IMG/VR virus record: IMGVR_UViG_3300049855_000194
Coordinates: 1-51,109 of that record
Strand: one strand, 5' to 3'
Length of the DNA stretch: 51,109 bases
Source of the DNA: a virus
Every line of letters starts with the position of its first letter. The stretch's first letter is position 1. Of this stretch, positions 1 to 51,109 are shown one piece after another. A program made the translations under genes and the position numbers. A model generated the notes under the pieces. The model worked only from the letters and a program-made list of their open reading frames with translations. It searched no databases and was not told the DNA's origin.

Positions 1-127
1 CTTACCGGGGTTACTACACTCTACATAACAAAGCATACTGAGTTGCTCACTCCTACAGCTACTCAATCTACGAATGAGGCTACTTATCCAGGGTATACCC
101 GACTAGCTATTGGTAGAGATGCAGTTG
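1..127. repeat. Terminal direct repeat (copy 1), circular-assembly overlap
   Basis: The first 127 bases are identical to the last 127 (50983-51109). An exact 127-base end overlap is what de Bruijn assemblers leave on a circular contig when the largest k-mer is 127. The reading frame continues through the join, so the molecule closes to a 50,982-bp circle. This says nothing about the physical ends in the virion, which could be cos, pac/headful or redundant. Confidence 0.93.
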
Positions 128-348
128 ATTGGTCGGACATTACCGCAGGGGTAGAGAATGCTGTACGCAAAGCTTTTGGGGCTAACTCTGGTTCTTCTCA
201 GACAGTTAAAGCTTTCGGTATAGGTACGTCCGCATCTGGAGCAGGCGATCTTATACTATATGGTACGATAAATGCTCCGACAGGTAAGGTTGTCGCACCG
301 GGTGATGCGCCATCATTTGAGATCGGCGATCTAGAAGTGATAGGGTAA
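1..348 (+). CDS. Small tail fibre-like protein, C-terminal part (gene crosses the circle join)
   Basis: This is the main part of a 136-aa gene whose ATG is at 50920; 21 codons lie before the join and 115 after it. No start inside this stretch is needed. The stretch 'TNEATYPGYTRLAI' with a Gly/Ala/Thr-rich C-terminus resembles the small Gp80-like phage tail-fibre proteins, whose members carry a similar YxGYxR segment. It starts just after a terminator (50882-50912) and is followed by a beta-helix-like protein at 353, in a block of tail-tip genes. Likely a virion adhesin or fibre component; the family call is from memory of the motif. Confidence 0.75.
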   Translation, partial: LTGVTTLYITKHTELLTPTATQSTNEATYPGYTRLAIGRDAVDWSDITAGVENAVRKAFGANSGSSQTVKAFGIGTSASGAGDLILYGTINAPTGKVVAPGDAPSFEIGDLEVIG

Positions 349-352
349 AGCC

Positions 353-2092
353 ATGGCAGATTACTTTGTAGATTTTTCAGCAGGCTCGCACGGTACTGGA
401 ACTTTTGCCAGCCCTTACAATACTCTAGTACATACATCTTCATATACATTATGTAACTCGTCAGATACTGTATGGGTACGACGTAATCGAACAAGTACGT
501 GGTCTACAGGTAAGATCGCTCCAAATATACTTAAAGCAGGTAAGATAGTTGGCTGGCCAACAGCTACTGATCCATATTATTCTATAAGGCCATCTTCGGC
601 ACAAGCTACCTGGGATCCTGACCCAGCTGTAAATCCTAAGATTGTAAAAACTACAACGGTTACTGGGGAGTATTTAGTAGTTTTAGATGATGGTGGAATT
701 GTAGAATTATGCAATATAGATGGTAGTATAAATACTAATATAGCCGGACCTAACGCTGCTATAATAGCAAGTACTGCTGTCGATACTAAAGTTGTTATCC
801 TTACAAATTGTGCATTCACAAGCAGAGTAGAGCAGGCTGGTGTAAGAAGTGGTAGTCTATTCTTATGTACTAATGGTGGCACTGCAGACATCTATATTGA
901 TGCAAGAGTAAATAATTGTTCGTGGCACTTTAAAAACGAAGGCGGTACACTCTCGGCAGCAGGGTTTACTACATCTGCGATGTCCTACCAAGATGCAGCC
1001 AATGGAAGGGGAGGTTTGAGTGGCTCTACAAGGTTTGTAAACTGTACATTTAAGATGGATTATCCAGTTGCATTCCAGGCAGAAACTGGAGGCAGCCCCA
1101 TCAATTCTGTACGTGGGACATTTATAAGATGTACCATGGAGTGGACAGTTCATATTACTACAAATGCTGCGGGATGCATAGCTCCGAGCATTGCTGTGCT
1201 TTATGCTGCCCCAGCACATCTTATAGATTGTACGTTTAAATCTGTCTATGCTGGAACAGTTGACCAAAATATATTGTTAATAACCTCTGCGCCACAACAA
1301 AATGACCTAAGCCGTTTCACAGTACGAGGCTTAAAAGTAATAGGCTTTAATGAGATAAATGTTGATCGTCTAGGAGAAGTACACATAGCGGACGCTACCG
1401 TGGACACCATACGTTTACGAGGCGGTGGAATATATACATTGGATAACGTAAACGCTACTACTCTGCGTGTAAATAAAGATAACCAAGGTCTAACAGCCAG
1501 CCCACAGATATGCACAGCTTTCCTAAAGAACTATAATGCAGGATTGGCGATAACTAGAAATCTAGCTTCCGTAGTATTTGCAACAGGGGCCAATAATGCT
1601 CCGTCTAGCTGGAATAAGCTAGACTCTCACGGTACAGTATCCGCTGCCACCCCATACAGAGCTGGAGGGGAAGGCTTCTCTATGAAGCTACTTGCAGCAA
1701 TACCATATGTAGCTTTCTCGCCAGGAATAATGTCTAATGTTAGAGGGCTTGAGACTATCTTCGCTAGTTGTGGATCGGGCGCTAGAACAGTAACTATATT
1801 CGGCTACCATAAAGCGTTTGCCCCACAGGTTCCAGATACTGAAAATATATTTGCAGAGGTAGAATACAGAGGCGCCTCATCCACCAGCATAGAAACGAGT
1901 AGAGCTAATGTTGTAGGTACATCGCTAACAAGTGATGCATCTACTTGGACGGGTGTATCAGGCGGGACTCCATTCAAGATAGTACTATCATTCACAGCCG
2001 CCGGAAACCAAGCAGTAGCAATTAGAATAGGAACTACATTATCTCAAGCTGCTGGAGAACTTTATATAGATCCAAAGCCTGTGGTGACTTAA
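353..2092 (+). CDS. Putative tail fibre/tailspike with beta-helix-like repeats
   Basis: A 579-aa protein starting MADYFVDFSAGSHGTGTFASPY, the usual opening of phage parallel beta-helix (pectate-lyase-fold) spikes. Recurrent short strands of the form 'x-C-T/A-F/M' (NCAFTS, NCSWHF, NCTFKM, RCTMEW, DCTFKS at about residues 150-300) look like helical rungs. The last ~200 residues are a different, Gly/Ser/Thr-rich domain that may trimerise or bind receptor. I see no clear hydrolase triad. It lies 4 bases after the preceding fibre-like gene and 1 base before the next. Likely a host-recognition protein on the tail tip. Confidence 0.6.
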   Translation: MADYFVDFSAGSHGTGTFASPYNTLVHTSSYTLCNSSDTVWVRRNRTSTWSTGKIAPNILKAGKIVGWPTATDPYYSIRPSSAQATWDPDPAVNPKIVKTTTVTGEYLVVLDDGGIVELCNIDGSINTNIAGPNAAIIASTAVDTKVVILTNCAFTSRVEQAGVRSGSLFLCTNGGTADIYIDARVNNCSWHFKNEGGTLSAAGFTTSAMSYQDAANGRGGLSGSTRFVNCTFKMDYPVAFQAETGGSPINSVRGTFIRCTMEWTVHITTNAAGCIAPSIAVLYAAPAHLIDCTFKSVYAGTVDQNILLITSAPQQNDLSRFTVRGLKVIGFNEINVDRLGEVHIADATVDTIRLRGGGIYTLDNVNATTLRVNKDNQGLTASPQICTAFLKNYNAGLAITRNLASVVFATGANNAPSSWNKLDSHGTVSAATPYRAGGEGFSMKLLAAIPYVAFSPGIMSNVRGLETIFASCGSGARTVTIFGYHKAFAPQVPDTENIFAEVEYRGASSTSIETSRANVVGTSLTSDASTWTGVSGGTPFKIVLSFTAAGNQAVAIRIGTTLSQAAGELYIDPKPVVT

Positions 2093-2093
2093 T

Positions 2094-2723
2094 ATGTATT
2101 TTGGATTAGGGGCCGTCGGCGCTAATCGTGCAAAATTAACCGCAGGGCCTACGGAAGCGTATGGTCCTGCGGTTGTTTACGTAATACCAGATTCCAGTAT
2201 AGAAAAAGCGAGGTTTTTCACTCGCTTACACGAAGTATCCTTAGCAACTTATAAAGTTAACGGTATAGGATTTATAGCATCTCAAAGTTACCCAAGTTAT
2301 ATTGGTCCGGTTTCTTACAAAGAAGCTATGGTAGGGGTAGCTCCAGATACATTTTCTACTATAGAAGCTACCTGTATTTTAACAGGGGCTCACGATGTTG
2401 CATATATACTTGGTAGCTCTACCGATAATGACTCCGCAATAAATTCTCAAGCCACTCTATCTATATTTCCTTTTCTTAAAGGGATTGCGGGAGATACGTT
2501 TGCCACAATAGACGCTGTAGCTCTACTTACAGAGGCAATAGAGATACAGGGTATTTCTAACGGTAATGAAGCGGTACAGACGGCTACCCTATTCCTATCT
2601 TCACCACTACCTATGCAAGCTTCTGCAAGCGGGATAGATTGTGGTGAAACTTCTAATGCCTACCTATTTACCTACAATTTTTCAGTAGGTAATTTTACTT
2701 GGGCACCTGGAATAGCTTGGTAG
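2094..2723 (+). CDS. Hypothetical virion-associated protein
   Basis: A 209-aa protein I do not recognise. It is rich in Ala, Ser, Thr and small beta-strand-like segments with few charges, and has no membrane span or signal peptide. The motif 'APDTFSTIEATCILTGA' recurs loosely as 'AGDTFATIDAVALLTEA' about 50 residues later, so the protein contains an internal duplication. It is the last gene of the rightward arm, starts 1 base after the beta-helix protein, and ends 29 bases inside the converging gene at 2695. Position and composition suggest a tail-tip or fibre accessory. Confidence 0.55.
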   Translation: MYFGLGAVGANRAKLTAGPTEAYGPAVVYVIPDSSIEKARFFTRLHEVSLATYKVNGIGFIASQSYPSYIGPVSYKEAMVGVAPDTFSTIEATCILTGAHDVAYILGSSTDNDSAINSQATLSIFPFLKGIAGDTFATIDAVALLTEAIEIQGISNGNEAVQTATLFLSSPLPMQASASGIDCGETSNAYLFTYNFSVGNFTWAPGIAW

Positions 2724-2946
2724 AAAGCTTATCTAGAATGTCCAATAGCTTGTCTTGAAACTTATCTTTAAACTGTTCCTCTGCTGTAAACAAAGTTACA
2801 ACCTCCTTATCTTCGTAAATAACCTCTATACACTTACGAGAGTATGGATCTGGCGCATCACATATGTGTACCATGCGGACGCCTTCGAGGTTAAGTAGCA
2901 TGTCTATAGCGTCATCTGTTTTATTTAGCCTTATGAAGCAACTCAT
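2695..2946 (-). CDS. Hypothetical 83-aa protein, last gene of the leftward arm
   Basis: A small acidic protein with a Lys/Asp-rich amphipathic C-terminus (FKDKFQDKLLDILDKLS). Its start overlaps the end of the polymerase gene by 26 bases, so it is probably translated from the same mRNA. Its last 29 bases overlap the end of the converging virion gene at 2094-2723, and I see no clear terminator between the arms. Function unknown. Confidence 0.55.
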   Translation of the reverse strand: MSCFIRLNKTDDAIDMLLNLEGVRMVHICDAPDPYSRKCIEVIYEDKEVVTLFTAEEQFKDKFQDKLLDILDKLSTKLFQVPK

Positions 2947-4291
2947 CGAATGTTCCTTTCACATCGAAGTGGTTATTAACTTTAGGTAGCTTAATCAAAT
3001 TCGACCATTTATCTGTAGCCAATTCAAAGTCACAGGTGATTGGGATACGGAACGGGCATTCATCCATTATTGCAGCTACTTGCTCAACGTAGAACTGAGC
3101 ATACTCAATTGGCATAATGGCGAAGTCACTGTCATGTATGTTATCAATCATCAGGGCTTCTGGACACCGGCGAGTGTGAATCTCTACAAGTATCTGCTTA
3201 AATAAATCCGCAGCGCCGCCTTGGATAATAGCATTCAATCCAATGTAAGATAACTCTACAGGTATGCGATACTGTCTGCCGAAAAAGTTACGTACAAATC
3301 CACGGATTTGTAGAGCTTCTTTAACCTTCTTCATCAACTGCTTAATTTCTGGAAGAGTTGAATGGTATTCTTCTAGAACATTATTACCTATCGCTTGTGC
3401 GACATCTGGCGGGATAGGTAATGGATATTCTGGTACAATGAGGCCACCAGAATAACGAGTGGCTGTCGTCCTGAAGATAGGTGAATCGACACCTTCTTCA
3501 CCAAGCGCTTTAATAATACTACGCTTAGTCTTGGCTTGACCCATGCCATAAATAACTCCGAAATTAATAGGTTTAATGGGTTTACGTGGGAAGCCTAGTG
3601 CATCTGCACGTAGCTTATGATAGTCAATATCAGGATTCTTTTTGTATGCTTCAGTTATAATATCATTATTTGCGTAATGCGCAAAGATACGGTACTCTAC
3701 CTGCGACAAGTCCCATTTAACTCCAACATATCCAGGCGGTATAACCATGGCACCAAGCACCCACTCTGGGAAGTTCTGTGCGTTTGGCTCTGAGCAGGAA
3801 AGTCTACTTGTCTTAGTACCGTGTTGCTTGAAGTTAGGATGAATTCTATTCGTCTTGTCGATTCTAGATAACCAACCTTCGCAGAACAATGCTTTGTCTT
3901 GTTCTGCTTCAGATAGCTTGATAAGTAAGTCGGCTAGCTTGGCGGCGTCCACACCGTGTAGAATTGGAGAGATTTGTTTTAGAACTTCCGACTTCCACGA
4001 TGATTGCTTGATACCTTTTTTACCGCCGTCTGTGTATTCAATAGGTGTAACTTTATACCTACCTTCAAAGATTGCACGTACCTGTTGATCACTTGAGGGA
4101 TTGAAATTTTGGACGCCAACAAGTACATCAATCTCCTTGCGTAAGGCGATTACTTCACACAACAAATCCATCAACCTCACTTGGAGGAATCTGGCGTCCA
4201 CATCGATGCCAATATTCTCGCAAGTAAAAAGTAGATCTGTAAATCTAGACTCATTATCTAGTAGCTCTAGCTCGGTAGTTGCCCACTTCAT
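2921..4291 (-). CDS. polA-like: Family A DNA polymerase, polymerase domain only
   Basis: A 456-aa palm/fingers/thumb unit without exonuclease domain. Visible motifs: TSRLSCSEPNAQNFP (161-175, the template-grip T-R-S-PN-QN segment), motif A WDLSQVEYR (D194), motif B RKPIKPINFGVIYGMG (R236, K240, F244, Y248), a QGGAADL segment (357-363) and motif C IHDSD (H386, D387). Motif C has Ser where most PolA enzymes have Glu, with an Asp next to it. Phe at the O-helix position matches E. coli Pol I. The gene overlaps the 78-aa gene upstream by 4 bases, and the 3'-5' exonuclease lies one gene further upstream, so exonuclease and polymerase are separate polypeptides. It replicates the phage genome. Confidence 0.93.
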   Translation of the reverse strand: MKWATTELELLDNESRFTDLLFTCENIGIDVDARFLQVRLMDLLCEVIALRKEIDVLVGVQNFNPSSDQQVRAIFEGRYKVTPIEYTDGGKKGIKQSSWKSEVLKQISPILHGVDAAKLADLLIKLSEAEQDKALFCEGWLSRIDKTNRIHPNFKQHGTKTSRLSCSEPNAQNFPEWVLGAMVIPPGYVGVKWDLSQVEYRIFAHYANNDIITEAYKKNPDIDYHKLRADALGFPRKPIKPINFGVIYGMGQAKTKRSIIKALGEEGVDSPIFRTTATRYSGGLIVPEYPLPIPPDVAQAIGNNVLEEYHSTLPEIKQLMKKVKEALQIRGFVRNFFGRQYRIPVELSYIGLNAIIQGGAADLFKQILVEIHTRRCPEALMIDNIHDSDFAIMPIEYAQFYVEQVAAIMDECPFRIPITCDFELATDKWSNLIKLPKVNNHFDVKGTFDELLHKAK

Positions 4292-4524
4292 GATTCTTCC
4301 TCGCTGTTAAGCCTGCGTACTCTATCTGCAATTTGGGCATCGTAGTTTACTACAAATTCTCTGATAGCTCCCATTCTAGAATACCAACAACCGGAGCCAT
4401 CCGTGTATCGGATACTTTCATTACCATTTTGAACTGTAACAATGATTTGTACTGCACTTACATGCTCTGCTATCTGAGCTACATGTTGTTCTAGTAGCTT
4501 CTTAATTCGTTCGTCTAGATTCAT
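4288..4524 (-). CDS. 78-aa protein between exonuclease and polymerase
   Basis: A small protein with an amphipathic N-terminal helix and a charged C-terminus (DRVRRLNSEEES). It overlaps the exonuclease stop and the polymerase start by 4 bases each (ATGA-type junctions), so the three should be translated at matched levels. I do not recognise a family. Its location suggests a subunit that bridges exonuclease and polymerase, or a linker region that became a free protein, but that is inference. Confidence 0.6.
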   Translation of the reverse strand: MNLDERIKKLLEQHVAQIAEHVSAVQIIVTVQNGNESIRYTDGSGCWYSRMGAIREFVVNYDAQIADRVRRLNSEEES

Positions 4525-5135
4525 TTTCTAGCCTTTAATCCTTGTAGAAGGAATGCGTACAATCCCTCGGTGGCATATAGATCATCTATCAAATACTTAC
4601 CAAGTAAATCTAGAGGCACAGCTCCATAGTCTTTCGTTTTCATTTGTTCAGTCCAAGCTTCAACAGCTTTAGACTTTGTATGCTCTAGATTAAAAGCTGT
4701 ACATAGGGAAGATAATGAGTAGCTCATTAAAGAATTATCATACAACCTACCCATTATTTGTGTATCGAAAATACGTAGGTTTGAATTAGATAAAAGTATT
4801 CCATCTTGTATCATGAAGTGCTGATCAAATTTTGGATTAGCATTAACATAATTCTGAATCTGCGTCGCCCATTCCGCAAGCAAAGCACACGTCTGCTCCA
4901 GTGGCATCAGTGTCTTTGCACTGCGATGGCGAATGGCTACGGTTATTGGATCTCTATTTACCCACTTAATTCCTATCATTGCAGATCTATGGCCGGCATA
5001 TGCTTGGAATGCTTCCTCCTTATCGTTGAATGAGATTGTTTCTATGTCGATTATAACAGGTGTAGATAGAGGAACGGTATCGAATAGATACCGTTCCAAC
5101 TGTTCTAGATCTACAACTGAATCGTAGTAGTTCAT
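4521..5135 (-). CDS. DEDD-type 3'-5' exonuclease (PolA proofreading domain)
   Basis: A 204-aa protein matching the proofreading domain of family A polymerases. Exo I is VIIDIET (D30, E32), Exo II is NANPKFDQHF (F103, D104), a supporting FDTQIMGRLYD lies at 123-132, and Exo III is KYLIDDLYAT (Y181, D185; the YxxxD form). It overlaps the primase-helicase gene by 4 bases and the 78-aa gene by 4 bases. It likely proofreads in trans with the separate polymerase at 2921-4291. RNA or DNA 3' trimming by a free enzyme is an alternative. Confidence 0.88.
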   Translation of the reverse strand: MNYYDSVVDLEQLERYLFDTVPLSTPVIIDIETISFNDKEEAFQAYAGHRSAMIGIKWVNRDPITVAIRHRSAKTLMPLEQTCALLAEWATQIQNYVNANPKFDQHFMIQDGILLSNSNLRIFDTQIMGRLYDNSLMSYSLSSLCTAFNLEHTKSKAVEAWTEQMKTKDYGAVPLDLLGKYLIDDLYATEGLYAFLLQGLKARK

Positions 5136-7978
5136 ATTTCGCCTGACTGTAAGATTTGCCTAGCTGTCTTATCTACAAGATTACCTGCCCTATCCATTGC
5201 TTTAAGCAAATCTATAAAGGCGGAAGTCTTACGGTATCCGCCTTTACGGGAACGCTTAATACAATTGTTTCTAGCTAGCATACCTAGAACTTCTTGTGCT
5301 CTTTCAAATGGAAGCTCTGTATTATTTGAAATGTCACCTGCGTTCAGAGTCTCCGCTTCAAGTAGCATGCTTACAAAAGTAGCACAGTGTGGTAGTGCTT
5401 TGATGCTCAGTTCTACTTCTGCTGCATCCTTGAGAATGAATTCCCCCTTCTGCGTTACGGAATAATCATAGTAACCTAGGCTTGCACTCTTGTATATACG
5501 ATTCAAGAACTCTTCTATAACTTGTACGTGTGCTTTCCTAACGCATACACGCCCATCTGGAAGCACAGAAAACGTACGTATAGCTAGACTTACGGACAAT
5601 CTAGCCAGCTTCAAACGCTGGTCGGCAGGCTCAACAATAGGGCATGCGGATGAGTAGGTTTCGCCCATTCGCTTAGCTACTTCTAGAATCTCTCCATATG
5701 CATCATCCTCAATTACAATGTCATTTGCAGTCCTACTCCATGCGAATGATACAAGGTTAGAGCAAAGCTCACTAGTATGTACATGAAGAATTTCGCTGGT
5801 TCTACGACTATTGATTACATCAATAGGTACATCCCCGCTTGCCACGGCAATGACCATATCAAAACGGCGGATGTCTTCTAGTGCTCCAACCAATTCACGT
5901 ACAGCTTCTACACCGTAGTTATACGCGCCAATCTTGTTATCACTTCGAGGATTAGAAATCCAGATCAATCGTGTTCTAGCTTTAGCTTTCGAACGTTCAA
6001 TCTTGCTGATTTCAGCGATACCAGAGCTACGCATATCCGTCATACGTGCAAGCTCAAGTTCCCCCATACCTTTGACTTCCTCCAGGATTACTAGACGACT
6101 GTCATTTAAAGGTATAGCTCCCCATGTGACGAACCAACGATTGCTAGTTTCCTGCAATCCACCCACAATACCTGCAACGCTAGCACGCTTACAGTCAATG
6201 CGCTCGCCGCACTTGTAGTGATCGGACATACGAGTAGATGTCTCTGACTTACCCTGCCCGGAGTCACCAATAGCTAGCACATCACACCAGCCTTTAATTT
6301 CACGACCTTCGAAATTTATGTGTAATGCTGAATGCCAAGCTAGATCATAGAACAAATGCAAATCTGGACGCCGATAAATGCGTGTTACATTTTGCGCTAG
6401 GTCTGCATACAGCTCATCAAGCTTCTTATTTATAGAAGCGGGCGTCCACTCCTTAGGTGAGAAAATGGACAGGTCTACTGTGTGCTTGTAGTTCTGTATA
6501 TCATTCTCTACTGGCGAGGCTTCGTATAGAACCAACGTTGCATGCGAATCAGTAGGTTCGGATACAGCGCGGGCTTGGAAATCGTAAGCCATATTACAAG
6601 CAATATTCGAGCCAACATAATACGCCTTACGTGTAACTTGTTCTTCATTACTAGAGCCAATCTTAATTTGAGGAATTAAACGAACTTCTTCTACGTTGAA
6701 GGACTCCTGAACCTCCAGCTTGGACGCCTTACATTTGCTAGGAATCCCGCCAAAGTCTTTAACTTTCTGGCGCTGCTTATCTTCGCCGGTATTAATAAGC
6801 TCTAGCAATACACGAGACTCCTTAGGAATCGTAATAATGTAGTCATCCTTCTCACTTGCATATGCTGGACAGAAAGCACAATACTCTTTATCACGATTAC
6901 ATACAACCTTGCTCTTAGACGGTACAACATATGGTGAGGTATCCTTAGCTGATACGACAGCCACAGTCTCTACAAGTTTACCACTATATTTAGCATTAGC
7001 AGATTGAGCGAGGTTAACTTTTACTGGTTCGTTATATTCCTCAGCAAATCCACCAATGGTATTAGCTGCCCGCATAGGCGTCCAACTATCAATCTTATCA
7101 CGCAGGCTAGCTTTGTTAAGCTGCTTAGCTACAAAGTAGTCTGTGATGTCTCCATTGCTGATGTCTGAAACTTCTGTAAGAACTATGTTCTTTACAGAGC
7201 GAGCGAAGCGGGAGATTACGTAGCCAATTTTCTCCGCAGCTTTTCTACCGGGTGCGTCCACATCGAATATAATTACTACATCTTTACCTTTAAACAATCC
7301 AGCCCAAGATACTTTGAAACCTGCTGCACCACCTGTACTAGATACGGCATTGAATCCGTGCTGATTCAGAAGGATAGCTTTAAACTCCCCTTCTGTTATG
7401 ATAACCTCATCTCCTTTAGATATGTTGTCGAAAAGAAATAGAGTAGCGGGAGCACCTTTACTGCCAAGTATCTTAGCTTCATCTCCTGCAATATCGTACT
7501 TATATTGACGGATATTTACGAGAGTTTCATTGCGATCATATACTGGAATCGTTATACGCTTAGAAGAACCGTAGTAACCTAAGCGATACTTTTGCACCGA
7601 CTCTATATTTATACCATGCTTATGGTATAGCTTACCTAGAAACTCCTTGTTGCACATCAGCTCGTTATGACACAGTTCAACCAGAGCTGGGTCTACTTCA
7701 ACTTTTTGTGTACCGAATATATTGTCAGCATGTGCGGAGATTACATCTATAGGCTGATTCAATTTAGTGGAGAGGAACTTCAGTATATTCGCTGGTGCGC
7801 CACAAGAGAAGCAATTGAATACTCCGCTCTTTTTATTTATACCGCCGTGCGCATTACTTAGATCGTCACTATCTTTGTGGAATGGGCAAGTTACTTTCAC
7901 CCACTCAGATGAGCCTTCTGATTCTAAGAAGGGTATCTGAAAGAGCTTTAATAGATATGCTGGTTCGCGCTTGATCAC
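5132..7978 (-). CDS. Primase fused to MCM-like AAA+ helicase
   Basis: A 948-aa replication protein. Order: CHC2-type zinc finger (C31, H34, C56, C59); DnaG-like TOPRIM (ITEGEFK with E196; D239-V-D241; GRKAAEK); a second Cys cluster (C360, C367, C370, perhaps C416) with beta-rich sequence that could be an MCM-type zinc/OB region; an AAA+ module with Walker A GDSGQGKS (571-578), Walker B LVILEE (629-634), sensor-1-like ISNP (675-678) and IRRFDMVIA (703-711), matching the SRFDLIF arginine-finger motif of MCM; then a C-terminal winged-helix-like segment (about 830-920). It should unwind the fork and make primers. It overlaps the exonuclease gene by 4 bases. Primase is firm; MCM affinity is judged by eye. 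Confidence 0.88.
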   Translation of the reverse strand: MIKREPAYLLKLFQIPFLESEGSSEWVKVTCPFHKDSDDLSNAHGGINKKSGVFNCFSCGAPANILKFLSTKLNQPIDVISAHADNIFGTQKVEVDPALVELCHNELMCNKEFLGKLYHKHGINIESVQKYRLGYYGSSKRITIPVYDRNETLVNIRQYKYDIAGDEAKILGSKGAPATLFLFDNISKGDEVIITEGEFKAILLNQHGFNAVSSTGGAAGFKVSWAGLFKGKDVVIIFDVDAPGRKAAEKIGYVISRFARSVKNIVLTEVSDISNGDITDYFVAKQLNKASLRDKIDSWTPMRAANTIGGFAEEYNEPVKVNLAQSANAKYSGKLVETVAVVSAKDTSPYVVPSKSKVVCNRDKEYCAFCPAYASEKDDYIITIPKESRVLLELINTGEDKQRQKVKDFGGIPSKCKASKLEVQESFNVEEVRLIPQIKIGSSNEEQVTRKAYYVGSNIACNMAYDFQARAVSEPTDSHATLVLYEASPVENDIQNYKHTVDLSIFSPKEWTPASINKKLDELYADLAQNVTRIYRRPDLHLFYDLAWHSALHINFEGREIKGWCDVLAIGDSGQGKSETSTRMSDHYKCGERIDCKRASVAGIVGGLQETSNRWFVTWGAIPLNDSRLVILEEVKGMGELELARMTDMRSSGIAEISKIERSKAKARTRLIWISNPRSDNKIGAYNYGVEAVRELVGALEDIRRFDMVIAVASGDVPIDVINSRRTSEILHVHTSELCSNLVSFAWSRTANDIVIEDDAYGEILEVAKRMGETYSSACPIVEPADQRLKLARLSVSLAIRTFSVLPDGRVCVRKAHVQVIEEFLNRIYKSASLGYYDYSVTQKGEFILKDAAEVELSIKALPHCATFVSMLLEAETLNAGDISNNTELPFERAQEVLGMLARNNCIKRSRKGGYRKTSAFIDLLKAMDRAGNLVDKTARQILQSGEI

Positions 7979-7990
7979 GCTAAACCTCTA

Positions 7991-8584
7991 TCAGAAATCG
8001 CTAATAATCTGTTTAGCGAATTTCTCTAGTAGTTTGTGATCTCCCTTAACTGCTATGAAAGCTTCGTCTAGCAGGTTCTCGGTTATTCCAGCTTCTGATC
8101 TATGTGTGTCTATTACCGTATCTGTAACTGCGTCCAATTTCTTAATACGATAGACCTTACCACCAAGCCCCTTAACCAAAGTAGCTTCCATATCAAATCG
8201 GGCATCATCAATAATTACAATTATTTCAGTCTCTAGCTTACCCTCATCTACAGCAATTTCTTCCACCTGCTTCTTCAGTATACGTAGAAAGAAATCCTCC
8301 CCAAATCCACCTTCGTGACCAATCCCAGGTTCCTTACGTATAATGTCTGCAAACTTCTGCATGATAAAACGCGGTGTAAGACCCCATTCAGTAAGCGTAG
8401 TTTCTTTATCGCTACCAAACCAGTGAGCTGCTGTGCCACCAAACAAGATATGGCAAGCCATTTTCAAAGGCTGTGCAAAAGATATGCGTACGACGTGATG
8501 AGTCTCTTTTGTTAGTTGCTCTATGTATGTAGCTATGGTGGATTTACCGTGCCCTTTAGGGCCAGTAAGTGCAATGATCTTCAT
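7991..8584 (-). CDS. Deoxynucleoside monophosphate kinase
   Basis: A 197-aa P-loop kinase. Walker A is GPKGHGKST at residues 8-16. The segment TPRFIMQKFADIIRK (about 70-84) and the early S-F-A-x-P-L-K-M (residues 35-42) match phage dNMP kinases of the T4 gp1/T5 type. IIDDARFDMEA (about 122-132) fits the second acidic strand and phosphate-handling Arg. It phosphorylates dNMPs to feed DNA synthesis and works with the dCMP deaminase at 9607. It lies 12 bases before the primase-helicase gene on the same transcript, after a hairpin at 8618-8653. Confidence 0.85.
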   Translation of the reverse strand: MKIIALTGPKGHGKSTIATYIEQLTKETHHVVRISFAQPLKMACHILFGGTAAHWFGSDKETTLTEWGLTPRFIMQKFADIIRKEPGIGHEGGFGEDFFLRILKKQVEEIAVDEGKLETEIIVIIDDARFDMEATLVKGLGGKVYRIKKLDAVTDTVIDTHRSEAGITENLLDEAFIAVKGDHKLLEKFAKQIISDF

Positions 8585-8617
8585 ATGTTTAATCTTGTTT
8601 GTTTTAGGTTAAGACGA

Positions 8618-8653
8618 GTAAACCCCGCATGTTGTGTAGCATGCGAGGTTTAC
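8618..8653 (-). terminator. Hairpin downstream of the SSB-like gene
   Basis: Arms of 14 bases (8618-8631 and 8640-8653) with an 8-base loop. The single non-Watson-Crick position is a G-U pair in minus-strand RNA but a C-A mismatch in plus-strand RNA, so the structure belongs to the leftward transcript. The U tract after it is weak, so it may be a partial terminator or an mRNA 3'-end stabiliser that sets high SSB yield relative to the replication genes downstream. Confidence 0.65.
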
Positions 8654-8669
8654 TTTAAATATCTACAGA

Positions 8670-9521
8670 TTAGAACGGTGGTTCGTTATCTGCTTTCGGT
8701 GCTACACGATCAGCAGCTGACTTAGCTGGGCCATTATTATTCAATGGTGTCTCTGGCGGAGTGGCGGTATGCGTATCGTCGGACTCGTTAGTATTCTTAG
8801 ACATAATCTCAGCACGGCGCTCCTTCAGCATATCACAAGTAGCTTTAAGCTCATCATGTGCGATGACAGGAGTGGCCTTGGAGCTACCAATCTGAGGAGT
8901 ATAGAACTTGTCGGTATCTTTAGTTTCTAGAATACTGTAGAGTTCCCACTGGTTGTACCAGATAGGTGCTTTAACTACACCATCTTCAAAACGGATCTTA
9001 GAATTCTTCAGCTTGTTCAGCCACATCTTACCAGTACGATGACCAGTCTTAGAGAAGTTCAGCACATACAGCTGGCTGAAATCCGTAAACCCATCCATCT
9101 CATTTGCCATAGCTACAATGAAATTGTAGTACTCTGTAACCCTGGCGCGATCCTTACCATCTACTTTGATAGTTTCCCAGCGCTCAGCAACCTTGGCTAG
9201 CTCACTGGAAGGATCATTGCTACGATTAAGGATACGCTGGTCCTTAGCGGCTTTACGATTCGGATTCCATTCAATCCATTCAAGCCAGAAGATCAAAGGA
9301 ACTACGAACTTTTTGGACTCCTTTGGAATGATAACTGTCTTAGTAGATACATCAGCAAAGTCACCTGACTTAGCGGCATCTTCAGTAACTAGCGGAGAGA
9401 GCGCCTGCATCAGCCGCAAATTCGGCATTATCATGTCGCGCTGGCGCATATCCTTGAAGTCGTCATCGGCTCCGCTGTAGATAGCTGGCATGTTAGCCTT
9501 GGTTGTGATAATCTCGCTCAT
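8670..9521 (-). CDS. Single-stranded DNA-binding protein-like, with acidic DNEPPF tail
   Basis: A 283-aa protein with no classic OB signature I can name, but a disordered, Thr/Pro/Asp-rich tail from about residue 240 that ends in DNEPPF. That ending mirrors the DDDIPF tip of bacterial SSB, which recruits replication proteins. The core is rich in Trp, Tyr and Lys (e.g. LIFWLEWIEWNPN, 98-110). It has its own strong promoter (9563-9590), a hairpin leader, a good ribosome site (AGAAAGAG) and a hairpin terminator, which fits a protein needed in stoichiometric amounts. It likely coats ssDNA at the fork. A recombination mediator is the alternative. Confidence 0.7.
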   Translation of the reverse strand: MSEIITTKANMPAIYSGADDDFKDMRQRDMIMPNLRLMQALSPLVTEDAAKSGDFADVSTKTVIIPKESKKFVVPLIFWLEWIEWNPNRKAAKDQRILNRSNDPSSELAKVAERWETIKVDGKDRARVTEYYNFIVAMANEMDGFTDFSQLYVLNFSKTGHRTGKMWLNKLKNSKIRFEDGVVKAPIWYNQWELYSILETKDTDKFYTPQIGSSKATPVIAHDELKATCDMLKERRAEIMSKNTNESDDTHTATPPETPLNNNGPAKSAADRVAPKADNEPPF

Positions 9522-9562
9522 TTTGAGTCTCTTTCTAGTGCGATTTGCACTGGGTATACTTT

Positions 9563-9590
9563 AATATACCATGGGTTTATGAAAAGTCAA
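9563..9590 (-). promoter_or_regulatory. Strong sigma70-type promoter for the SSB-like gene
   Basis: On the minus strand: TTGACT (9585-9590), 16-base spacer, extended -10 TGG-TATATT (box at 9563-9568). The -10 lies in the palindrome-like GGTATATTAAAGTATACC, which is identical at the promoter for the gene at 17292. The transcript would start near 9556 and open with the hairpin AGTGC-AAATC-GCACT before the ribosome site and ATG at 9521. Confidence 0.85.
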
Positions 9591-9606
9591 GCAGTTTCTT
9601 TAGCAG

Positions 9607-10101
9607 TTAAATCTCTTGAGTTTGGACGCAAGAGTGGGTGATTAAAGCGTCGAATATATCATGGTCCCTCTGGCAATACGACTTAGGTACACCATCTTTA
9701 CGCCATACCAGCTTCGTTATTCCAGTAGCTATAATGTGCTTAGTACAGATAGGGCAAGGTTTATGTGTACAGAAAATGGCACACCCATCTACTGTTTCTT
9801 TAGCGTTCAAGATAGCATTCATCTCAGCATGGATTACAAAGTCATACTTTGTAATCTTATTGAAATCATCTGTATTCTCCCACACTTCCTTGAAATCTTT
9901 TACAGCTGAGGGGAAGCCATTATAACCTAGAGATATGATCTTCTTACTATAAGGATTGAAGACTACTGAACCTACCTTTGTTCGTGGATCTTTGGAGCGT
10001 CTAGATATTTCATCAGCTAGTTTTAAACACACGTCCACGAACTCGTATTCGCTTGTCAAAGTCGCTGTCGTGTTTGATATTAGACTTAAGGAACGCATCA
10101 T
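9607..10101 (-). CDS. dCMP deaminase
   Basis: A 164-aa zinc deaminase. The catalytic HAE is at residues 91-93 (VIHAEMNAIL) and the zinc cysteines are in KPCPIC (C116, C119). SRRSKDPRTKVGSVV (33-47) and GYNGFP (59-64) match dCMP deaminases. It makes dUMP from dCMP for dTTP synthesis; no thymidylate synthase is visible nearby. The start at 10101 has an AGAAAGAG ribosome site 1-2 bases upstream and overlaps the preceding gene by 89 bases. A later GTG in front of DVCLKLAD would also give a complete deaminase fold, so the exact start is open. Confidence 0.9.
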   Translation of the reverse strand: MMRSLSLISNTTATLTSEYEFVDVCLKLADEISRRSKDPRTKVGSVVFNPYSKKIISLGYNGFPSAVKDFKEVWENTDDFNKITKYDFVIHAEMNAILNAKETVDGCAIFCTHKPCPICTKHIIATGITKLVWRKDGVPKSYCQRDHDIFDALITHSCVQTQEI

Positions 10102-10312
10102 TCTCTTTCTGAGATTGCTCTCGTATATGTTTAGGAACAGTTAGTTCCATACATGTGTTACAACAGAAGTACTTACAGTGCCATACAGTGTTGACACTAT
10201 ATAGAACTTTAAATCCCCTACCGCATGGTGTACCGCACTTAGGTGCGCTACAGACCTCCGGCAGCTTCGATTTTTCTGAGGTATTTTTTACTGGAGTTCT
10301 TTGGGCCGGCAT
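10013..10312 (-). CDS. Cys-rich small protein, probable zinc-binding
   Basis: A 99-aa basic protein with seven cysteines in two groups: C21, C26, C30 and C46, C50, C51, C54. The pattern suggests a treble-clef or zinc-ribbon knuckle. The tail is Lys/Arg rich (DKRIRVRGRVFK), which fits nucleic-acid binding. It overlaps the endolysin end by 65 bases and the deaminase start by 89 bases. Its own ribosome site is not obvious. No family recognised. Confidence 0.6.
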   Translation of the reverse strand: MPAQRTPVKNTSEKSKLPEVCSAPKCGTPCGRGFKVLYSVNTVWHCKYFCCNTCMELTVPKHIREQSQKENDAFLKSNIKHDSDFDKRIRVRGRVFKTS

Positions 10313-10661
10313 TGTAATATTGGACGCCTTTGCGCCAATCTCCTTTAGAGTAGTTCTTATCTAGCCACAGAAGATAATCCGTAGCTATCTTTGTAGCGAA
10401 GACAAAGTCAGTTTCCATCCTATAGATACTGCTTCGTCCATTATATACTTGTTTAAATGCCGCTGGTGTAATCTGATATGGGCCGACTTCATGAGCAGCT
10501 CCACGAGATCTGTCTACATAGATGAAGTTCCCATGGGCGTCCATGTAGCTGTTTGTTTCAACCTTTAGAATTGCTTTTAAGACGCTTGGAGGAACTTGCC
10601 TTTCCTGGCTCAATGCTTGGGTTGATATGTGTAGAATGAGAATCACTAAAAATAACTTCAT
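10248..10661 (-). CDS. Secreted lytic transglycosylase (endolysin)
   Basis: A 137-aa SLT-type muramidase from the ATG at 10661. Residues 1-18 form a signal peptide (MKLFLVILILHISTQALS). The fold markers follow: catalytic Glu in ILKVETNS (E35), GPYQITPAAF, then YNAGP near the end, all typical of Slt/LT domains. It should cleave peptidoglycan after export. A start 8 codons earlier (10685) is possible but puts charges before the signal peptide. It follows a membrane-protein gene (10558-10965) and a holin candidate (10868-11029), forming a lysis cluster inside the replication operon. A virion-assembly or entry role is less likely. Confidence 0.85.
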   Translation of the reverse strand: MKLFLVILILHISTQALSQERQVPPSVLKAILKVETNSYMDAHGNFIYVDRSRGAAHEVGPYQITPAAFKQVYNGRSSIYRMETDFVFATKIATDYLLWLDKNYSKGDWRKGVQYYNAGPKNSSKKYLRKIEAAGGL

Positions 10662-10965
10662 AAGACTTTCCCGGTATATCCGCATTAAATTGAACGGCTA
10701 TTACATAGTCAGTTAGGCGTCCGATTAGTTTCTTATCTACAGCTGTACCATCTTCTAGCCAGTAATAACCGTCGCGTTTGTTGTCATAGAATATATCCCT
10801 CTGCCTACCATTTATTACAGCAGAGAGGGTTGCGCTACCATCTTTAAGTAAGATGCAGTTACCAAGTCTAATCTTTTCCTCGGTGTTGAAGCGCATATAT
10901 AAGCGCGAGACAGCTACCGCAGCAGCAAAGCCAAGCAAGAATCCGCTCAATAGGTGAAAGATCAT
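10558..10965 (-). CDS. Membrane-anchored protein of the lysis cluster
   Basis: A 135-aa protein with one N-terminal transmembrane segment (about 4-22, LLSGFLLGFAAAVAVSRLY) and a ~110-residue soluble part with a basic, Ser-rich end (SSSKRLKSNSKG). It overlaps the holin candidate by 98 bases and the endolysin by 104 bases, both in other frames, as lysis genes often do. By position it could be an inner-membrane spanin or a holin regulator, but I see no coiled coil and no partner lipoprotein next to it. Function unproven. Confidence 0.6.
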   Translation of the reverse strand: MIFHLLSGFLLGFAAAVAVSRLYMRFNTEEKIRLGNCILLKDGSATLSAVINGRQRDIFYDNKRDGYYWLEDGTAVDKKLIGRLTDYVIAVQFNADIPGKSYEVIFSDSHSTHINPSIEPGKASSSKRLKSNSKG

Positions 10966-11029
10966 TGCTGGTTATTCCTGAAAATCCAACAGCAGTTAGG
11001 ATATATAGTAATAGGATAGGCCATGTCAT
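10868..11029 (-). CDS. Candidate holin, 53 aa, two transmembrane segments
   Basis: A short gene: ATG at 11029, TAG at 10868-10870. The product has a first membrane segment at about residues 3-17 (WPILLLYILTAVGFS), a short polar turn SNDLSPIER, a second segment at 30-46 (ILAWLCCCGSCLALIYA), and a charged end HRGKD. This is the class II holin layout. Its ATG overlaps the TGA of the 181-aa gene upstream (ATGA), and GAAAGG lies 7 bases upstream. The next two genes are a membrane protein and the endolysin, which supports a role in timed membrane permeabilisation. Confidence 0.7.
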   Translation of the reverse strand: MTWPILLLYILTAVGFSGITSNDLSPIERILAWLCCCGSCLALIYALQHRGKD

Positions 11030-11571
11030 TTCTTAACCTTTCTCATGGTAAGTGTAGGCTTATCAAACATTCCAATCGTTGCAGGAATCCGCAACTTAGG
11101 ATCGGCAGATTCCTTAGAGTAGCCTTGCTCGGTTACAAGCCCATTAATGAAGCTAGTGAGAGCATTTGCATTAAAGTCCTCGGATACAAGTTCGTTACCG
11201 ATAGGATGTTTCTTAAGCCATTCTACTACAAGAGGCTTGTTCTCCTTAGATACAGACACGTATGTCTTACTACCTGGAGTAAACTTATATCCACCAGCGG
11301 AGATGCTGTCCATATCACTAGCTAGCATTTCGTTGCTGACTTTCTCTGCAATCTGCGGCATGTGAGTATTAGCTGCCGTAGTGACAGACTTACATGCATC
11401 AAGCAAGCTATCTAAGATAAGATAGCATTTAAGTTTAGTCATCAGGTCTGCACGTGTGCAGCCGAAGGCTACTGGCTCTAGAACCTGTAGCAAATCATCT
11501 TTAGCTTTTTCAAACTGCTGAACCACGATGTTCAGATGGTCGAGCAGCGCTGTTTCGTTAGGAGCGGTCAT
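11026..11571 (-). CDS. Hypothetical protein, 181 aa
   Basis: A mostly helical protein (heptad-like LLDHLNIVVQQFEKAKDDLLQVL at the start) with a basic C-terminus (TLTMRKVKK). No motif I can name. It is coupled at both ends: a 4-base overlap with the 100-aa gene upstream and ATGA overlap with the holin candidate downstream. The location between the SNF2 helicase and the lysis and nucleotide genes suggests an early DNA-metabolism role. Confidence 0.65.
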   Translation of the reverse strand: MTAPNETALLDHLNIVVQQFEKAKDDLLQVLEPVAFGCTRADLMTKLKCYLILDSLLDACKSVTTAANTHMPQIAEKVSNEMLASDMDSISAGGYKFTPGSKTYVSVSKENKPLVVEWLKKHPIGNELVSEDFNANALTSFINGLVTEQGYSKESADPKLRIPATIGMFDKPTLTMRKVKK

Positions 11572-11870
11572 AATTTATCCGTATATGGGATGTAGGCTTT
11601 GAGTTCTGGCGAATATGCCAGGATATTGTAGTACTTTCGATCTGGCTGCGTGAGCCAGATCATTCCTGCGATAGCAGTAAGATAGCTAGGCCCATTAAGA
11701 ACGATCATATCTTCTTCTTGGTTAGCTCGATCTAGAATTTCTTCTAGCTTATCTCTGATCTCTCCAAGCCCTTCCTTGTTAGCTAGATCAGACGGCCCGA
11801 ATATGAATACAGGGTTCTTAATGTTTTCGAATGTATGCTTGGAGTTACGATAGAGGATGTAAGTAATCAT
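11568..11870 (-). CDS. Hypothetical protein, 100 aa
   Basis: Alternating hydrophobic strands and helices (NPVFIFGPSDL; DMIVLNGPSYLTAIAGMIWL; YYNILAYSPELKAYIPY) suggest a small alpha/beta, possibly Rossmann-like fold. No catalytic motif seen. It overlaps the SNF2 helicase stop and the next gene by 4 bases each, so it is co-translated with the helicase and may assist it. Confidence 0.65.
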   Translation of the reverse strand: MITYILYRNSKHTFENIKNPVFIFGPSDLANKEGLGEIRDKLEEILDRANQEEDMIVLNGPSYLTAIAGMIWLTQPDRKYYNILAYSPELKAYIPYTDKL

Positions 11871-13690
11871 GCACTTGCTTTCAAAAGGATATTCTTAATT
11901 GCGGCTACGTTCTTAACCATATCAGATAGCTCGCGCTTATCTCGCAACACATCTACAATATATTCCTCAATAGAATCAGCATAGATGTAATCGCGATACA
12001 GAACTTTATTAGTCTGACCAATACGATGGCAGCGATCTTCTGACTGCGCACGCGTGCCATATGAGAAGTCATTACTATAGTAGAATACAGTATGGCATGG
12101 GCATGTTTTTGTACCTAGCAGAGTAAGGCCAACGCCTCCGCTCTTGACATTACCGATGAATACTTTAACAGAATCATCAGTGTTAAATCCATCAACAGCA
12201 GCTTGCTTCTTAACTGCATCAACAGACCCGTCATATATGACTGCATTCACACCACGTTCACGAAGTTGCTTTAGAATCAGTTGGTTGTCTTGCTTGAAGC
12301 GGGACCAGATGATTAGCTTCGTACCATCTGCAACAACATCTTCGACATCATCGAGCATGTTGTTCAGTTTGGCGTCCCCACCTGGAATGGTAGTTATCTT
12401 TGTCTTGCGTACGGGTTCGCTGTCTGAATCCAATTCAATATCTTCCATAGCTACACCTTCGTAGCCAGATAGGAAGCCACAGCATAACTGAGACAGCTTT
12501 AGCATTTGTACAATGATGAACTCAGTCGTACTCTCCGTACCATCTTCAAGCATGACGTAGAACTCTTGAGCCATCTTCTTATACACTTGGCGTAGCGTAT
12601 CTGGCATCTCAATTGCACGAATCTCAAAGATTTTCTGGGGTAGGTCTAGACAACGTTCCTTCTTAACTACGAATGACATTCGTGCCATGTCTTCCTTGAG
12701 CTTATCAATCTTATCTTCTTTGAAACCTGTTACAGTTTCAAAGCCACCATTCTTCTCTACGTATGCGTACTCATTCTTAAAGCCACGATATGTACCAAAT
12801 CCTAGAGCACCTGGACGCAGGAGTTCAAACTGATGCCAGAGATCTAGGATGTTATTGCTCACTGGCGTACCAGTAAGAATACGCTTCATCGTGGACTCCT
12901 TAGCTAATGTATTGCATGCCTTACTACGCTTAGCCTCTGGATTCTTGACATAGTGTGACTCATCAAACACAACCATTGAAGGCTTGAATGCTAGAAGTTG
13001 CTGGATCATGGTGCTTACACTGTCATATGACACGATAAGAACTTTAATACGTGCTTCGCCAGCAATAACAGCAATCATCTGGTCGATGGATTTAATGTCA
13101 CCCATCAAAATATCCATGTCAACATTATGGACGCCGCAGATACCCATGTACATTTCGCGGCGCCAGTTAACAACGAGCGACTTGGGACAAACAATAACAA
13201 TACGAAGCATCTCACCAGCTTTTAATGTGCAGGCATAGTAATCTAGCTCAAGAGTGATACAGAAAGTTTTACCTGTACCCATCTCCATTAGATGGCCGAA
13301 TGATTCTGAACCTATAGCGCTTTCCGTTGCCACAAGTTGGTGCATGAAAGGCTTACGTGTATACGGTGGGTCGAATGTACTTGCCCTATCCTCAAATAAG
13401 TATTCCCACCGCTTTGAAGCGCGCTTCTCTTCGACTTGGTGTACCAGAGATTCGTACTTAATAAGCGTTGCGGCATTTGCTGTAAGCTCATACTCATCCT
13501 GCTTAAAAGTTGTAGATAGATAAGCTAAGTTAGGCTGCGTTACTGGGATATCCCAGCCTCGCCGCTTCTTATTCCACTTCTTCTCAGGGAAACCTAGGAA
13601 TAAATTGTGTAGTGTAGAGTTGTAATCTCCTACAGCTACGGCACATATTGTCTGGGCGTCCACAGCTCCGATCTTAAATTTAATTGCCAT
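11867..13690 (-). CDS. SNF2-family DNA helicase/translocase
   Basis: A 607-aa SF2 ATPase. Walker A is MEMGTGKT (about 135-142), motif II is VFDESH (241-246), motif III is LTGTPVSN, and the second RecA domain carries GNVKSGGVGLTLLG and QSEDRCHRIGQTNKV (motif VI with the arginine finger). The N-terminus (FPEKKWNKKRRGWDIPV, 34-50) resembles the HARP-type annealing element of SMARCAL1-like enzymes. It likely translocates on dsDNA, with a role in fork remodelling or recombination. It overlaps the nuclease upstream by 11 bases, a pairing common in phage replication modules. Confidence 0.92.
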   Translation of the reverse strand: MAIKFKIGAVDAQTICAVAVGDYNSTLHNLFLGFPEKKWNKKRRGWDIPVTQPNLAYLSTTFKQDEYELTANAATLIKYESLVHQVEEKRASKRWEYLFEDRASTFDPPYTRKPFMHQLVATESAIGSESFGHLMEMGTGKTFCITLELDYYACTLKAGEMLRIVIVCPKSLVVNWRREMYMGICGVHNVDMDILMGDIKSIDQMIAVIAGEARIKVLIVSYDSVSTMIQQLLAFKPSMVVFDESHYVKNPEAKRSKACNTLAKESTMKRILTGTPVSNNILDLWHQFELLRPGALGFGTYRGFKNEYAYVEKNGGFETVTGFKEDKIDKLKEDMARMSFVVKKERCLDLPQKIFEIRAIEMPDTLRQVYKKMAQEFYVMLEDGTESTTEFIIVQMLKLSQLCCGFLSGYEGVAMEDIELDSDSEPVRKTKITTIPGGDAKLNNMLDDVEDVVADGTKLIIWSRFKQDNQLILKQLRERGVNAVIYDGSVDAVKKQAAVDGFNTDDSVKVFIGNVKSGGVGLTLLGTKTCPCHTVFYYSNDFSYGTRAQSEDRCHRIGQTNKVLYRDYIYADSIEEYIVDVLRDKRELSDMVKNVAAIKNILLKASA

Positions 13691-14111
13691 CGCTTATCCT
13701 TTCTTGGGTAAGTTCTATAAAGTTTTCGTACGTTTTAACCTTGGAAATGGCACAAGCAAGAGATTTCCAGCGCATGGACATCTCGCTAGACTTGCCTAAT
13801 ACCATACAGAATTCTGGATTATTATGCAGATGTGCTACAACTAGACACGGCGCATTACGTGGCCACAGTTGGTGTAGAATTACAGCTTTCTGTGTAGGTC
13901 GTAGCAGCTTTAGAATGTTTTCTCTAGATAGATCACCAGTCCTATGTACCTTATTCTCTATATCCATAGCATAACCAGCCCGACTCCATATACGGATGTC
14001 GGGCTGGCCCATTTGAAATGCTGATTGTACGTTAGCTACAACATAACAACCATAGAAGCGTGCCGCTTCCGCGAACTCGTTCTGAAACTTATTCTCTAGA
14101 TGATTTTTCAT
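13680..14111 (-). CDS. PD-(D/E)xK nuclease (VRR-NUC-like)
   Basis: A 143-aa nuclease with the core GQPD (G35, D38) followed by MDIENK (E52, K54) and an N-terminal Glu (E6 or E12) in a helix, which fits VRR-NUC or Holliday-junction-resolvase-like PD-(D/E)xK enzymes. The next helix contains LLRPTQKAVI, like the conserved Q-x3-h of this group. It overlaps the SNF2 helicase start by 11 bases; the two probably act together on branched DNA. Structure-specific endonuclease is the likeliest role; a resolvase acting before packaging is possible. Confidence 0.82.
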   Translation of the reverse strand: MKNHLENKFQNEFAEAARFYGCYVVANVQSAFQMGQPDIRIWSRAGYAMDIENKVHRTGDLSRENILKLLRPTQKAVILHQLWPRNAPCLVVAHLHNNPEFCMVLGKSSEMSMRWKSLACAISKVKTYENFIELTQERISDGN

Positions 14112-14586
14112 TAATTGGTTTCAGTGCTGTTTTGATGTTGTATAGTAAAGCATAGATAGGTGCAGCACCTATCATGTTGTTGCTACCATACTTGTTAGGT
14201 ATGTAAATACCAAGTAGCCGCAGAATAGAAAAGAATTCCCCCTCTAAGATGTACTTAGGATCATTCGGATCAGTGATACCTACAGAGTCTGCTTTCCTTA
14301 GAAAATTTTGTACTGTATCAATATAAGTAGGTAGCCTAGACAATTTCTTAAGCACAAGCCCCTTAGCGCGAGCTGCGTTAAACTTATCCGCTGGATTACA
14401 CAGACTTATGCCGATGTATATTTCTTCATCATCTATATAGAAACCAATAAGCCCTATACGATGCTTCTCTTCTATAGAAGGGGTTTCATGGCGCTTCAAT
14501 AGATTAAGTTTATTCTTCCTGATGTAGTTGAAATAGATCCTAGGAATTGTAGATGAGCTTTCGGGTGAGTTCTTCGCTTCGTTCAT
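14089..14586 (-). CDS. Hypothetical protein, 165 aa
   Basis: Contains an N-terminal polar stretch, a beta-rich part (RIGLIGFYIDDEEIYIGISLC) and a helical C-terminus. No family recognised. It overlaps the nuclease by 23 bases and the 110-aa gene upstream by 47 bases. Its A-ending codon use matches its neighbours. Confidence 0.6.
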   Translation of the reverse strand: MNEAKNSPESSSTIPRIYFNYIRKNKLNLLKRHETPSIEEKHRIGLIGFYIDDEEIYIGISLCNPADKFNAARAKGLVLKKLSRLPTYIDTVQNFLRKADSVGITDPNDPKYILEGEFFSILRLLGIYIPNKYGSNNMIGAAPIYALLYNIKTALKPINEKSSRE

Positions 14587-14872
14587 AGTGTTCTTTGAAT
14601 ACCCTTAGTATTGTGTTGTTTGTTTCTTCGTCTTTGAAAGTGGAAAGAGGATATTGCTGCATCCACTTAACTACCATTGGTCCATACTGCGGAGGATAAA
14701 TTACCCTGTATACCTCATCAAAGATTATCTCTCTTATAGCAGCACGTCGTACGGACTCCAGTGCATTAGCAGTACCAAACACAAGATCATATGCGATAGC
14801 GCACACCATCATTTGTTTAGCTGCATCAGCCGTTCCCATTACTCCTTTTATTCTTTGCCTTATCAAACTCAT
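14540..14872 (-). CDS. Hypothetical protein, 110 aa
   Basis: Mostly helical protein, no motif recognised. The start at 14872 is supported by a ribosome site (GGCGGAG, 4 bases before ATG). It overlaps its neighbours at both ends (47 bases each), typical of this compact cluster. Confidence 0.6.
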   Translation of the reverse strand: MSLIRQRIKGVMGTADAAKQMMVCAIAYDLVFGTANALESVRRAAIREIIFDEVYRVIYPPQYGPMVVKWMQQYPLSTFKDEETNNTILRVFKEHYERSEELTRKLIYNS

Positions 14873-15284
14873 CTTGCTCCGCCTTTCTGTATCTTGCGGA
14901 CAGGTGTTCTTTATCTATCTTAGCTTCCATCAAGTTTACCATTGTATTGGCAAACTTTTTAACGAGCGGAAGCGTGAAGTCTAAGTTATGTGTAGCTTCA
15001 AACAATTCCGCCCAGGCTTCTAGTTCTTTTGTATTCCTAGGACGGCTTGGAAACCATTCTTTATAGCGGTTAGCCAACCATCTGCATTCAATGGCAGTGT
15101 CGAACCTAGATATTTTTCTATGGGTGAATGCGTACTCTACCGCAGCCTCTTCCCCGCCTAAGATAGCTATGATGCCATCGTCGACGGGGGAATCTTTAGG
15201 TAGACCGACTTTAAGTAACTTCCACTCACGTACTGTGAGTAACTCAAACTGTTTTGTTTGAGGGTTTAAAGTCATCTGACGCAT
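14826..15284 (-). CDS. Hypothetical protein, 152 aa
   Basis: I chose the ATG at 15284, just after the stop of the upstream gene (15290); the reading frame is open further upstream but would run through that gene, and an ATG 3 codons later is equally good. Helical, charged protein, with Lys/Asp-rich end (YRKAEQDEFDKAKNKRSNGNG). It has the feel of a small nucleic-acid or host-binding early protein, without a recognisable domain. Confidence 0.6.
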   Translation of the reverse strand: MRQMTLNPQTKQFELLTVREWKLLKVGLPKDSPVDDGIIAILGGEEAAVEYAFTHRKISRFDTAIECRWLANRYKEWFPSRPRNTKELEAWAELFEATHNLDFTLPLVKKFANTMVNLMEAKIDKEHLSARYRKAEQDEFDKAKNKRSNGNG

Positions 15285-15289
15285 GAGGA

Positions 15290-15598
15290 TCACGCATCGC
15301 TTGTGGGATATGCAGCTACATCTTTGATGTACATTTGAGTGAAGGCATACAACCAATTCACATCTGCTTTTGCGTCCGGGCCGTAGCCCTTCCACATCTG
15401 CTGAAAGTAATCACTGCATTTGCGCAGCCAAATCTTATCCTTACGCCAGGATAGATTGAAGCATACTGCCATAGCTGTATCGTAGTTTTTAACTACGTTA
15501 ATCATGTGGCAGGCAATGTCCCACTCATTCGGCTTTACTTTAAGGAGCTTCGCCCACTTTTCAATATAAACTTTACGGTCATTAGCATCGACAGACAT
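15290..15598 (-). CDS. Hypothetical protein, 102 aa
   Basis: Small helical protein, rich in Trp, Lys and Asp. No domain recognised. It lies 13 bases after the 91-aa gene and 5 bases before the next, so it is part of the same leftward mRNA. Confidence 0.6.
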   Translation of the reverse strand: MSVDANDRKVYIEKWAKLLKVKPNEWDIACHMINVVKNYDTAMAVCFNLSWRKDKIWLRKCSDYFQQMWKGYGPDAKADVNWLYAFTQMYIKDVAAYPTSDA

Positions 15599-15611
15599 AT
15601 TCTTATGTCTC

Positions 15612-15887
15612 CTATGTTGGGGTTTGTTTGGTTGCGTACAGATTTATCAAATCTTCTAGTGTGAGCATAGCAAATCTTTTGCAGTACTCATACTTATCTT
15701 TGTTGCCAGCTATCCATTCCTGATTTGTATTGATCCACTTCGCCAAAAGGTCATGCTCATCTATACAGCAATCCTTCTTAGAAGGAAGCAGTAAGACTTG
15801 CGAATACAAAGTAAGTTGCCTGAGTTCGTACTGTCGTACAAATCCAGGAGCTTCTTTATGTATTCTGATTATTTCCTCTGGTCGCAT
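15612..15887 (-). CDS. Hypothetical protein, 91 aa
   Basis: Small protein with basic N-terminal helix (MRPEEIIRIHKEAPGFVRQYELRQ) and an acidic/aromatic middle. No family recognised. Its start overlaps the coiled-coil gene by 32 bases. Confidence 0.55.
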   Translation of the reverse strand: MRPEEIIRIHKEAPGFVRQYELRQLTLYSQVLLLPSKKDCCIDEHDLLAKWINTNQEWIAGNKDKYEYCKRFAMLTLEDLINLYATKQTPT

Positions 15888-16227
15888 GGTCGGCTATCTT
15901 TTCGTTTAGTTTATCTTTGAGTGCAGCAATCTCTCGGACGAGCTTCTCCATCTTAGCTGTGACAGCTTCGATCTCATTCACATCATCTATGGAGCCTTCG
16001 TGCTTAGCTAGGAACGCTGTTATCTTTGTAAGATGAGCGCGCCTATCGGAAGTTTCCTTCTCTAGCTCTGGTACTTCTTTGCTAAGCTCAGCTAATTGCT
16101 TACGCTTAGACTCAAGCGTCTTTTCACGCACACTTAGGCAGTGTTCCATCCATAGCGTGTCATTCTTAGCACGCTTTATTCGCCTACCTAAATCTTTAGC
16201 TTTCTCTAGCGTCTCTAGAACAGACAT
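15856..16227 (-). CDS. Coiled-coil protein, 123 aa
   Basis: From the ATG at 16227 (ribosome site GAAAGGAA at the right distance; a longer frame would run into the tRNA-Thr gene). Almost the whole length is heptad-like helix with Leu/Ile/Val at a/d positions and alternating Lys/Glu: RKQLAELSKEVPELEKETSD and KMEKLVREIAALKDKLNEKI. Likely a dimeric structural or scaffolding protein; no enzyme motif. Confidence 0.7.
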   Translation of the reverse strand: MSVLETLEKAKDLGRRIKRAKNDTLWMEHCLSVREKTLESKRKQLAELSKEVPELEKETSDRRAHLTKITAFLAKHEGSIDDVNEIEAVTAKMEKLVREIAALKDKLNEKIADHATRGNNQNT

Positions 16228-16253
16228 ATATTTCCTTTCTCGGAAACGGGGAA

Positions 16254-16329
16254 TGGTGCTGCTTGTAAGATTCGAACTCACGACCCACGCATTACAAATG
16301 CGTTGCTCTACCAGCTGAGCTAAAGCAGC
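16254..16329 (-). tRNA. tRNA-Thr (anticodon UGU)
   Basis: Cloverleaf on the minus strand: acceptor GCTGCTT/AAGCAGC, D arm GCTC/GAGC, anticodon stem ACGCA/TGCGT with loop TTTGTAA, T arm GTGAG-TTCGAAT-CTTAC, discriminator A and encoded CCA (16254-16256). Reads ACA, a common Thr codon here. It lies 26 bases before the coiled-coil gene, so is probably cut from the same transcript. Confidence 0.95.
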
Positions 16330-16515
16330 ATATAAATGGACGTCTGTTCCGCCCTGTCATGCCTTTGTTCTCGGGTTAGCCGTGCCCATAGCCGTAACAA
16401 GTACGGACAATTAGTTTGTAATGACTCTAACTCTATGGCCGATGCGTAGCGATGAAGCAAGGTTTCTGTTGTTTGATTGACGACATATACGTTTCTCCGT
16501 ATGGGTTTAGCAAGC
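16330..16515. other. Spacer between tRNA-Thr and tRNA-Val
   Basis: 186 bases with no tRNA and no convincing gene on either strand. The open frame on the minus strand (16433-16633) runs through the tRNA-Val gene and is rejected. No strong hairpin noticed. Confidence 0.5.
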
Positions 16516-16593
16516 TGGTGGACACCGTAGGATTTGAACCTACGACCTTCTGCATGTAAAGCAGCGGCTCTAACCGGGCTGAGCTAGGCGTCC
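16516..16593 (-). tRNA. tRNA-Val (anticodon UAC)
   Basis: Acceptor GGACGCC/GGTGTCC (one G-U), D arm GCTC/GAGC, anticodon loop TTTACAT, T arm GTAGG-TTCAAAT-CCTAC, discriminator A and encoded CCA. The top pair of the anticodon stem is a G-A mismatch. Reads GUA, abundant in this genome. Confidence 0.93.
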
Positions 16594-16992
16594 GAAACGC
16601 ACGTTTATTTTGGAGCGTTAAACGTGCAAACATCGCTAGTAGTTATATGTCTACCAACATAAGCCTCCAACTTCAACAAGCACCCTTTGGTCGCTATCCA
16701 GCATGATCAATTTTCCTCAGCCTTTGTGCGCTGCAAAAGCATGTGAGGGAATCTATCTACTGGACTTGCTTAGATGACGATCGGCTAGTTAACTGAACAT
16801 ATGAGGGCAGGTAGATGCTCGCATCACAGATGAAGTTTTCGGCTTAAAAGAAACCCTAGTTTGTTTTAACGTATTAAGCTAGGAAACATTACGGAGGGTT
16901 AGCGTCCCTCAACTCTAAGCATCGTAGTTATACTAAGTATCTATACAGAGTGGCCTACCTCCATATAAAAAATGATATAAGTATGTCAGCTT
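16594..16992. other. Gene-free 400-bp spacer between tRNA genes
   Basis: No open frame worth reporting and no fifth tRNA found. It begins with a hairpin of arms GCACGTTTA and TAAACGTGC just upstream of tRNA-Val and includes a small hairpin GAGGG-TTAGCGT-CCCTC around 16894-16910. The rest could be eroded tRNA genes or processing spacers; I cannot support more. Confidence 0.5.
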
Positions 16993-17079
16993 TGGTGCGG
17001 AAGGTGGGACTCGAACCCACACGAATTTTACTTCGCTAGAACCTAAACCTAGTGCGTCTGCCAATTCCGCCACTACCGC
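16993..17079 (-). tRNA. tRNA-Leu (anticodon UAG)
   Basis: 87 bases with the long variable arm of type II tRNAs. Acceptor GCGGTAG/CTTCCGC (one mismatch), anticodon stem CTAGG/TCTAG with loop TTTAGGT, variable arm CGAAGTAAAATTCG, T arm GTGGG-TTCGAGT-CCCAC, encoded CCA. Reads CUA, very frequent in the phage genes. Confidence 0.94.
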
Positions 17080-17087
17080 GTTTAAAG

Positions 17088-17160
17088 TGGGCCAGCTAGG
17101 ATTTGAACCTAGAACCTAGAGATTATGAGTCCCTTGCTCTGACCGTTAAGCTACTGGCCC
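17088..17160 (-). tRNA. tRNA with CAU anticodon, probably tRNA-Ile2 (lysidine, reads AUA)
   Basis: Acceptor GGGCCAG/CTGGCCC is perfect, anticodon stem AGGGA/TCTCT with loop CTCATAA, T arm CTAGG-TTCAAAT-CCTAG. G1-C72 pairs, so it is not an initiator. C4-G69 and C5-G68 are the acceptor pairs that the lysidine synthase TilS uses to tell tRNA-Ile2 from elongator tRNA-Met in E. coli. AUA is heavily used in the virion genes, whereas extra elongator Met supply would have little purpose. CCA is not encoded. Only 8 bases from tRNA-Leu. Confidence 0.85.
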
Positions 17161-17250
17161 AGTTGTCAAAGATATGCAGCGTTTATACAGAGTTATGCTG
17201 CGATCTGTGGTGTCAGAGTAATGTGGTCCTACCAATCTAACTCTGATAAG

Positions 17251-17286
17251 ATACCCTCGCTAGATTTTTAGGTCTAGTGAGGGTAT
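17251..17286. terminator. Long hairpin after the 168-aa gene
   Basis: Arms of 14 bases (17251-17264 and 17273-17286), 8-base loop, placed 5 bases after the stop of the gene at 17292. The odd position is G-U in plus-strand RNA and A-C in minus-strand RNA. There is no good U tract on the minus strand, so it may act as 3'-end stabiliser or as a processing boundary before the tRNA cluster. Confidence 0.65.
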
Positions 17287-17291
17287 TTAAC

Positions 17292-17798
17292 TTACAAACC
17301 GAGCTTCTGGCGGAGTTCAGCCAACTGCTGTTCCAGCATGCTGATCTTGTTGTCCTTCTCAGCAAGCTTAGCCTTGGTGTTAGCAACACCGTCGCCACGC
17401 TTCTTGGTCCAGCCTTCAAACAGCTTACGAACCTTGGTGAGAGCCTGCAAGGTGTAGTAGCTGGTGCGACCTTCCTTGTTGCCTGGGAAGGTCGTCTTGT
17501 CTAGCGAGTCAACAGCGTCGACGAACGCATCGACATCGGTGACGCCATTCTTAGCGAGGATACCAACCAGCGCGCTATGCAGCTCGACGAGGACAGCAGG
17601 AGCGTCCACATCCATAGCGCGAGGAGTAGGAATTGGCTCACCGTTGGCGTCTTCACTAGCAGAGAACTGCTTAATAGCCTTGCTGGCGTCCGCCTTGCCA
17701 TCTTCATCTTCGTCATTCGCAGCCGAATTGGAAGCCGAGGTAGCAGTTGCCGGGGCGTTGACAGAAACCGAGGCACCGGGAGGGAGAGGCATGTTCAT
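17292..17798 (-). CDS. Unknown protein predicted to be abundant; acidic N-terminus, coiled-coil end
   Basis: A 168-aa protein in three parts: Ala/Ser/Asp-rich disordered N-terminus with the acidic run NDEDEDGKAD (about 28-37), a central region (VLVELHSALVGILAKNGVTDVDAFVDAV) and a C-terminal coiled coil (KLAEKDNKISMLEQQLAELRQKLGL). Codons are the C/G-ending, translation-optimal kind seen otherwise in the capsid and tail-tube genes, unlike its neighbours. It has its own strong promoter with a hairpin leader and a 3' hairpin. Together these indicate a highly made early protein. Function unknown; a DNA mimic or a nucleoid-like factor is only a guess. Confidence 0.75.
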   Translation of the reverse strand: MNMPLPPGASVSVNAPATATSASNSAANDEDEDGKADASKAIKQFSASEDANGEPIPTPRAMDVDAPAVLVELHSALVGILAKNGVTDVDAFVDAVDSLDKTTFPGNKEGRTSYYTLQALTKVRKLFEGWTKKRGDGVANTKAKLAEKDNKISMLEQQLAELRQKLGL

Positions 17799-17854
17799 GT
17801 TGTAGTCGCTTTCGTTTTTTGACCAGGGGGTTTGATCTGGTCGGGGTATACTTT

Positions 17855-17882
17855 AATATACCAGATGTTTTCAGAGAGTCAA
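17855..17882 (-). promoter_or_regulatory. Strong sigma70-type promoter for the 168-aa gene
   Basis: Minus strand: TTGACT (17877-17882), 16-base spacer, TGG-TATATT (box at 17855-17860) inside GGTATATTAAAGTATACC, the same 18 bases as the SSB promoter. The leader then folds as GACCAG-loop-CTGGTC before the ATG at 17798. The -35 box contains the TGA stop of the upstream gene. Confidence 0.87.
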
Positions 17883-18361
17883 GGGGAAACTTCAGGCTCG
17901 GAATCAGAGATTCCAATAACAACCTGATGATTCTTCAACCAAAAGGGAGGTACATTCTTTCGATATACCTTCCTACCTACGAGATTTTCGCTGTATCGCC
18001 TACGTTCAGTATCCGGATTAAGTGGATACGTAAACTCTGCTCTAGGAAATAAATGCTGAAACTCGCGAACAGCATTTACCATGTTGTGGCTTCTATATTG
18101 TGTATGGTGAAGCGTATTTTGCTTCACCATCTCACATTCTAGGAGTCCGATCATCCATTCAAGATTGTAGGAACTTTGTACACACCATTGCCACCAGAAT
18201 ATATTCGATTCTTCTTTAGCTGGTGTGAAATCTCGGTGAGATTCACACGCTGTCATCTGCACAGCAGTGGAAAGAATGGTGGATATTTCTGGGATGATAC
18301 TGATCTCATCTCCAATCCATTTGCTTGTTGTATAAGCACAAGGGGATAGGAAATAAATCAT
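17879..18361 (-). CDS. Unknown 160-aa protein, possible relative of the MNIF-type phage family
   Basis: I prefer the ATG at 18361, after the stop of the upstream gene, because the product then starts MIYFLSP. The order of features (MIYFLSP; Lys-Trp-Ile-Gly-Asp; Leu-Ser-Thr-Ala; later WWQWCVQSSYNLEWMIGLLE; then HTQYRSH) resembles a widespread phage family that begins MNIF-L-x-x-DP and has W-A-x-x-S-x-x-N-Y-x-W-L in the middle. The charged residues typical of that family's first helix are mostly lost here. The similarity is weak and from memory. Confidence 0.5.
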   Translation of the reverse strand: MIYFLSPCAYTTSKWIGDEISIIPEISTILSTAVQMTACESHRDFTPAKEESNIFWWQWCVQSSYNLEWMIGLLECEMVKQNTLHHTQYRSHNMVNAVREFQHLFPRAEFTYPLNPDTERRRYSENLVGRKVYRKNVPPFWLKNHQVVIGISDSEPEVSP

Positions 18362-18362
18362 C

Positions 18363-18641
18363 TCAACCACCATCAGAATCTAGATCATTAGCTAGCGTAA
18401 TGATAACTTCGCATGGTTGGAACCTCTCAGGATCTCCTAGATTCTGCGTTACTGCGGTGTTATCAAACACAGTGCCTTCACCTTCATACTGATATAACGG
18501 CGCATCTTCCATAAAGAAGGTACCGCCATTGCGAATGTTGACAAGGTTTCCGATGTCTACATCTAGGGAAGTAGCGATGTAGATTTCCTCTCCATCGCGT
18601 ACCTTTGCGTCCCTATAGTGTTTTCCGATAATGAATCTCAT
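18363..18641 (-). CDS. Hypothetical protein, 92 aa
   Basis: Acidic, beta-rich small protein (IGKHYRDAKVRDGEEIYIATSLDVDIGN). No family recognised. It overlaps the 199-aa gene by 29 bases and is followed 1 base later by the next start. Confidence 0.55.
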   Translation of the reverse strand: MRFIIGKHYRDAKVRDGEEIYIATSLDVDIGNLVNIRNGGTFFMEDAPLYQYEGEGTVFDNTAVTQNLGDPERFQPCEVIITLANDLDSDGG

Positions 18642-19212
18642 GCTTGTACTTTCTACGGATGGTGTTTCCGATTTTTGACAAGGGGTTGCTTATGATCTGA
18701 TACTTAGAGATGAAGTCCTTCCATCCCTTAGTATTTGTTGTATGTTTGTACTTCGTTCCGTAGCCAATGTAGTAAGCGAAGCGGGCTAAGGCGTCCGCAG
18801 AGTTGGGGGGGCTATCTAGTGTCTGACCACCAAGGATGAGAGACTTATAATTCATCTCAAGATTGATGATCAAGCACACCTTAGAACGCATATCCCACAG
18901 ATGCTTCTTATTAGTATTCTTAGCGAAGTCAAATAAGATGTCGTTGCAACGGGTGAATTCATTGTACCACCATAACTTATTGTCAGCGATGAAGAAATGC
19001 TCTGACTTAACTTGGCAGTTAATAACTATGCTACCATTGCGTCCGACCCATACAGTATCAGGTTCAGTGATTGTGTCGGAGTGTGTAATCTCATATTTTG
19101 TGCCGGTAAAGTGTGTCAGATTACCGACAAAGTCCCGCATCTTATCGTAATCACGAAATATGAACATCCTACCCATCGTGGTTACGTAATAGGTTTTAAT
19201 TTTACTACTCAT
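18613..19212 (-). CDS. Hypothetical protein, 199 aa
   Basis: Unrecognised soluble protein with a basic tail (RRKYKHEIHYRKTL). The segment THFTGTKYEI recurs as RYFTGTKYAN in the product of the gene at 19759, so these two may share a small domain. Its ATG overlaps a possible 25-codon leader peptide. Codons match the neighbours. Confidence 0.6.
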   Translation of the reverse strand: MSSKIKTYYVTTMGRMFIFRDYDKMRDFVGNLTHFTGTKYEITHSDTITEPDTVWVGRNGSIVINCQVKSEHFFIADNKLWWYNEFTRCNDILFDFAKNTNKKHLWDMRSKVCLIINLEMNYKSLILGGQTLDSPPNSADALARFAYYIGYGTKYKHTTNTKGWKDFISKYQIISNPLSKIGNTIRRKYKHEIHYRKTL

Positions 19213-19286
19213 TGTCTACCTTGCTTTCTGTGGATTTTCTTCCATCGTTTCTTTTCGCGTGATTTGGCTACTTTTTCTCTAGCCAT
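19209..19286 (-). CDS. Possible 25-aa basic peptide
   Basis: ATG at 19286 to TGA at 19209, overlapping the next start as ATGA. The product (MAREKVAKSREKKRWKKIHR...) is almost all Lys/Arg. There is no clear ribosome site, so it might be a leader peptide, a real basic peptide, or chance. Confidence 0.3.
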   Translation of the reverse strand: MAREKVAKSREKKRWKKIHRKQGRQ

Positions 19287-19389
19287 TGGTTGGTTTTGTA
19301 ATAGGTAGTACGAGGCTATGCTTGGTGAATGATGGTAGGGGGTACAAAATTAACTACAGGTAATGCTACCCAACGTGGTTTGGAAATTG

Positions 19390-19426
19390 GAAGAAGATGC
19401 TTCAGAGTATAATCAGCATCTTCTTC
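19390..19426 (-). terminator. Hairpin after the gene at 19434
   Basis: Perfect 11-base arms (19390-19400 and 19416-19426) with a 15-base loop, beginning 8 bases after the stop of the 106-aa gene. No clear U tract, so terminator or 3'-end stabiliser. Confidence 0.6.
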
Positions 19427-19433
19427 TGAAGTG

Positions 19434-19754
19434 TTAGAAGTCTGATTTAACATCTCTACGTGCCTTAGCAATCTCAGCAGTGGACATATCGGCTGAAACC
19501 TTGCGCGGCTTCTCTACAATCATACTACCAACAGTTACACCTGGATCGATAGACTTCTTCTTACGCTTCTTAACAACCCTCAGCTTACCGCCTACAACGC
19601 GAATACCTAGCGGAGTATCGCGTTGTATATGGGGATTACTCTTCCCCCATTCTTTAAGGGCACGCATATGACATGCGCGACCGGTGAAGTGGGCGCCGTT
19701 GACAACGTAGCACGTAACGCGCTTGCCGTTGAACTTCCATTGGTAACGTTCCAT
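19434..19754 (-). CDS. Hypothetical basic protein, 106 aa
   Basis: Strongly basic (VVKKRKKKS near residue 62). N-terminal part is beta-like with two Cys. It could bind nucleic acid. It lies 4 bases after the 154-aa gene and has a hairpin behind it. No family recognised. Confidence 0.55.
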   Translation of the reverse strand: MERYQWKFNGKRVTCYVVNGAHFTGRACHMRALKEWGKSNPHIQRDTPLGIRVVGGKLRVVKKRKKKSIDPGVTVGSMIVEKPRKVSADMSTAEIAKARRDVKSDF

Positions 19755-19758
19755 GATT

Positions 19759-20223
19759 CTAGCCTTCTTTTGTATAGACTGAGATCAGTCTTTGTTTGTA
19801 GACGGCCGCATTTCCTGTGTAATAACAGGGGCGCCATCCGGTAGGGGTTTCATAAAATTTAATATCTTTAACCATGCGTCCAGCCATTAGTGTATGTAGA
19901 GCGATTCTGCTAATCACACGACTTTCAAATCGGACGCCGAACTTCTTATCGCTTACGGCTAATACAATTTGTACTTCGTTAGCGTACTTCGTACCTGTGA
20001 AGTACCTAGATTTATCTTCATATCGGTAGAAGCTGCCATATTTTGTATGGCATTCAACAATCGCGTCATCCTTAGCTGCTACACTGAAGAATCTATCGTC
20101 AGGCGTCCTCAACGCATAGTGCGGAGGATTCCACCAGACAACCTGCGGAGGGTTATCCCATTCAGGTTTGAAGTCTATAAAGAAGATGTTCTTTTTGTGG
20201 ATGATGTCGCAGTCAATTTGCAT
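19759..20223 (-). CDS. Hypothetical protein, 154 aa
   Basis: Aromatic, beta-rich protein (WDNPPQVVWWNPPHYAL) with RYFTGTKY as in the 199-aa protein at 18613. No catalytic motif seen. It overlaps the 67-aa gene upstream by 49 bases. Confidence 0.55.
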   Translation of the reverse strand: MQIDCDIIHKKNIFFIDFKPEWDNPPQVVWWNPPHYALRTPDDRFFSVAAKDDAIVECHTKYGSFYRYEDKSRYFTGTKYANEVQIVLAVSDKKFGVRFESRVISRIALHTLMAGRMVKDIKFYETPTGWRPCYYTGNAAVYKQRLISVYTKEG

Positions 20224-20378
20224 AGTATTTTCAACGCTTTCTTGTGTTGGTCTATGTGTTCGTGATCGATGAATTTGGATGCTAGAACTGTCTTACTTTT
20301 CTTAGACAGCATTACGAAGTCTGATAGCTGTTCTTCTGGAGATAGAGGATGACTGTAATGTACTTTGTAGAGGTTCAT
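20175..20378 (-). CDS. Hypothetical protein, 67 aa
   Basis: Small basic protein ending in a Lys/Thr/Ser-rich tail. Its start overlaps the stop of the upstream gene by 4 bases (coupled); its end overlaps the next gene by 49 bases. Unknown function. Confidence 0.5.
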   Translation of the reverse strand: MNLYKVHYSHPLSPEEQLSDFVMLSKKSKTVLASKFIDHEHIDQHKKALKILCKLTATSSTKRTSSL

Positions 20379-20737
20379 GGCTTTAAGCTATATCTCATAG
20401 CTACCTCTTCGAGCGCTATTTTCCAATTTTCTACATTACTACCGTCATGGGTTCGTTGAAGGTCTAATAGAAATTCGTAGGTTGTATCTCCCTCTTCTAC
20501 AGCTACTCCAGACTTTACAAGCATTGGAAGTGCATTAGCTAGAGAACCCTCCATAGAAGGATGGTAGAATTCATCTTTGATGAGACAACCTACTGCACAT
20601 TTGCGTCCATCATTGTCACGATATTTACAGGCTTCATAGGGTTCGCCAGTCCATAAAGATGGACGTATAATTACAGAACGAGCATTCTGCTTCAGCATGT
20701 GCTCCTTAACGGTATCGTAAATTTCCTGTGTGTTCAT
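20375..20737 (-). CDS. Hypothetical protein, 120 aa
   Basis: The start at 20737 (MNTQEIYDTVKEHMLKQNAR) is preferred over an upstream in-frame ATG because it overlaps the TGA of the 59-codon membrane gene as ATGA and gives a normal soluble N-terminus. Helical, with two Cys in KCAVGCLI. No family recognised. Confidence 0.6.
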   Translation of the reverse strand: MNTQEIYDTVKEHMLKQNARSVIIRPSLWTGEPYEACKYRDNDGRKCAVGCLIKDEFYHPSMEGSLANALPMLVKSGVAVEEGDTTYEFLLDLQRTHDGSNVENWKIALEEVAMRYSLKP

Positions 20738-20913
20738 ACTGGATATACCTTGTATATGGTGTAGATGCATATGATTGACATCCCTACAGTCATTGTAAGG
20801 ATTGTGAATGTTTCTACTTTTGTGAAGTAGGTGAACCTCGTGCGATATGAGAGGTAGAGTAGCATAAGCGTCCATAATGTTAGCAGTATTGTGGAGCCGA
20901 TTAGAAAGTTCAT
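20734..20913 (-). CDS. Small membrane protein, 59 aa, two transmembrane segments
   Basis: ATG at 20913 with AGAAAGGA eight bases upstream, TGA overlapping the next start. Two hydrophobic segments: about residues 3-22 (FLIGSTILLTLWTLMLLYLS) and 36-54 (FTILTMTVGMSIICIYTIY), joined by a short basic loop RTRFTYFTK. The layout fits a second holin/antiholin or a superinfection-exclusion peptide. It follows a 21-bp hairpin. Confidence 0.65.
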   Translation of the reverse strand: MNFLIGSTILLTLWTLMLLYLSYRTRFTYFTKVETFTILTMTVGMSIICIYTIYKVYPV

Positions 20914-20938
20914 TTGTTTATCCTTTCTAGGATATGGG

Positions 20939-20991
20939 TTTGACCATATGACGTAGCAGGTTTGTTAAGTCTGCTACGTCATATGGTCAAA
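20939..20991. repeat. 21-bp perfect inverted repeat with 11-base loop
   Basis: Arms at 20939-20959 and 20971-20991. The stop codon of the 85-aa gene (20987-20989) lies inside one arm. No U tract follows on either strand, so it is not a classic terminator. In RNA it would be a long duplex, a good substrate for RNase III. Confidence 0.9.
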
Positions 20992-21244
20992 GCTGCCTCA
21001 TACTTCCGTGCACATAGTTAAGTTCTAGGCATAGGGCCTGAAAGAAATCATTGAACTGCAGCTTAGGACAAAGACCAATATTCCAATTTTCAAGTGTTTT
21101 ATAAGCAATGCAAGTATAATCCTCAGATGAAAGGAAGGCACCAGACTTCTTATCAATTTCCTTCATATATTGTGCATAGCAGAGTACCAGCATTGCAACG
21201 CGAATGTTAGTCTTGCCGTTAGAGATGGAAAGAGGATCATTCAT
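20987..21244 (-). CDS. Hypothetical protein, 85 aa
   Basis: Helical small protein; no motif recognised. The start overlaps the stop of the 70-aa gene as ATGA. The end lies in the 21-bp inverted repeat. Confidence 0.55.
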   Translation of the reverse strand: MNDPLSISNGKTNIRVAMLVLCYAQYMKEIDKKSGAFLSSEDYTCIAYKTLENWNIGLCPKLQFNDFFQALCLELNYVHGSMRQL

Positions 21245-21453
21245 ACTTTAAATCTTTCATCGATAGCACGCATAGCTGCGCCGACGGTGGGGAAGAACTT
21301 CGATACAGCGTATGTATCGAAGTTGAAACGTACATACCACCAAGACTCTACAAACTTACCTCGCTTGCTATTATAGGTGCTAGATAGGATTTTATGTCCT
21401 TTATGGTGGATTAACTGCAACGTAAGTGGAGAGGAGTTGGCAGGATTCGACAA
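21241..21453 (-). CDS. Hypothetical protein, 70 aa
   Basis: Beta-rich start (LTLQLIHHKGHKILSSTYN), then SWWYVRFNFDTYAV and a C-terminal helix. Its first 53 bases overlap the end of the truncated gene at 21401 in another frame. This may be an unrelated small gene. No family recognised. Confidence 0.5.
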   Translation of the reverse strand: MSNPANSSPLTLQLIHHKGHKILSSTYNSKRGKFVESWWYVRFNFDTYAVSKFFPTVGAAMRAIDERFKV

Positions 21454-21529
21454 GCATTTTAGGTAGATGTTTGTCGGTTAGACAGCTTGCTGCAATGAAT
21501 GGATCGGCGTCCAAGATGAAGATGTTCAT
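21401..21529 (-). pseudogene. N-terminal fragment (42 aa) of an MNIF-type phage protein
   Basis: ATG at 21529 (TAATG junction with the upstream gene) to TAA at 21401. The product starts MNIFILDADPFIAAS, then DKHLPKM and VESCQLLSTY, and stops at residue 42. This matches the first helices of a common phage family (MNIF-L-x-x-DP, DKHxxKM, E-x-x-QLLST), normally about 150-200 aa. The missing remainder points to truncation, while start and coupling are intact, so a short product may still be made. Confidence 0.65.
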
Positions 21530-21909
21530 TATTTATCCTTCGGCGGGTAATTCTGCTTCAATGTTTCCAGCTCATCAATAATAATTTGAAAATGCCCATG
21601 GTTAAACTTAGATTCCATCGTCTTCCATCTTCCATTAGTGGACGCAACAGAATTTTCTTCACACGCGGGTGGGGAAGATGGTGTGGAAATTTTGAAATCT
21701 TTGCAAAATTTTGCTAAAGATGGATAACCTTCGTATGTTACTGCTTTTATTACTTTTGCTTTGCTGCGGTAGATCCAATCCGCTACCTGTGGATAATCCT
21801 CTTCACTAATAAATGAGGCTTTATTATGATCAGAATGGAAAGATAATTCCCCTTTCTCATTCGTGCTGTAATAACCTTTCTCGGTTAGAATAACCGTTTG
21901 TTTAGACAT
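21529..21909 (-). CDS. Hypothetical protein, 126 aa
   Basis: First gene of a coupled series (21909 down to 20375). Polar, with a Ser/Pro-rich linker (STPSSPPACEENSVAS) and a helical end. No motif recognised. Its TAA overlaps the ATG of the truncated gene. Confidence 0.6.
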   Translation of the reverse strand: MSKQTVILTEKGYYSTNEKGELSFHSDHNKASFISEEDYPQVADWIYRSKAKVIKAVTYEGYPSLAKFCKDFKISTPSSPPACEENSVASTNGRWKTMESKFNHGHFQIIIDELETLKQNYPPKDK

Positions 21910-22240
21910 GATTCGGACTCCGGTAAGGGTTTTGAAAAAGTTGCGAAGTATAGCACTTCGTTTTGCTTTGCAATTTGTTTGTTGCTTAAGATGTTGTGGA
22001 TTTTTTCTTGGGGAAATGGGAATGCAAGGTGTTTGTTTATACGAGGCTGTAGATGTGTGAGTATTGGCGAAGTTTTAGAGGCTGGCTTGCTACTTAGGAG
22101 TCCGTAACGTGTTTACTATTTCAGACCTTAAGCCGCGGCGCGCCGTATGCTCCGATTTATCTTGTAAACCCATACATAATATATAGAGGGGTATATATTA
22201 AGGTTGTGTTAAGAAGAAGAAGAAGAAAAAAGAGAAGGTT
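21910..22240. other. 330-bp gene-free leader/intergenic region
   Basis: No supported gene. On the minus strand TTGCAA (21968-21973), 15 bases, TATACT (21947-21952) could be a promoter for the gene at 21909, but the spacer is short. Near 22180-22210 lies an AT-rich stretch with TATA-like steps, then a purine run of AAG repeats (about 22211-22240). There is also a GC-rich island CCGCGGCGCGCC near 22133. Confidence 0.4.
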
Positions 22241-22459
22241 TTACAATATAAAAATTAACATACAGAGAAGGAACCCTCCACCCCCTGAAATAGGAATGAC
22301 CCATTGCCCCTTCGCTAGAAAACACATTGTGGACGCAACTGCAAACGTCGCAAACATCATCCACATCACAAACAATTTAAACGGCGTGGACGCAATCGCA
22401 TAAACTCCTCCATTGCTATAATCGTTTGCATGGTGAGAGGAGCATACGATTGCGTCCAC
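22241..22459 (-). CDS. Possible membrane protein, 72 aa
   Basis: Frame opens with GTG at 22459 and contains two hydrophobic segments (LFVMWMMFATFAVASTMCFLA and a C-terminal GGGGFLLCMLIFIL). The ribosome site is weak, and the start sits inside a repeated TTGTGGACGC element, so the real start might be an internal ATG or the frame may be chance. Confidence 0.35.
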   Translation of the reverse strand: MDAIVCSSHHANDYSNGGVYAIASTPFKLFVMWMMFATFAVASTMCFLAKGQWVIPISGGGGFLLCMLIFIL

Positions 22460-22515
22460 AACGTTGAAATCTCGTCGTGGCGCTGGAAATTTTTCGACAA
22501 GTCTGCTAGTAAAAC

Positions 22516-22740
22516 CTACTCAAAACGTGTCCAATCTGGTGTGAAATCATGGTACTTCCTGGCGATTACCATAGCTTTATCGGACGGGAATTGTGAATTG
22601 TGTGCTTTGTAGTGCTTTCCTTTCGGGCGTCCACGATGTTTTGTCTGTAGCGTTTTACGCTCTGGCTTTTGTTTGTTGTGTAGTTTGTGAGCTTGTCGGG
22701 GTGTAAGTTTGGCGTCCGCGATGAGTCGGAATTGTGCCAT
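22516..22740 (-). CDS. Small basic protein, 74 aa
   Basis: Very basic (RQAHKLHNKQKPERKTLQTK; HRGRPKGKHYKAH) with an AT-hook-like GRPKG core. Likely a nucleic-acid binder. It starts 2 bases after the stop of a 25-codon membrane peptide, making a three-gene micro-operon with 22743 and 22823. Confidence 0.6.
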   Translation of the reverse strand: MAQFRLIADAKLTPRQAHKLHNKQKPERKTLQTKHRGRPKGKHYKAHNSQFPSDKAMVIARKYHDFTPDWTRFE

Positions 22741-22742
22741 GA

Positions 22743-22820
22743 TTAGATGTTTCCACGGATTCCCCTAGCGAAGGCTAGGATTATCAGGAGGGAGAGGATA
22801 TAGATAGCGAGGTACAGCAT
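22743..22820 (-). CDS. 25-aa single-span membrane peptide
   Basis: ATG at 22820, TAA at 22743. Product: MLYLAIYILSLLIILAFA followed by RGIRGNI, a clean membrane helix with positive tail. It starts 2 bases after the stop of the 44-codon gene and ends 2 bases before the next ATG. Confidence 0.5.
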   Translation of the reverse strand: MLYLAIYILSLLIILAFARGIRGNI

Positions 22821-22822
22821 GC

Positions 22823-22957
22823 TTAGACCATCTCCACGACGTGGACGCCATCGGCTTCAATCGCTTGGCGTATGCGTTGCCAAGTTGCGTATGAGATTGT
22901 GCCGACGCGGTGAATGTGGGTGATGTGCCGGGTGATGGCATTACGAACTATAAGCAT
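22823..22957 (-). CDS. 44-aa hypothetical protein
   Basis: ATG at 22957 with AGGAG at the ideal distance (7 bases). Helical, His- and Arg-rich (NAITRHITHIHRVG). First gene of the micro-operon that ends at 22516. No family recognised. Confidence 0.6.
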   Translation of the reverse strand: MLIVRNAITRHITHIHRVGTISYATWQRIRQAIEADGVHVVEMV

Positions 22958-22993
22958 TGTGGACTCCTGGTGTTGTGTGGTTGGCTATCAATT

Positions 22994-23024
22994 CAACGCT
23001 ATAAGTTGTTAGGTTATAGCGTTG
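22994..23024 (-). terminator. Hairpin after the 136-aa gene
   Basis: Perfect 11-base arms CAACGCTATAA (22994-23004) and TTATAGCGTTG (23014-23024), 9-base loop, 14 bases after the stop at 23039. No U run. Probably insulates the abundant 136-aa gene from the micro-operon below. Confidence 0.65.
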
Positions 23025-23038
23025 TCAGATGGTCAATC

Positions 23039-23449
23039 TTAGGCAGCAATGCTTGCAGGCTTACGCTTAGCGAGGATGTCTCGGACTTCTGCGGTCAGCT
23101 TGGTCAATTGCTTCAACTTGCTATTGGTCACTGCATCAATGCATGCAGCATCAATCGTATCATCTTCGTCAATGCAGGTTCCCGCTACCTTCGTGAGATT
23201 AGCCAGCGACTGTTCAACAGTGTTGCAGTAGTCTGCAACCTTGCGAATGCTAACGAGTTGCGACTTGTCAGCTTCCTTTAGAAACTGAGTACCGAGACGC
23301 TTGCGCGCTTGTTCTTGTTGCTTTTCGGTACGTTCACCGGGTTGCAGCACGATGGCGATTGAAGCCATAAGGACGCCAGCCTTGAGTACCTTTACAGCCT
23401 TGGCGTTGTAGTTCTTGGCGGCATTGGTCAGATTGAGAGTCTGAGTCAT
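23039..23449 (-). CDS. Unknown 136-aa protein, probably well expressed
   Basis: The ATG at 23449 has AAAGG at a good distance; a longer frame lacks one. N-terminus MTQTLNLTNAAKNYNAKAVKVLKAG, then an all-helical basic protein (RTEKQQEQARKRLGTQFLKEADK; SKLKQLTKLTAEVRDILAKRK). Codons are of the optimal kind, as in the capsid gene. First gene of the leftward arm, next to the divergence region, so probably early. No family recognised. Confidence 0.7.
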   Translation of the reverse strand: MTQTLNLTNAAKNYNAKAVKVLKAGVLMASIAIVLQPGERTEKQQEQARKRLGTQFLKEADKSQLVSIRKVADYCNTVEQSLANLTKVAGTCIDEDDTIDAACIDAVTNSKLKQLTKLTAEVRDILAKRKPASIAA

Positions 23450-23499
23450 GATAAAGCCCTTTCTTGGACTTGTGCTATTGCTTAATTGCAATGCATTTG

Positions 23500-24147
23500 C
23501 TGCCCATTTGTAGGATGGGCAGACGTTGCATAACAAGTATGCAGCTTCCCTATATGTAGCGTAGGGAGTCAAACGTTGTGGACGCATAAACATGCACCGC
23601 AACTACTCGCTCGGGGTTGTCCATATAGACCCGTTCCAGCATCGCTGGCGTTACCTTACCTCTTACTTAGATGTAAACTACTGACATCACCATTCCTACG
23701 CTGTCAAGCGTCACCTCGCTACCCATCGTAGTAGCGCATGGAATGGTGGTAGTATGACCGTTAGCCTTGCTCGCATGCTGGCATTACTGGCAGTCTGTAA
23801 GCGTCTGAGGTGGCATGCATAGCACTCTGGCATGCAGTGTGCTATATGTCTATTACTCTTGTTCCCCTTGTTAGTGAGCGTTAGCTAACCTTGTCCACCC
23901 CTATGTAGATAGGTCCTACTGCACGGCAGTGCCGATGCTGTAGGCTTGTCTGCGGGATGTCCCTAGTGCATGCGCTCTATGTCATGCGCCCTAGGTTGCT
24001 GGCTAGCCTCACTCACTCTATAGTTGTCAACATGCCATCGCTGGCATGTGTGTAGTCTCATCATCGGGGAGCTAGGTGCAAGCGCATTCCCTGCACGTTG
24101 TGGACGCATGCTCTAGTGTATCACACGCAGTGAGCTAGCTAGCGTGT
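23500..24147 (+). ncRNA. Candidate large structured RNA (dense hairpin region)
   Basis: No gene on either strand, GC clearly above flanks. I find at least twelve strong stem-loops in 650 bases: 23500-23522 (8 bp), 23525-23545 (8 bp), 23546-23568 (7 bp), 23636-23648, a three-way junction 23686-23750 (11-bp outer stem, inner hairpins ACGCT/AGCGT and CGCTAC/GTAGCG), 23821-23843, 23900-23913, 23915-23944 (12 pairs), 23962-23995, 24030-24049 (8 bp), 24076-24096 and 24123-24147. Three positions are G-U in plus-strand RNA and A-C in minus-strand RNA, none the reverse, which favours a rightward transcript. A replication origin would be an alternative or additional role. No promoter could be assigned. 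Confidence 0.55.
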
Positions 24148-24232
24148 CAACTACTTGACCGGGGGAGGGTATGCTAGCGTGTGACACAGCGCCGCGGCAA
24201 AAGGGTACGAAACTTTGTGGACGCCAACCCAA

Positions 24233-24314
24233 TACAATTATACTACGCACCCTAGCACACGTCGTACACATTGCAAACATCCCCTCTTCTCCTCCCAGCT
24301 TACAATTATACTAC
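24233..24314. repeat. 14-base direct repeat TACAATTATACTAC (24233-24246 and 24301-24314)
   Basis: Two exact copies 68 bases apart in the short AT-rich segment between the hairpin region and the rightward promoter. A partial third copy (ATACAATTA) overlaps the -10 region at 24374. Could be regulator-binding sites or part of an origin. Confidence 0.6.
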
Positions 24315-24347
24315 CTAACCTCATAAACACATCAAACAACAAACACC

Positions 24348-24375
24348 TTGACTCCCCTAAATCTAATCATAAAAT
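24348..24375 (+). promoter_or_regulatory. Promoter of the rightward arm (leaderless type)
   Basis: TTGACT (24348-24353), 16-base spacer, TAAAAT (24370-24375), then 8 bases to the GTG start at 24384. Same spacing as the other promoters in this genome. The transcript would begin at or within a base or two of the start codon. Confidence 0.78.
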
Positions 24376-24383
24376 ACAATTAC

Positions 24384-24848
24384 GTGTCAGAGTATTATCT
24401 AAACAAATCAACAAAGCTAAAGCTCGTATTGCAAGGTGACGGCACCTACGCAATAGGAGTCAGCGTCTATTCTCCACCAGGAGGTGGCGTGGATACATTC
24501 ATCTACTTGAATGAGAAAACAAAGCTAAAGCTAGTTGATCTAGGAGATGGCACATTTGCCGTTGCAACTAGCGGCAGTGGCGGAGGTGGCGGATCACCCA
24601 CTGGTTCAGCTGGCGGAGATCTTGGCGGTACATATCCAAATCCGTCCGTTAAGCACGTTACTGCGGAAGATAAAGTAATAACTTACAACGGTGACGGCAC
24701 GATTAACGTGATTACTGATTCGCTTGGCACAAAGACTTTCACCTATAACGGTAATGGAACAATTGCGTCCATTATTGGCACAGGTATTTACCAAACAAAA
24801 ACATTCGTCTATGACGGATCAAATAGGATTTCAGAAATAAATGTCTAA
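24384..24848 (+). CDS. Fibre-like virion protein with GDLGGTYPNP motif
   Basis: I place the start at the GTG at 24384, because a TTG further upstream is the -35 box of the promoter. The 154-aa product has two copies of a short unit (YLNKSTKLKLVLQGDGTYAI and YLNEKTKLKLVDLGDGTFAV, residues ~4-24 and ~40-59), a Gly/Ser linker, then GSAGGDLGGTYPNPSV, the hallmark of many phage fibre stalks, and two C-terminal repeats (TKTFTYNGNGTI, TKTFVYDGSNRI). Likely a head or tail fibre component. It overlaps the next gene by 8 bases. Confidence 0.75.
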   Translation: MSEYYLNKSTKLKLVLQGDGTYAIGVSVYSPPGGGVDTFIYLNEKTKLKLVDLGDGTFAVATSGSGGGGGSPTGSAGGDLGGTYPNPSVKHVTAEDKVITYNGDGTINVITDSLGTKTFTYNGNGTIASIIGTGIYQTKTFVYDGSNRISEINV

Positions 24849-25197
24849 AACTATCACGGCGCAGACGCCTGACTTTCCCATTCCTGCTGGGCATGCATTG
24901 CGTGTATGGCACTTTGTGGACGCAGACGGGACGGAGGAATGCAGCAGCTTCGATATGACTGCATACGATGAATGCTCCATTCTCTTCGCTCCTGCTGAAG
25001 ATGGACAGAATCTAGTCAACGTTAGCATCGTAGGCGGATTCACACCCGCTCAGAGCAATGATGTGCTAGATCAACATGGACGTCCGATTGTTGTAGGCGA
25101 TGGCATCTATAACGTAGGGTCAATGGTTCGTTATCTTCGTCCTGTCCGCGCAGTTGGATCAGGGTCTGTCTATCTCTATGCTTTCCGTAAAGCTTAA
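24841..25197 (+). CDS. Hypothetical virion protein, 118 aa
   Basis: Beta-rich protein (RVWHFVDADGTEECSSFDMTAYDECSILFAPAED; SMVRYLRPVRAVGSGSVYLYAFRK) that looks like a small beta-sandwich, as found in fibre accessories. Overlaps the fibre-like gene by 8 bases. No family recognised. Confidence 0.6.
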   Translation: MSKTITAQTPDFPIPAGHALRVWHFVDADGTEECSSFDMTAYDECSILFAPAEDGQNLVNVSIVGGFTPAQSNDVLDQHGRPIVVGDGIYNVGSMVRYLRPVRAVGSGSVYLYAFRKA

Positions 25198-25222
25198 GCA
25201 AGGTAATTAAGAAAGTCTAATC

Positions 25223-25705
25223 ATGAGCAAACTATTTCCACTAACCTTGAAGAATATGCTTGTTGATCTTATTGAGCTAGATAAGAAGCTCGATAAGATT
25301 GATGATGCCGAGAATGTTGCCGCTGCCGCTGAGGCGCGCGCTCGTGCAGCTGGTAAAGCTGTTGAAGCTGCGAATGCGCGGTTGAGTGAGATTGCGCTGG
25401 AGTCCGCAGCTATGGTGAAGCGGTCAGAGAATAATGTGGCAGAAGCTGCGATGCTTGCTAAGCTAGCTATTGAGCAGCAACAGCAGATGGCTAAAGCAGA
25501 GACTGCAAAAGCTGTTAAAAGTAATCTCGACATTATCGCACAGCAGGAGCTTACCATTGTTGCACAAGGTGCTAAAGCTAAAGAGCTTTACGATTATTGC
25601 GCGCAGATGGAAGCTGTTAAAGTCGATAAGCAGAGTGAACTTTTGATGCTAGAAGAGAAGATCACTAAAGCTCGTGAGACAATCGCTACATTGCTAGGGA
25701 AGTAA
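25223..25705 (+). CDS. Alanine-rich coiled-coil virion protein, 160 aa
   Basis: After a short hydrophobic head (MSKLFPLTLKNMLVDLIELD), residues ~20-150 are continuous Ala/Glu/Lys-rich helix with heptads, including QQQQ and repeated AKAE/AKAK. This is typical of fibre shafts or trimeric stalks. It lies between two fibre-like genes, so probably forms or supports a fibre. Confidence 0.65.
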   Translation: MSKLFPLTLKNMLVDLIELDKKLDKIDDAENVAAAAEARARAAGKAVEAANARLSEIALESAAMVKRSENNVAEAAMLAKLAIEQQQQMAKAETAKAVKSNLDIIAQQELTIVAQGAKAKELYDYCAQMEAVKVDKQSELLMLEEKITKARETIATLLGK

Positions 25706-25708
25706 GTC

Positions 25709-25819
25709 ATGTCAGTCTCCTTCTCCAGTAACGTTGTAACCATCAGCGGCAGCACACGCGGCTCGCCCGACACTCTTGCCGGAATCAACGCTGCCATCGC
25801 TACCATCGCAGGACGCTAA
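25709..25819 (+). CDS. 36-aa fibre-associated peptide
   Basis: ATG at 25709 to TAA at 25819, starting 3 bases after the previous stop and ending 3 bases before the next ATG. Product MSVSFSSNVVTISGSTRGSP followed by DTLAGINAAIATIAGR. The first residues resemble the start of the next protein (MSVTITGSKYG). It could be a small capping peptide or a remnant of a duplicated N-terminal module. Confidence 0.55.
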   Translation: MSVSFSSNVVTISGSTRGSPDTLAGINAAIATIAGR

Positions 25820-25822
25820 ACC

Positions 25823-28441
25823 ATGTCAGTCACCATCACCGGCTCAAAATACGGCGACGTAGCACTATCCGCAGTCGGTACGACGACGGTGACGGTGGGC
25901 AGCGGAACTTTTAGTAGCGGGGATTTCGCACGCACAACGCCAAGACTCGTCGGTCTGTTTTCGTCTGCCGGAGCATTCAAGGGCATCAGCTACGTACGTG
26001 CTTATGTTAGCACCACTGAATTACAGCTTGAACGCAAGTTTTTCGATCCGAAAGACGGTGCTGAACTGACACAAGTTTCCGGGGACATTCTGCTCGTAAG
26101 TAAGAATTGGGCCGACATTGCCACGACAGGCATTGCCGTTAGCGCACACAACGTCACGGTTACTGATCGCCTAGAGTGGGGTACGTCAGGTGACGCGAAG
26201 TCGGTGTTCTTCCATGACGAGGGGAAGTACGTCACCTTCTCAAATAATGACGGAAGCACAGATACAAATAAGGTTTTTGGCGGTGTCGTATCGCAAGGGC
26301 ATTTACTAGACTTTGTGAATGGCACTACGTACGGGGGTTGCACCTGGGAAACACTGGCAACCAATAACGGCATTGGCTTACTGACGGCACGCAGCACGTC
26401 AGCATATGGCGTTTTCTATAATCACACATTCCGCAATAATGCGGAATCTGCCGGATACGGCTATGTCGGATCTGGTGCAGATGTAACACCGACCCCACCA
26501 ACTGACTGGGGTCGACTCACCATTCTAGATTGCGTGATAGACTCGCTGGACATGGCTTACGGGCCGGGGCCAATGGCAAACCCGACTCACCAATTACTGC
26601 GTAAGAGTCGCATGGTGTCGAGCAAATCACTCTACTCAATCTTGAGTCGCATTCTTGATGCGCCGAGTGTAGACAATGAGTTTAAGATCGTTGCTAACTC
26701 TGATCGACCGTTGTCCGTTTTTGGTAGCGACAGCGCAGGTAGCCACGTCGTAGGATCGCCCGCCGATGGGCGTACAACCGTGCGAGATATTGGCAACGAC
26801 AACTACTTCTGGCGATCAGGCGGAACACCTTCACAATCAGTGGTTGCGACGAATTGTATCACGTCAGACAAGCGATCAGGCGCAGACCTGGGAGGCGAAC
26901 AAACAAACGCCACTGTGTCGTTCCGGTACACGGATTCATATATCAATCTACAGGCTGCCACGACTGGCGTTGTGCGTCGCGACGGGGATTCGACAGTAGT
27001 TTCTAGCATCGTAGGCACCGGCACATCCTGGGCACCCGTCGTTGAACATGACAACTGGACGGGATACAGCCGCAACTCTGGCTATCCAAAAGGCCCTTGG
27101 ACCTACTCATTTAAGGCTTACGGATTCGGCCCCTTGTCGGGGGCCATTGCTGCAAGCACCGTTGACCTTGGTGTTGCTGGGTCGGCTGACAATGTCGCAT
27201 TCGGCGGCCCACTTATCCAAGTCCCCGACGCCAGCGTCACGCTTTCACAGGCTGCCGCACTGGCACTCACCACACTGCCGACGCTCGACAATGTCTATGA
27301 CCGCACCATAGCGTGGTCAGTCACAGACGCGACGAATGCACAGTATCCGTCTCTGTCTGCATACATGGCAGTCGCGATGGGAACATCGCTAGACTTTGGC
27401 TCACGCAATATTGTCATTGACGCCACTGCTGGCACAGCATTCGCAGTAAACACCGGCACAAACACCGTCACCATCAAAGCGACCACCCTTAGCGCCGGTA
27501 CGAAGTTCACGAAGCTGGTCACATCCGGCACAATCTCCTTTGTGAACGGGGCGGCACCATCCGCAACGCTGCCTTACCAATCCAGCGCAGGCACTAGCGT
27601 CCCCGTCACTGCCGCAAGTATCGTCAGCGGCTCGCGTGTGCAGATTTACGACGTGACCAACTCTGTCGAACTTGATAATGTAGTCATCGGTGGAGGCGGC
27701 TACGTGGGCCGACTCACCTGGACGACGAACAAGACGATCAGACTTCGTGCAATGTATTGCAGTGGCGTCACCGCAAAACTTCCTGTCACGTCGATTGCCA
27801 CTCTGACCAATACGGGCGCGAGCTTTCTTGATGTTCAGGTTGACGATCAAGTTTACATCGATGCTGGAATCAACGGCAGCGCGGTTACTGAATTTGCTGG
27901 CGACTATCCGAACGTTCAAATTGATGTGACCGATCCAGATGGAGTCACCACTGTTCCGCGCATCTATGCGTGGTTTGTCAATAACTTGATGACCAGCAGT
28001 GGTATTGCTTCGTTCTTCGGTGGTCTGACTGCCGACGATGGTGCAAACTTTGTCATCAACACGTCGATGATTAATCTCAAGCTCGATAACACCAACGTTT
28101 CCCCAGTGATTATCGGCGGCGGCCGTCTGTACCATGACGACGGCAGCACGGTGATTGCCGCTGCAAGCAACTCGATCCAGATGGACCCCGACCGGGTGTA
28201 TACGATTGAGACGGGAACGAGTGGATTGACCGGGCCTGAGTCGGCGTTGCTGGCGGATATTGCGCCGATCAAAGCAAAGACCGATAATCTCCCGACGGAT
28301 CCAGCTGATCAATCAGTAATACTAGCTGCGATACCCTCAGCAGCAACGACAGCAACCGCTGTACGTACCGAGTTAACAACAGAACTAGCTTTGATACCTA
28401 AAATCAAACTAGATACCGGAGCCATAGGAGCCGCACTATAA
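25823..28441 (+). CDS. Large fibre/spike protein, foreign base composition
   Basis: An 872-aa protein, rich in Gly, Ser, Thr and Val. The first ~350 residues have short strands with turn-rich loops and 'ILDCVIDS', 'FKAYGF' segments suggesting beta-helix rungs; later parts look like beta-sandwich repeats; the end (IAPIKAKTDNLPTDPADQSVIL) is a linker motif frequent at fibre C-termini. From about 25,850 to 28,300 the DNA is near 55 % GC with C-ending codons; the last ~45 codons return to the genome's AT-rich style. This argues for acquisition of a receptor-binding domain by recombination at a conserved end. Confidence 0.65.
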   Translation: MSVTITGSKYGDVALSAVGTTTVTVGSGTFSSGDFARTTPRLVGLFSSAGAFKGISYVRAYVSTTELQLERKFFDPKDGAELTQVSGDILLVSKNWADIATTGIAVSAHNVTVTDRLEWGTSGDAKSVFFHDEGKYVTFSNNDGSTDTNKVFGGVVSQGHLLDFVNGTTYGGCTWETLATNNGIGLLTARSTSAYGVFYNHTFRNNAESAGYGYVGSGADVTPTPPTDWGRLTILDCVIDSLDMAYGPGPMANPTHQLLRKSRMVSSKSLYSILSRILDAPSVDNEFKIVANSDRPLSVFGSDSAGSHVVGSPADGRTTVRDIGNDNYFWRSGGTPSQSVVATNCITSDKRSGADLGGEQTNATVSFRYTDSYINLQAATTGVVRRDGDSTVVSSIVGTGTSWAPVVEHDNWTGYSRNSGYPKGPWTYSFKAYGFGPLSGAIAASTVDLGVAGSADNVAFGGPLIQVPDASVTLSQAAALALTTLPTLDNVYDRTIAWSVTDATNAQYPSLSAYMAVAMGTSLDFGSRNIVIDATAGTAFAVNTGTNTVTIKATTLSAGTKFTKLVTSGTISFVNGAAPSATLPYQSSAGTSVPVTAASIVSGSRVQIYDVTNSVELDNVVIGGGGYVGRLTWTTNKTIRLRAMYCSGVTAKLPVTSIATLTNTGASFLDVQVDDQVYIDAGINGSAVTEFAGDYPNVQIDVTDPDGVTTVPRIYAWFVNNLMTSSGIASFFGGLTADDGANFVINTSMINLKLDNTNVSPVIIGGGRLYHDDGSTVIAAASNSIQMDPDRVYTIETGTSGLTGPESALLADIAPIKAKTDNLPTDPADQSVILAAIPSAATTATAVRTELTTELALIPKIKLDTGAIGAAL

Positions 28442-28704
28442 TGAAACGTGTTATACTTAGACGAGATGGTACTAGAGTAGAGCTACCACTAATAGAACAA
28501 GCGGTAAGCTTAACTAAAGCTGTGACTCGTGAGATAATGTCAGATACCATACCCCTATCTGACGAAACCGTAACAAATCGTATAGCTATATGTAAAGCTT
28601 GTGACGATATTAGTAAAGATCTTAAAACTTGCACACAATGTGGTTGCATGCTAGAGCACAAGACTCGCTTCCGCACAGCATCCTGTCCACTAGGAAAATG
28701 GTAA
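28441..28704 (+). CDS. Small zinc-ribbon protein (C-x2-C ... C-x2-CGC ... CPLGKW)
   Basis: An 87-aa protein with C51, C54, C64, C67, C69 and C82 in the pattern CKAC-x9-CTQCGC-x12-CPLGKW, a signature of many small phage proteins encoded near tail genes. Its start overlaps the stop of the spike gene (TAATG). The paralogue at 50068 follows the hub gene. Probably a zinc-stabilised accessory to tail-tip assembly; the true role of the family is unknown to me. Confidence 0.75.
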   Translation: MKRVILRRDGTRVELPLIEQAVSLTKAVTREIMSDTIPLSDETVTNRIAICKACDDISKDLKTCTQCGCMLEHKTRFRTASCPLGKW

Positions 28705-28705
28705 C

Positions 28706-30274
28706 ATGGCACTTCCGCTTGAAGAAGGCTACGAGAATCCTTTATATAAAAGGATGTTGGAGTTTAAGTCTAAAATACTTCAATCAGTTAAACTGCAAGG
28801 CAGCGGAAATCTAGCTAGTGGTATAGAGGCAACCCTAGCACCATCTGTAATAAAAGACCCAGACTTCAGCGTATCTGCAGACTACTCAGGGTTGCCAGCG
28901 CTACCAGCTATGGAGGGATATACATTCTTTGGGCAAGCTACTCCAGAATACAATTTCTGTAATCAAAGTTCCCCTTATGTTGTAGTCTTTGAAACCGGGC
29001 CAACAGCATCATTTACTCACACATCTGCTGGTCCTACTCCAGCAGAGATGGACGTAACATTCTCGTCTAATGGTTCCCCAGTAGGTAACTGTAATAAAGC
29101 AAACGTATTTGCACCTATAGAACCCGATCCCAAGGAAGCCGCTCCTAAATGGCTGATCCCTGTAGAAGCTACTGGAAATTGGACGCCACAGGTACTTCGT
29201 GGGCATATAGAAGTTACAGCAGACAAGCCAGAAGAGACTTTAACTTTAAAAGTTTGGAGGTTTAATCAGCAGCTTAATTGCACAGAAAACCCAACAACCT
29301 CTATATTTGTAGTAGATCTAGGTAAGATACGTGAAAGAACCTGTGACCCAAATGCTTATATATACAAGCTTATAAGATTCGACGGTACCTATGCCACTGT
29401 ATCTCCAGACACAAATACAAAGATACTGTATGCTAGCCTAACCTCTGAGCAATACGCCAACACAGGAGATGGTATAGTAGCCTGCTTCGGTGGGGGCTCG
29501 AAAACAACTTTTAAAGCTGACACAGGCACTAAAACGCAAAAATTAGATGAGCTATATCTAGGTATAGTAATACGCTATACCGACGATACGGGTTTAAGAA
29601 CTGTTAGTGGTATATTTAATGAGGATATGTCACTCGAAGAGAATTACCAGGAATACTGTAGAGCGGCGCTACCTTCGATATCTGTGCCATGCACTAAAGC
29701 ATACTTAGACCCTTACACCTCTACAATAGATTATACAGCAGGAGGCAGTGAATCTGACGCAGTAGGGATATGCGTAACATCACCACTTACCTTACCTCAA
29801 AGGGTAACTACAGCTTCTTTATGGACCAGTTACGCCTGGACAGTGAATAAGTATAGCCAATACCTCTGTCAGATACAACACGAATTCTCCGAAACATTTG
29901 AGATTTCTGAGGGCGGGGTTGATGCCGAAGTACGAGTGTATAGGAATTGCGGGTTTGATGCACAGGCAGGCATAAATGTAGAAATCACTACAAATGGAAG
30001 CTTTGTCGTTCCTACTCCTACTGCGGCTTACCCTGGATGCGGCTACAATCCATACACCACACCATGTTTTGTAGGCTGCAACTTCGGTACTATACTATTA
30101 GATGAGATTGGAAGCAAGTCACTAATAGGAAGTATACAATTTGAAGCGTCCGGTACGGAGCTACTGGTGTATGCTACAGTTAGAAGAATAGGAGATGTTG
30201 TATACTTTACAGGTATACATAAGAGAGCAACAGGAGTAGTCAATGTGGAATGCGAACTCAGAGCAGTGCCCTAA
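28706..30274 (+). CDS. Cys-rich structural protein, 522 aa
   Basis: Unrecognised. Beta-rich, with many Cys (e.g. YPGCGYNPYTTPCFVGCNFG near residue 445) and Thr/Pro/Gly segments, no signal peptide. The start is a helical tip (LYKRMLEFKSKILQSVKLQG). Last gene of the first rightward block; it converges on a minus-strand gene with a 4-base overlap and is followed by a terminator inside that gene. Likely a virion decoration or fibre-tip protein. Confidence 0.6.
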   Translation: MALPLEEGYENPLYKRMLEFKSKILQSVKLQGSGNLASGIEATLAPSVIKDPDFSVSADYSGLPALPAMEGYTFFGQATPEYNFCNQSSPYVVVFETGPTASFTHTSAGPTPAEMDVTFSSNGSPVGNCNKANVFAPIEPDPKEAAPKWLIPVEATGNWTPQVLRGHIEVTADKPEETLTLKVWRFNQQLNCTENPTTSIFVVDLGKIRERTCDPNAYIYKLIRFDGTYATVSPDTNTKILYASLTSEQYANTGDGIVACFGGGSKTTFKADTGTKTQKLDELYLGIVIRYTDDTGLRTVSGIFNEDMSLEENYQEYCRAALPSISVPCTKAYLDPYTSTIDYTAGGSESDAVGICVTSPLTLPQRVTTASLWTSYAWTVNKYSQYLCQIQHEFSETFEISEGGVDAEVRVYRNCGFDAQAGINVEITTNGSFVVPTPTAAYPGCGYNPYTTPCFVGCNFGTILLDEIGSKSLIGSIQFEASGTELLVYATVRRIGDVVYFTGIHKRATGVVNVECELRAVP

Positions 30275-31455
30275 TTTATCCACATACTCTGTTCTCGCAT
30301 ATCTATACAAGGGAAGCCAAGCAGGTTCGTTGTTTTCATACAATGAACCTGCTTGTGTTTTATTATCTTAGCTGGCTTGAAAGGCTTATGCCCCTTTATG
30401 GACGCACTATTAGCAGAGTGAATTTTCGACAAGTACTTAGCATTATTTTTGGAGCTAGGATTCTCGGACGCCTCAACATACCTTTTCGTAGGCGTAGGAG
30501 CTACATAGACATCCTCTATAATCTTCCCATATAACTGTGCAAGCACTCTCTTAAGCCTAACCGAAACTAATCCATATTCCCCAGAAGCAGAGTATTCCTC
30601 CACCTTAGCTACAATATCCCTATCATTTATATTGTAAGTCCACTTATACTTAGCTACCTCTTGTGAGAGATTAGCGTCAAATAAAGCAGATATACAATAC
30701 TGCCCATCGTAGTTGCCTAGAGTAATTACATCTGACAGTTCTACGGAGTCGACCTCTGATTCGAAGTAAATACGAATTGCCGCAAACTCGGACTCGCCAT
30801 CGTCTACGAGCTTAACGTAATTCCCCATGGCCTTATTGAAGCAACCATCGGAATGCGTTAGATCTAGTAGATCACTTAGAGCTACCTTAGCAAATACTGG
30901 CATTTCATTAGCAGCTATAATCTTATTCATAACTGGCCGGCCCGCCGTACCATCCGGCTTAATATAAGTTATACCATGCCTACCTAATCCAGCACGTAAG
31001 GGTATCAATCGCATATCCCGACGGTTTACTTTAACAGGTGTAGGTACTCCTGCTACTATAACAGACAAAGTAACTACATCCGATCCATTGCCTTTTATAT
31101 AGGTGTGCCTAGCTAAGCTGAGCAGCATAGATTGCTCAGCTTTTAGCTTACCGTATTTCACTATATGGGCATAACTCTCCGGCATTCTAGAAGCAAGCAA
31201 GTTGTCCACTGTGAAATCAGCATTGTCTTCTTTACGCCCGCCAAGCTTATCGAAATGATTAGCTACTAACGAAAGGAGCGTAATTCCACGGCTAGATACA
31301 AACATGCCTGAGTTATAAGTCCAACGCATCGACTTAACCAGAGCATATAATTCAATATCTAAAAGCGCAATAGCAGCTTCGCCAGTATACCTTGGTATAC
31401 GTAGCATAAAGTGCGTTTCACCTAAGATGTACTCTGTCTTCAGTTTAGCTGGCAT
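30271..31455 (-). CDS. Unknown 394-aa protein with repeated HNH-associated-like beta units
   Basis: Two segments, LYALVKSMRWTYNSGMFVSS-RGITLLSLV (about 32-60) and VAKYKWTYNINDRDIVAK with VSVRLKRVL (about 266-300), follow the 'D-x-x-x-x-KY-x-W-x-x-x-x-x-Y-x-x-R....iyLhrlI' layout of the N-terminal domain of phage HNH endonucleases. No HNH catalytic residues are visible. It stands alone on the minus strand in the virion arm with its own promoter and a leaderless start. Could be a decayed homing endonuclease or a DNA-binding regulator. The C-terminal ~25 residues are encoded across the terminator of the opposing operon. Confidence 0.55.
   Translation of the reverse strand: MPAKLKTEYILGETHFMLRIPRYTGEAAIALLDIELYALVKSMRWTYNSGMFVSSRGITLLSLVANHFDKLGGRKEDNADFTVDNLLASRMPESYAHIVKYGKLKAEQSMLLSLARHTYIKGNGSDVVTLSVIVAGVPTPVKVNRRDMRLIPLRAGLGRHGITYIKPDGTAGRPVMNKIIAANEMPVFAKVALSDLLDLTHSDGCFNKAMGNYVKLVDDGESEFAAIRIYFESEVDSVELSDVITLGNYDGQYCISALFDANLSQEVAKYKWTYNINDRDIVAKVEEYSASGEYGLVSVRLKRVLAQLYGKIIEDVYVAPTPTKRYVEASENPSSKNNAKYLSKIHSANSASIKGHKPFKPAKIIKHKQVHCMKTTNLLGFPCIDMREQSMWIN
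30318..30355 (+). terminator. Terminator of the first rightward block, inside an opposing gene
   Basis: Perfect 11-bp arms CAAGCAGGTTC (30318-30328) and GAACCTGCTTG (30345-30355) followed by TGTTTTATTATC. It lies 44 bases after the stop of the 522-aa gene, within the 3' end of the minus-strand gene. Confidence 0.72.
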
Positions 31456-31461
31456 ACTTTC

Positions 31462-31489
31462 ATTATACCAGACTAATCAAAAAAGTCAA
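31462..31489 (-). promoter_or_regulatory. Promoter of the 394-aa gene (leaderless)
   Basis: Minus strand TTGACT (31484-31489), 16-base spacer, TGG-TATAAT (box 31462-31467), then only 6 bases (GAAAGT) to the ATG at 31455. Sequence around the -10 (GGTATAATGAAAGTATGCC) is a variant of the shared palindrome, now containing the start codon. The -35 box includes the stop codon of the gene upstream. Confidence 0.87.
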
Positions 31490-31845
31490 GTGGAATTCTT
31501 AACACACAATGGATGTGCATAGAGTTTACCGTTTGAAGGTAGGTAGCTTAGCTTATCTTTACGCTCCCAGATCACATCTACGCAACCAAACATTATCCAA
31601 CCTATAAACTTCCATAGGTAGATACGCGGTGTAGAGTAATTGAAGATAGCTTTAGCAACTTCACCAGACATATTCATAGTGTAGACTTGCTGCTTACTAT
31701 CTTCAAAGCACCATGAATACTTTTGTAGGTGTACAACAGCCCACGTAGGAACTTTAACTACGTGTTCACCTGTCTTCTTACTGTAGATAGTGAGCTTGGT
31801 TTCGTCAGCGTCTACAATTTCGTAAGTGTTGTTTACTTTCTGCAT
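31486..31845 (-). CDS. Unknown 119-aa protein, similar layout to the HNH-associated domain
   Basis: I choose the second ATG (31845), 9 bases after the -10 box; the first (31851) is only 3 bases away and would lie before any normal transcription start. VVHLQKYSWCFEDSKQQVYTMN and RIYLWKFIGWIMFG give the same 'KYxW...Y...iyLxrfi' layout as the 394-aa protein, again with no nuclease residues. Lone minus-strand gene beside the terminase genes. Perhaps a shared type of DNA-binding protein. Confidence 0.5.
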   Translation of the reverse strand: MQKVNNTYEIVDADETKLTIYSKKTGEHVVKVPTWAVVHLQKYSWCFEDSKQQVYTMNMSGEVAKAIFNYSTPRIYLWKFIGWIMFGCVDVIWERKDKLSYLPSNGKLYAHPLCVKNST

Positions 31846-31854
31846 GGTCATTTC

Positions 31855-31882
31855 ATTATACCGCTTGACTTTTACAAATCAA
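31855..31882 (-). promoter_or_regulatory. Leftward promoter of the 119-aa gene
   Basis: TTGATT (31877-31882), 16-base spacer, TATAAT (31855-31860), minus strand. It overlaps the rightward promoter at 31865-31892, so the two compete for RNA polymerase. Confidence 0.82.
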
Positions 31883-31892
31883 CAGGTAAAAT
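31865..31892 (+). promoter_or_regulatory. Rightward promoter of the terminase/head operon (leaderless)
   Basis: TTGACT (31865-31870), 16-base spacer, TAAAAT (31887-31892), then 6 bases (AAATGT) to the ATG at 31899. Likely drives the terminase, portal and capsid genes. Confidence 0.8.
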
Positions 31893-31898
31893 AAATGT

Positions 31899-32699
31899 AT
31901 GGAGGCAGCCCTAGTAACAGAGCTTATAGGGGACGACTGGCTAGGTTTGCTAGGTAACTTGCTTTCTGACACAGAGAAGCAAGCAATACTTAGGCTACCT
32001 AGACTAGATGTATCTAGCGCGATAAAGCTATCTAAAGCTATCGGCATAGACCGGACCCGTGAAGTTATAAGGCTAAGTAAGGTGTACCCAGAGATCAATG
32101 TGGATGGAAGACGCAGATGCGTTCACTCCATAGGAGGTAAACGTTGTAGGACCTACTCCAACCTACCCATCTGTGCAAGACATTTTGAAAGCGCAAACAT
32201 GCTATCCCCTTCTACATTTAAAAGCGAGGCGTTACGTGCTGCATACATGCGTAACTTAGCTAATCCACGTAAGCTGCAAACTGACTCTGAACTTGCAGTT
32301 ATGCGTACTATGCTTGAGATGCTTCTATCTAAAGCTAATGAGCAAGGAAACATGCCCATTGAGATGATTGGAGCCGTATCTGCTCTATCAGAGAAGATAA
32401 CTGTAGTAGCTGATCGCATGTCTAAGATGCAGGAGATAACACCTGAGAAGGTCGAAACGATGATGGAACGCATTGTAGACATCATCTCTGAATATGTACC
32501 TGCTGAGAAGCTCAAGGAGTGTGCAGATAAGATTTCTTCCGTTAGCTTATCACAGCCATCTTGTGCTATAGATTACCTACCTGGGGATACAGTAGTGCAG
32601 GATAGGGATGGAAACATAACAGAGAACCAGATAACCACTGTACATCAGCGCGCACTTATAGAGACTGCTATACTTGTAGGAGATACAGATGCACAGTGA
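31899..32699 (+). CDS. Putative small terminase subunit
   Basis: A 266-aa protein directly before the large terminase and overlapping it by 11 bases, the usual place of TerS. Its first third is helical and HTH-like (DVSSAIKLSKAIGIDRTREVIRLS), then a zinc-like cluster C74, H76, C83, C92, H95, then long helices (LAVMRTMLEMLLSKANEQ...) that could oligomerise, and an acidic end. A DNA-recognition role at packaging start fits. Assigned by position and fold impression only. Confidence 0.65.
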   Translation: MEAALVTELIGDDWLGLLGNLLSDTEKQAILRLPRLDVSSAIKLSKAIGIDRTREVIRLSKVYPEINVDGRRRCVHSIGGKRCRTYSNLPICARHFESANMLSPSTFKSEALRAAYMRNLANPRKLQTDSELAVMRTMLEMLLSKANEQGNMPIEMIGAVSALSEKITVVADRMSKMQEITPEKVETMMERIVDIISEYVPAEKLKECADKISSVSLSQPSCAIDYLPGDTVVQDRDGNITENQITTVHQRALIETAILVGDTDAQ

Positions 32700-34269
32700 A
32701 GACCTAGCCATTCGCATAGCTCAGAAGCTAACGCAGAAAGCTGTGGAGCTACACAGCACACAGAAGTTAGGTACTCTGGAGTGGGCACATAAGTACATTC
32801 CACACTACTTCACCCGCTCCGTATCTGCACTACATACTCAGCTAGCTAGGACATCCGATGAAATTAAGCATACACGCGGTAAGAATACCCTCGTTATAGC
32901 CCCTCGCGGTAATGCTAAAAGTACGCTATGTAGTCTAACCACGCCACTTCAAGCTACCTGTGAAGGTACAGAGAAGTTCATTCTACTTGTAGCCGATACA
33001 GCAGATCAGGCAAAGAAGTACCTAGCATCCATTAAAGATGAGCTGCTATTCAATGAAGAACTACGTAAAGACTATCCATTAGCCTGCCAAGAGGGGGACA
33101 TATGGAACTCCGAGAGAATAGAAACTAAGAACGGCGTATGTATAGAAGCTATCGGCAAAGGTGGCGCAGTACGCGGACGCAAATTCAGGCAATACCGCCC
33201 TACTCTAATAATCGTAGACGATCCACAATCAGATGAAGATTGTCTATCCCCAGTCACAAGAACAAAAGATATAGACTGGTTCAACAAATCTCTAATGCCT
33301 GCTGGCGATAAGGATACAAATATCTTTGTAGTAGGCACCATGTTGCATAGAGATTGCATCGTAGGGGCGCTAGAGAAGCGTGCAGACTTCAGCACAGTTA
33401 AGTTCGCCTCTATAATCGCATGGCCAGTAAATATGCATCTATGGGCAGAATGGGGTCGCCTCTACTTCAGGGAGAAAGAGAAGGCTAAGCAATTTTACAT
33501 AGAGCACAAGTCAGATATGCACGAAGGTGCAAAAGTATTATGGGAGGACAAGGAAGATATATACGAGCTGATGTGTCTTCGCGAGAACATCGGGGACGCA
33601 GCTTTCAAATCTGAAAAACAGAATGATCCACGTGATCCTAGCAAATGTGAGTTCAGAGAAGAATGGCTTAGCGAAGATCGCGCAGAGATATGGTACGCTA
33701 CACTACCTACCAATAAGAAACTTATATCCGTAGGCTATGGGGATCCCGCAATGGGCGGAGAAACTAAGAAGCACGACGACTCCGCCATCGTCTCGCTATT
33801 CTACGACCATGAAGAACGCTGCTGCTATGTAGAAGTGGAATTAGAGAAGAGGCCTGTAAATATATTTATCGAATCTCTCATAAAGCATCGTAAGCTATTT
33901 AAATATGAAGCATTTGGGTTAGAAACAAATGGATTCCAGCAGCTAGTTTCTGAAAACTTATACTCTGCCGATCCATTATTTCCTACAGTGGAAATTGAAA
34001 ACCGGGTAAATAAAATGGTTAGAATCAGCCGACTAGGAATTTGGTTGCAAAGAGGGTTCTTCCGGTTTAAAATAGGATGTAAGCACACCCATAAACTAAT
34101 ATCGCAGCTTCTAGAACACCCCCACGCGGCTCACGACGACGGTTCTGACGCGCTTGAGGGTGCAACTAGAACACTATCAACAGTAGTCGATATCGACGAA
34201 GAAACGGAAGAAGCAAATGTTAATACACAAGATGATGGGTTGGGTGATAATATCCTTGGTGGCTATTAG
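32689..34269 (+). CDS. terL: Terminase large subunit
   Basis: A 526-aa packaging motor. ATPase: Walker A APRGNAKST (71-79), Walker B LIIVDD (173-178) and a coupling VVGTMLH (214-220). Nuclease, RuvC-like: D352 in YGDPAMGG, E412 in GLETNG, and D484/D487 in AHDDGSDAL. It drives DNA into proheads and cuts it. It overlaps both neighbours, and its C-terminal coding region contains the start of the lipoprotein gene. Confidence 0.95.
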   Translation: MHSEDLAIRIAQKLTQKAVELHSTQKLGTLEWAHKYIPHYFTRSVSALHTQLARTSDEIKHTRGKNTLVIAPRGNAKSTLCSLTTPLQATCEGTEKFILLVADTADQAKKYLASIKDELLFNEELRKDYPLACQEGDIWNSERIETKNGVCIEAIGKGGAVRGRKFRQYRPTLIIVDDPQSDEDCLSPVTRTKDIDWFNKSLMPAGDKDTNIFVVGTMLHRDCIVGALEKRADFSTVKFASIIAWPVNMHLWAEWGRLYFREKEKAKQFYIEHKSDMHEGAKVLWEDKEDIYELMCLRENIGDAAFKSEKQNDPRDPSKCEFREEWLSEDRAEIWYATLPTNKKLISVGYGDPAMGGETKKHDDSAIVSLFYDHEERCCYVEVELEKRPVNIFIESLIKHRKLFKYEAFGLETNGFQQLVSENLYSADPLFPTVEIENRVNKMVRISRLGIWLQRGFFRFKIGCKHTHKLISQLLEHPHAAHDDGSDALEGATRTLSTVVDIDEETEEANVNTQDDGLGDNILGGY

Positions 34270-34840
34270 CGCTTCCGGCTGCTATAGAGGCACAGTCCTG
34301 ACAGGGCCACAATTTGATCGCATTAAGCAGGATATTTCAGACTCACGCGCTGTAAATGACCCAAGTGTACCACCATCTGAGTACACTAAAGATATAAATG
34401 CTACTCTAGCTGAGGATATGCGCAAATCTCTAGACATAGAACTAGATGAGCTACCGAAAGCTAGAGTCTCTGTAAATGAATGGGTAGATAATGAGCAGGA
34501 TGCCCATCGTAAGAATAGAGGGGGCATCGAAAAAGAACCCGTACCAGAGTCTTATAGTGCTATGCTAGGTGGATTAGCCACCATAGCCACACTATTCGGG
34601 TTAGGTCTTGTAGCAAAAACAGGCGGCCCGTTAGGTATGGCTAGCGAGCTACTTTCTACTTGGCTAATTGCTAAGAATCCGAAAGATGCTAAGGTACAAG
34701 AAATAATCTTTAAAGCTATCGAGCTATATAAAGAATCAGATCCTAATTGGGCTAAGAATCCATTAATGATGCAGATAAGTGCATTGATGCCCTTAACTCT
34801 AAAAGACCACATTAAAACAAAGATCGTAGCTACAATATGA
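34217..34840 (+). CDS. Phage lipoprotein, 207 aa
   Basis: Signal sequence MLIHKMMGWVIISLVAISASGC with lipobox-like ASGC (C22), so a lipid-anchored envelope protein in a Gram-negative cell. A second hydrophobic stretch at about 113-150 (GLATIATLFGLGLVAKT... SELLSTWLIA). GGAAG lies at the right distance before the ATG, supporting this start, 53 bases inside terL in another frame. Could act in superinfection exclusion, as an outer-membrane lysis factor, or in assembly at the membrane. Overlaps the portal start by 4 bases. Confidence 0.65.
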   Translation: MLIHKMMGWVIISLVAISASGCYRGTVLTGPQFDRIKQDISDSRAVNDPSVPPSEYTKDINATLAEDMRKSLDIELDELPKARVSVNEWVDNEQDAHRKNRGGIEKEPVPESYSAMLGGLATIATLFGLGLVAKTGGPLGMASELLSTWLIAKNPKDAKVQEIIFKAIELYKESDPNWAKNPLMMQISALMPLTLKDHIKTKIVATI

Positions 34841-36384
34841 ACGAGACAGCAATAGAGGTAGTGATAGAGAGTGCGATCTCAGCTATCCTTAAAGATGCTC
34901 TAAGTGAACTACCTAGCCACGTACATACTGAGATATTTAATGTAGCAAGGGAATCCAACACTACTGTATCTGAACGCCCCGTTCTTCCAGGAGAAGAAGA
35001 CGAGGGCTTTCTGCCGTTCACAATGAACTATAACGGCGCCTATTACACAAGCATACAAGAGCTTGAAAAGATACGCGATGTAAGCAGGCTATTGTCCGCA
35101 TCTAATGAGATATATAAGAACTGCTTAAAACACTATTGTAACTACGTAGTTGGCGAAGCTCTTTCTTACCAGCTAATTCCAACAGACATCCAGGCTAATC
35201 CTGCTAATCTATTGAAGTATGCTAGTTCTAGCGAGCAAGATAAAGACATAGTTAAGCTGCTAACTAACTGGAAGATGTTCTGTGAAAAGAACAACATGGA
35301 CGCCCGGTGCCAAGACTGGGTTAAGCGCGTTCATCGAGATGGTGAAGTGCTCTTACGTATCTTTGACAAGCCAGATATTCCCATTGTAAGATTCGTATAC
35401 CCCGACTTTTTAGAAGGAAACACAGATGCTGAATTCGGTATTAGCTACGAGCCTGGAGACAACGAAACAGCTATATCGTACCGCGTACGCTACCCGTCTG
35501 AAAGCAGTGCTTCAAGTATCAAAGCATCTGAGATCATCCACGACAAACGTAATGTGGACTTTGAAAGTGCTAGAGGACTTCCTACTTGTTATGCTGTTAT
35601 TAGCAATCTACGAAGGCTCGATAAGCTACTTGTCAACGTATCTGTCCTAGCACAAATACAGTCAGCAATAGCTCTAATTCGTAAGCACGAGAATTCTTCT
35701 CAAGCACAAGTTAATCGTTTCCTAGATAAGAAAACAACTAAGAGTGCTCCAGATCTTATAACTGGTAATTCCTATCGCAAGCAGACGATGCGTGCGGGTA
35801 CAATCTTAGATGCTCCTAAAGGCACTAGCTACGATTTTCCCGCACACTCTGTAGATGTTAAGAACTTTGTTGCTGTAATAGACAAAGAGTTAGCTCACGT
35901 AGCGGCAGCATTTGTACAACCAGTAAGCTGGTTGCTATGCGAAGAAGCACCAGAGCCTATAAACCCCGGCTCACCTACCATAGCTAATATCCTATCAGAG
36001 CGCTTGCTACTCTATACACATCTAGAAACCTTGTTCTGGAAAGTTCAAGAGATGATGGGGGTTAAGAAGATAAACAAGCTACGAGAACGACTAAAGCTTG
36101 TTATCGAAGGACCAGATATTCCGGTTGCAAAGGCAGTCGATCAGGCTAGAATAGATGAGATTTATATCCGTAACGGTGCGACTTGTCCACAGGAAGTTGC
36201 AGCACGCAAAGGATGGAACTACTACTCCAACAGAGTAAACACAATTCGCCACAGGCTAACAAAGATGCCTGGAGAGCAGATGCCTGGAGATGCTGGTAAC
36301 ACTGACACTTCTGGCGATGGCGTTACCAAGACAGATGGAGGCGTTAAATCTCTCGGATCAACGGGCGGCAACACTAAGGTATGA
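34837..36384 (+). CDS. Portal protein
   Basis: A 515-aa protein between terL and the protease/capsid genes. Features of phage portals: early 'LKHYCNYVVGEALSYQLIP', WVKRVHRDGEVLLRIF in the wing region, and a C-terminal helix-rich clip and crown with polar tail (PGDAGNTDTSGDGVTK). Forms the dodecameric vertex through which DNA passes. It overlaps the lipoprotein gene by 4 bases, and the next ATG is 1 base after its stop. Confidence 0.88.
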   Translation: MNETAIEVVIESAISAILKDALSELPSHVHTEIFNVARESNTTVSERPVLPGEEDEGFLPFTMNYNGAYYTSIQELEKIRDVSRLLSASNEIYKNCLKHYCNYVVGEALSYQLIPTDIQANPANLLKYASSSEQDKDIVKLLTNWKMFCEKNNMDARCQDWVKRVHRDGEVLLRIFDKPDIPIVRFVYPDFLEGNTDAEFGISYEPGDNETAISYRVRYPSESSASSIKASEIIHDKRNVDFESARGLPTCYAVISNLRRLDKLLVNVSVLAQIQSAIALIRKHENSSQAQVNRFLDKKTTKSAPDLITGNSYRKQTMRAGTILDAPKGTSYDFPAHSVDVKNFVAVIDKELAHVAAAFVQPVSWLLCEEAPEPINPGSPTIANILSERLLLYTHLETLFWKVQEMMGVKKINKLRERLKLVIEGPDIPVAKAVDQARIDEIYIRNGATCPQEVAARKGWNYYSNRVNTIRHRLTKMPGEQMPGDAGNTDTSGDGVTKTDGGVKSLGSTGGNTKV

Positions 36385-36385
36385 G

Positions 36386-36781
36386 ATGGAAACCCTACTG
36401 CTAGTCGCAAAAGAATTCGGTCCACACGTAATTCTTATACTTTTTATCCTATATAGAGATCATCGTCGAGAACAGCAACAGAATCAGACAATTCTACACC
36501 TCTTTAAAATAGTTCTACGCGTTGTTAATGGCTATAACACTACTTCTAATAAAGTATCTGATGCCCTAAACAACAACGTAAAGCTTATAAAAATAATCTA
36601 TAAAGAGCTTGTAAAAAATAAAACAGTACAGACAGCTGGTAATACAGCAATGCATCATGCCAACGAGGACTCTGAGTCTGATCTACATCCTACAGTAGAT
36701 GCGGCCACATTCATAGATCCCGATGAATTGAATGTAAACTTCGACTTCTTCCCAACACTTAATAAGGAAAAACAACAATGA
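36386..36781 (+). CDS. Single-span membrane protein with long charged tail, 131 aa
   Basis: From the ATG at 36386 (a longer frame overlaps the portal end). N-terminal METLLLVAKEFGPHVILILFILY is a membrane helix, followed by basic YRDHRREQQQNQ, then long amphipathic helix and an acidic Pro/Asp-rich end. This layout is like BhlA-type holins or inner-membrane spanins, but its place between portal and protease is unusual for either. Overlaps the protease gene by 4 bases. Confidence 0.6.
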   Translation: METLLLVAKEFGPHVILILFILYRDHRREQQQNQTILHLFKIVLRVVNGYNTTSNKVSDALNNNVKLIKIIYKELVKNKTVQTAGNTAMHHANEDSESDLHPTVDAATFIDPDELNVNFDFFPTLNKEKQQ

Positions 36782-37809
36782 GCATGGTACGTACAGTAGA
36801 AAAGCTTCTATCTATAGAAGCTAAAGGCAGTAGTTATAGGGTTTCTAAGGAAGGAATCCTTAAAGACGTACATATCCTAGGATATGTTTCTGCCAATGGT
36901 GGGGAGTACACTGCGGAAGCTATGCAAGCCGCGGCGTCTACATATGTAGACGTAGAGATGTATATGAACCATGACTTTGAAGATGTACAACGTAACAACG
37001 GAGCTAGCGATAAGATAGCTTACATCCTAGAAGCTAAGTACAAGGAGGGTGCTGGACTTGTCGGTGACATCCAATTTAATACAGGGCATCCATATTTTGA
37101 AGCAGTGAAGTGGTGGGTAGAGAATCGCCCAGACATGCTAGGTTTATCGCATGTAGCTCCGACTCGTCGTGAAGGTACTAAGATTGTAGAGATAGGTAAG
37201 CCATACAGCGTAGATTTCGTAGACAAGCCAGCTACAACAAAAGGTATGTTCGCTGTAGCTACGGAAGGTATCATAAGCGACACAATCAAGAAAGATATGG
37301 TCCAGCATATCTGGAACGCTCTGAATACGCAATACTACACATTGGCTTACCCGATGAATAGTTCTCCATTGACTCAAGAAGAGATGGCTGTAAAATTAGT
37401 CTCACTACTAAAAGATGCCTCTTCAGAGTTGAAAGGCATAACTACATCTAAGGAATCCATTATGGATTATACAAAACTTACACTAGAGAATCTTAGCGAG
37501 AATCGCAAGGATCTTATTCAAGCAATCCAGAAAGAAGCTGTAGAGGCTCACTTAGCTATCGAAGCTAAAGTAACTGAAGCTGTCAAAGATTTGGACGCCG
37601 TCGCAAACACTGAAGTGTTTCGTACAGTCGTTCGTGAATCTGTAGTCGCTGGAAAGGATGTAACAGCGCTTGTAGCAGACCGTAAGGCTGTAACAACTGT
37701 TATTCGTTCCGAAGGCCTAGGCAGCAAACAGACTAAAGAAGAGACTCCAGCACCCAAGACTGCCTTCGATGTTGTCTCGTTCGAGACAACTCTCCTAGGT
37801 AAAAAGTAA
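36778..37809 (+). CDS. Prohead serine protease fused to scaffold domain
   Basis: A 343-aa protein. Residues 1-170 match phage U35-like maturation proteases: His in MYMNHDFED (H65), Ser in MLGLSHVAP (S124), and YSVDFVDKPAT (about 143-153) near the end of the domain. From ~185 on, an Ala/Lys/Glu-rich coiled coil (LTLENLSENRKDLIQAIQKEAVEAHLAI...) is typical of scaffolds, with a final conserved-looking SFETTLLGKK that could bind capsid. It should guide shell assembly and then process it. Major capsid is two genes downstream. Confidence 0.88.
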   Translation: MSMVRTVEKLLSIEAKGSSYRVSKEGILKDVHILGYVSANGGEYTAEAMQAAASTYVDVEMYMNHDFEDVQRNNGASDKIAYILEAKYKEGAGLVGDIQFNTGHPYFEAVKWWVENRPDMLGLSHVAPTRREGTKIVEIGKPYSVDFVDKPATTKGMFAVATEGIISDTIKKDMVQHIWNALNTQYYTLAYPMNSSPLTQEEMAVKLVSLLKDASSELKGITTSKESIMDYTKLTLENLSENRKDLIQAIQKEAVEAHLAIEAKVTEAVKDLDAVANTEVFRTVVRESVVAGKDVTALVADRKAVTTVIRSEGLGSKQTKEETPAPKTAFDVVSFETTLLGKK

Positions 37810-37833
37810 TAACCCTATATAAAGGATATATAA

Positions 37834-38307
37834 ATGAGTAACGTTCATCGTACAGGTCCTGTGGACATCATCACGGTTGCGGTTCCGCTTACCAGTAATG
37901 TTCCTACAAATTCAATCGCTATGGGTACTCCGGTAGCGCTAGTCGCGGGCAGCCCAATTCCTGCGGTAGCTTTCACATGGACAACCGATCTAGCTACTAC
38001 GCAAACTAACTTTGCCGCTGCCTTCTTTGGTATCAGTGAAAGCCGCTCGATTGCTGGTAGCACAGATGTACGCAACAATCAAGTAGCTATCAATATGGAT
38101 GGCACTTACGAGTTCGACGTAACCACTGGCACTGACTTTGCTGTCGGACAGTTTATCGGTTGCTCCAAAGGTGTAGGCAATAACCTCATCGATACCGTTG
38201 AAGTTGTACCTACAAAAGCACGCGCCATCGCAGTAGTGGTAGAAGATACCGCTGCCGGTGCTCTCAAAGTCCGCGCCCGCCTAGTCAACACCCTCTTCAA
38301 GCGCTAA
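37834..38307 (+). CDS. Head decoration protein
   Basis: A 157-aa beta-rich protein, rich in Ala, Val and Thr, right before the major capsid gene, the usual place of gpD/DUF2190-like decoration proteins. Optimal codons and a strong ribosome site (AAAGGA) point to high expression. Probably trimers on the capsid surface. Confidence 0.75.
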   Translation: MSNVHRTGPVDIITVAVPLTSNVPTNSIAMGTPVALVAGSPIPAVAFTWTTDLATTQTNFAAAFFGISESRSIAGSTDVRNNQVAINMDGTYEFDVTTGTDFAVGQFIGCSKGVGNNLIDTVEVVPTKARAIAVVVEDTAAGALKVRARLVNTLFKR

Positions 38308-38334
38308 TAGCGTTATAACATAAAGGAACTATAG

Positions 38335-39501
38335 ATGGAAAAGATCAAGCTAATTACTGCGTTTGAGTCTGTAAAGACTACAGCAGATATGCTGGCTGCC
38401 GAAGCTAAGGTAGTAGCTCTCATCAAGGATAAGAAGATCCTTCCGGATCAGATCTCTATCCGCGATGTGTTTGAATCCTGCTTCGGTAGCAAAGCTATCG
38501 CTGGTCTAATGGAAGGCACCGACTCCAGTCGCTTCCTAGCTCGTGAAGCTGTTGCACCTGTAAATCTATCAGCCTTCACCAACATCACTGGTAACCTGCT
38601 ATTTGAAGCCGGTGTAGAAGCCTACAAGGCTGCCATGCCCGTAGGTGATAGCTTAGTTACAGCGGAAACAAGCCGCCGTGATGGGGGGCGCGACATCGGC
38701 CTAGCTCTAATCGATGATGATGCTATGATTGTAGAAGAGGGTGAAGAGTATCCAGATGCTCGTTACGGTGAAGATTATGTCGACATTCCGACTTCAAAGA
38801 AGCGCGGTTTGAAGATTGGTCTAACACGCGAAGTTATCTTCTTTGATGAAACTGCACAGGTTCTAACTCGTGCGCGTGAAATCAGCGAACGTCTAGGCAC
38901 CAATAAGGAGAAGCGCATTCTTCGTATGGTTCTAGGTGTAGATAACAACTATAAGCGCAATGGTGTTGCTCTCAATACCTACACTGGTGCAGGCAACCGT
39001 ATCAATCTCAAGGGCACCACAGCTTTGGTCGATTGGACCTCGCTAGATGCTGCTGAGCAGATGTTTGCAGATATGAAGGATGACCGCGTTAATCCAGAGC
39101 CAGTCGATGTGCAGCCTAACACAATCCTTGTACCCAAGGAACTAAGCTGGACAGCTCGTCGTATCTTCACTGCTACAGAGTTGCGTACTGGTACGAATGG
39201 TGGTAACACACAGACGTATTCGCCGAACATGCTAACTCAGACAGCCACAGTTACCACACCGTGGTTCAAGAAGATTCTAACCGATGCTGGCGTCGCTGCT
39301 AACGTTGCTAGTGCTCGTTGGTATTATGGGGACTTCAAGCGTGCATTCCGTTATCGCACGCTCTTCCCGTTCCAGTTCATCTCTGCCAGCCACGACAAGG
39401 ATGAATTCGAGCGTGATGTTGTCGCTCAGTTCCGTGTTAGCGAACGTGGTGTACCGCGTGTAGTCGCGCCGTGGTACGTTGGTCAGTTTAACGCTGCCTA
39501 A
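38335..39501 (+). CDS. Major capsid protein (HK97-fold)
   Basis: A 388-aa protein after protease and decoration genes. First ~70 residues are helical and removable (delta-like). Main part has E-loop-like and P-domain-like sections (ISERLGTNKEKRILRMVLG helix; DWTSLDAAEQMFADMKD; TILVPKELSWTARRIF). Codon use is strongly biased to C-ending, optimal codons. A strong terminator follows. The ribosome site AAAGGAAC precedes the ATG. Confidence 0.9.
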   Translation: MEKIKLITAFESVKTTADMLAAEAKVVALIKDKKILPDQISIRDVFESCFGSKAIAGLMEGTDSSRFLAREAVAPVNLSAFTNITGNLLFEAGVEAYKAAMPVGDSLVTAETSRRDGGRDIGLALIDDDAMIVEEGEEYPDARYGEDYVDIPTSKKRGLKIGLTREVIFFDETAQVLTRAREISERLGTNKEKRILRMVLGVDNNYKRNGVALNTYTGAGNRINLKGTTALVDWTSLDAAEQMFADMKDDRVNPEPVDVQPNTILVPKELSWTARRIFTATELRTGTNGGNTQTYSPNMLTQTATVTTPWFKKILTDAGVAANVASARWYYGDFKRAFRYRTLFPFQFISASHDKDEFERDVVAQFRVSERGVPRVVAPWYVGQFNAA

Positions 39502-39527
39502 TCAGTTTAAACTGTAGCTCACGATTA

Positions 39528-39564
39528 GCCTCCCTATCCTGTAAAGGTAGGGAGGCTTTTATTT
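39528..39564 (+). terminator. Rho-independent terminator after the major capsid gene
   Basis: GCCTCCCTA (39528-39536) and TAGGGAGGC (39548-39556) form a 9-bp stem, followed by TTTTATTTT. The next ATG is at 39566, directly behind the U run. Confidence 0.9.
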
Positions 39565-39565
39565 T

Positions 39566-39799
39566 ATGCCTTTATCACAAGAAGACCTAGTAGCTAAGCT
39601 CTATGAAGCTAGAGATAATCTAGTTCAGCAGAAGCTTGAAGCCACCCTAAAACCGAGGCCTAGCTACAACATAGACGGCCAAGAAGTTAAATGGACGGAG
39701 TATCTAAAGTACCTAGATTCCGCACTAAATAGTATACTAGCAACTATACAGAGCTACGAAGATCCCTACGAAGAAGAAACAGTAGTGAATACCGTATGA
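39566..39799 (+). CDS. Small head-tail region protein, 77 aa
   Basis: Contains YNIDGQEVKWTEYLKYLDSALNSILATIQ, a motif often seen in small proteins coded just after the capsid gene of siphoviruses. Helical. Function unknown; perhaps a connector assembly factor. Its start is at the end of the terminator, so its expression relies on read-through. Overlaps the next gene by 4 bases. Confidence 0.7.
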   Translation: MPLSQEDLVAKLYEARDNLVQQKLEATLKPRPSYNIDGQEVKWTEYLKYLDSALNSILATIQSYEDPYEEETVVNTV

Positions 39800-40200
39800 T
39801 ATTCGATCTAAAAGAGTGTATAAAAGATGACTATAAGATATTCGACAATATCTTTAAAGGTAAGATAATTCACGTTCTTAAAACTGCTAAGCCAGATTTC
39901 GTATCAGGCTCTATAAACAATCCAGTAATAGAGAAGGAAATAGAAGGATGTTTGTTTCGAGATAAGTCTGTTAGAAACGCTAGCTCGATTAAACAGACAA
40001 CCTCTCGTGACGCCTCTCTACAGAATGACATATTTTATAAGTCAGATCTTGTGGTCGAGATACCCTTCATAGCTGACCTAGCAATAGATGAAGGGGACAA
40101 GTTCGTAGACACTAGAGATAGTGTAGTATATAACATAGTCTCCGTAGACTATGTAACTCTCACCACACGTTTCCGCTGTGCCATAACTAGATTTAACTAA
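39796..40200 (+). CDS. Head-tail connector (head completion) protein, putative
   Basis: A 134-aa protein with beta-strands (DLVVEIPFIADLAIDEGDKFVDTRDSVVYNIVSVDYV) of the type found in head-closure/stopper proteins (gp16/gpFII-like). Assigned mainly from its place between capsid and tail-completion genes. Overlaps the next start by 1 base. Confidence 0.6.
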   Translation: MIFDLKECIKDDYKIFDNIFKGKIIHVLKTAKPDFVSGSINNPVIEKEIEGCLFRDKSVRNASSIKQTTSRDASLQNDIFYKSDLVVEIPFIADLAIDEGDKFVDTRDSVVYNIVSVDYVTLTTRFRCAITRFN

Positions 40201-40643
40201 TGGCTAAGCTTTCTTTCCGAGGTAAGGTTATACTTGGAAACACACTCTCCATTTTTGCTGGGGAGTTTAGCAAGCATATACTTGAAGTAAGCCGTAAGCA
40301 AAAGAAACGCTTAGAAATTGTATGGGCTAGGAAACTTAAGAAGCTAGTTGCAGAGTTAGCAGAAGCTACTCCTGCATATACAGGCGCGGCTGCCGGTATA
40401 ACAGGTAATGCTAAAGTAGACGGCATACCTGCTTGGCATCCAGCATATGGAATGACGATAGGTAATCAACCTGGAGATACCGGTTGGCAGCTTAAGCAAG
40501 TTGAGCGAGACGGGCGGACGCTTTTTCAAATAACAAATCCAATGTGGAGGCTCTACCTAGTCTACGTTAATTCCTTTGGGATACACGCAGGATTTGTAGA
40601 GCGTGCATGGGAAGACTTTAAATCTAAAGAAGGTTTCAAATGA
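40200..40643 (+). CDS. HK97 gp10-like tail completion protein
   Basis: A 147-aa basic protein. LAEATPAYTGAAAGI... (early-middle), then PMWRLYLVYVNSFGIHAGFVERAWEDF, match the 'P.dTG.L..s' and 'Y...vE.G....hagfv..a' pattern of HK97 gp10/neck proteins. Joins head to tail. Overlaps the next gene by 4 bases. Confidence 0.75.
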   Translation: MAKLSFRGKVILGNTLSIFAGEFSKHILEVSRKQKKRLEIVWARKLKKLVAELAEATPAYTGAAAGITGNAKVDGIPAWHPAYGMTIGNQPGDTGWQLKQVERDGRTLFQITNPMWRLYLVYVNSFGIHAGFVERAWEDFKSKEGFK

Positions 40644-41101
40644 GCGTACCTGACGATACAACATGCAAGCTAAAGCTCTGTAAAGAAATACAGGACGCCT
40701 ATCCAGATCTAATAATAGATATAAAAGGAATGCCCGCAGCAGAGAAGAAAGATGCAGAGCAATGGATCTCTATAGATCTACTAAATAGCTTAGAGCAAGC
40801 TTCTCAATCTATCGCAGGTAGTGATAAAACATTATTGTTTCAGCTAACCTGCTTCTCTAAGCATAGCGAATATAGAGAGGATAGAAAGTTCACAGGTCCA
40901 TGGGATTTAGCAAATCTGATGAAGCCATATATGCACAGGGCTAAATATATTATTGAAACATCTTGCTTAAAATTTTTAGACACTAAAATGATATACTTAG
41001 ACCTAAGATCAAGTGGCGACTTCGCCAAAGAGTCTTATCAAAACTCACCAATCTTACAGACGCATTGCGTCTTAATAACTTCAAGAGCTATAATAAGCTA
41101 G
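40640..41101 (+). CDS. Tail terminator protein, putative
   Basis: A 153-aa protein between the gp10-like gene and the tail tube, where tail terminators (gpU/gp11-like) lie. Alpha/beta pattern (WISIDLLNS; LLFQLTCFSKHSEY; THCVLITSRAIIS). Sequence is too divergent to be certain. 10 bases before the tail-tube gene. Confidence 0.6.
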   Translation: MSVPDDTTCKLKLCKEIQDAYPDLIIDIKGMPAAEKKDAEQWISIDLLNSLEQASQSIAGSDKTLLFQLTCFSKHSEYREDRKFTGPWDLANLMKPYMHRAKYIIETSCLKFLDTKMIYLDLRSSGDFAKESYQNSPILQTHCVLITSRAIIS

Positions 41102-41111
41102 GAGGAATAAC

Positions 41112-41600
41112 ATGGCCACTACACGTAATCTACGCGATGGGCGCATCATAATCTTGGATGGCTCTGGCACCGCCAAGACACTGACAATCCCTATTTCAGA
41201 AGGTGACTTTGCCTTCACTATTAATCGTCCAACATTCATCGTTATGAATCGCGGTAAGATCGATAGCCGCAAGCAAGGTGATGAAGTTCCTGTCGACTTG
41301 AGCTTCAGCATCAAGTTCGAGCAGTGGGCTTACTCAAATGGTAACACAGGTATGAGCGTTCCAGACGTTCTGCAGGGTATCAACCTAGCTAACGATTGGA
41401 TCTCTACAGATGGCTGCGGACCTTATGCGGTTGACATTAAGTTTGAAGTCGATAATCCTTGCGATCCAGGTAAGAAAGAAGTTCTAGTGTTTGGTAAGTT
41501 CACTGCCGATACGCTGAGTTTCAAGGAAGGCAGCGAATACAACTCGATCTCTGTGTCTGGTAAGGCTCTACAGCAGCTGCCGACTCGTACGTACGTCTAA
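41112..41600 (+). CDS. Major tail (tube) protein
   Basis: A 162-aa beta-rich protein with DVKF-type strands (VPVDLSFSIKFEQWAYSNG; YAVDIKFEVDNPCDPGKKEVLVFGKFTADTLSFKEG). Codons are the optimal, C-ending kind shared with the capsid gene. Its place before the G/GT chaperones and the tape measure fits the tube. The ribosome site AGGAGGA lies upstream. Confidence 0.85.
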   Translation: MATTRNLRDGRIIILDGSGTAKTLTIPISEGDFAFTINRPTFIVMNRGKIDSRKQGDEVPVDLSFSIKFEQWAYSNGNTGMSVPDVLQGINLANDWISTDGCGPYAVDIKFEVDNPCDPGKKEVLVFGKFTADTLSFKEGSEYNSISVSGKALQQLPTRTYV

Positions 41601-41611
41601 TAGGGTATAAA

Positions 41612-42064
41612 ATGAAGTTTAAGAGCGTGACCTTAAACCTTCGTGAAGTAACTACAGTAAAGATACGCAACGATTTAACCCTAAAGGTTGGATCGTTGCG
41701 TATGGGTATTGAACGGGACTTCCAAAGGATATGGAGTAAACCAACTCCACCCGTCAAAGAGATAACTCGTGTTGGACAGCCATCCATACGAGATGTGAAT
41801 CATGATGATCCTGCTTACGTTAAAGCGTTTGAGGACTGGATGTATCACAAAACAATTTATTACTTCTATGTGGCGACAGCTGGGCTAGATCCAGACCTAT
41901 CCTATGAGAATGATTGCAACTCCATAGACAGTATCCAAGCATTCGCTAGCGAGCTTAAAGCAGCTGGCATAAATGACTTTGATATTGGTAAAGTTGTACG
42001 GGGATCAACCCTCATCTCCACTGTTTCTGACGACGACGTAGAAGACGCTAAAAAAAGTTTTTAG
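41612..42064 (+). CDS. Tail assembly chaperone, G-like
   Basis: A 150-aa protein between tube and tape measure. Ends ...VEDAKKSF. Near its stop the mRNA has seven A's (42050-42056) followed by GTTTTT, where a -1 slip opens the overlapping frame to 42294. The pair should coat the tape measure during tail assembly, as lambda gpG and gpGT do. Confidence 0.8.
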   Translation: MKFKSVTLNLREVTTVKIRNDLTLKVGSLRMGIERDFQRIWSKPTPPVKEITRVGQPSIRDVNHDDPAYVKAFEDWMYHKTIYYFYVATAGLDPDLSYENDCNSIDSIQAFASELKAAGINDFDIGKVVRGSTLISTVSDDDVEDAKKSF

Positions 42065-42294
42065 TAGAGCTTGACGAAGTAGACGCTAAGATTTCTCACG
42101 CAAAGGTAAGTAAGCTACCGCTTGGCAGAACCTCTCAATATACAATGTATCGTATATGTGAAAGGTTCGGTAAGTGGCCTTATGAATGGGAGAACTTAGA
42201 TCGACAAGCCGCCGCCAACCTAATAGCTTACCACGACATACGTCGTAGAGAAGAAGTAGAGGACTATAGCAATGCCAAGGGGAGCCTATTCTGA
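42055..42294 (+). CDS. T part of tail chaperone GT, reached by -1 frameshift
   Basis: The -1 frame is open from before the A7 run to TGA at 42292-42294, adding about 79 residues (KFLVELDEVDAKIS...). No ATG with ribosome site precedes it; the first ATG lies well inside. After reading up to AAA at 42053-42055, the ribosome steps back one base and goes on with AAG. The fusion would be ~227 aa. The end overlaps the tape measure start by 23 bases. The domain contains WPYEWENLDRQAAANLIAYHD, typical of T parts. Confidence 0.82.
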   Translation, partial: KFLVELDEVDAKISHAKVSKLPLGRTSQYTMYRICERFGKWPYEWENLDRQAAANLIAYHDIRRREEVEDYSNAKGSLF

Positions 42295-45200
42295 CGCCGA
42301 AACAAAGGCGATTATTGAGATAGCCTTAGAGGATAGGGATTTCCGTAGCAGCGTTAAGGCACTAGCTGACTATGCAGGTACAAGCACAGCTAGTATACTT
42401 ACAGCTATAAAAGGAATAGAGAAGGGCCACGCCGATCTAGCTAAGTCTCTAGAGAAGCAGCAAGCCGCACAGTTGGACGCAATTGATGAAGAAGCAGCGG
42501 CGATGCAAAAAGCATTCCGTGAGCTAGAGGCAATAAAAGCCGGACGCCTACGCCAGCTAGCAGAGATAAATGCTGCCGTAAAGAAGCAGTCAGACGATGA
42601 GATTCAGCGTGCTCAAGCCAATGCAACTATCAAAGGCACTCTCAAGAAAAAAGAGAGTACTGAGATAATTCGTATCGACAATGATACCTGGAAGAAGATA
42701 ACTGTTAACGCTAAGAAAGAGCAAGAGCTACAGAAAGCCCTAGCCGTTAAAGCAGCTATAGATGAAGCTAATGCTATACGCAAGATCAAAGCTGACTTAG
42801 CTAGGGCAGCTTTACAAGATCACAGACAATACCTTAAGGAGGAACTAGAAGCTAGAAAAGCCGCTATAGCGGCTTCAGAGAAAGTTCTAAAAGAACAAGA
42901 AGTTGCGATTAGTGAAAGGAATAGACGTATATCCTCATCTCTACGAGTAGGAGCTGGTGTAGCTGGGGCACTTGGGCAGTATCAAGCAGCAGGAGCGCTT
43001 TACGGAGCAGCGAATGCAACCGGACTCCTAGGTAGTGTAGGCGTAAGCACAACAGCCCTAGCGGTTGGTGGCGGTGCTGCTGTTATAGGAGCCGGTCTAG
43101 CTGCTGCATACTACCAAGCTGAAAAGTTCAATGTAGCTTTACATGATACCGCCACTCTATTAACAGAGCTAGGCCCAGGCACGCAAGAGTTTGCTGATGG
43201 GCTTGCTCTAGTTCGTGAGGCTGCACTAAATGTATCTGACAACTTAAACATTGGAGTTATAGATACACTCAAATCCTTTAAAGCTGCCTTATCAAGCGGT
43301 ATAGATTACCGTGATCTAGAGCAATTCGCTACTGCAATAGGTACATTCAGTAAAGCTACCGGGGCAGATCTAGAGAAAACTACAGATCTATTTACCTCAT
43401 TTAAAGATAACTACGGCCTCACCGTAAATGAAATGGGCGTTCTATCTGATCGACTATTTAACGTTATCGACGTTGGTAAAGTTAATGTAGAGGCGATGAT
43501 CGCTAATCTAGGTCGAGTCCTACCCACTGCAACAGCGGCTGGTGTAGGTGTTAAAGATTTGACGGGAGCTTTTGCTACACTCACAAGAACTATGAAGCCT
43601 TCACAGGCTACTACTGCACTTACGAATCTAATTCGTGGCATATCCAACCCATCTAAAGAAGCGGCAAAAGAGTTCGATAGACTAGGTATAGCGTATGGAA
43701 CAGCTGCATTTAAAGGTAAGAATTTCTCCGATGTAATTAGTGAGATATTCAGAAAAACCGGCGGTGACTTAACTAAGTTAGGAGATATATTCGAAGATCA
43801 ATTCTCCGTTCGTGGTGCGGCGGCACTTACAGGTAATCTAGACCTGCTAGATAAGAACACTGCTGCCATTGATAAATTTGGAACTGCCGTTTTAGCTGCC
43901 GGGGTCAAACAAGATACACTGTTTGGCAAGGTTAGCAAAGACGCTAACGAAGCATATAACTCCATACTTCGTCTAGTTAATAGTGAAGGCTTGGGCCGCT
44001 TCTATGATAAGATGAAGCGTGGTTTCAATACCGCTTATAGTCCCAATTCTTCCAGGGATGCATCAATAAAAGATCGCTTAGCAGATCCAAATACAATGTA
44101 CGCTGACAATGAGGCAGATAGCCAGTTGAAAGCTATGGATTTATCTGTACAGAAGATTCTCAGTCAGTTCTCGGAGAAGTACATAAACGGAACTTCCGCT
44201 GAAGTAGATAAATTACTTACTGCGGGTAATCTTAAGGCCATCCAAGACTTCTTCAAGAGTGCAGAGGAGTCGGATAAGTACTTCGCTTCACTAGAACGCC
44301 AACGTATTGAGAAGCTACTAAGTATGGCAGGTTTCACTCCTGTGGCTTATGACAGCGCACTAAAGCCTAAGCCTAACACTAAAGCGGATAAGCTCCGTAG
44401 TAAGGAAGTAGACCTGCGTGTTACTGATGACCAATTAGATCAACTTCGTGAACTACGTACAGACGTAACAACCTCTGTAGAAGATTTAGATAACGCAGTA
44501 GCTGCATATGCTAACGAGTTAGGTAAACAATTTATACCCCTACAACAAGAGCTGGATACAACCAAGGCCAAAATAACGACTCTACAGGAAGAGTTCGATA
44601 AAGAAACTAATCCAGGTAAGCGTAATAAAATACGTGAAGAACTTGTGTACAATGAGCTACTATTTGAGGAAGCTAAGAAGAAGTATGCCCTAGAAAAAGA
44701 GAACTACGAAAAGAGCAAGGCAGAGTTTAAAAAGAGTGAAGAGAGTAAGATAGATATTGCAAAGAAAGCTCTAGCTGATTATGAGAACGAGATCCTCAAG
44801 CAGAAGACTCGTAAAGAGGAAGCAGCTAACGATAAGAAAGTTAAGGACGCAGAAGCTACAGAGAAGAAGATATATGGAATAATAAAGAAAGCTGATGATA
44901 AGCTCAGGGCGCTACAGAATCAGAAAGATGATCTCTTACAGAAGCAACGAGAAGCTAATGTAAAGAGGACATCTAAGTACATAGATGAAGACTACGAAGA
45001 CGCTAAGCGCGGCGCAGGGGAAGTAGGAGATGCCGGTAATAGTAAGATAAATAAACGTAAACTACAAGCAGCTAAAGAAGACCTAAAGAGGGCTTCTAGC
45101 GGTGGAGATTACGCAGAGTATCGACGTGCATTAGATCGCTTGGAAGAAGCTTACGGAAACTACAAGCAATCTGCCATAGCCAATGGTGCTAATCCTAACC

Positions 45201-45934
45201 GTTTTGAACGTAACGGAGCGGAGTCCTGGGCTAAGCAAACAGAGGGGCTTGTACAGGAGACAAAAGCTACAGCACGCGCAGCTGAAAAAACAGCTATAGA
45301 AATGGAGAATGCAAAGGATCTAAGCAGAATAAATAACGATATAAGTATAGCGCAGAAACAACTTACCGGCGATATAGCGCTTGCAACTAGGGGAACAGAG
45401 CATGGAGTAGCAGCAGCTAACTCCGCTCTATCTCGTCTGATAACAGAAGTTGCAGGTGTAGCAAGTCCCATAGTATCAGCTATAAGTAATCTAAAGTTGT
45501 CTTCTCCTACAACTCCGAATGAGCCAACCGATAAGGTAGCTCCGGACGAAAAAAGAGGAACAGTAGGTACTCCCACCAGTGGAGCTACAGATCCTTATGG
45601 GCAGGATACGCCATGGAATCATTTCCTAGATACAGGCGAGTTTGATGCTCCTAGCGAAGAACAAGACTATGGGCTATTACGCACAACGAGTCGCGCCAAT
45701 GCTTCGATACAGCACAGCACACAGAATAACAGTAATAGCTCGAATGTAAATAACGTAAATATAAGCGGAGTAGGTAGCGGCACGGCTCGCCTAAACTCAT
45801 TGATCGAGTCCGCTCTCAATACATACCATAAAGAGCAGAACATTGTTGCGGTAAATAACAAGAACGACACCCGTCTAACATCGTCATATCCCGTAACAAC
45901 AGTAAATAAATCTGTTACATCAAGGCGTAAGTAA
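42272..45934 (+). CDS. Tape measure protein
   Basis: A 1220-aa protein: N-terminal Ala/Lys/Glu coiled coil (about 40-220), a hydrophobic block (about 225-290, VGAGVAGALGQYQAAGALYG and on), a phage TMP core (LHDTATLLTELGPGTQEFADGLALVREAA... and FSKATGADLEKTTDLFTSFKDNYG), a second charged coiled coil (650-960), and a low-complexity Asn/Ser end. At about 0.15 nm per residue the tail would be near 180 nm, consistent with a siphovirus. Confidence 0.93.
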   Translation: MPRGAYSDAETKAIIEIALEDRDFRSSVKALADYAGTSTASILTAIKGIEKGHADLAKSLEKQQAAQLDAIDEEAAAMQKAFRELEAIKAGRLRQLAEINAAVKKQSDDEIQRAQANATIKGTLKKKESTEIIRIDNDTWKKITVNAKKEQELQKALAVKAAIDEANAIRKIKADLARAALQDHRQYLKEELEARKAAIAASEKVLKEQEVAISERNRRISSSLRVGAGVAGALGQYQAAGALYGAANATGLLGSVGVSTTALAVGGGAAVIGAGLAAAYYQAEKFNVALHDTATLLTELGPGTQEFADGLALVREAALNVSDNLNIGVIDTLKSFKAALSSGIDYRDLEQFATAIGTFSKATGADLEKTTDLFTSFKDNYGLTVNEMGVLSDRLFNVIDVGKVNVEAMIANLGRVLPTATAAGVGVKDLTGAFATLTRTMKPSQATTALTNLIRGISNPSKEAAKEFDRLGIAYGTAAFKGKNFSDVISEIFRKTGGDLTKLGDIFEDQFSVRGAAALTGNLDLLDKNTAAIDKFGTAVLAAGVKQDTLFGKVSKDANEAYNSILRLVNSEGLGRFYDKMKRGFNTAYSPNSSRDASIKDRLADPNTMYADNEADSQLKAMDLSVQKILSQFSEKYINGTSAEVDKLLTAGNLKAIQDFFKSAEESDKYFASLERQRIEKLLSMAGFTPVAYDSALKPKPNTKADKLRSKEVDLRVTDDQLDQLRELRTDVTTSVEDLDNAVAAYANELGKQFIPLQQELDTTKAKITTLQEEFDKETNPGKRNKIREELVYNELLFEEAKKKYALEKENYEKSKAEFKKSEESKIDIAKKALADYENEILKQKTRKEEAANDKKVKDAEATEKKIYGIIKKADDKLRALQNQKDDLLQKQREANVKRTSKYIDEDYEDAKRGAGEVGDAGNSKINKRKLQAAKEDLKRASSGGDYAEYRRALDRLEEAYGNYKQSAIANGANPNRFERNGAESWAKQTEGLVQETKATARAAEKTAIEMENAKDLSRINNDISIAQKQLTGDIALATRGTEHGVAAANSALSRLITEVAGVASPIVSAISNLKLSSPTTPNEPTDKVAPDEKRGTVGTPTSGATDPYGQDTPWNHFLDTGEFDAPSEEQDYGLLRTTSRANASIQHSTQNNSNSSNVNNVNISGVGSGTARLNSLIESALNTYHKEQNIVAVNNKNDTRLTSSYPVTTVNKSVTSRRK

Positions 45935-45935
45935 C

Positions 45936-46796
45936 ATGCCCGTTATAGAGCACCCCAATACTGTTAGCTTTTGGTACCCTGCAAATGTTGCCCTAGCTAA
46001 TGCAAGTATCTCCGTAACTATTAAAGCCCCCGAGTATGGGGATTCTTATGTTGAGGGACGCAATGTCACTATAAATCAGACTCGCTCTGGTGCTACGATA
46101 GTTTACGATCATGGAACGCCTTTCTCGAAAGGCCTATCCCTACAGTTCAGAAATATACCTGACTCAGAGCGATCTGCCCTTGTAACCTTATTTGAAGCTG
46201 TAGGATGGGGCACGACTCCACTTGGTTATTTAGATTATGCTGGTAACACGAAGACAGTACGCCTAACTTCGAATCGTATAGATGTTAAGTCACAGGGTTG
46301 CTATAATTACTCTGCATCACAGTTGATATATACCTTTGATTTCGATATTGACTTAGTAGATATAACTGGTAACATAATAGAATCCGGGGATTTCACCTTG
46401 CTACCCTCCGCCCTAACTCTACATCTAGCAGACATAGATGCACCGCATGCCCCAGAGTCTACATACACTGTTAATATAGTAGATGGCTTGAAGCTTCTAG
46501 ATACATGTTCTGTCGATACATACCAAGGGTGTATCTGGCTAGGCGTGGCTTCTAAAGGCAATAAGCGGCATATGTTCCAAGTTCAAGCAGATCACGATGG
46601 TACTTTGCTTGCCGATGCGACAGCTGTACAGTATTCAATATCTGTGAATAATGAGCATAATGGATCTATAGCTATCATAACTTTAGACGTGTCTCTAAAC
46701 GGTACGGGTTCAGCGCAAGTCTTAAGGTTCCGGGCCTCCACTACTTTAGACGGATACATAATTAAGTTCCGTCGTATTCGGATTGGTAAAGCGTAA
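45936..46796 (+). CDS. Distal tail/minor tail protein, putative
   Basis: A 286-aa beta-rich protein right after the tape measure, starting at TAACATG. The region APEYGDSYVEGRNVTINQTRSGATIVYD and later YTFDFDIDLVDITGN resemble Dit-like or gpM-like strands. Likely links tube to hub. Assignment rests on order and strand content. Its stop overlaps the next ATG (TAATG). Confidence 0.65.
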   Translation: MPVIEHPNTVSFWYPANVALANASISVTIKAPEYGDSYVEGRNVTINQTRSGATIVYDHGTPFSKGLSLQFRNIPDSERSALVTLFEAVGWGTTPLGYLDYAGNTKTVRLTSNRIDVKSQGCYNYSASQLIYTFDFDIDLVDITGNIIESGDFTLLPSALTLHLADIDAPHAPESTYTVNIVDGLKLLDTCSVDTYQGCIWLGVASKGNKRHMFQVQADHDGTLLADATAVQYSISVNNEHNGSIAIITLDVSLNGTGSAQVLRFRASTTLDGYIIKFRRIRIGKA

Positions 46797-49700
46797 TGCG
46801 CCCTAACCGAGCACTGTATCGTAAAAAAGATCTTACGACTGTACTTATACAGCATGACAGCGAGACAGATCGACCACTGTCTATGCTTACTTCTAGATCA
46901 GGCGGATCTGTAATAGATTCGCTATCTGTAATAGTTAACGGTATAGCCCTCTATTCTGATGGGTATCTAGATAATATAACTCTAACGGAAACTAAGCCAT
47001 CCCAGGGAAGTGGATTGGTGCGTAGAACTTTATCTATTTCTATAGCAGGCGAATCTCTATATACTTCAGCTAAGTGGACTAAGAAGTTTTATACTTGTGG
47101 TGTCACACAAGACTCTTTCTATTTCTCCCTGTGGATAATATCCGCTAGCGATCCTAATAAGGATATAAGTAAAGCTGGTGAATGTCTAGGAAAGTTTGTC
47201 ATAGACACCGGGCTATCGTGGAATGAATCAGACCCATCTGTTAGCATAGCTCTCATAGATATTCCATTTTCCTGGGAAGAGAAGTTAAATCACTATCCAC
47301 AGGAAGCTATAGATAAGATAACTGGAACAGAATGGGAGGGCTTACTTAATAGCTCTATGTACTACGGCACCTTCACAAAGGTGCAAATGATAAAGCCAGC
47401 TTCTGCAGTCTCTACAATAGCAGGGCTTGAAGACTCTACAGCTACCTTAAACTCTGGGAATGTTACATACTTCGATGACTCACCGTTAGAGGTGGGCCTA
47501 GGTAAGAGTTCATTCTTACAAGTAAATCTAGGCAACAATGTAAATGTTGTATTTGAGTCAGGGGAAATAATAAATGGCACGATCACTGCTGCTGGAGATA
47601 GCTTTAAGCTCACATCACTAACAAGAGATACTCACTGGACTACAGTAGACTTAGAAGCCTACGTAGCTAATTCCCCTATAGATGCTGCCCTAGAGATAGG
47701 GCAATGTAAGGTAAGCTCACTAGTAGATATACTTGCGCAGGGTATGTATGCAAAATGCCCGAAAGTAAATTTCTATAATACTGCCGCTCCAGGGAATATA
47801 GTTGTAACAGATAAAGTCATCCGCTTAGGTAGAATCGTAGACAGAGCTAATGGGATAATGACATATGAAGACATTATCGATCCCTCCAGTACTGTACGAT
47901 CAGCTATAGGTATATCTTACACTGCCGGAACAACTAATTCTGCCTTCCCAGATGAACCGCAATTTAATCATGCAGTTAAGGATCTTACAGCAGGAGATAA
48001 CTCCCTTCTGTATTTTAGAAACCCAACTACATCCGCTAGGAACCCTAAGCCAGGGGATACATGGACTATCTTCAAGGCAGGCACATTAAATACCGGAGCT
48101 ACTGAATCCGCTCAAGCAACTGCCGCGATGGTGCGTGCATATAAATCGACTATAACTAAAGTCTATACAAAGGTAGGCGAAAACTACGTTCTTATAAGCC
48201 CTCAGTACTATACGATAAACAACAACTATACGTATGAAGGTATAAACAATCTTCTCAGAGTAAACCTCACCATACCTATAGAAGAAGTCGATCCATTAAT
48301 AGAGGTGCCAGGAACAGGGACTCCTACAAGCACAACTGTAGGAGGAAGCTCTATATACGGTCCTTCCAATACACTAGGTGGAGTACCTTCCCTAGACGGG
48401 GAGATATTTGTAGATATAACGTACACCATGAAACTGGATACGTTCATACACGAACTGGTAAGAGGACTATATCCTCAAGCTCTAAAATTTCTAGGCTACA
48501 CTATAAAGGAGCCTATCGCAGATTGTGCAGGCATTATAACTAACGCGGTTATAAGCGCCGATGAATCCTTACTTAGTGTTCTAGACTCTGTACTATATGA
48601 AAATGGCTGTACACTTCGCTGGAGATCCTGGGAGCTAGATAACGAGTATCGTCTTGAGATAGATGATAACGTAAATGGCGGGTTGAAGTATGCTGTGTGG
48701 CCAGATCCAGCGGATGAGGATTATGCATTCTGCAAGCCTCTAGCAGGTAAGAGTATCGATAATAGCGAGATAGTATCTAACTCGTTTGGCTTATCTGTAG
48801 GTAAGCTAGATAGTAATGTAAACTTAGCGAACTCTACAGAATGGATTTCTGTATTTCCAAAGGTATCTATATCCCAGAATAAAGGGTCAGGAGCTACACA
48901 AACAATAAAGACATCCCGCACTAGAGGTAAAAAGGATAGATACCATGAGTATGATCTCAAGCATGCTGCCGATGTTAGCGGAGCTGTTAAGTTCGTCGGG
49001 GACGCACTAAAAGGTGGGCATCCATCTGCATTGTGCCAGTCAACAAGAACAGTAAAGTTATCTCTACCATTATATAGGATTGATCTAGAGGCGGCAGATG
49101 TTATAGATTTGCGTAATGTTGACATAATAACAGATAGCATATCCGCACCTATATTCATACAGGATAATGGGGATGTATTCTACCGGTACAATAACACTAA
49201 CAAATACATCCTTGTACCTAATCTTTTTCAGCTAGAACAGATTACAGTAAACCTAACACTAGGTACATATGTTCTGGAGTGTGACTTAAAGCAAATACAA
49301 TTAGCGTGGTATTCTAACACGGTAGTCTCGGACGCCTATAATAACGTCATACCTGACGTAGAAGATATACAAGATCCGATAGATCCCGGGAATCCCCCAG
49401 CAGAAGACAATCCTGTAATACCCCCAGCAGTTACAGAATGCGTATCGCCAAGCGGAGATAATCCCGATGCGCCGCTACCAAATACAGGTAACTTAAATAA
49501 CAGGGATAGGTGTGCTACCACAGCAGAGAACTGCGACTCCCCAACTAATCCTAGTACAACTCCATCATCAGCTGGACTGGGCGGACCTTGTCCAGAAGGC
49601 GGTCCATTTTCCCCCTCTATATGGTATCTATTTGATAAGAGAGAGTACTTAATAGACCAGCCGGGGGGAGTAGATATATCTACCTCTGTAACTATAACTG

Positions 49701-50071
49701 CTTCGTGGGGTTCAGGAAGTGTTACTTTACTACCAGGAGGAGGAGACTCATTTCCTTTCTTCGAGTCGCTAGCTGCTGTAGATAGAACCAGCGGGGCGGT
49801 ATGTAGGAACGATGGGCCGGGATGTAGTAATCTCACAATGACTGGCATATCTGCTGGTGTCCCATATAGCGGTACGGTCGGGGAAGGCATAGTTACAATA
49901 TGCTGCTTAACCGCGGACAACTGGCAGATCCCTATAGCAATGTCATCCACAGTTACTGGAGTATGGGTGGCAAATACAGCTACGGGTAAGGTAAATAGCT
50001 CGATACACCCAGCAGTAGCAAGCGCAAGTGTTAAACCTCTTTTAAAACCTCAGATAACTTTAAGCACATGA
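46796..50071 (+). CDS. Tail hub/tip protein
   Basis: A 1091-aa protein after the distal-tail candidate. The part up to ~850 shows hub-like mixtures of beta domains, including LRWRSWELDNEYRLEIDDNVNGG and TWTIFKAGTLNTGATESAQATAA. A Pro-rich linker (about 858-890, DPIDPGNPPAEDNPVIPPAV) leads to a Cys-rich, beta-like C-terminal domain (ENCDSP, GGPCPEGG, CRNDGPGCSN, TICCLT), probably exposed. It may recognise the host or open the way for DNA. Overlaps the zinc-ribbon gene by 4 bases. Confidence 0.7.
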   Translation: MRPNRALYRKKDLTTVLIQHDSETDRPLSMLTSRSGGSVIDSLSVIVNGIALYSDGYLDNITLTETKPSQGSGLVRRTLSISIAGESLYTSAKWTKKFYTCGVTQDSFYFSLWIISASDPNKDISKAGECLGKFVIDTGLSWNESDPSVSIALIDIPFSWEEKLNHYPQEAIDKITGTEWEGLLNSSMYYGTFTKVQMIKPASAVSTIAGLEDSTATLNSGNVTYFDDSPLEVGLGKSSFLQVNLGNNVNVVFESGEIINGTITAAGDSFKLTSLTRDTHWTTVDLEAYVANSPIDAALEIGQCKVSSLVDILAQGMYAKCPKVNFYNTAAPGNIVVTDKVIRLGRIVDRANGIMTYEDIIDPSSTVRSAIGISYTAGTTNSAFPDEPQFNHAVKDLTAGDNSLLYFRNPTTSARNPKPGDTWTIFKAGTLNTGATESAQATAAMVRAYKSTITKVYTKVGENYVLISPQYYTINNNYTYEGINNLLRVNLTIPIEEVDPLIEVPGTGTPTSTTVGGSSIYGPSNTLGGVPSLDGEIFVDITYTMKLDTFIHELVRGLYPQALKFLGYTIKEPIADCAGIITNAVISADESLLSVLDSVLYENGCTLRWRSWELDNEYRLEIDDNVNGGLKYAVWPDPADEDYAFCKPLAGKSIDNSEIVSNSFGLSVGKLDSNVNLANSTEWISVFPKVSISQNKGSGATQTIKTSRTRGKKDRYHEYDLKHAADVSGAVKFVGDALKGGHPSALCQSTRTVKLSLPLYRIDLEAADVIDLRNVDIITDSISAPIFIQDNGDVFYRYNNTNKYILVPNLFQLEQITVNLTLGTYVLECDLKQIQLAWYSNTVVSDAYNNVIPDVEDIQDPIDPGNPPAEDNPVIPPAVTECVSPSGDNPDAPLPNTGNLNNRDRCATTAENCDSPTNPSTTPSSAGLGGPCPEGGPFSPSIWYLFDKREYLIDQPGGVDISTSVTITASWGSGSVTLLPGGGDSFPFFESLAAVDRTSGAVCRNDGPGCSNLTMTGISAGVPYSGTVGEGIVTICCLTADNWQIPIAMSSTVTGVWVANTATGKVNSSIHPAVASASVKPLLKPQITLST

Positions 50072-50433
50072 TACTTACATTAGACGACATAACTATCAAA
50101 GAAGTAAAAGACCTGCCCTTGCAGGATCTAGCAGCTAGGTTTCGTTTCCCATATGATAGGACTACAAGAGTTACTTTCATAGGGGAAGAGTTTAGCTTAG
50201 TGGTTTCTTATACGCATAACAAACTATTAGAGGGTATAAGCACTATAGGAGTATATAGTACAAATACTATAGGAGCGGGGGAGAGTGAGGCAGCTAACAG
50301 AGAGGCAGTCTGCCGCAGCTGCCCAGCAAAGGTATTTGATAGTACCACAGTAGCTTGTCGGAAATGCGGTTGCTACTTGACAAATAAATGGAAGATAAAA
50401 GATTCCACTTGCCCATTAAATTTTTGGAAGTAA
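50068..50433 (+). CDS. Zinc-ribbon protein, paralogue of the one at 28441
   Basis: A 121-aa protein whose last 40 residues repeat the C-x2-C-x11-C-x2-CGC-x12-CPLNFW pattern (C82, C85, C97, C100, C102, C115). The N-terminal 75 residues differ and look like a small beta domain (TRVTFIGEEFSLVVSYTHNK). It follows the hub, as its paralogue follows the spike. Role unknown. Confidence 0.75.
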   Translation: MILTLDDITIKEVKDLPLQDLAARFRFPYDRTTRVTFIGEEFSLVVSYTHNKLLEGISTIGVYSTNTIGAGESEAANREAVCRSCPAKVFDSTTVACRKCGCYLTNKWKIKDSTCPLNFWK

Positions 50434-50471
50434 AATACAACCATCACCTTCTTTCCTAAAGGGAAATACAC

Positions 50472-50852
50472 ATGATTGCAGTAATCAATGGCGCAATTGG
50501 CAGTACCATCGAAATCTTTAAGGGCACTGATGGCATTCTACAATTTGCTCTTCAAAGCAATGGCTCACAGGGGCCAGTTGGTCAGGTATCTCGTAAGGGC
50601 ACTCCGCTAGATGTGACTGGCGACACAATCACTTTCGATCTTTTCGACGACATTCGTCGTAAGAATGTTGCTAGTGTTTCGCTAACTGGTACGATTGTAA
50701 CTGCGCTAGCTGGGCTGGGAACGTTCGCACATAGCGCTGCACAAACAGCCGCTCTAACCGGTTCCACATACTACGCTTTTGTAAAGCGTACTGAAAATAC
50801 CGGTACGACCACTGAGTACAGTGACGTATATACGACAGTTTTGCTCAAGTAA
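50472..50852 (+). CDS. Tail-tip/fibre-associated beta-sandwich protein
   Basis: A 126-aa protein. GTPLDVTGDTITFDLFDDIRRKNVASVSLTG resembles the N-terminal domain of BppU-type baseplate proteins. Optimal codons suggest many copies. Ribosome site AAAGGGAAA. A strong terminator follows. Could anchor fibres to the tip. Confidence 0.65.
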   Translation: MIAVINGAIGSTIEIFKGTDGILQFALQSNGSQGPVGQVSRKGTPLDVTGDTITFDLFDDIRRKNVASVSLTGTIVTALAGLGTFAHSAAQTAALTGSTYYAFVKRTENTGTTTEYSDVYTTVLLK

Positions 50853-50881
50853 TTCAGCATTACATTAACCTAAGCAAAGGA

Positions 50882-50912
50882 ATAAAGGAGGGTAACTCCC
50901 TCCTTTATTTTT
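50882..50912 (+). terminator. Rho-independent terminator
   Basis: 11-bp stem ATAAAGGAGGG (50882-50892) and CCCTCCTTTAT (50898-50908), 5-base loop, then TTTTT. Lies between the abundant 126-aa gene and the fibre gene at 50920. Confidence 0.9.
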
Positions 50913-50919
50913 ATACTAT

Positions 50920-51109
50920 ATGCCTCTTACAACTGCATGGCGTGAAAAAGCAATAAAATTCTTTATTAAGGGAGTGAATCCTCTTACCGGGGTTACTACA
51001 CTCTACATAACAAAGCATACTGAGTTGCTCACTCCTACAGCTACTCAATCTACGAATGAGGCTACTTATCCAGGGTATACCCGACTAGCTATTGGTAGAG
51101 ATGCAGTTG
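50920..51109 (+). CDS. Small tail fibre-like protein, N-terminal part (continues at base 1)
   Basis: ATG at 50920, first residues MPLTTAWREKAIKFFIKGVN. The frame matches base 1 once the 127-base overlap is removed; the complete gene is 50920-50982 joined to 1-348, 136 aa. See the entry at 1-348 for the family impression. It sits directly behind the terminator. Confidence 0.85.
   Translation, partial: MPLTTAWREKAIKFFIKGVNPLTGVTTLYITKHTELLTPTATQSTNEATYPGYTRLAIGRDAV
50983..51109. repeat. Terminal direct repeat (copy 2)
   Basis: Exact copy of bases 1-127; see copy 1. Confidence 0.93.

Follow-up and report, generated by a model that had tools for sequence, protein, structure and literature searches.

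A hairpin-rich, repeat-bearing gap between the divergent early and late genes of an uncultivated phage: a likely control region and candidate replication origin

In the phage genome IMGVR_UViG_3300049855_000194, the non-coding gap separating leftward early genes from rightward late genes probably represents a divergent early/late promoter/operator region and, most likely, the origin of replication. We favour this reading because the position and kind of the region are kept among related phages while its sequence, repeat and fold are not detectably conserved. Such a pattern is expected of a promoter/operator and origin region, not of the large RNAs GOLLD or ROOL. An initial annotation of this DNA had proposed a large structured RNA and mentioned a folded origin as another option. 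The latter idea fits best once it is widened to an early/late control region, for which we infer origin function as well as protein binding, transcription and promoters.

The window, by which we mean the whole stretch of DNA analysed (51,109 nt), represents a phage with a circular genome of 50,982 bp, since its first 127 bases are repeated at its end, and it is probably complete. Replication genes (DNA polymerase, primase-helicase, helicase, nucleotide kinase) run leftward at 2921-13690, and small early genes of the same direction continue up to 23449. Rightward structural genes (portal, capsid and tail proteins, terminase) extend from about 24384, a short leftward gene pair at 30271-31851 being the exception within this late block. 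As the initial annotation had it, the gap is free of genes and rich in GC (51.2% versus 43.9% for the genome); its left limit assumes that the ATG at 23449 is the start codon of the leftward gene. The DNA polymerase, on the minus strand at 2921-5135, is divided over the open frames 4521-5135 and 2921-4291, which a frame of 78 aa separates; it is a single frame in relatives, and the division seen here is a split gene, an insertion or a sequencing error. Four tRNA genes (Thr, Val, Leu, Met) are located on the minus strand at 16254-17160. The gene-free gap of 400 nt among them (16594-16992) shows no folding excess (z -1.2/-1.5) and, apart from tRNAs, yielded zero Rfam matches at gathering score.

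Table 1. Features of the early/late junction in the window and in its relatives (coordinates of the window unless a relative is named)
Feature	Position	Strand	Remarks
Gene-free gap, early/late junction	23450-24383		between leftward gene 23039-23449 (minus) and first late gene about 24384-24848 (plus)
Significantly folded part	23499-23750		z -5.2 plus / -3.4 minus (RNA); -5.8 / -4.5 (DNA)
Three-way junction	23686-23750		11-pair outer stem (23686-23696/23740-23750); inner stems 23698-23711, 23717-23736
Long hairpin	23905-23953		9-pair outer stem and 12-pair hairpin 23915-23944
Right-hand part	23950-24300		stems present; plus-strand folding at shuffle level
Putative late leader	24189-24383	+	GCGCCGCGGC, then G-poor C-rich unstructured stretch with AACAAACACCTTG at 24338
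Putative early leader, mirrored	21910-22141	-	GCGCCGCGGC at 22141, then G-poor C-rich stretch with AACAAACACCTTG at 22037
ACRTTGTGGACGC copy	22323-22336	+	
ACRTTGTGGACGC copy	22380-22393	+	27-nt inverted pair with 22452-22465
ACRTTGTGGACGC copy, exact	22452-22465	-	27-nt inverted pair with 22380-22393
ACRTTGTGGACGC copy	22627-22640	-	
ACRTTGTGGACGC copy, weaker	22832-22851	+	
ACRTTGTGGACGC copy, exact	23572-23585	+	inside hairpin 23575-23603
ACRTTGTGGACGC copy	24094-24107	+	
ACRTTGTGGACGC copy	24211-24224	+	
ACRTTGTGGACGC copy	24910-24923	+	within late gene
G013 hairpin-rich junction DNA	10374-11645, 12511-13427		
G012 hairpin-rich junction DNA	49584-49994 and onward		
G011 hairpin-rich junction DNA	50031-50379, 51144-51445		
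G013 junction repeat			GTGACRTTGTGACAATGT type, two orientations
G012 junction repeat			CGGTACTG type, two orientations
G011 junction repeat			AGTACGTCGAATGCGCCT type, two orientations

The left part of the gap, 23499-23750, is a real folding outlier. Here hairpins stand side by side (23500-23522, 23525-23545, 23546-23568, 23575-23603, 23611-23633, 23636-23648), the three-way junction being the last element of the series. On the plus strand none of 300 shuffles folds as low, only one of 202 genome windows does, and the segment thus ranks second of 202; it is structured to the same degree as the tRNA region of the genome. Over the longer stretch 23460-24240, the plus strand beats all 20 of 20 shuffles in fold energy (z -4.5) and the minus strand reaches z -1.9. 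Finer windows place the energy excess in 23400-23750, with a slight one at 23850-24000.

The individual structures described by the initial annotation are present, namely the three-way junction and the 12-pair hairpin, the latter with an additional 9-pair stem outside. An excess in density was not confirmed: the number of stems of at least 6 pairs is inside the shuffled range (12 observed versus 9.3 +- 2.0, a count reached by 14 of 100 shuffles). The comparison of fold energy with shuffled controls that the annotation had called for revealed an excess on both strands of 23499-23750, but none on the plus strand of 23950-24300. Windows of this genome generally fold better than their own shuffles, with a mean z of about -1 to -1.5, so that among them the whole 650-nt region comes no higher than about the 94th percentile. 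The region had been chosen by a reader seeking hairpins, so ranking within the genome is fairer than the shuffle test alone. Elsewhere, between two leftward early genes, a long perfect inverted repeat at 20940-20991 (TTGACCATATGACGTAGCAG ... CTGCTACGTCATATGGTCAA) sits in the strongest DNA-hairpin window of the genome.

Four relatives (G011, G012, G013 and G016), found via the second primase fragment, are collinear with the window in both their replication and their structural genes, with identities of 41-49% for terminase, 44-49% for capsid and 42-50% for primase. Together with the window they form a group of collinear, circular metagenome phages of 51-52 kb, which has almost no recognisable relatives in the phage collection except by primase and terminase. 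Other routes added little: the first primase fragment brought only distant relatives, the primase alignment yielded little, the terminase, the 872-aa protein and the 118-aa late protein, used as queries, brought up no relatives of use, and neither a search of genome contigs for relatives nor a DNA similarity search in phages and plasmids found any.

All three relatives that are complete around the junction (G011, G012, G013) carry hairpin-rich non-coding DNA there, so that a non-coding gap between divergent early and late blocks is found in the window and its relatives alike. With strands combined, junction windows occupy hairpin ranks 1-2 of 174 in G013, 1-4 of 174 in G012 and 3 of 171 in G011, where the limits of the relatives' junctions depend on a crude choice of ORFs and one G012 window (51301) overlaps small open frames. 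In most of these windows folding is about equal on both strands. Each junction possesses a repeat of its own, and the more distant G002 and G004 display a similar layout with other repeats again. Near its early/late junction G002 contains at least 15 tandem 9-bp units AGCGCGCAG (L140:18180-18409, corresponding to G002 about 38180-38409).

The position is kept in the relatives, and the sequence differs. DNA comparison between the window and its relatives detected matches of 14-24 bases only, which is chance level. Two covariance models, R1 for the hairpin block and R2 for the three-way junction, each built from one sequence and therefore insensitive, recovered the window; all else that they matched in 475 kb was noise, with a best E of 0.65. 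The searches turned up no close relative of the window, on which a count of covarying pairs would depend. What is conserved is the position and the kind of the locus, that is, a long, hairpin-rich, repeat-bearing early/late gap; sequence, repeat and fold are not detectably so. The suggestion of a new RNA class, understood as a conserved class, consequently finds no support, as R1 and R2 detect nothing convincing in the collinear relatives.

A repeat, ACRTTGTGGACGC with its flanks, further marks the junction of the window: about nine copies, some in each orientation, are spread from 22.3 to 24.9 kb. Its core GTCCACAA was counted six times within the 2.5-kb junction, against a single occurrence in the remaining 48.6 kb. 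The copies, although strongly enriched at the junction, are scattered over 2.6 kb and not tandem. Iteron-type origins resemble this arrangement in having a short motif repeated in a non-coding control region; they differ in that the copies here are dispersed in both orientations without a tandem array, and the binding protein is only putative. We do not claim a DnaA box: the reverse complement GCGTCCACA matches TTATCCACA, which we take to be the DnaA box consensus, in the last six bases only. Pattern scans with the repeat matched unrelated contigs and these matches were judged to be due to chance.

Two G-poor, C-rich stretches in mirrored positions look like leaders of the late transcript and of an early one, and in 120-nt windows this composition is found in just these two places of the genome. 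Alignment of the two over their whole length is no better than that of shuffles (its score was reached by 64 of 500), and the leader reading therefore rests on shared words, composition and mirrored positions. Together with the turning point of the A/T skew at 24183, the mirrored leader suggests that late transcription starts downstream of the hairpins. The G-poor stretch may also be a Rho-utilisation site, an option that we considered; an unstructured leader explains it equally well. Matches resembling sigma-70 promoters are rarer in the region than in shuffles, no promoter evidence was found upstream of 23500, and a search for terminator-like sites in the region found none. The GC-skew minimum of the window, a measure confounded here by gene direction, lies at 16.7 kb, away from the junction.

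Taken as evidence for a control region, the position between the two gene blocks, the two-strand fold excess that is strongest as DNA, the enriched repeat core, the hairpin-rich junctions of relatives with their own repeats and the mirrored leader-like stretches all point the same way. The location of the GC-skew minimum, the dispersal of the repeats and the small number of sigma-70-like matches speak against a control region or origin, and the somewhat better folding of the plus strand speaks against plain palindromic DNA. This strand difference (z -4.5 versus -1.9 for the longer stretch, -5.2 versus -3.4 for the folded part) would be accounted for if rightward transcription of the region yielded a folded RNA serving as leader or at the origin, either a long 5´ UTR belonging to the late operon or a transcript that is non-coding and starts replication. 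The region does lie directly upstream of the rightward block, and the PE1-T transcript of phage c2, a proposed replication starter, offers a precedent (PMC7150918). Nevertheless, a plus-minus difference as large is found in 18 of the 202 genome windows, promoter evidence is absent upstream of 23500, and late transcription seems to start beyond the hairpins, so we consider this explanation unlikely, albeit worth keeping in mind. The initial annotation had called the RNA probably rightward on the basis of three G-U cases, an argument too weak to carry the conclusion. We do not adopt this strand call, the folded part containing 9 G-U pairs in the plus fold and 6 in the minus fold. Its pairs are mostly Watson-Crick, open to DNA and to RNA of either strand, and under DNA parameters each strand lies far below its shuffles. 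That the locus is intergenic DNA of the ordinary kind, in which a few palindromes arose by chance or resemble terminators and the hairpins have no special function, would agree with the stem count, with the percentile of the 650-nt region and with the still stronger window around the palindrome at about 20940-20991. We regard it as rather improbable: the folded part is surpassed by a single window on the plus strand, similar DNA recurs at the junctions of relatives, and the terminator-like site is missing from the region.

GOLLD and ROOL are recognised through conserved structure, and GOLLD is often situated near tRNA islands (PMC12286853). The locus shares with GOLLD its occurrence in a phage, several hundred structured nucleotides and an unknown function, and with ROOL its occurrence in a phage and about equal length. 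It differs from both in having no Rfam match: covariance models of GOLLD and ROOL gave none at gathering score, nor at E up to 5 in 22700-24900, and the identity with these RNAs that had been proposed for the hairpins fails by the very scan named as its check. It further differs from GOLLD in lacking detected conservation and from ROOL in lacking a conserved complex fold in relatives, and the tRNA genes are about 6 kb away on the other strand. In Rfam scans of the window and its relatives no large RNA appeared. A type II hammerhead ribozyme match (42.3 bits, gathering 37) was obtained at L140:19734-19800 in the distant relative G002 (IMGVR_UViG_3300031834_000009), among small early genes. A new class of large, ornate non-coding RNA, folded and abundant or forming RNA assemblies in the manner of GOLLD or ROOL, could be imagined from the degree of structure in the folded part, which equals that of the tRNA region, from the fitting gene-free length and from the recurrence of hairpin-rich gaps in relatives. 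It is very improbable, as no relative has the structure in common, the relatives fold about equally on both strands, the right-hand half is unstructured and tRNA genes are not adjacent. One may also think of a structured non-coding RNA at the junction, either an origin transcript or a member of a new ornate class, that keeps its position and function throughout the group while each phage renews the fold; we give this notion little credence.

In the reading that we favour, the gap would exert control in cis, as DNA, where the early and late genes of a dsDNA phage diverge. It would contain promoters and binding sites serving both gene blocks and, most likely, the origin of replication as well. 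The scattered ACRTTGTGGACGC repeats would be recognised by a protein of phage or host. The palindromic hairpins, whether formed in DNA or in short transcripts, would serve as binding sites, as elements for melting or priming, or as terminators. Control regions of this sort hold their position and architecture while their sequence drifts fast, leaving each relative with other hairpins and another repeat. A comparable arrangement is known from Ceduovirus (lactococcal phage c2): there a non-coding region holding the origin separates early from late genes, which diverge, the origins fall into three types that lack significant similarity to one another, and the non-coding transcript PE1-T of c2 is thought to be important for initiation (PMC7150918). 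The likeness consists in a gap between divergent blocks, in position kept while sequence varies and in a possible non-coding transcript. The region described here differs by its dispersed repeats, its larger size and its other phage group, and its origin, promoters and transcript are only putative. We use the parallel for how the region may work, claiming neither membership nor sequence relation.

Dense hairpins in a single genome are insufficient as evidence for a large RNA, because in relatives this locus is rich in hairpins on both strands without common sequence. For this group of uncultivated phages, in which sequence similarity fails, a hairpin-rich, repeat-bearing early/late gap offers a positional rule for recognising control regions and likely origins. 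If transcribed, the region could join phage c2 as a second case of a divergent origin that has a non-coding transcript.
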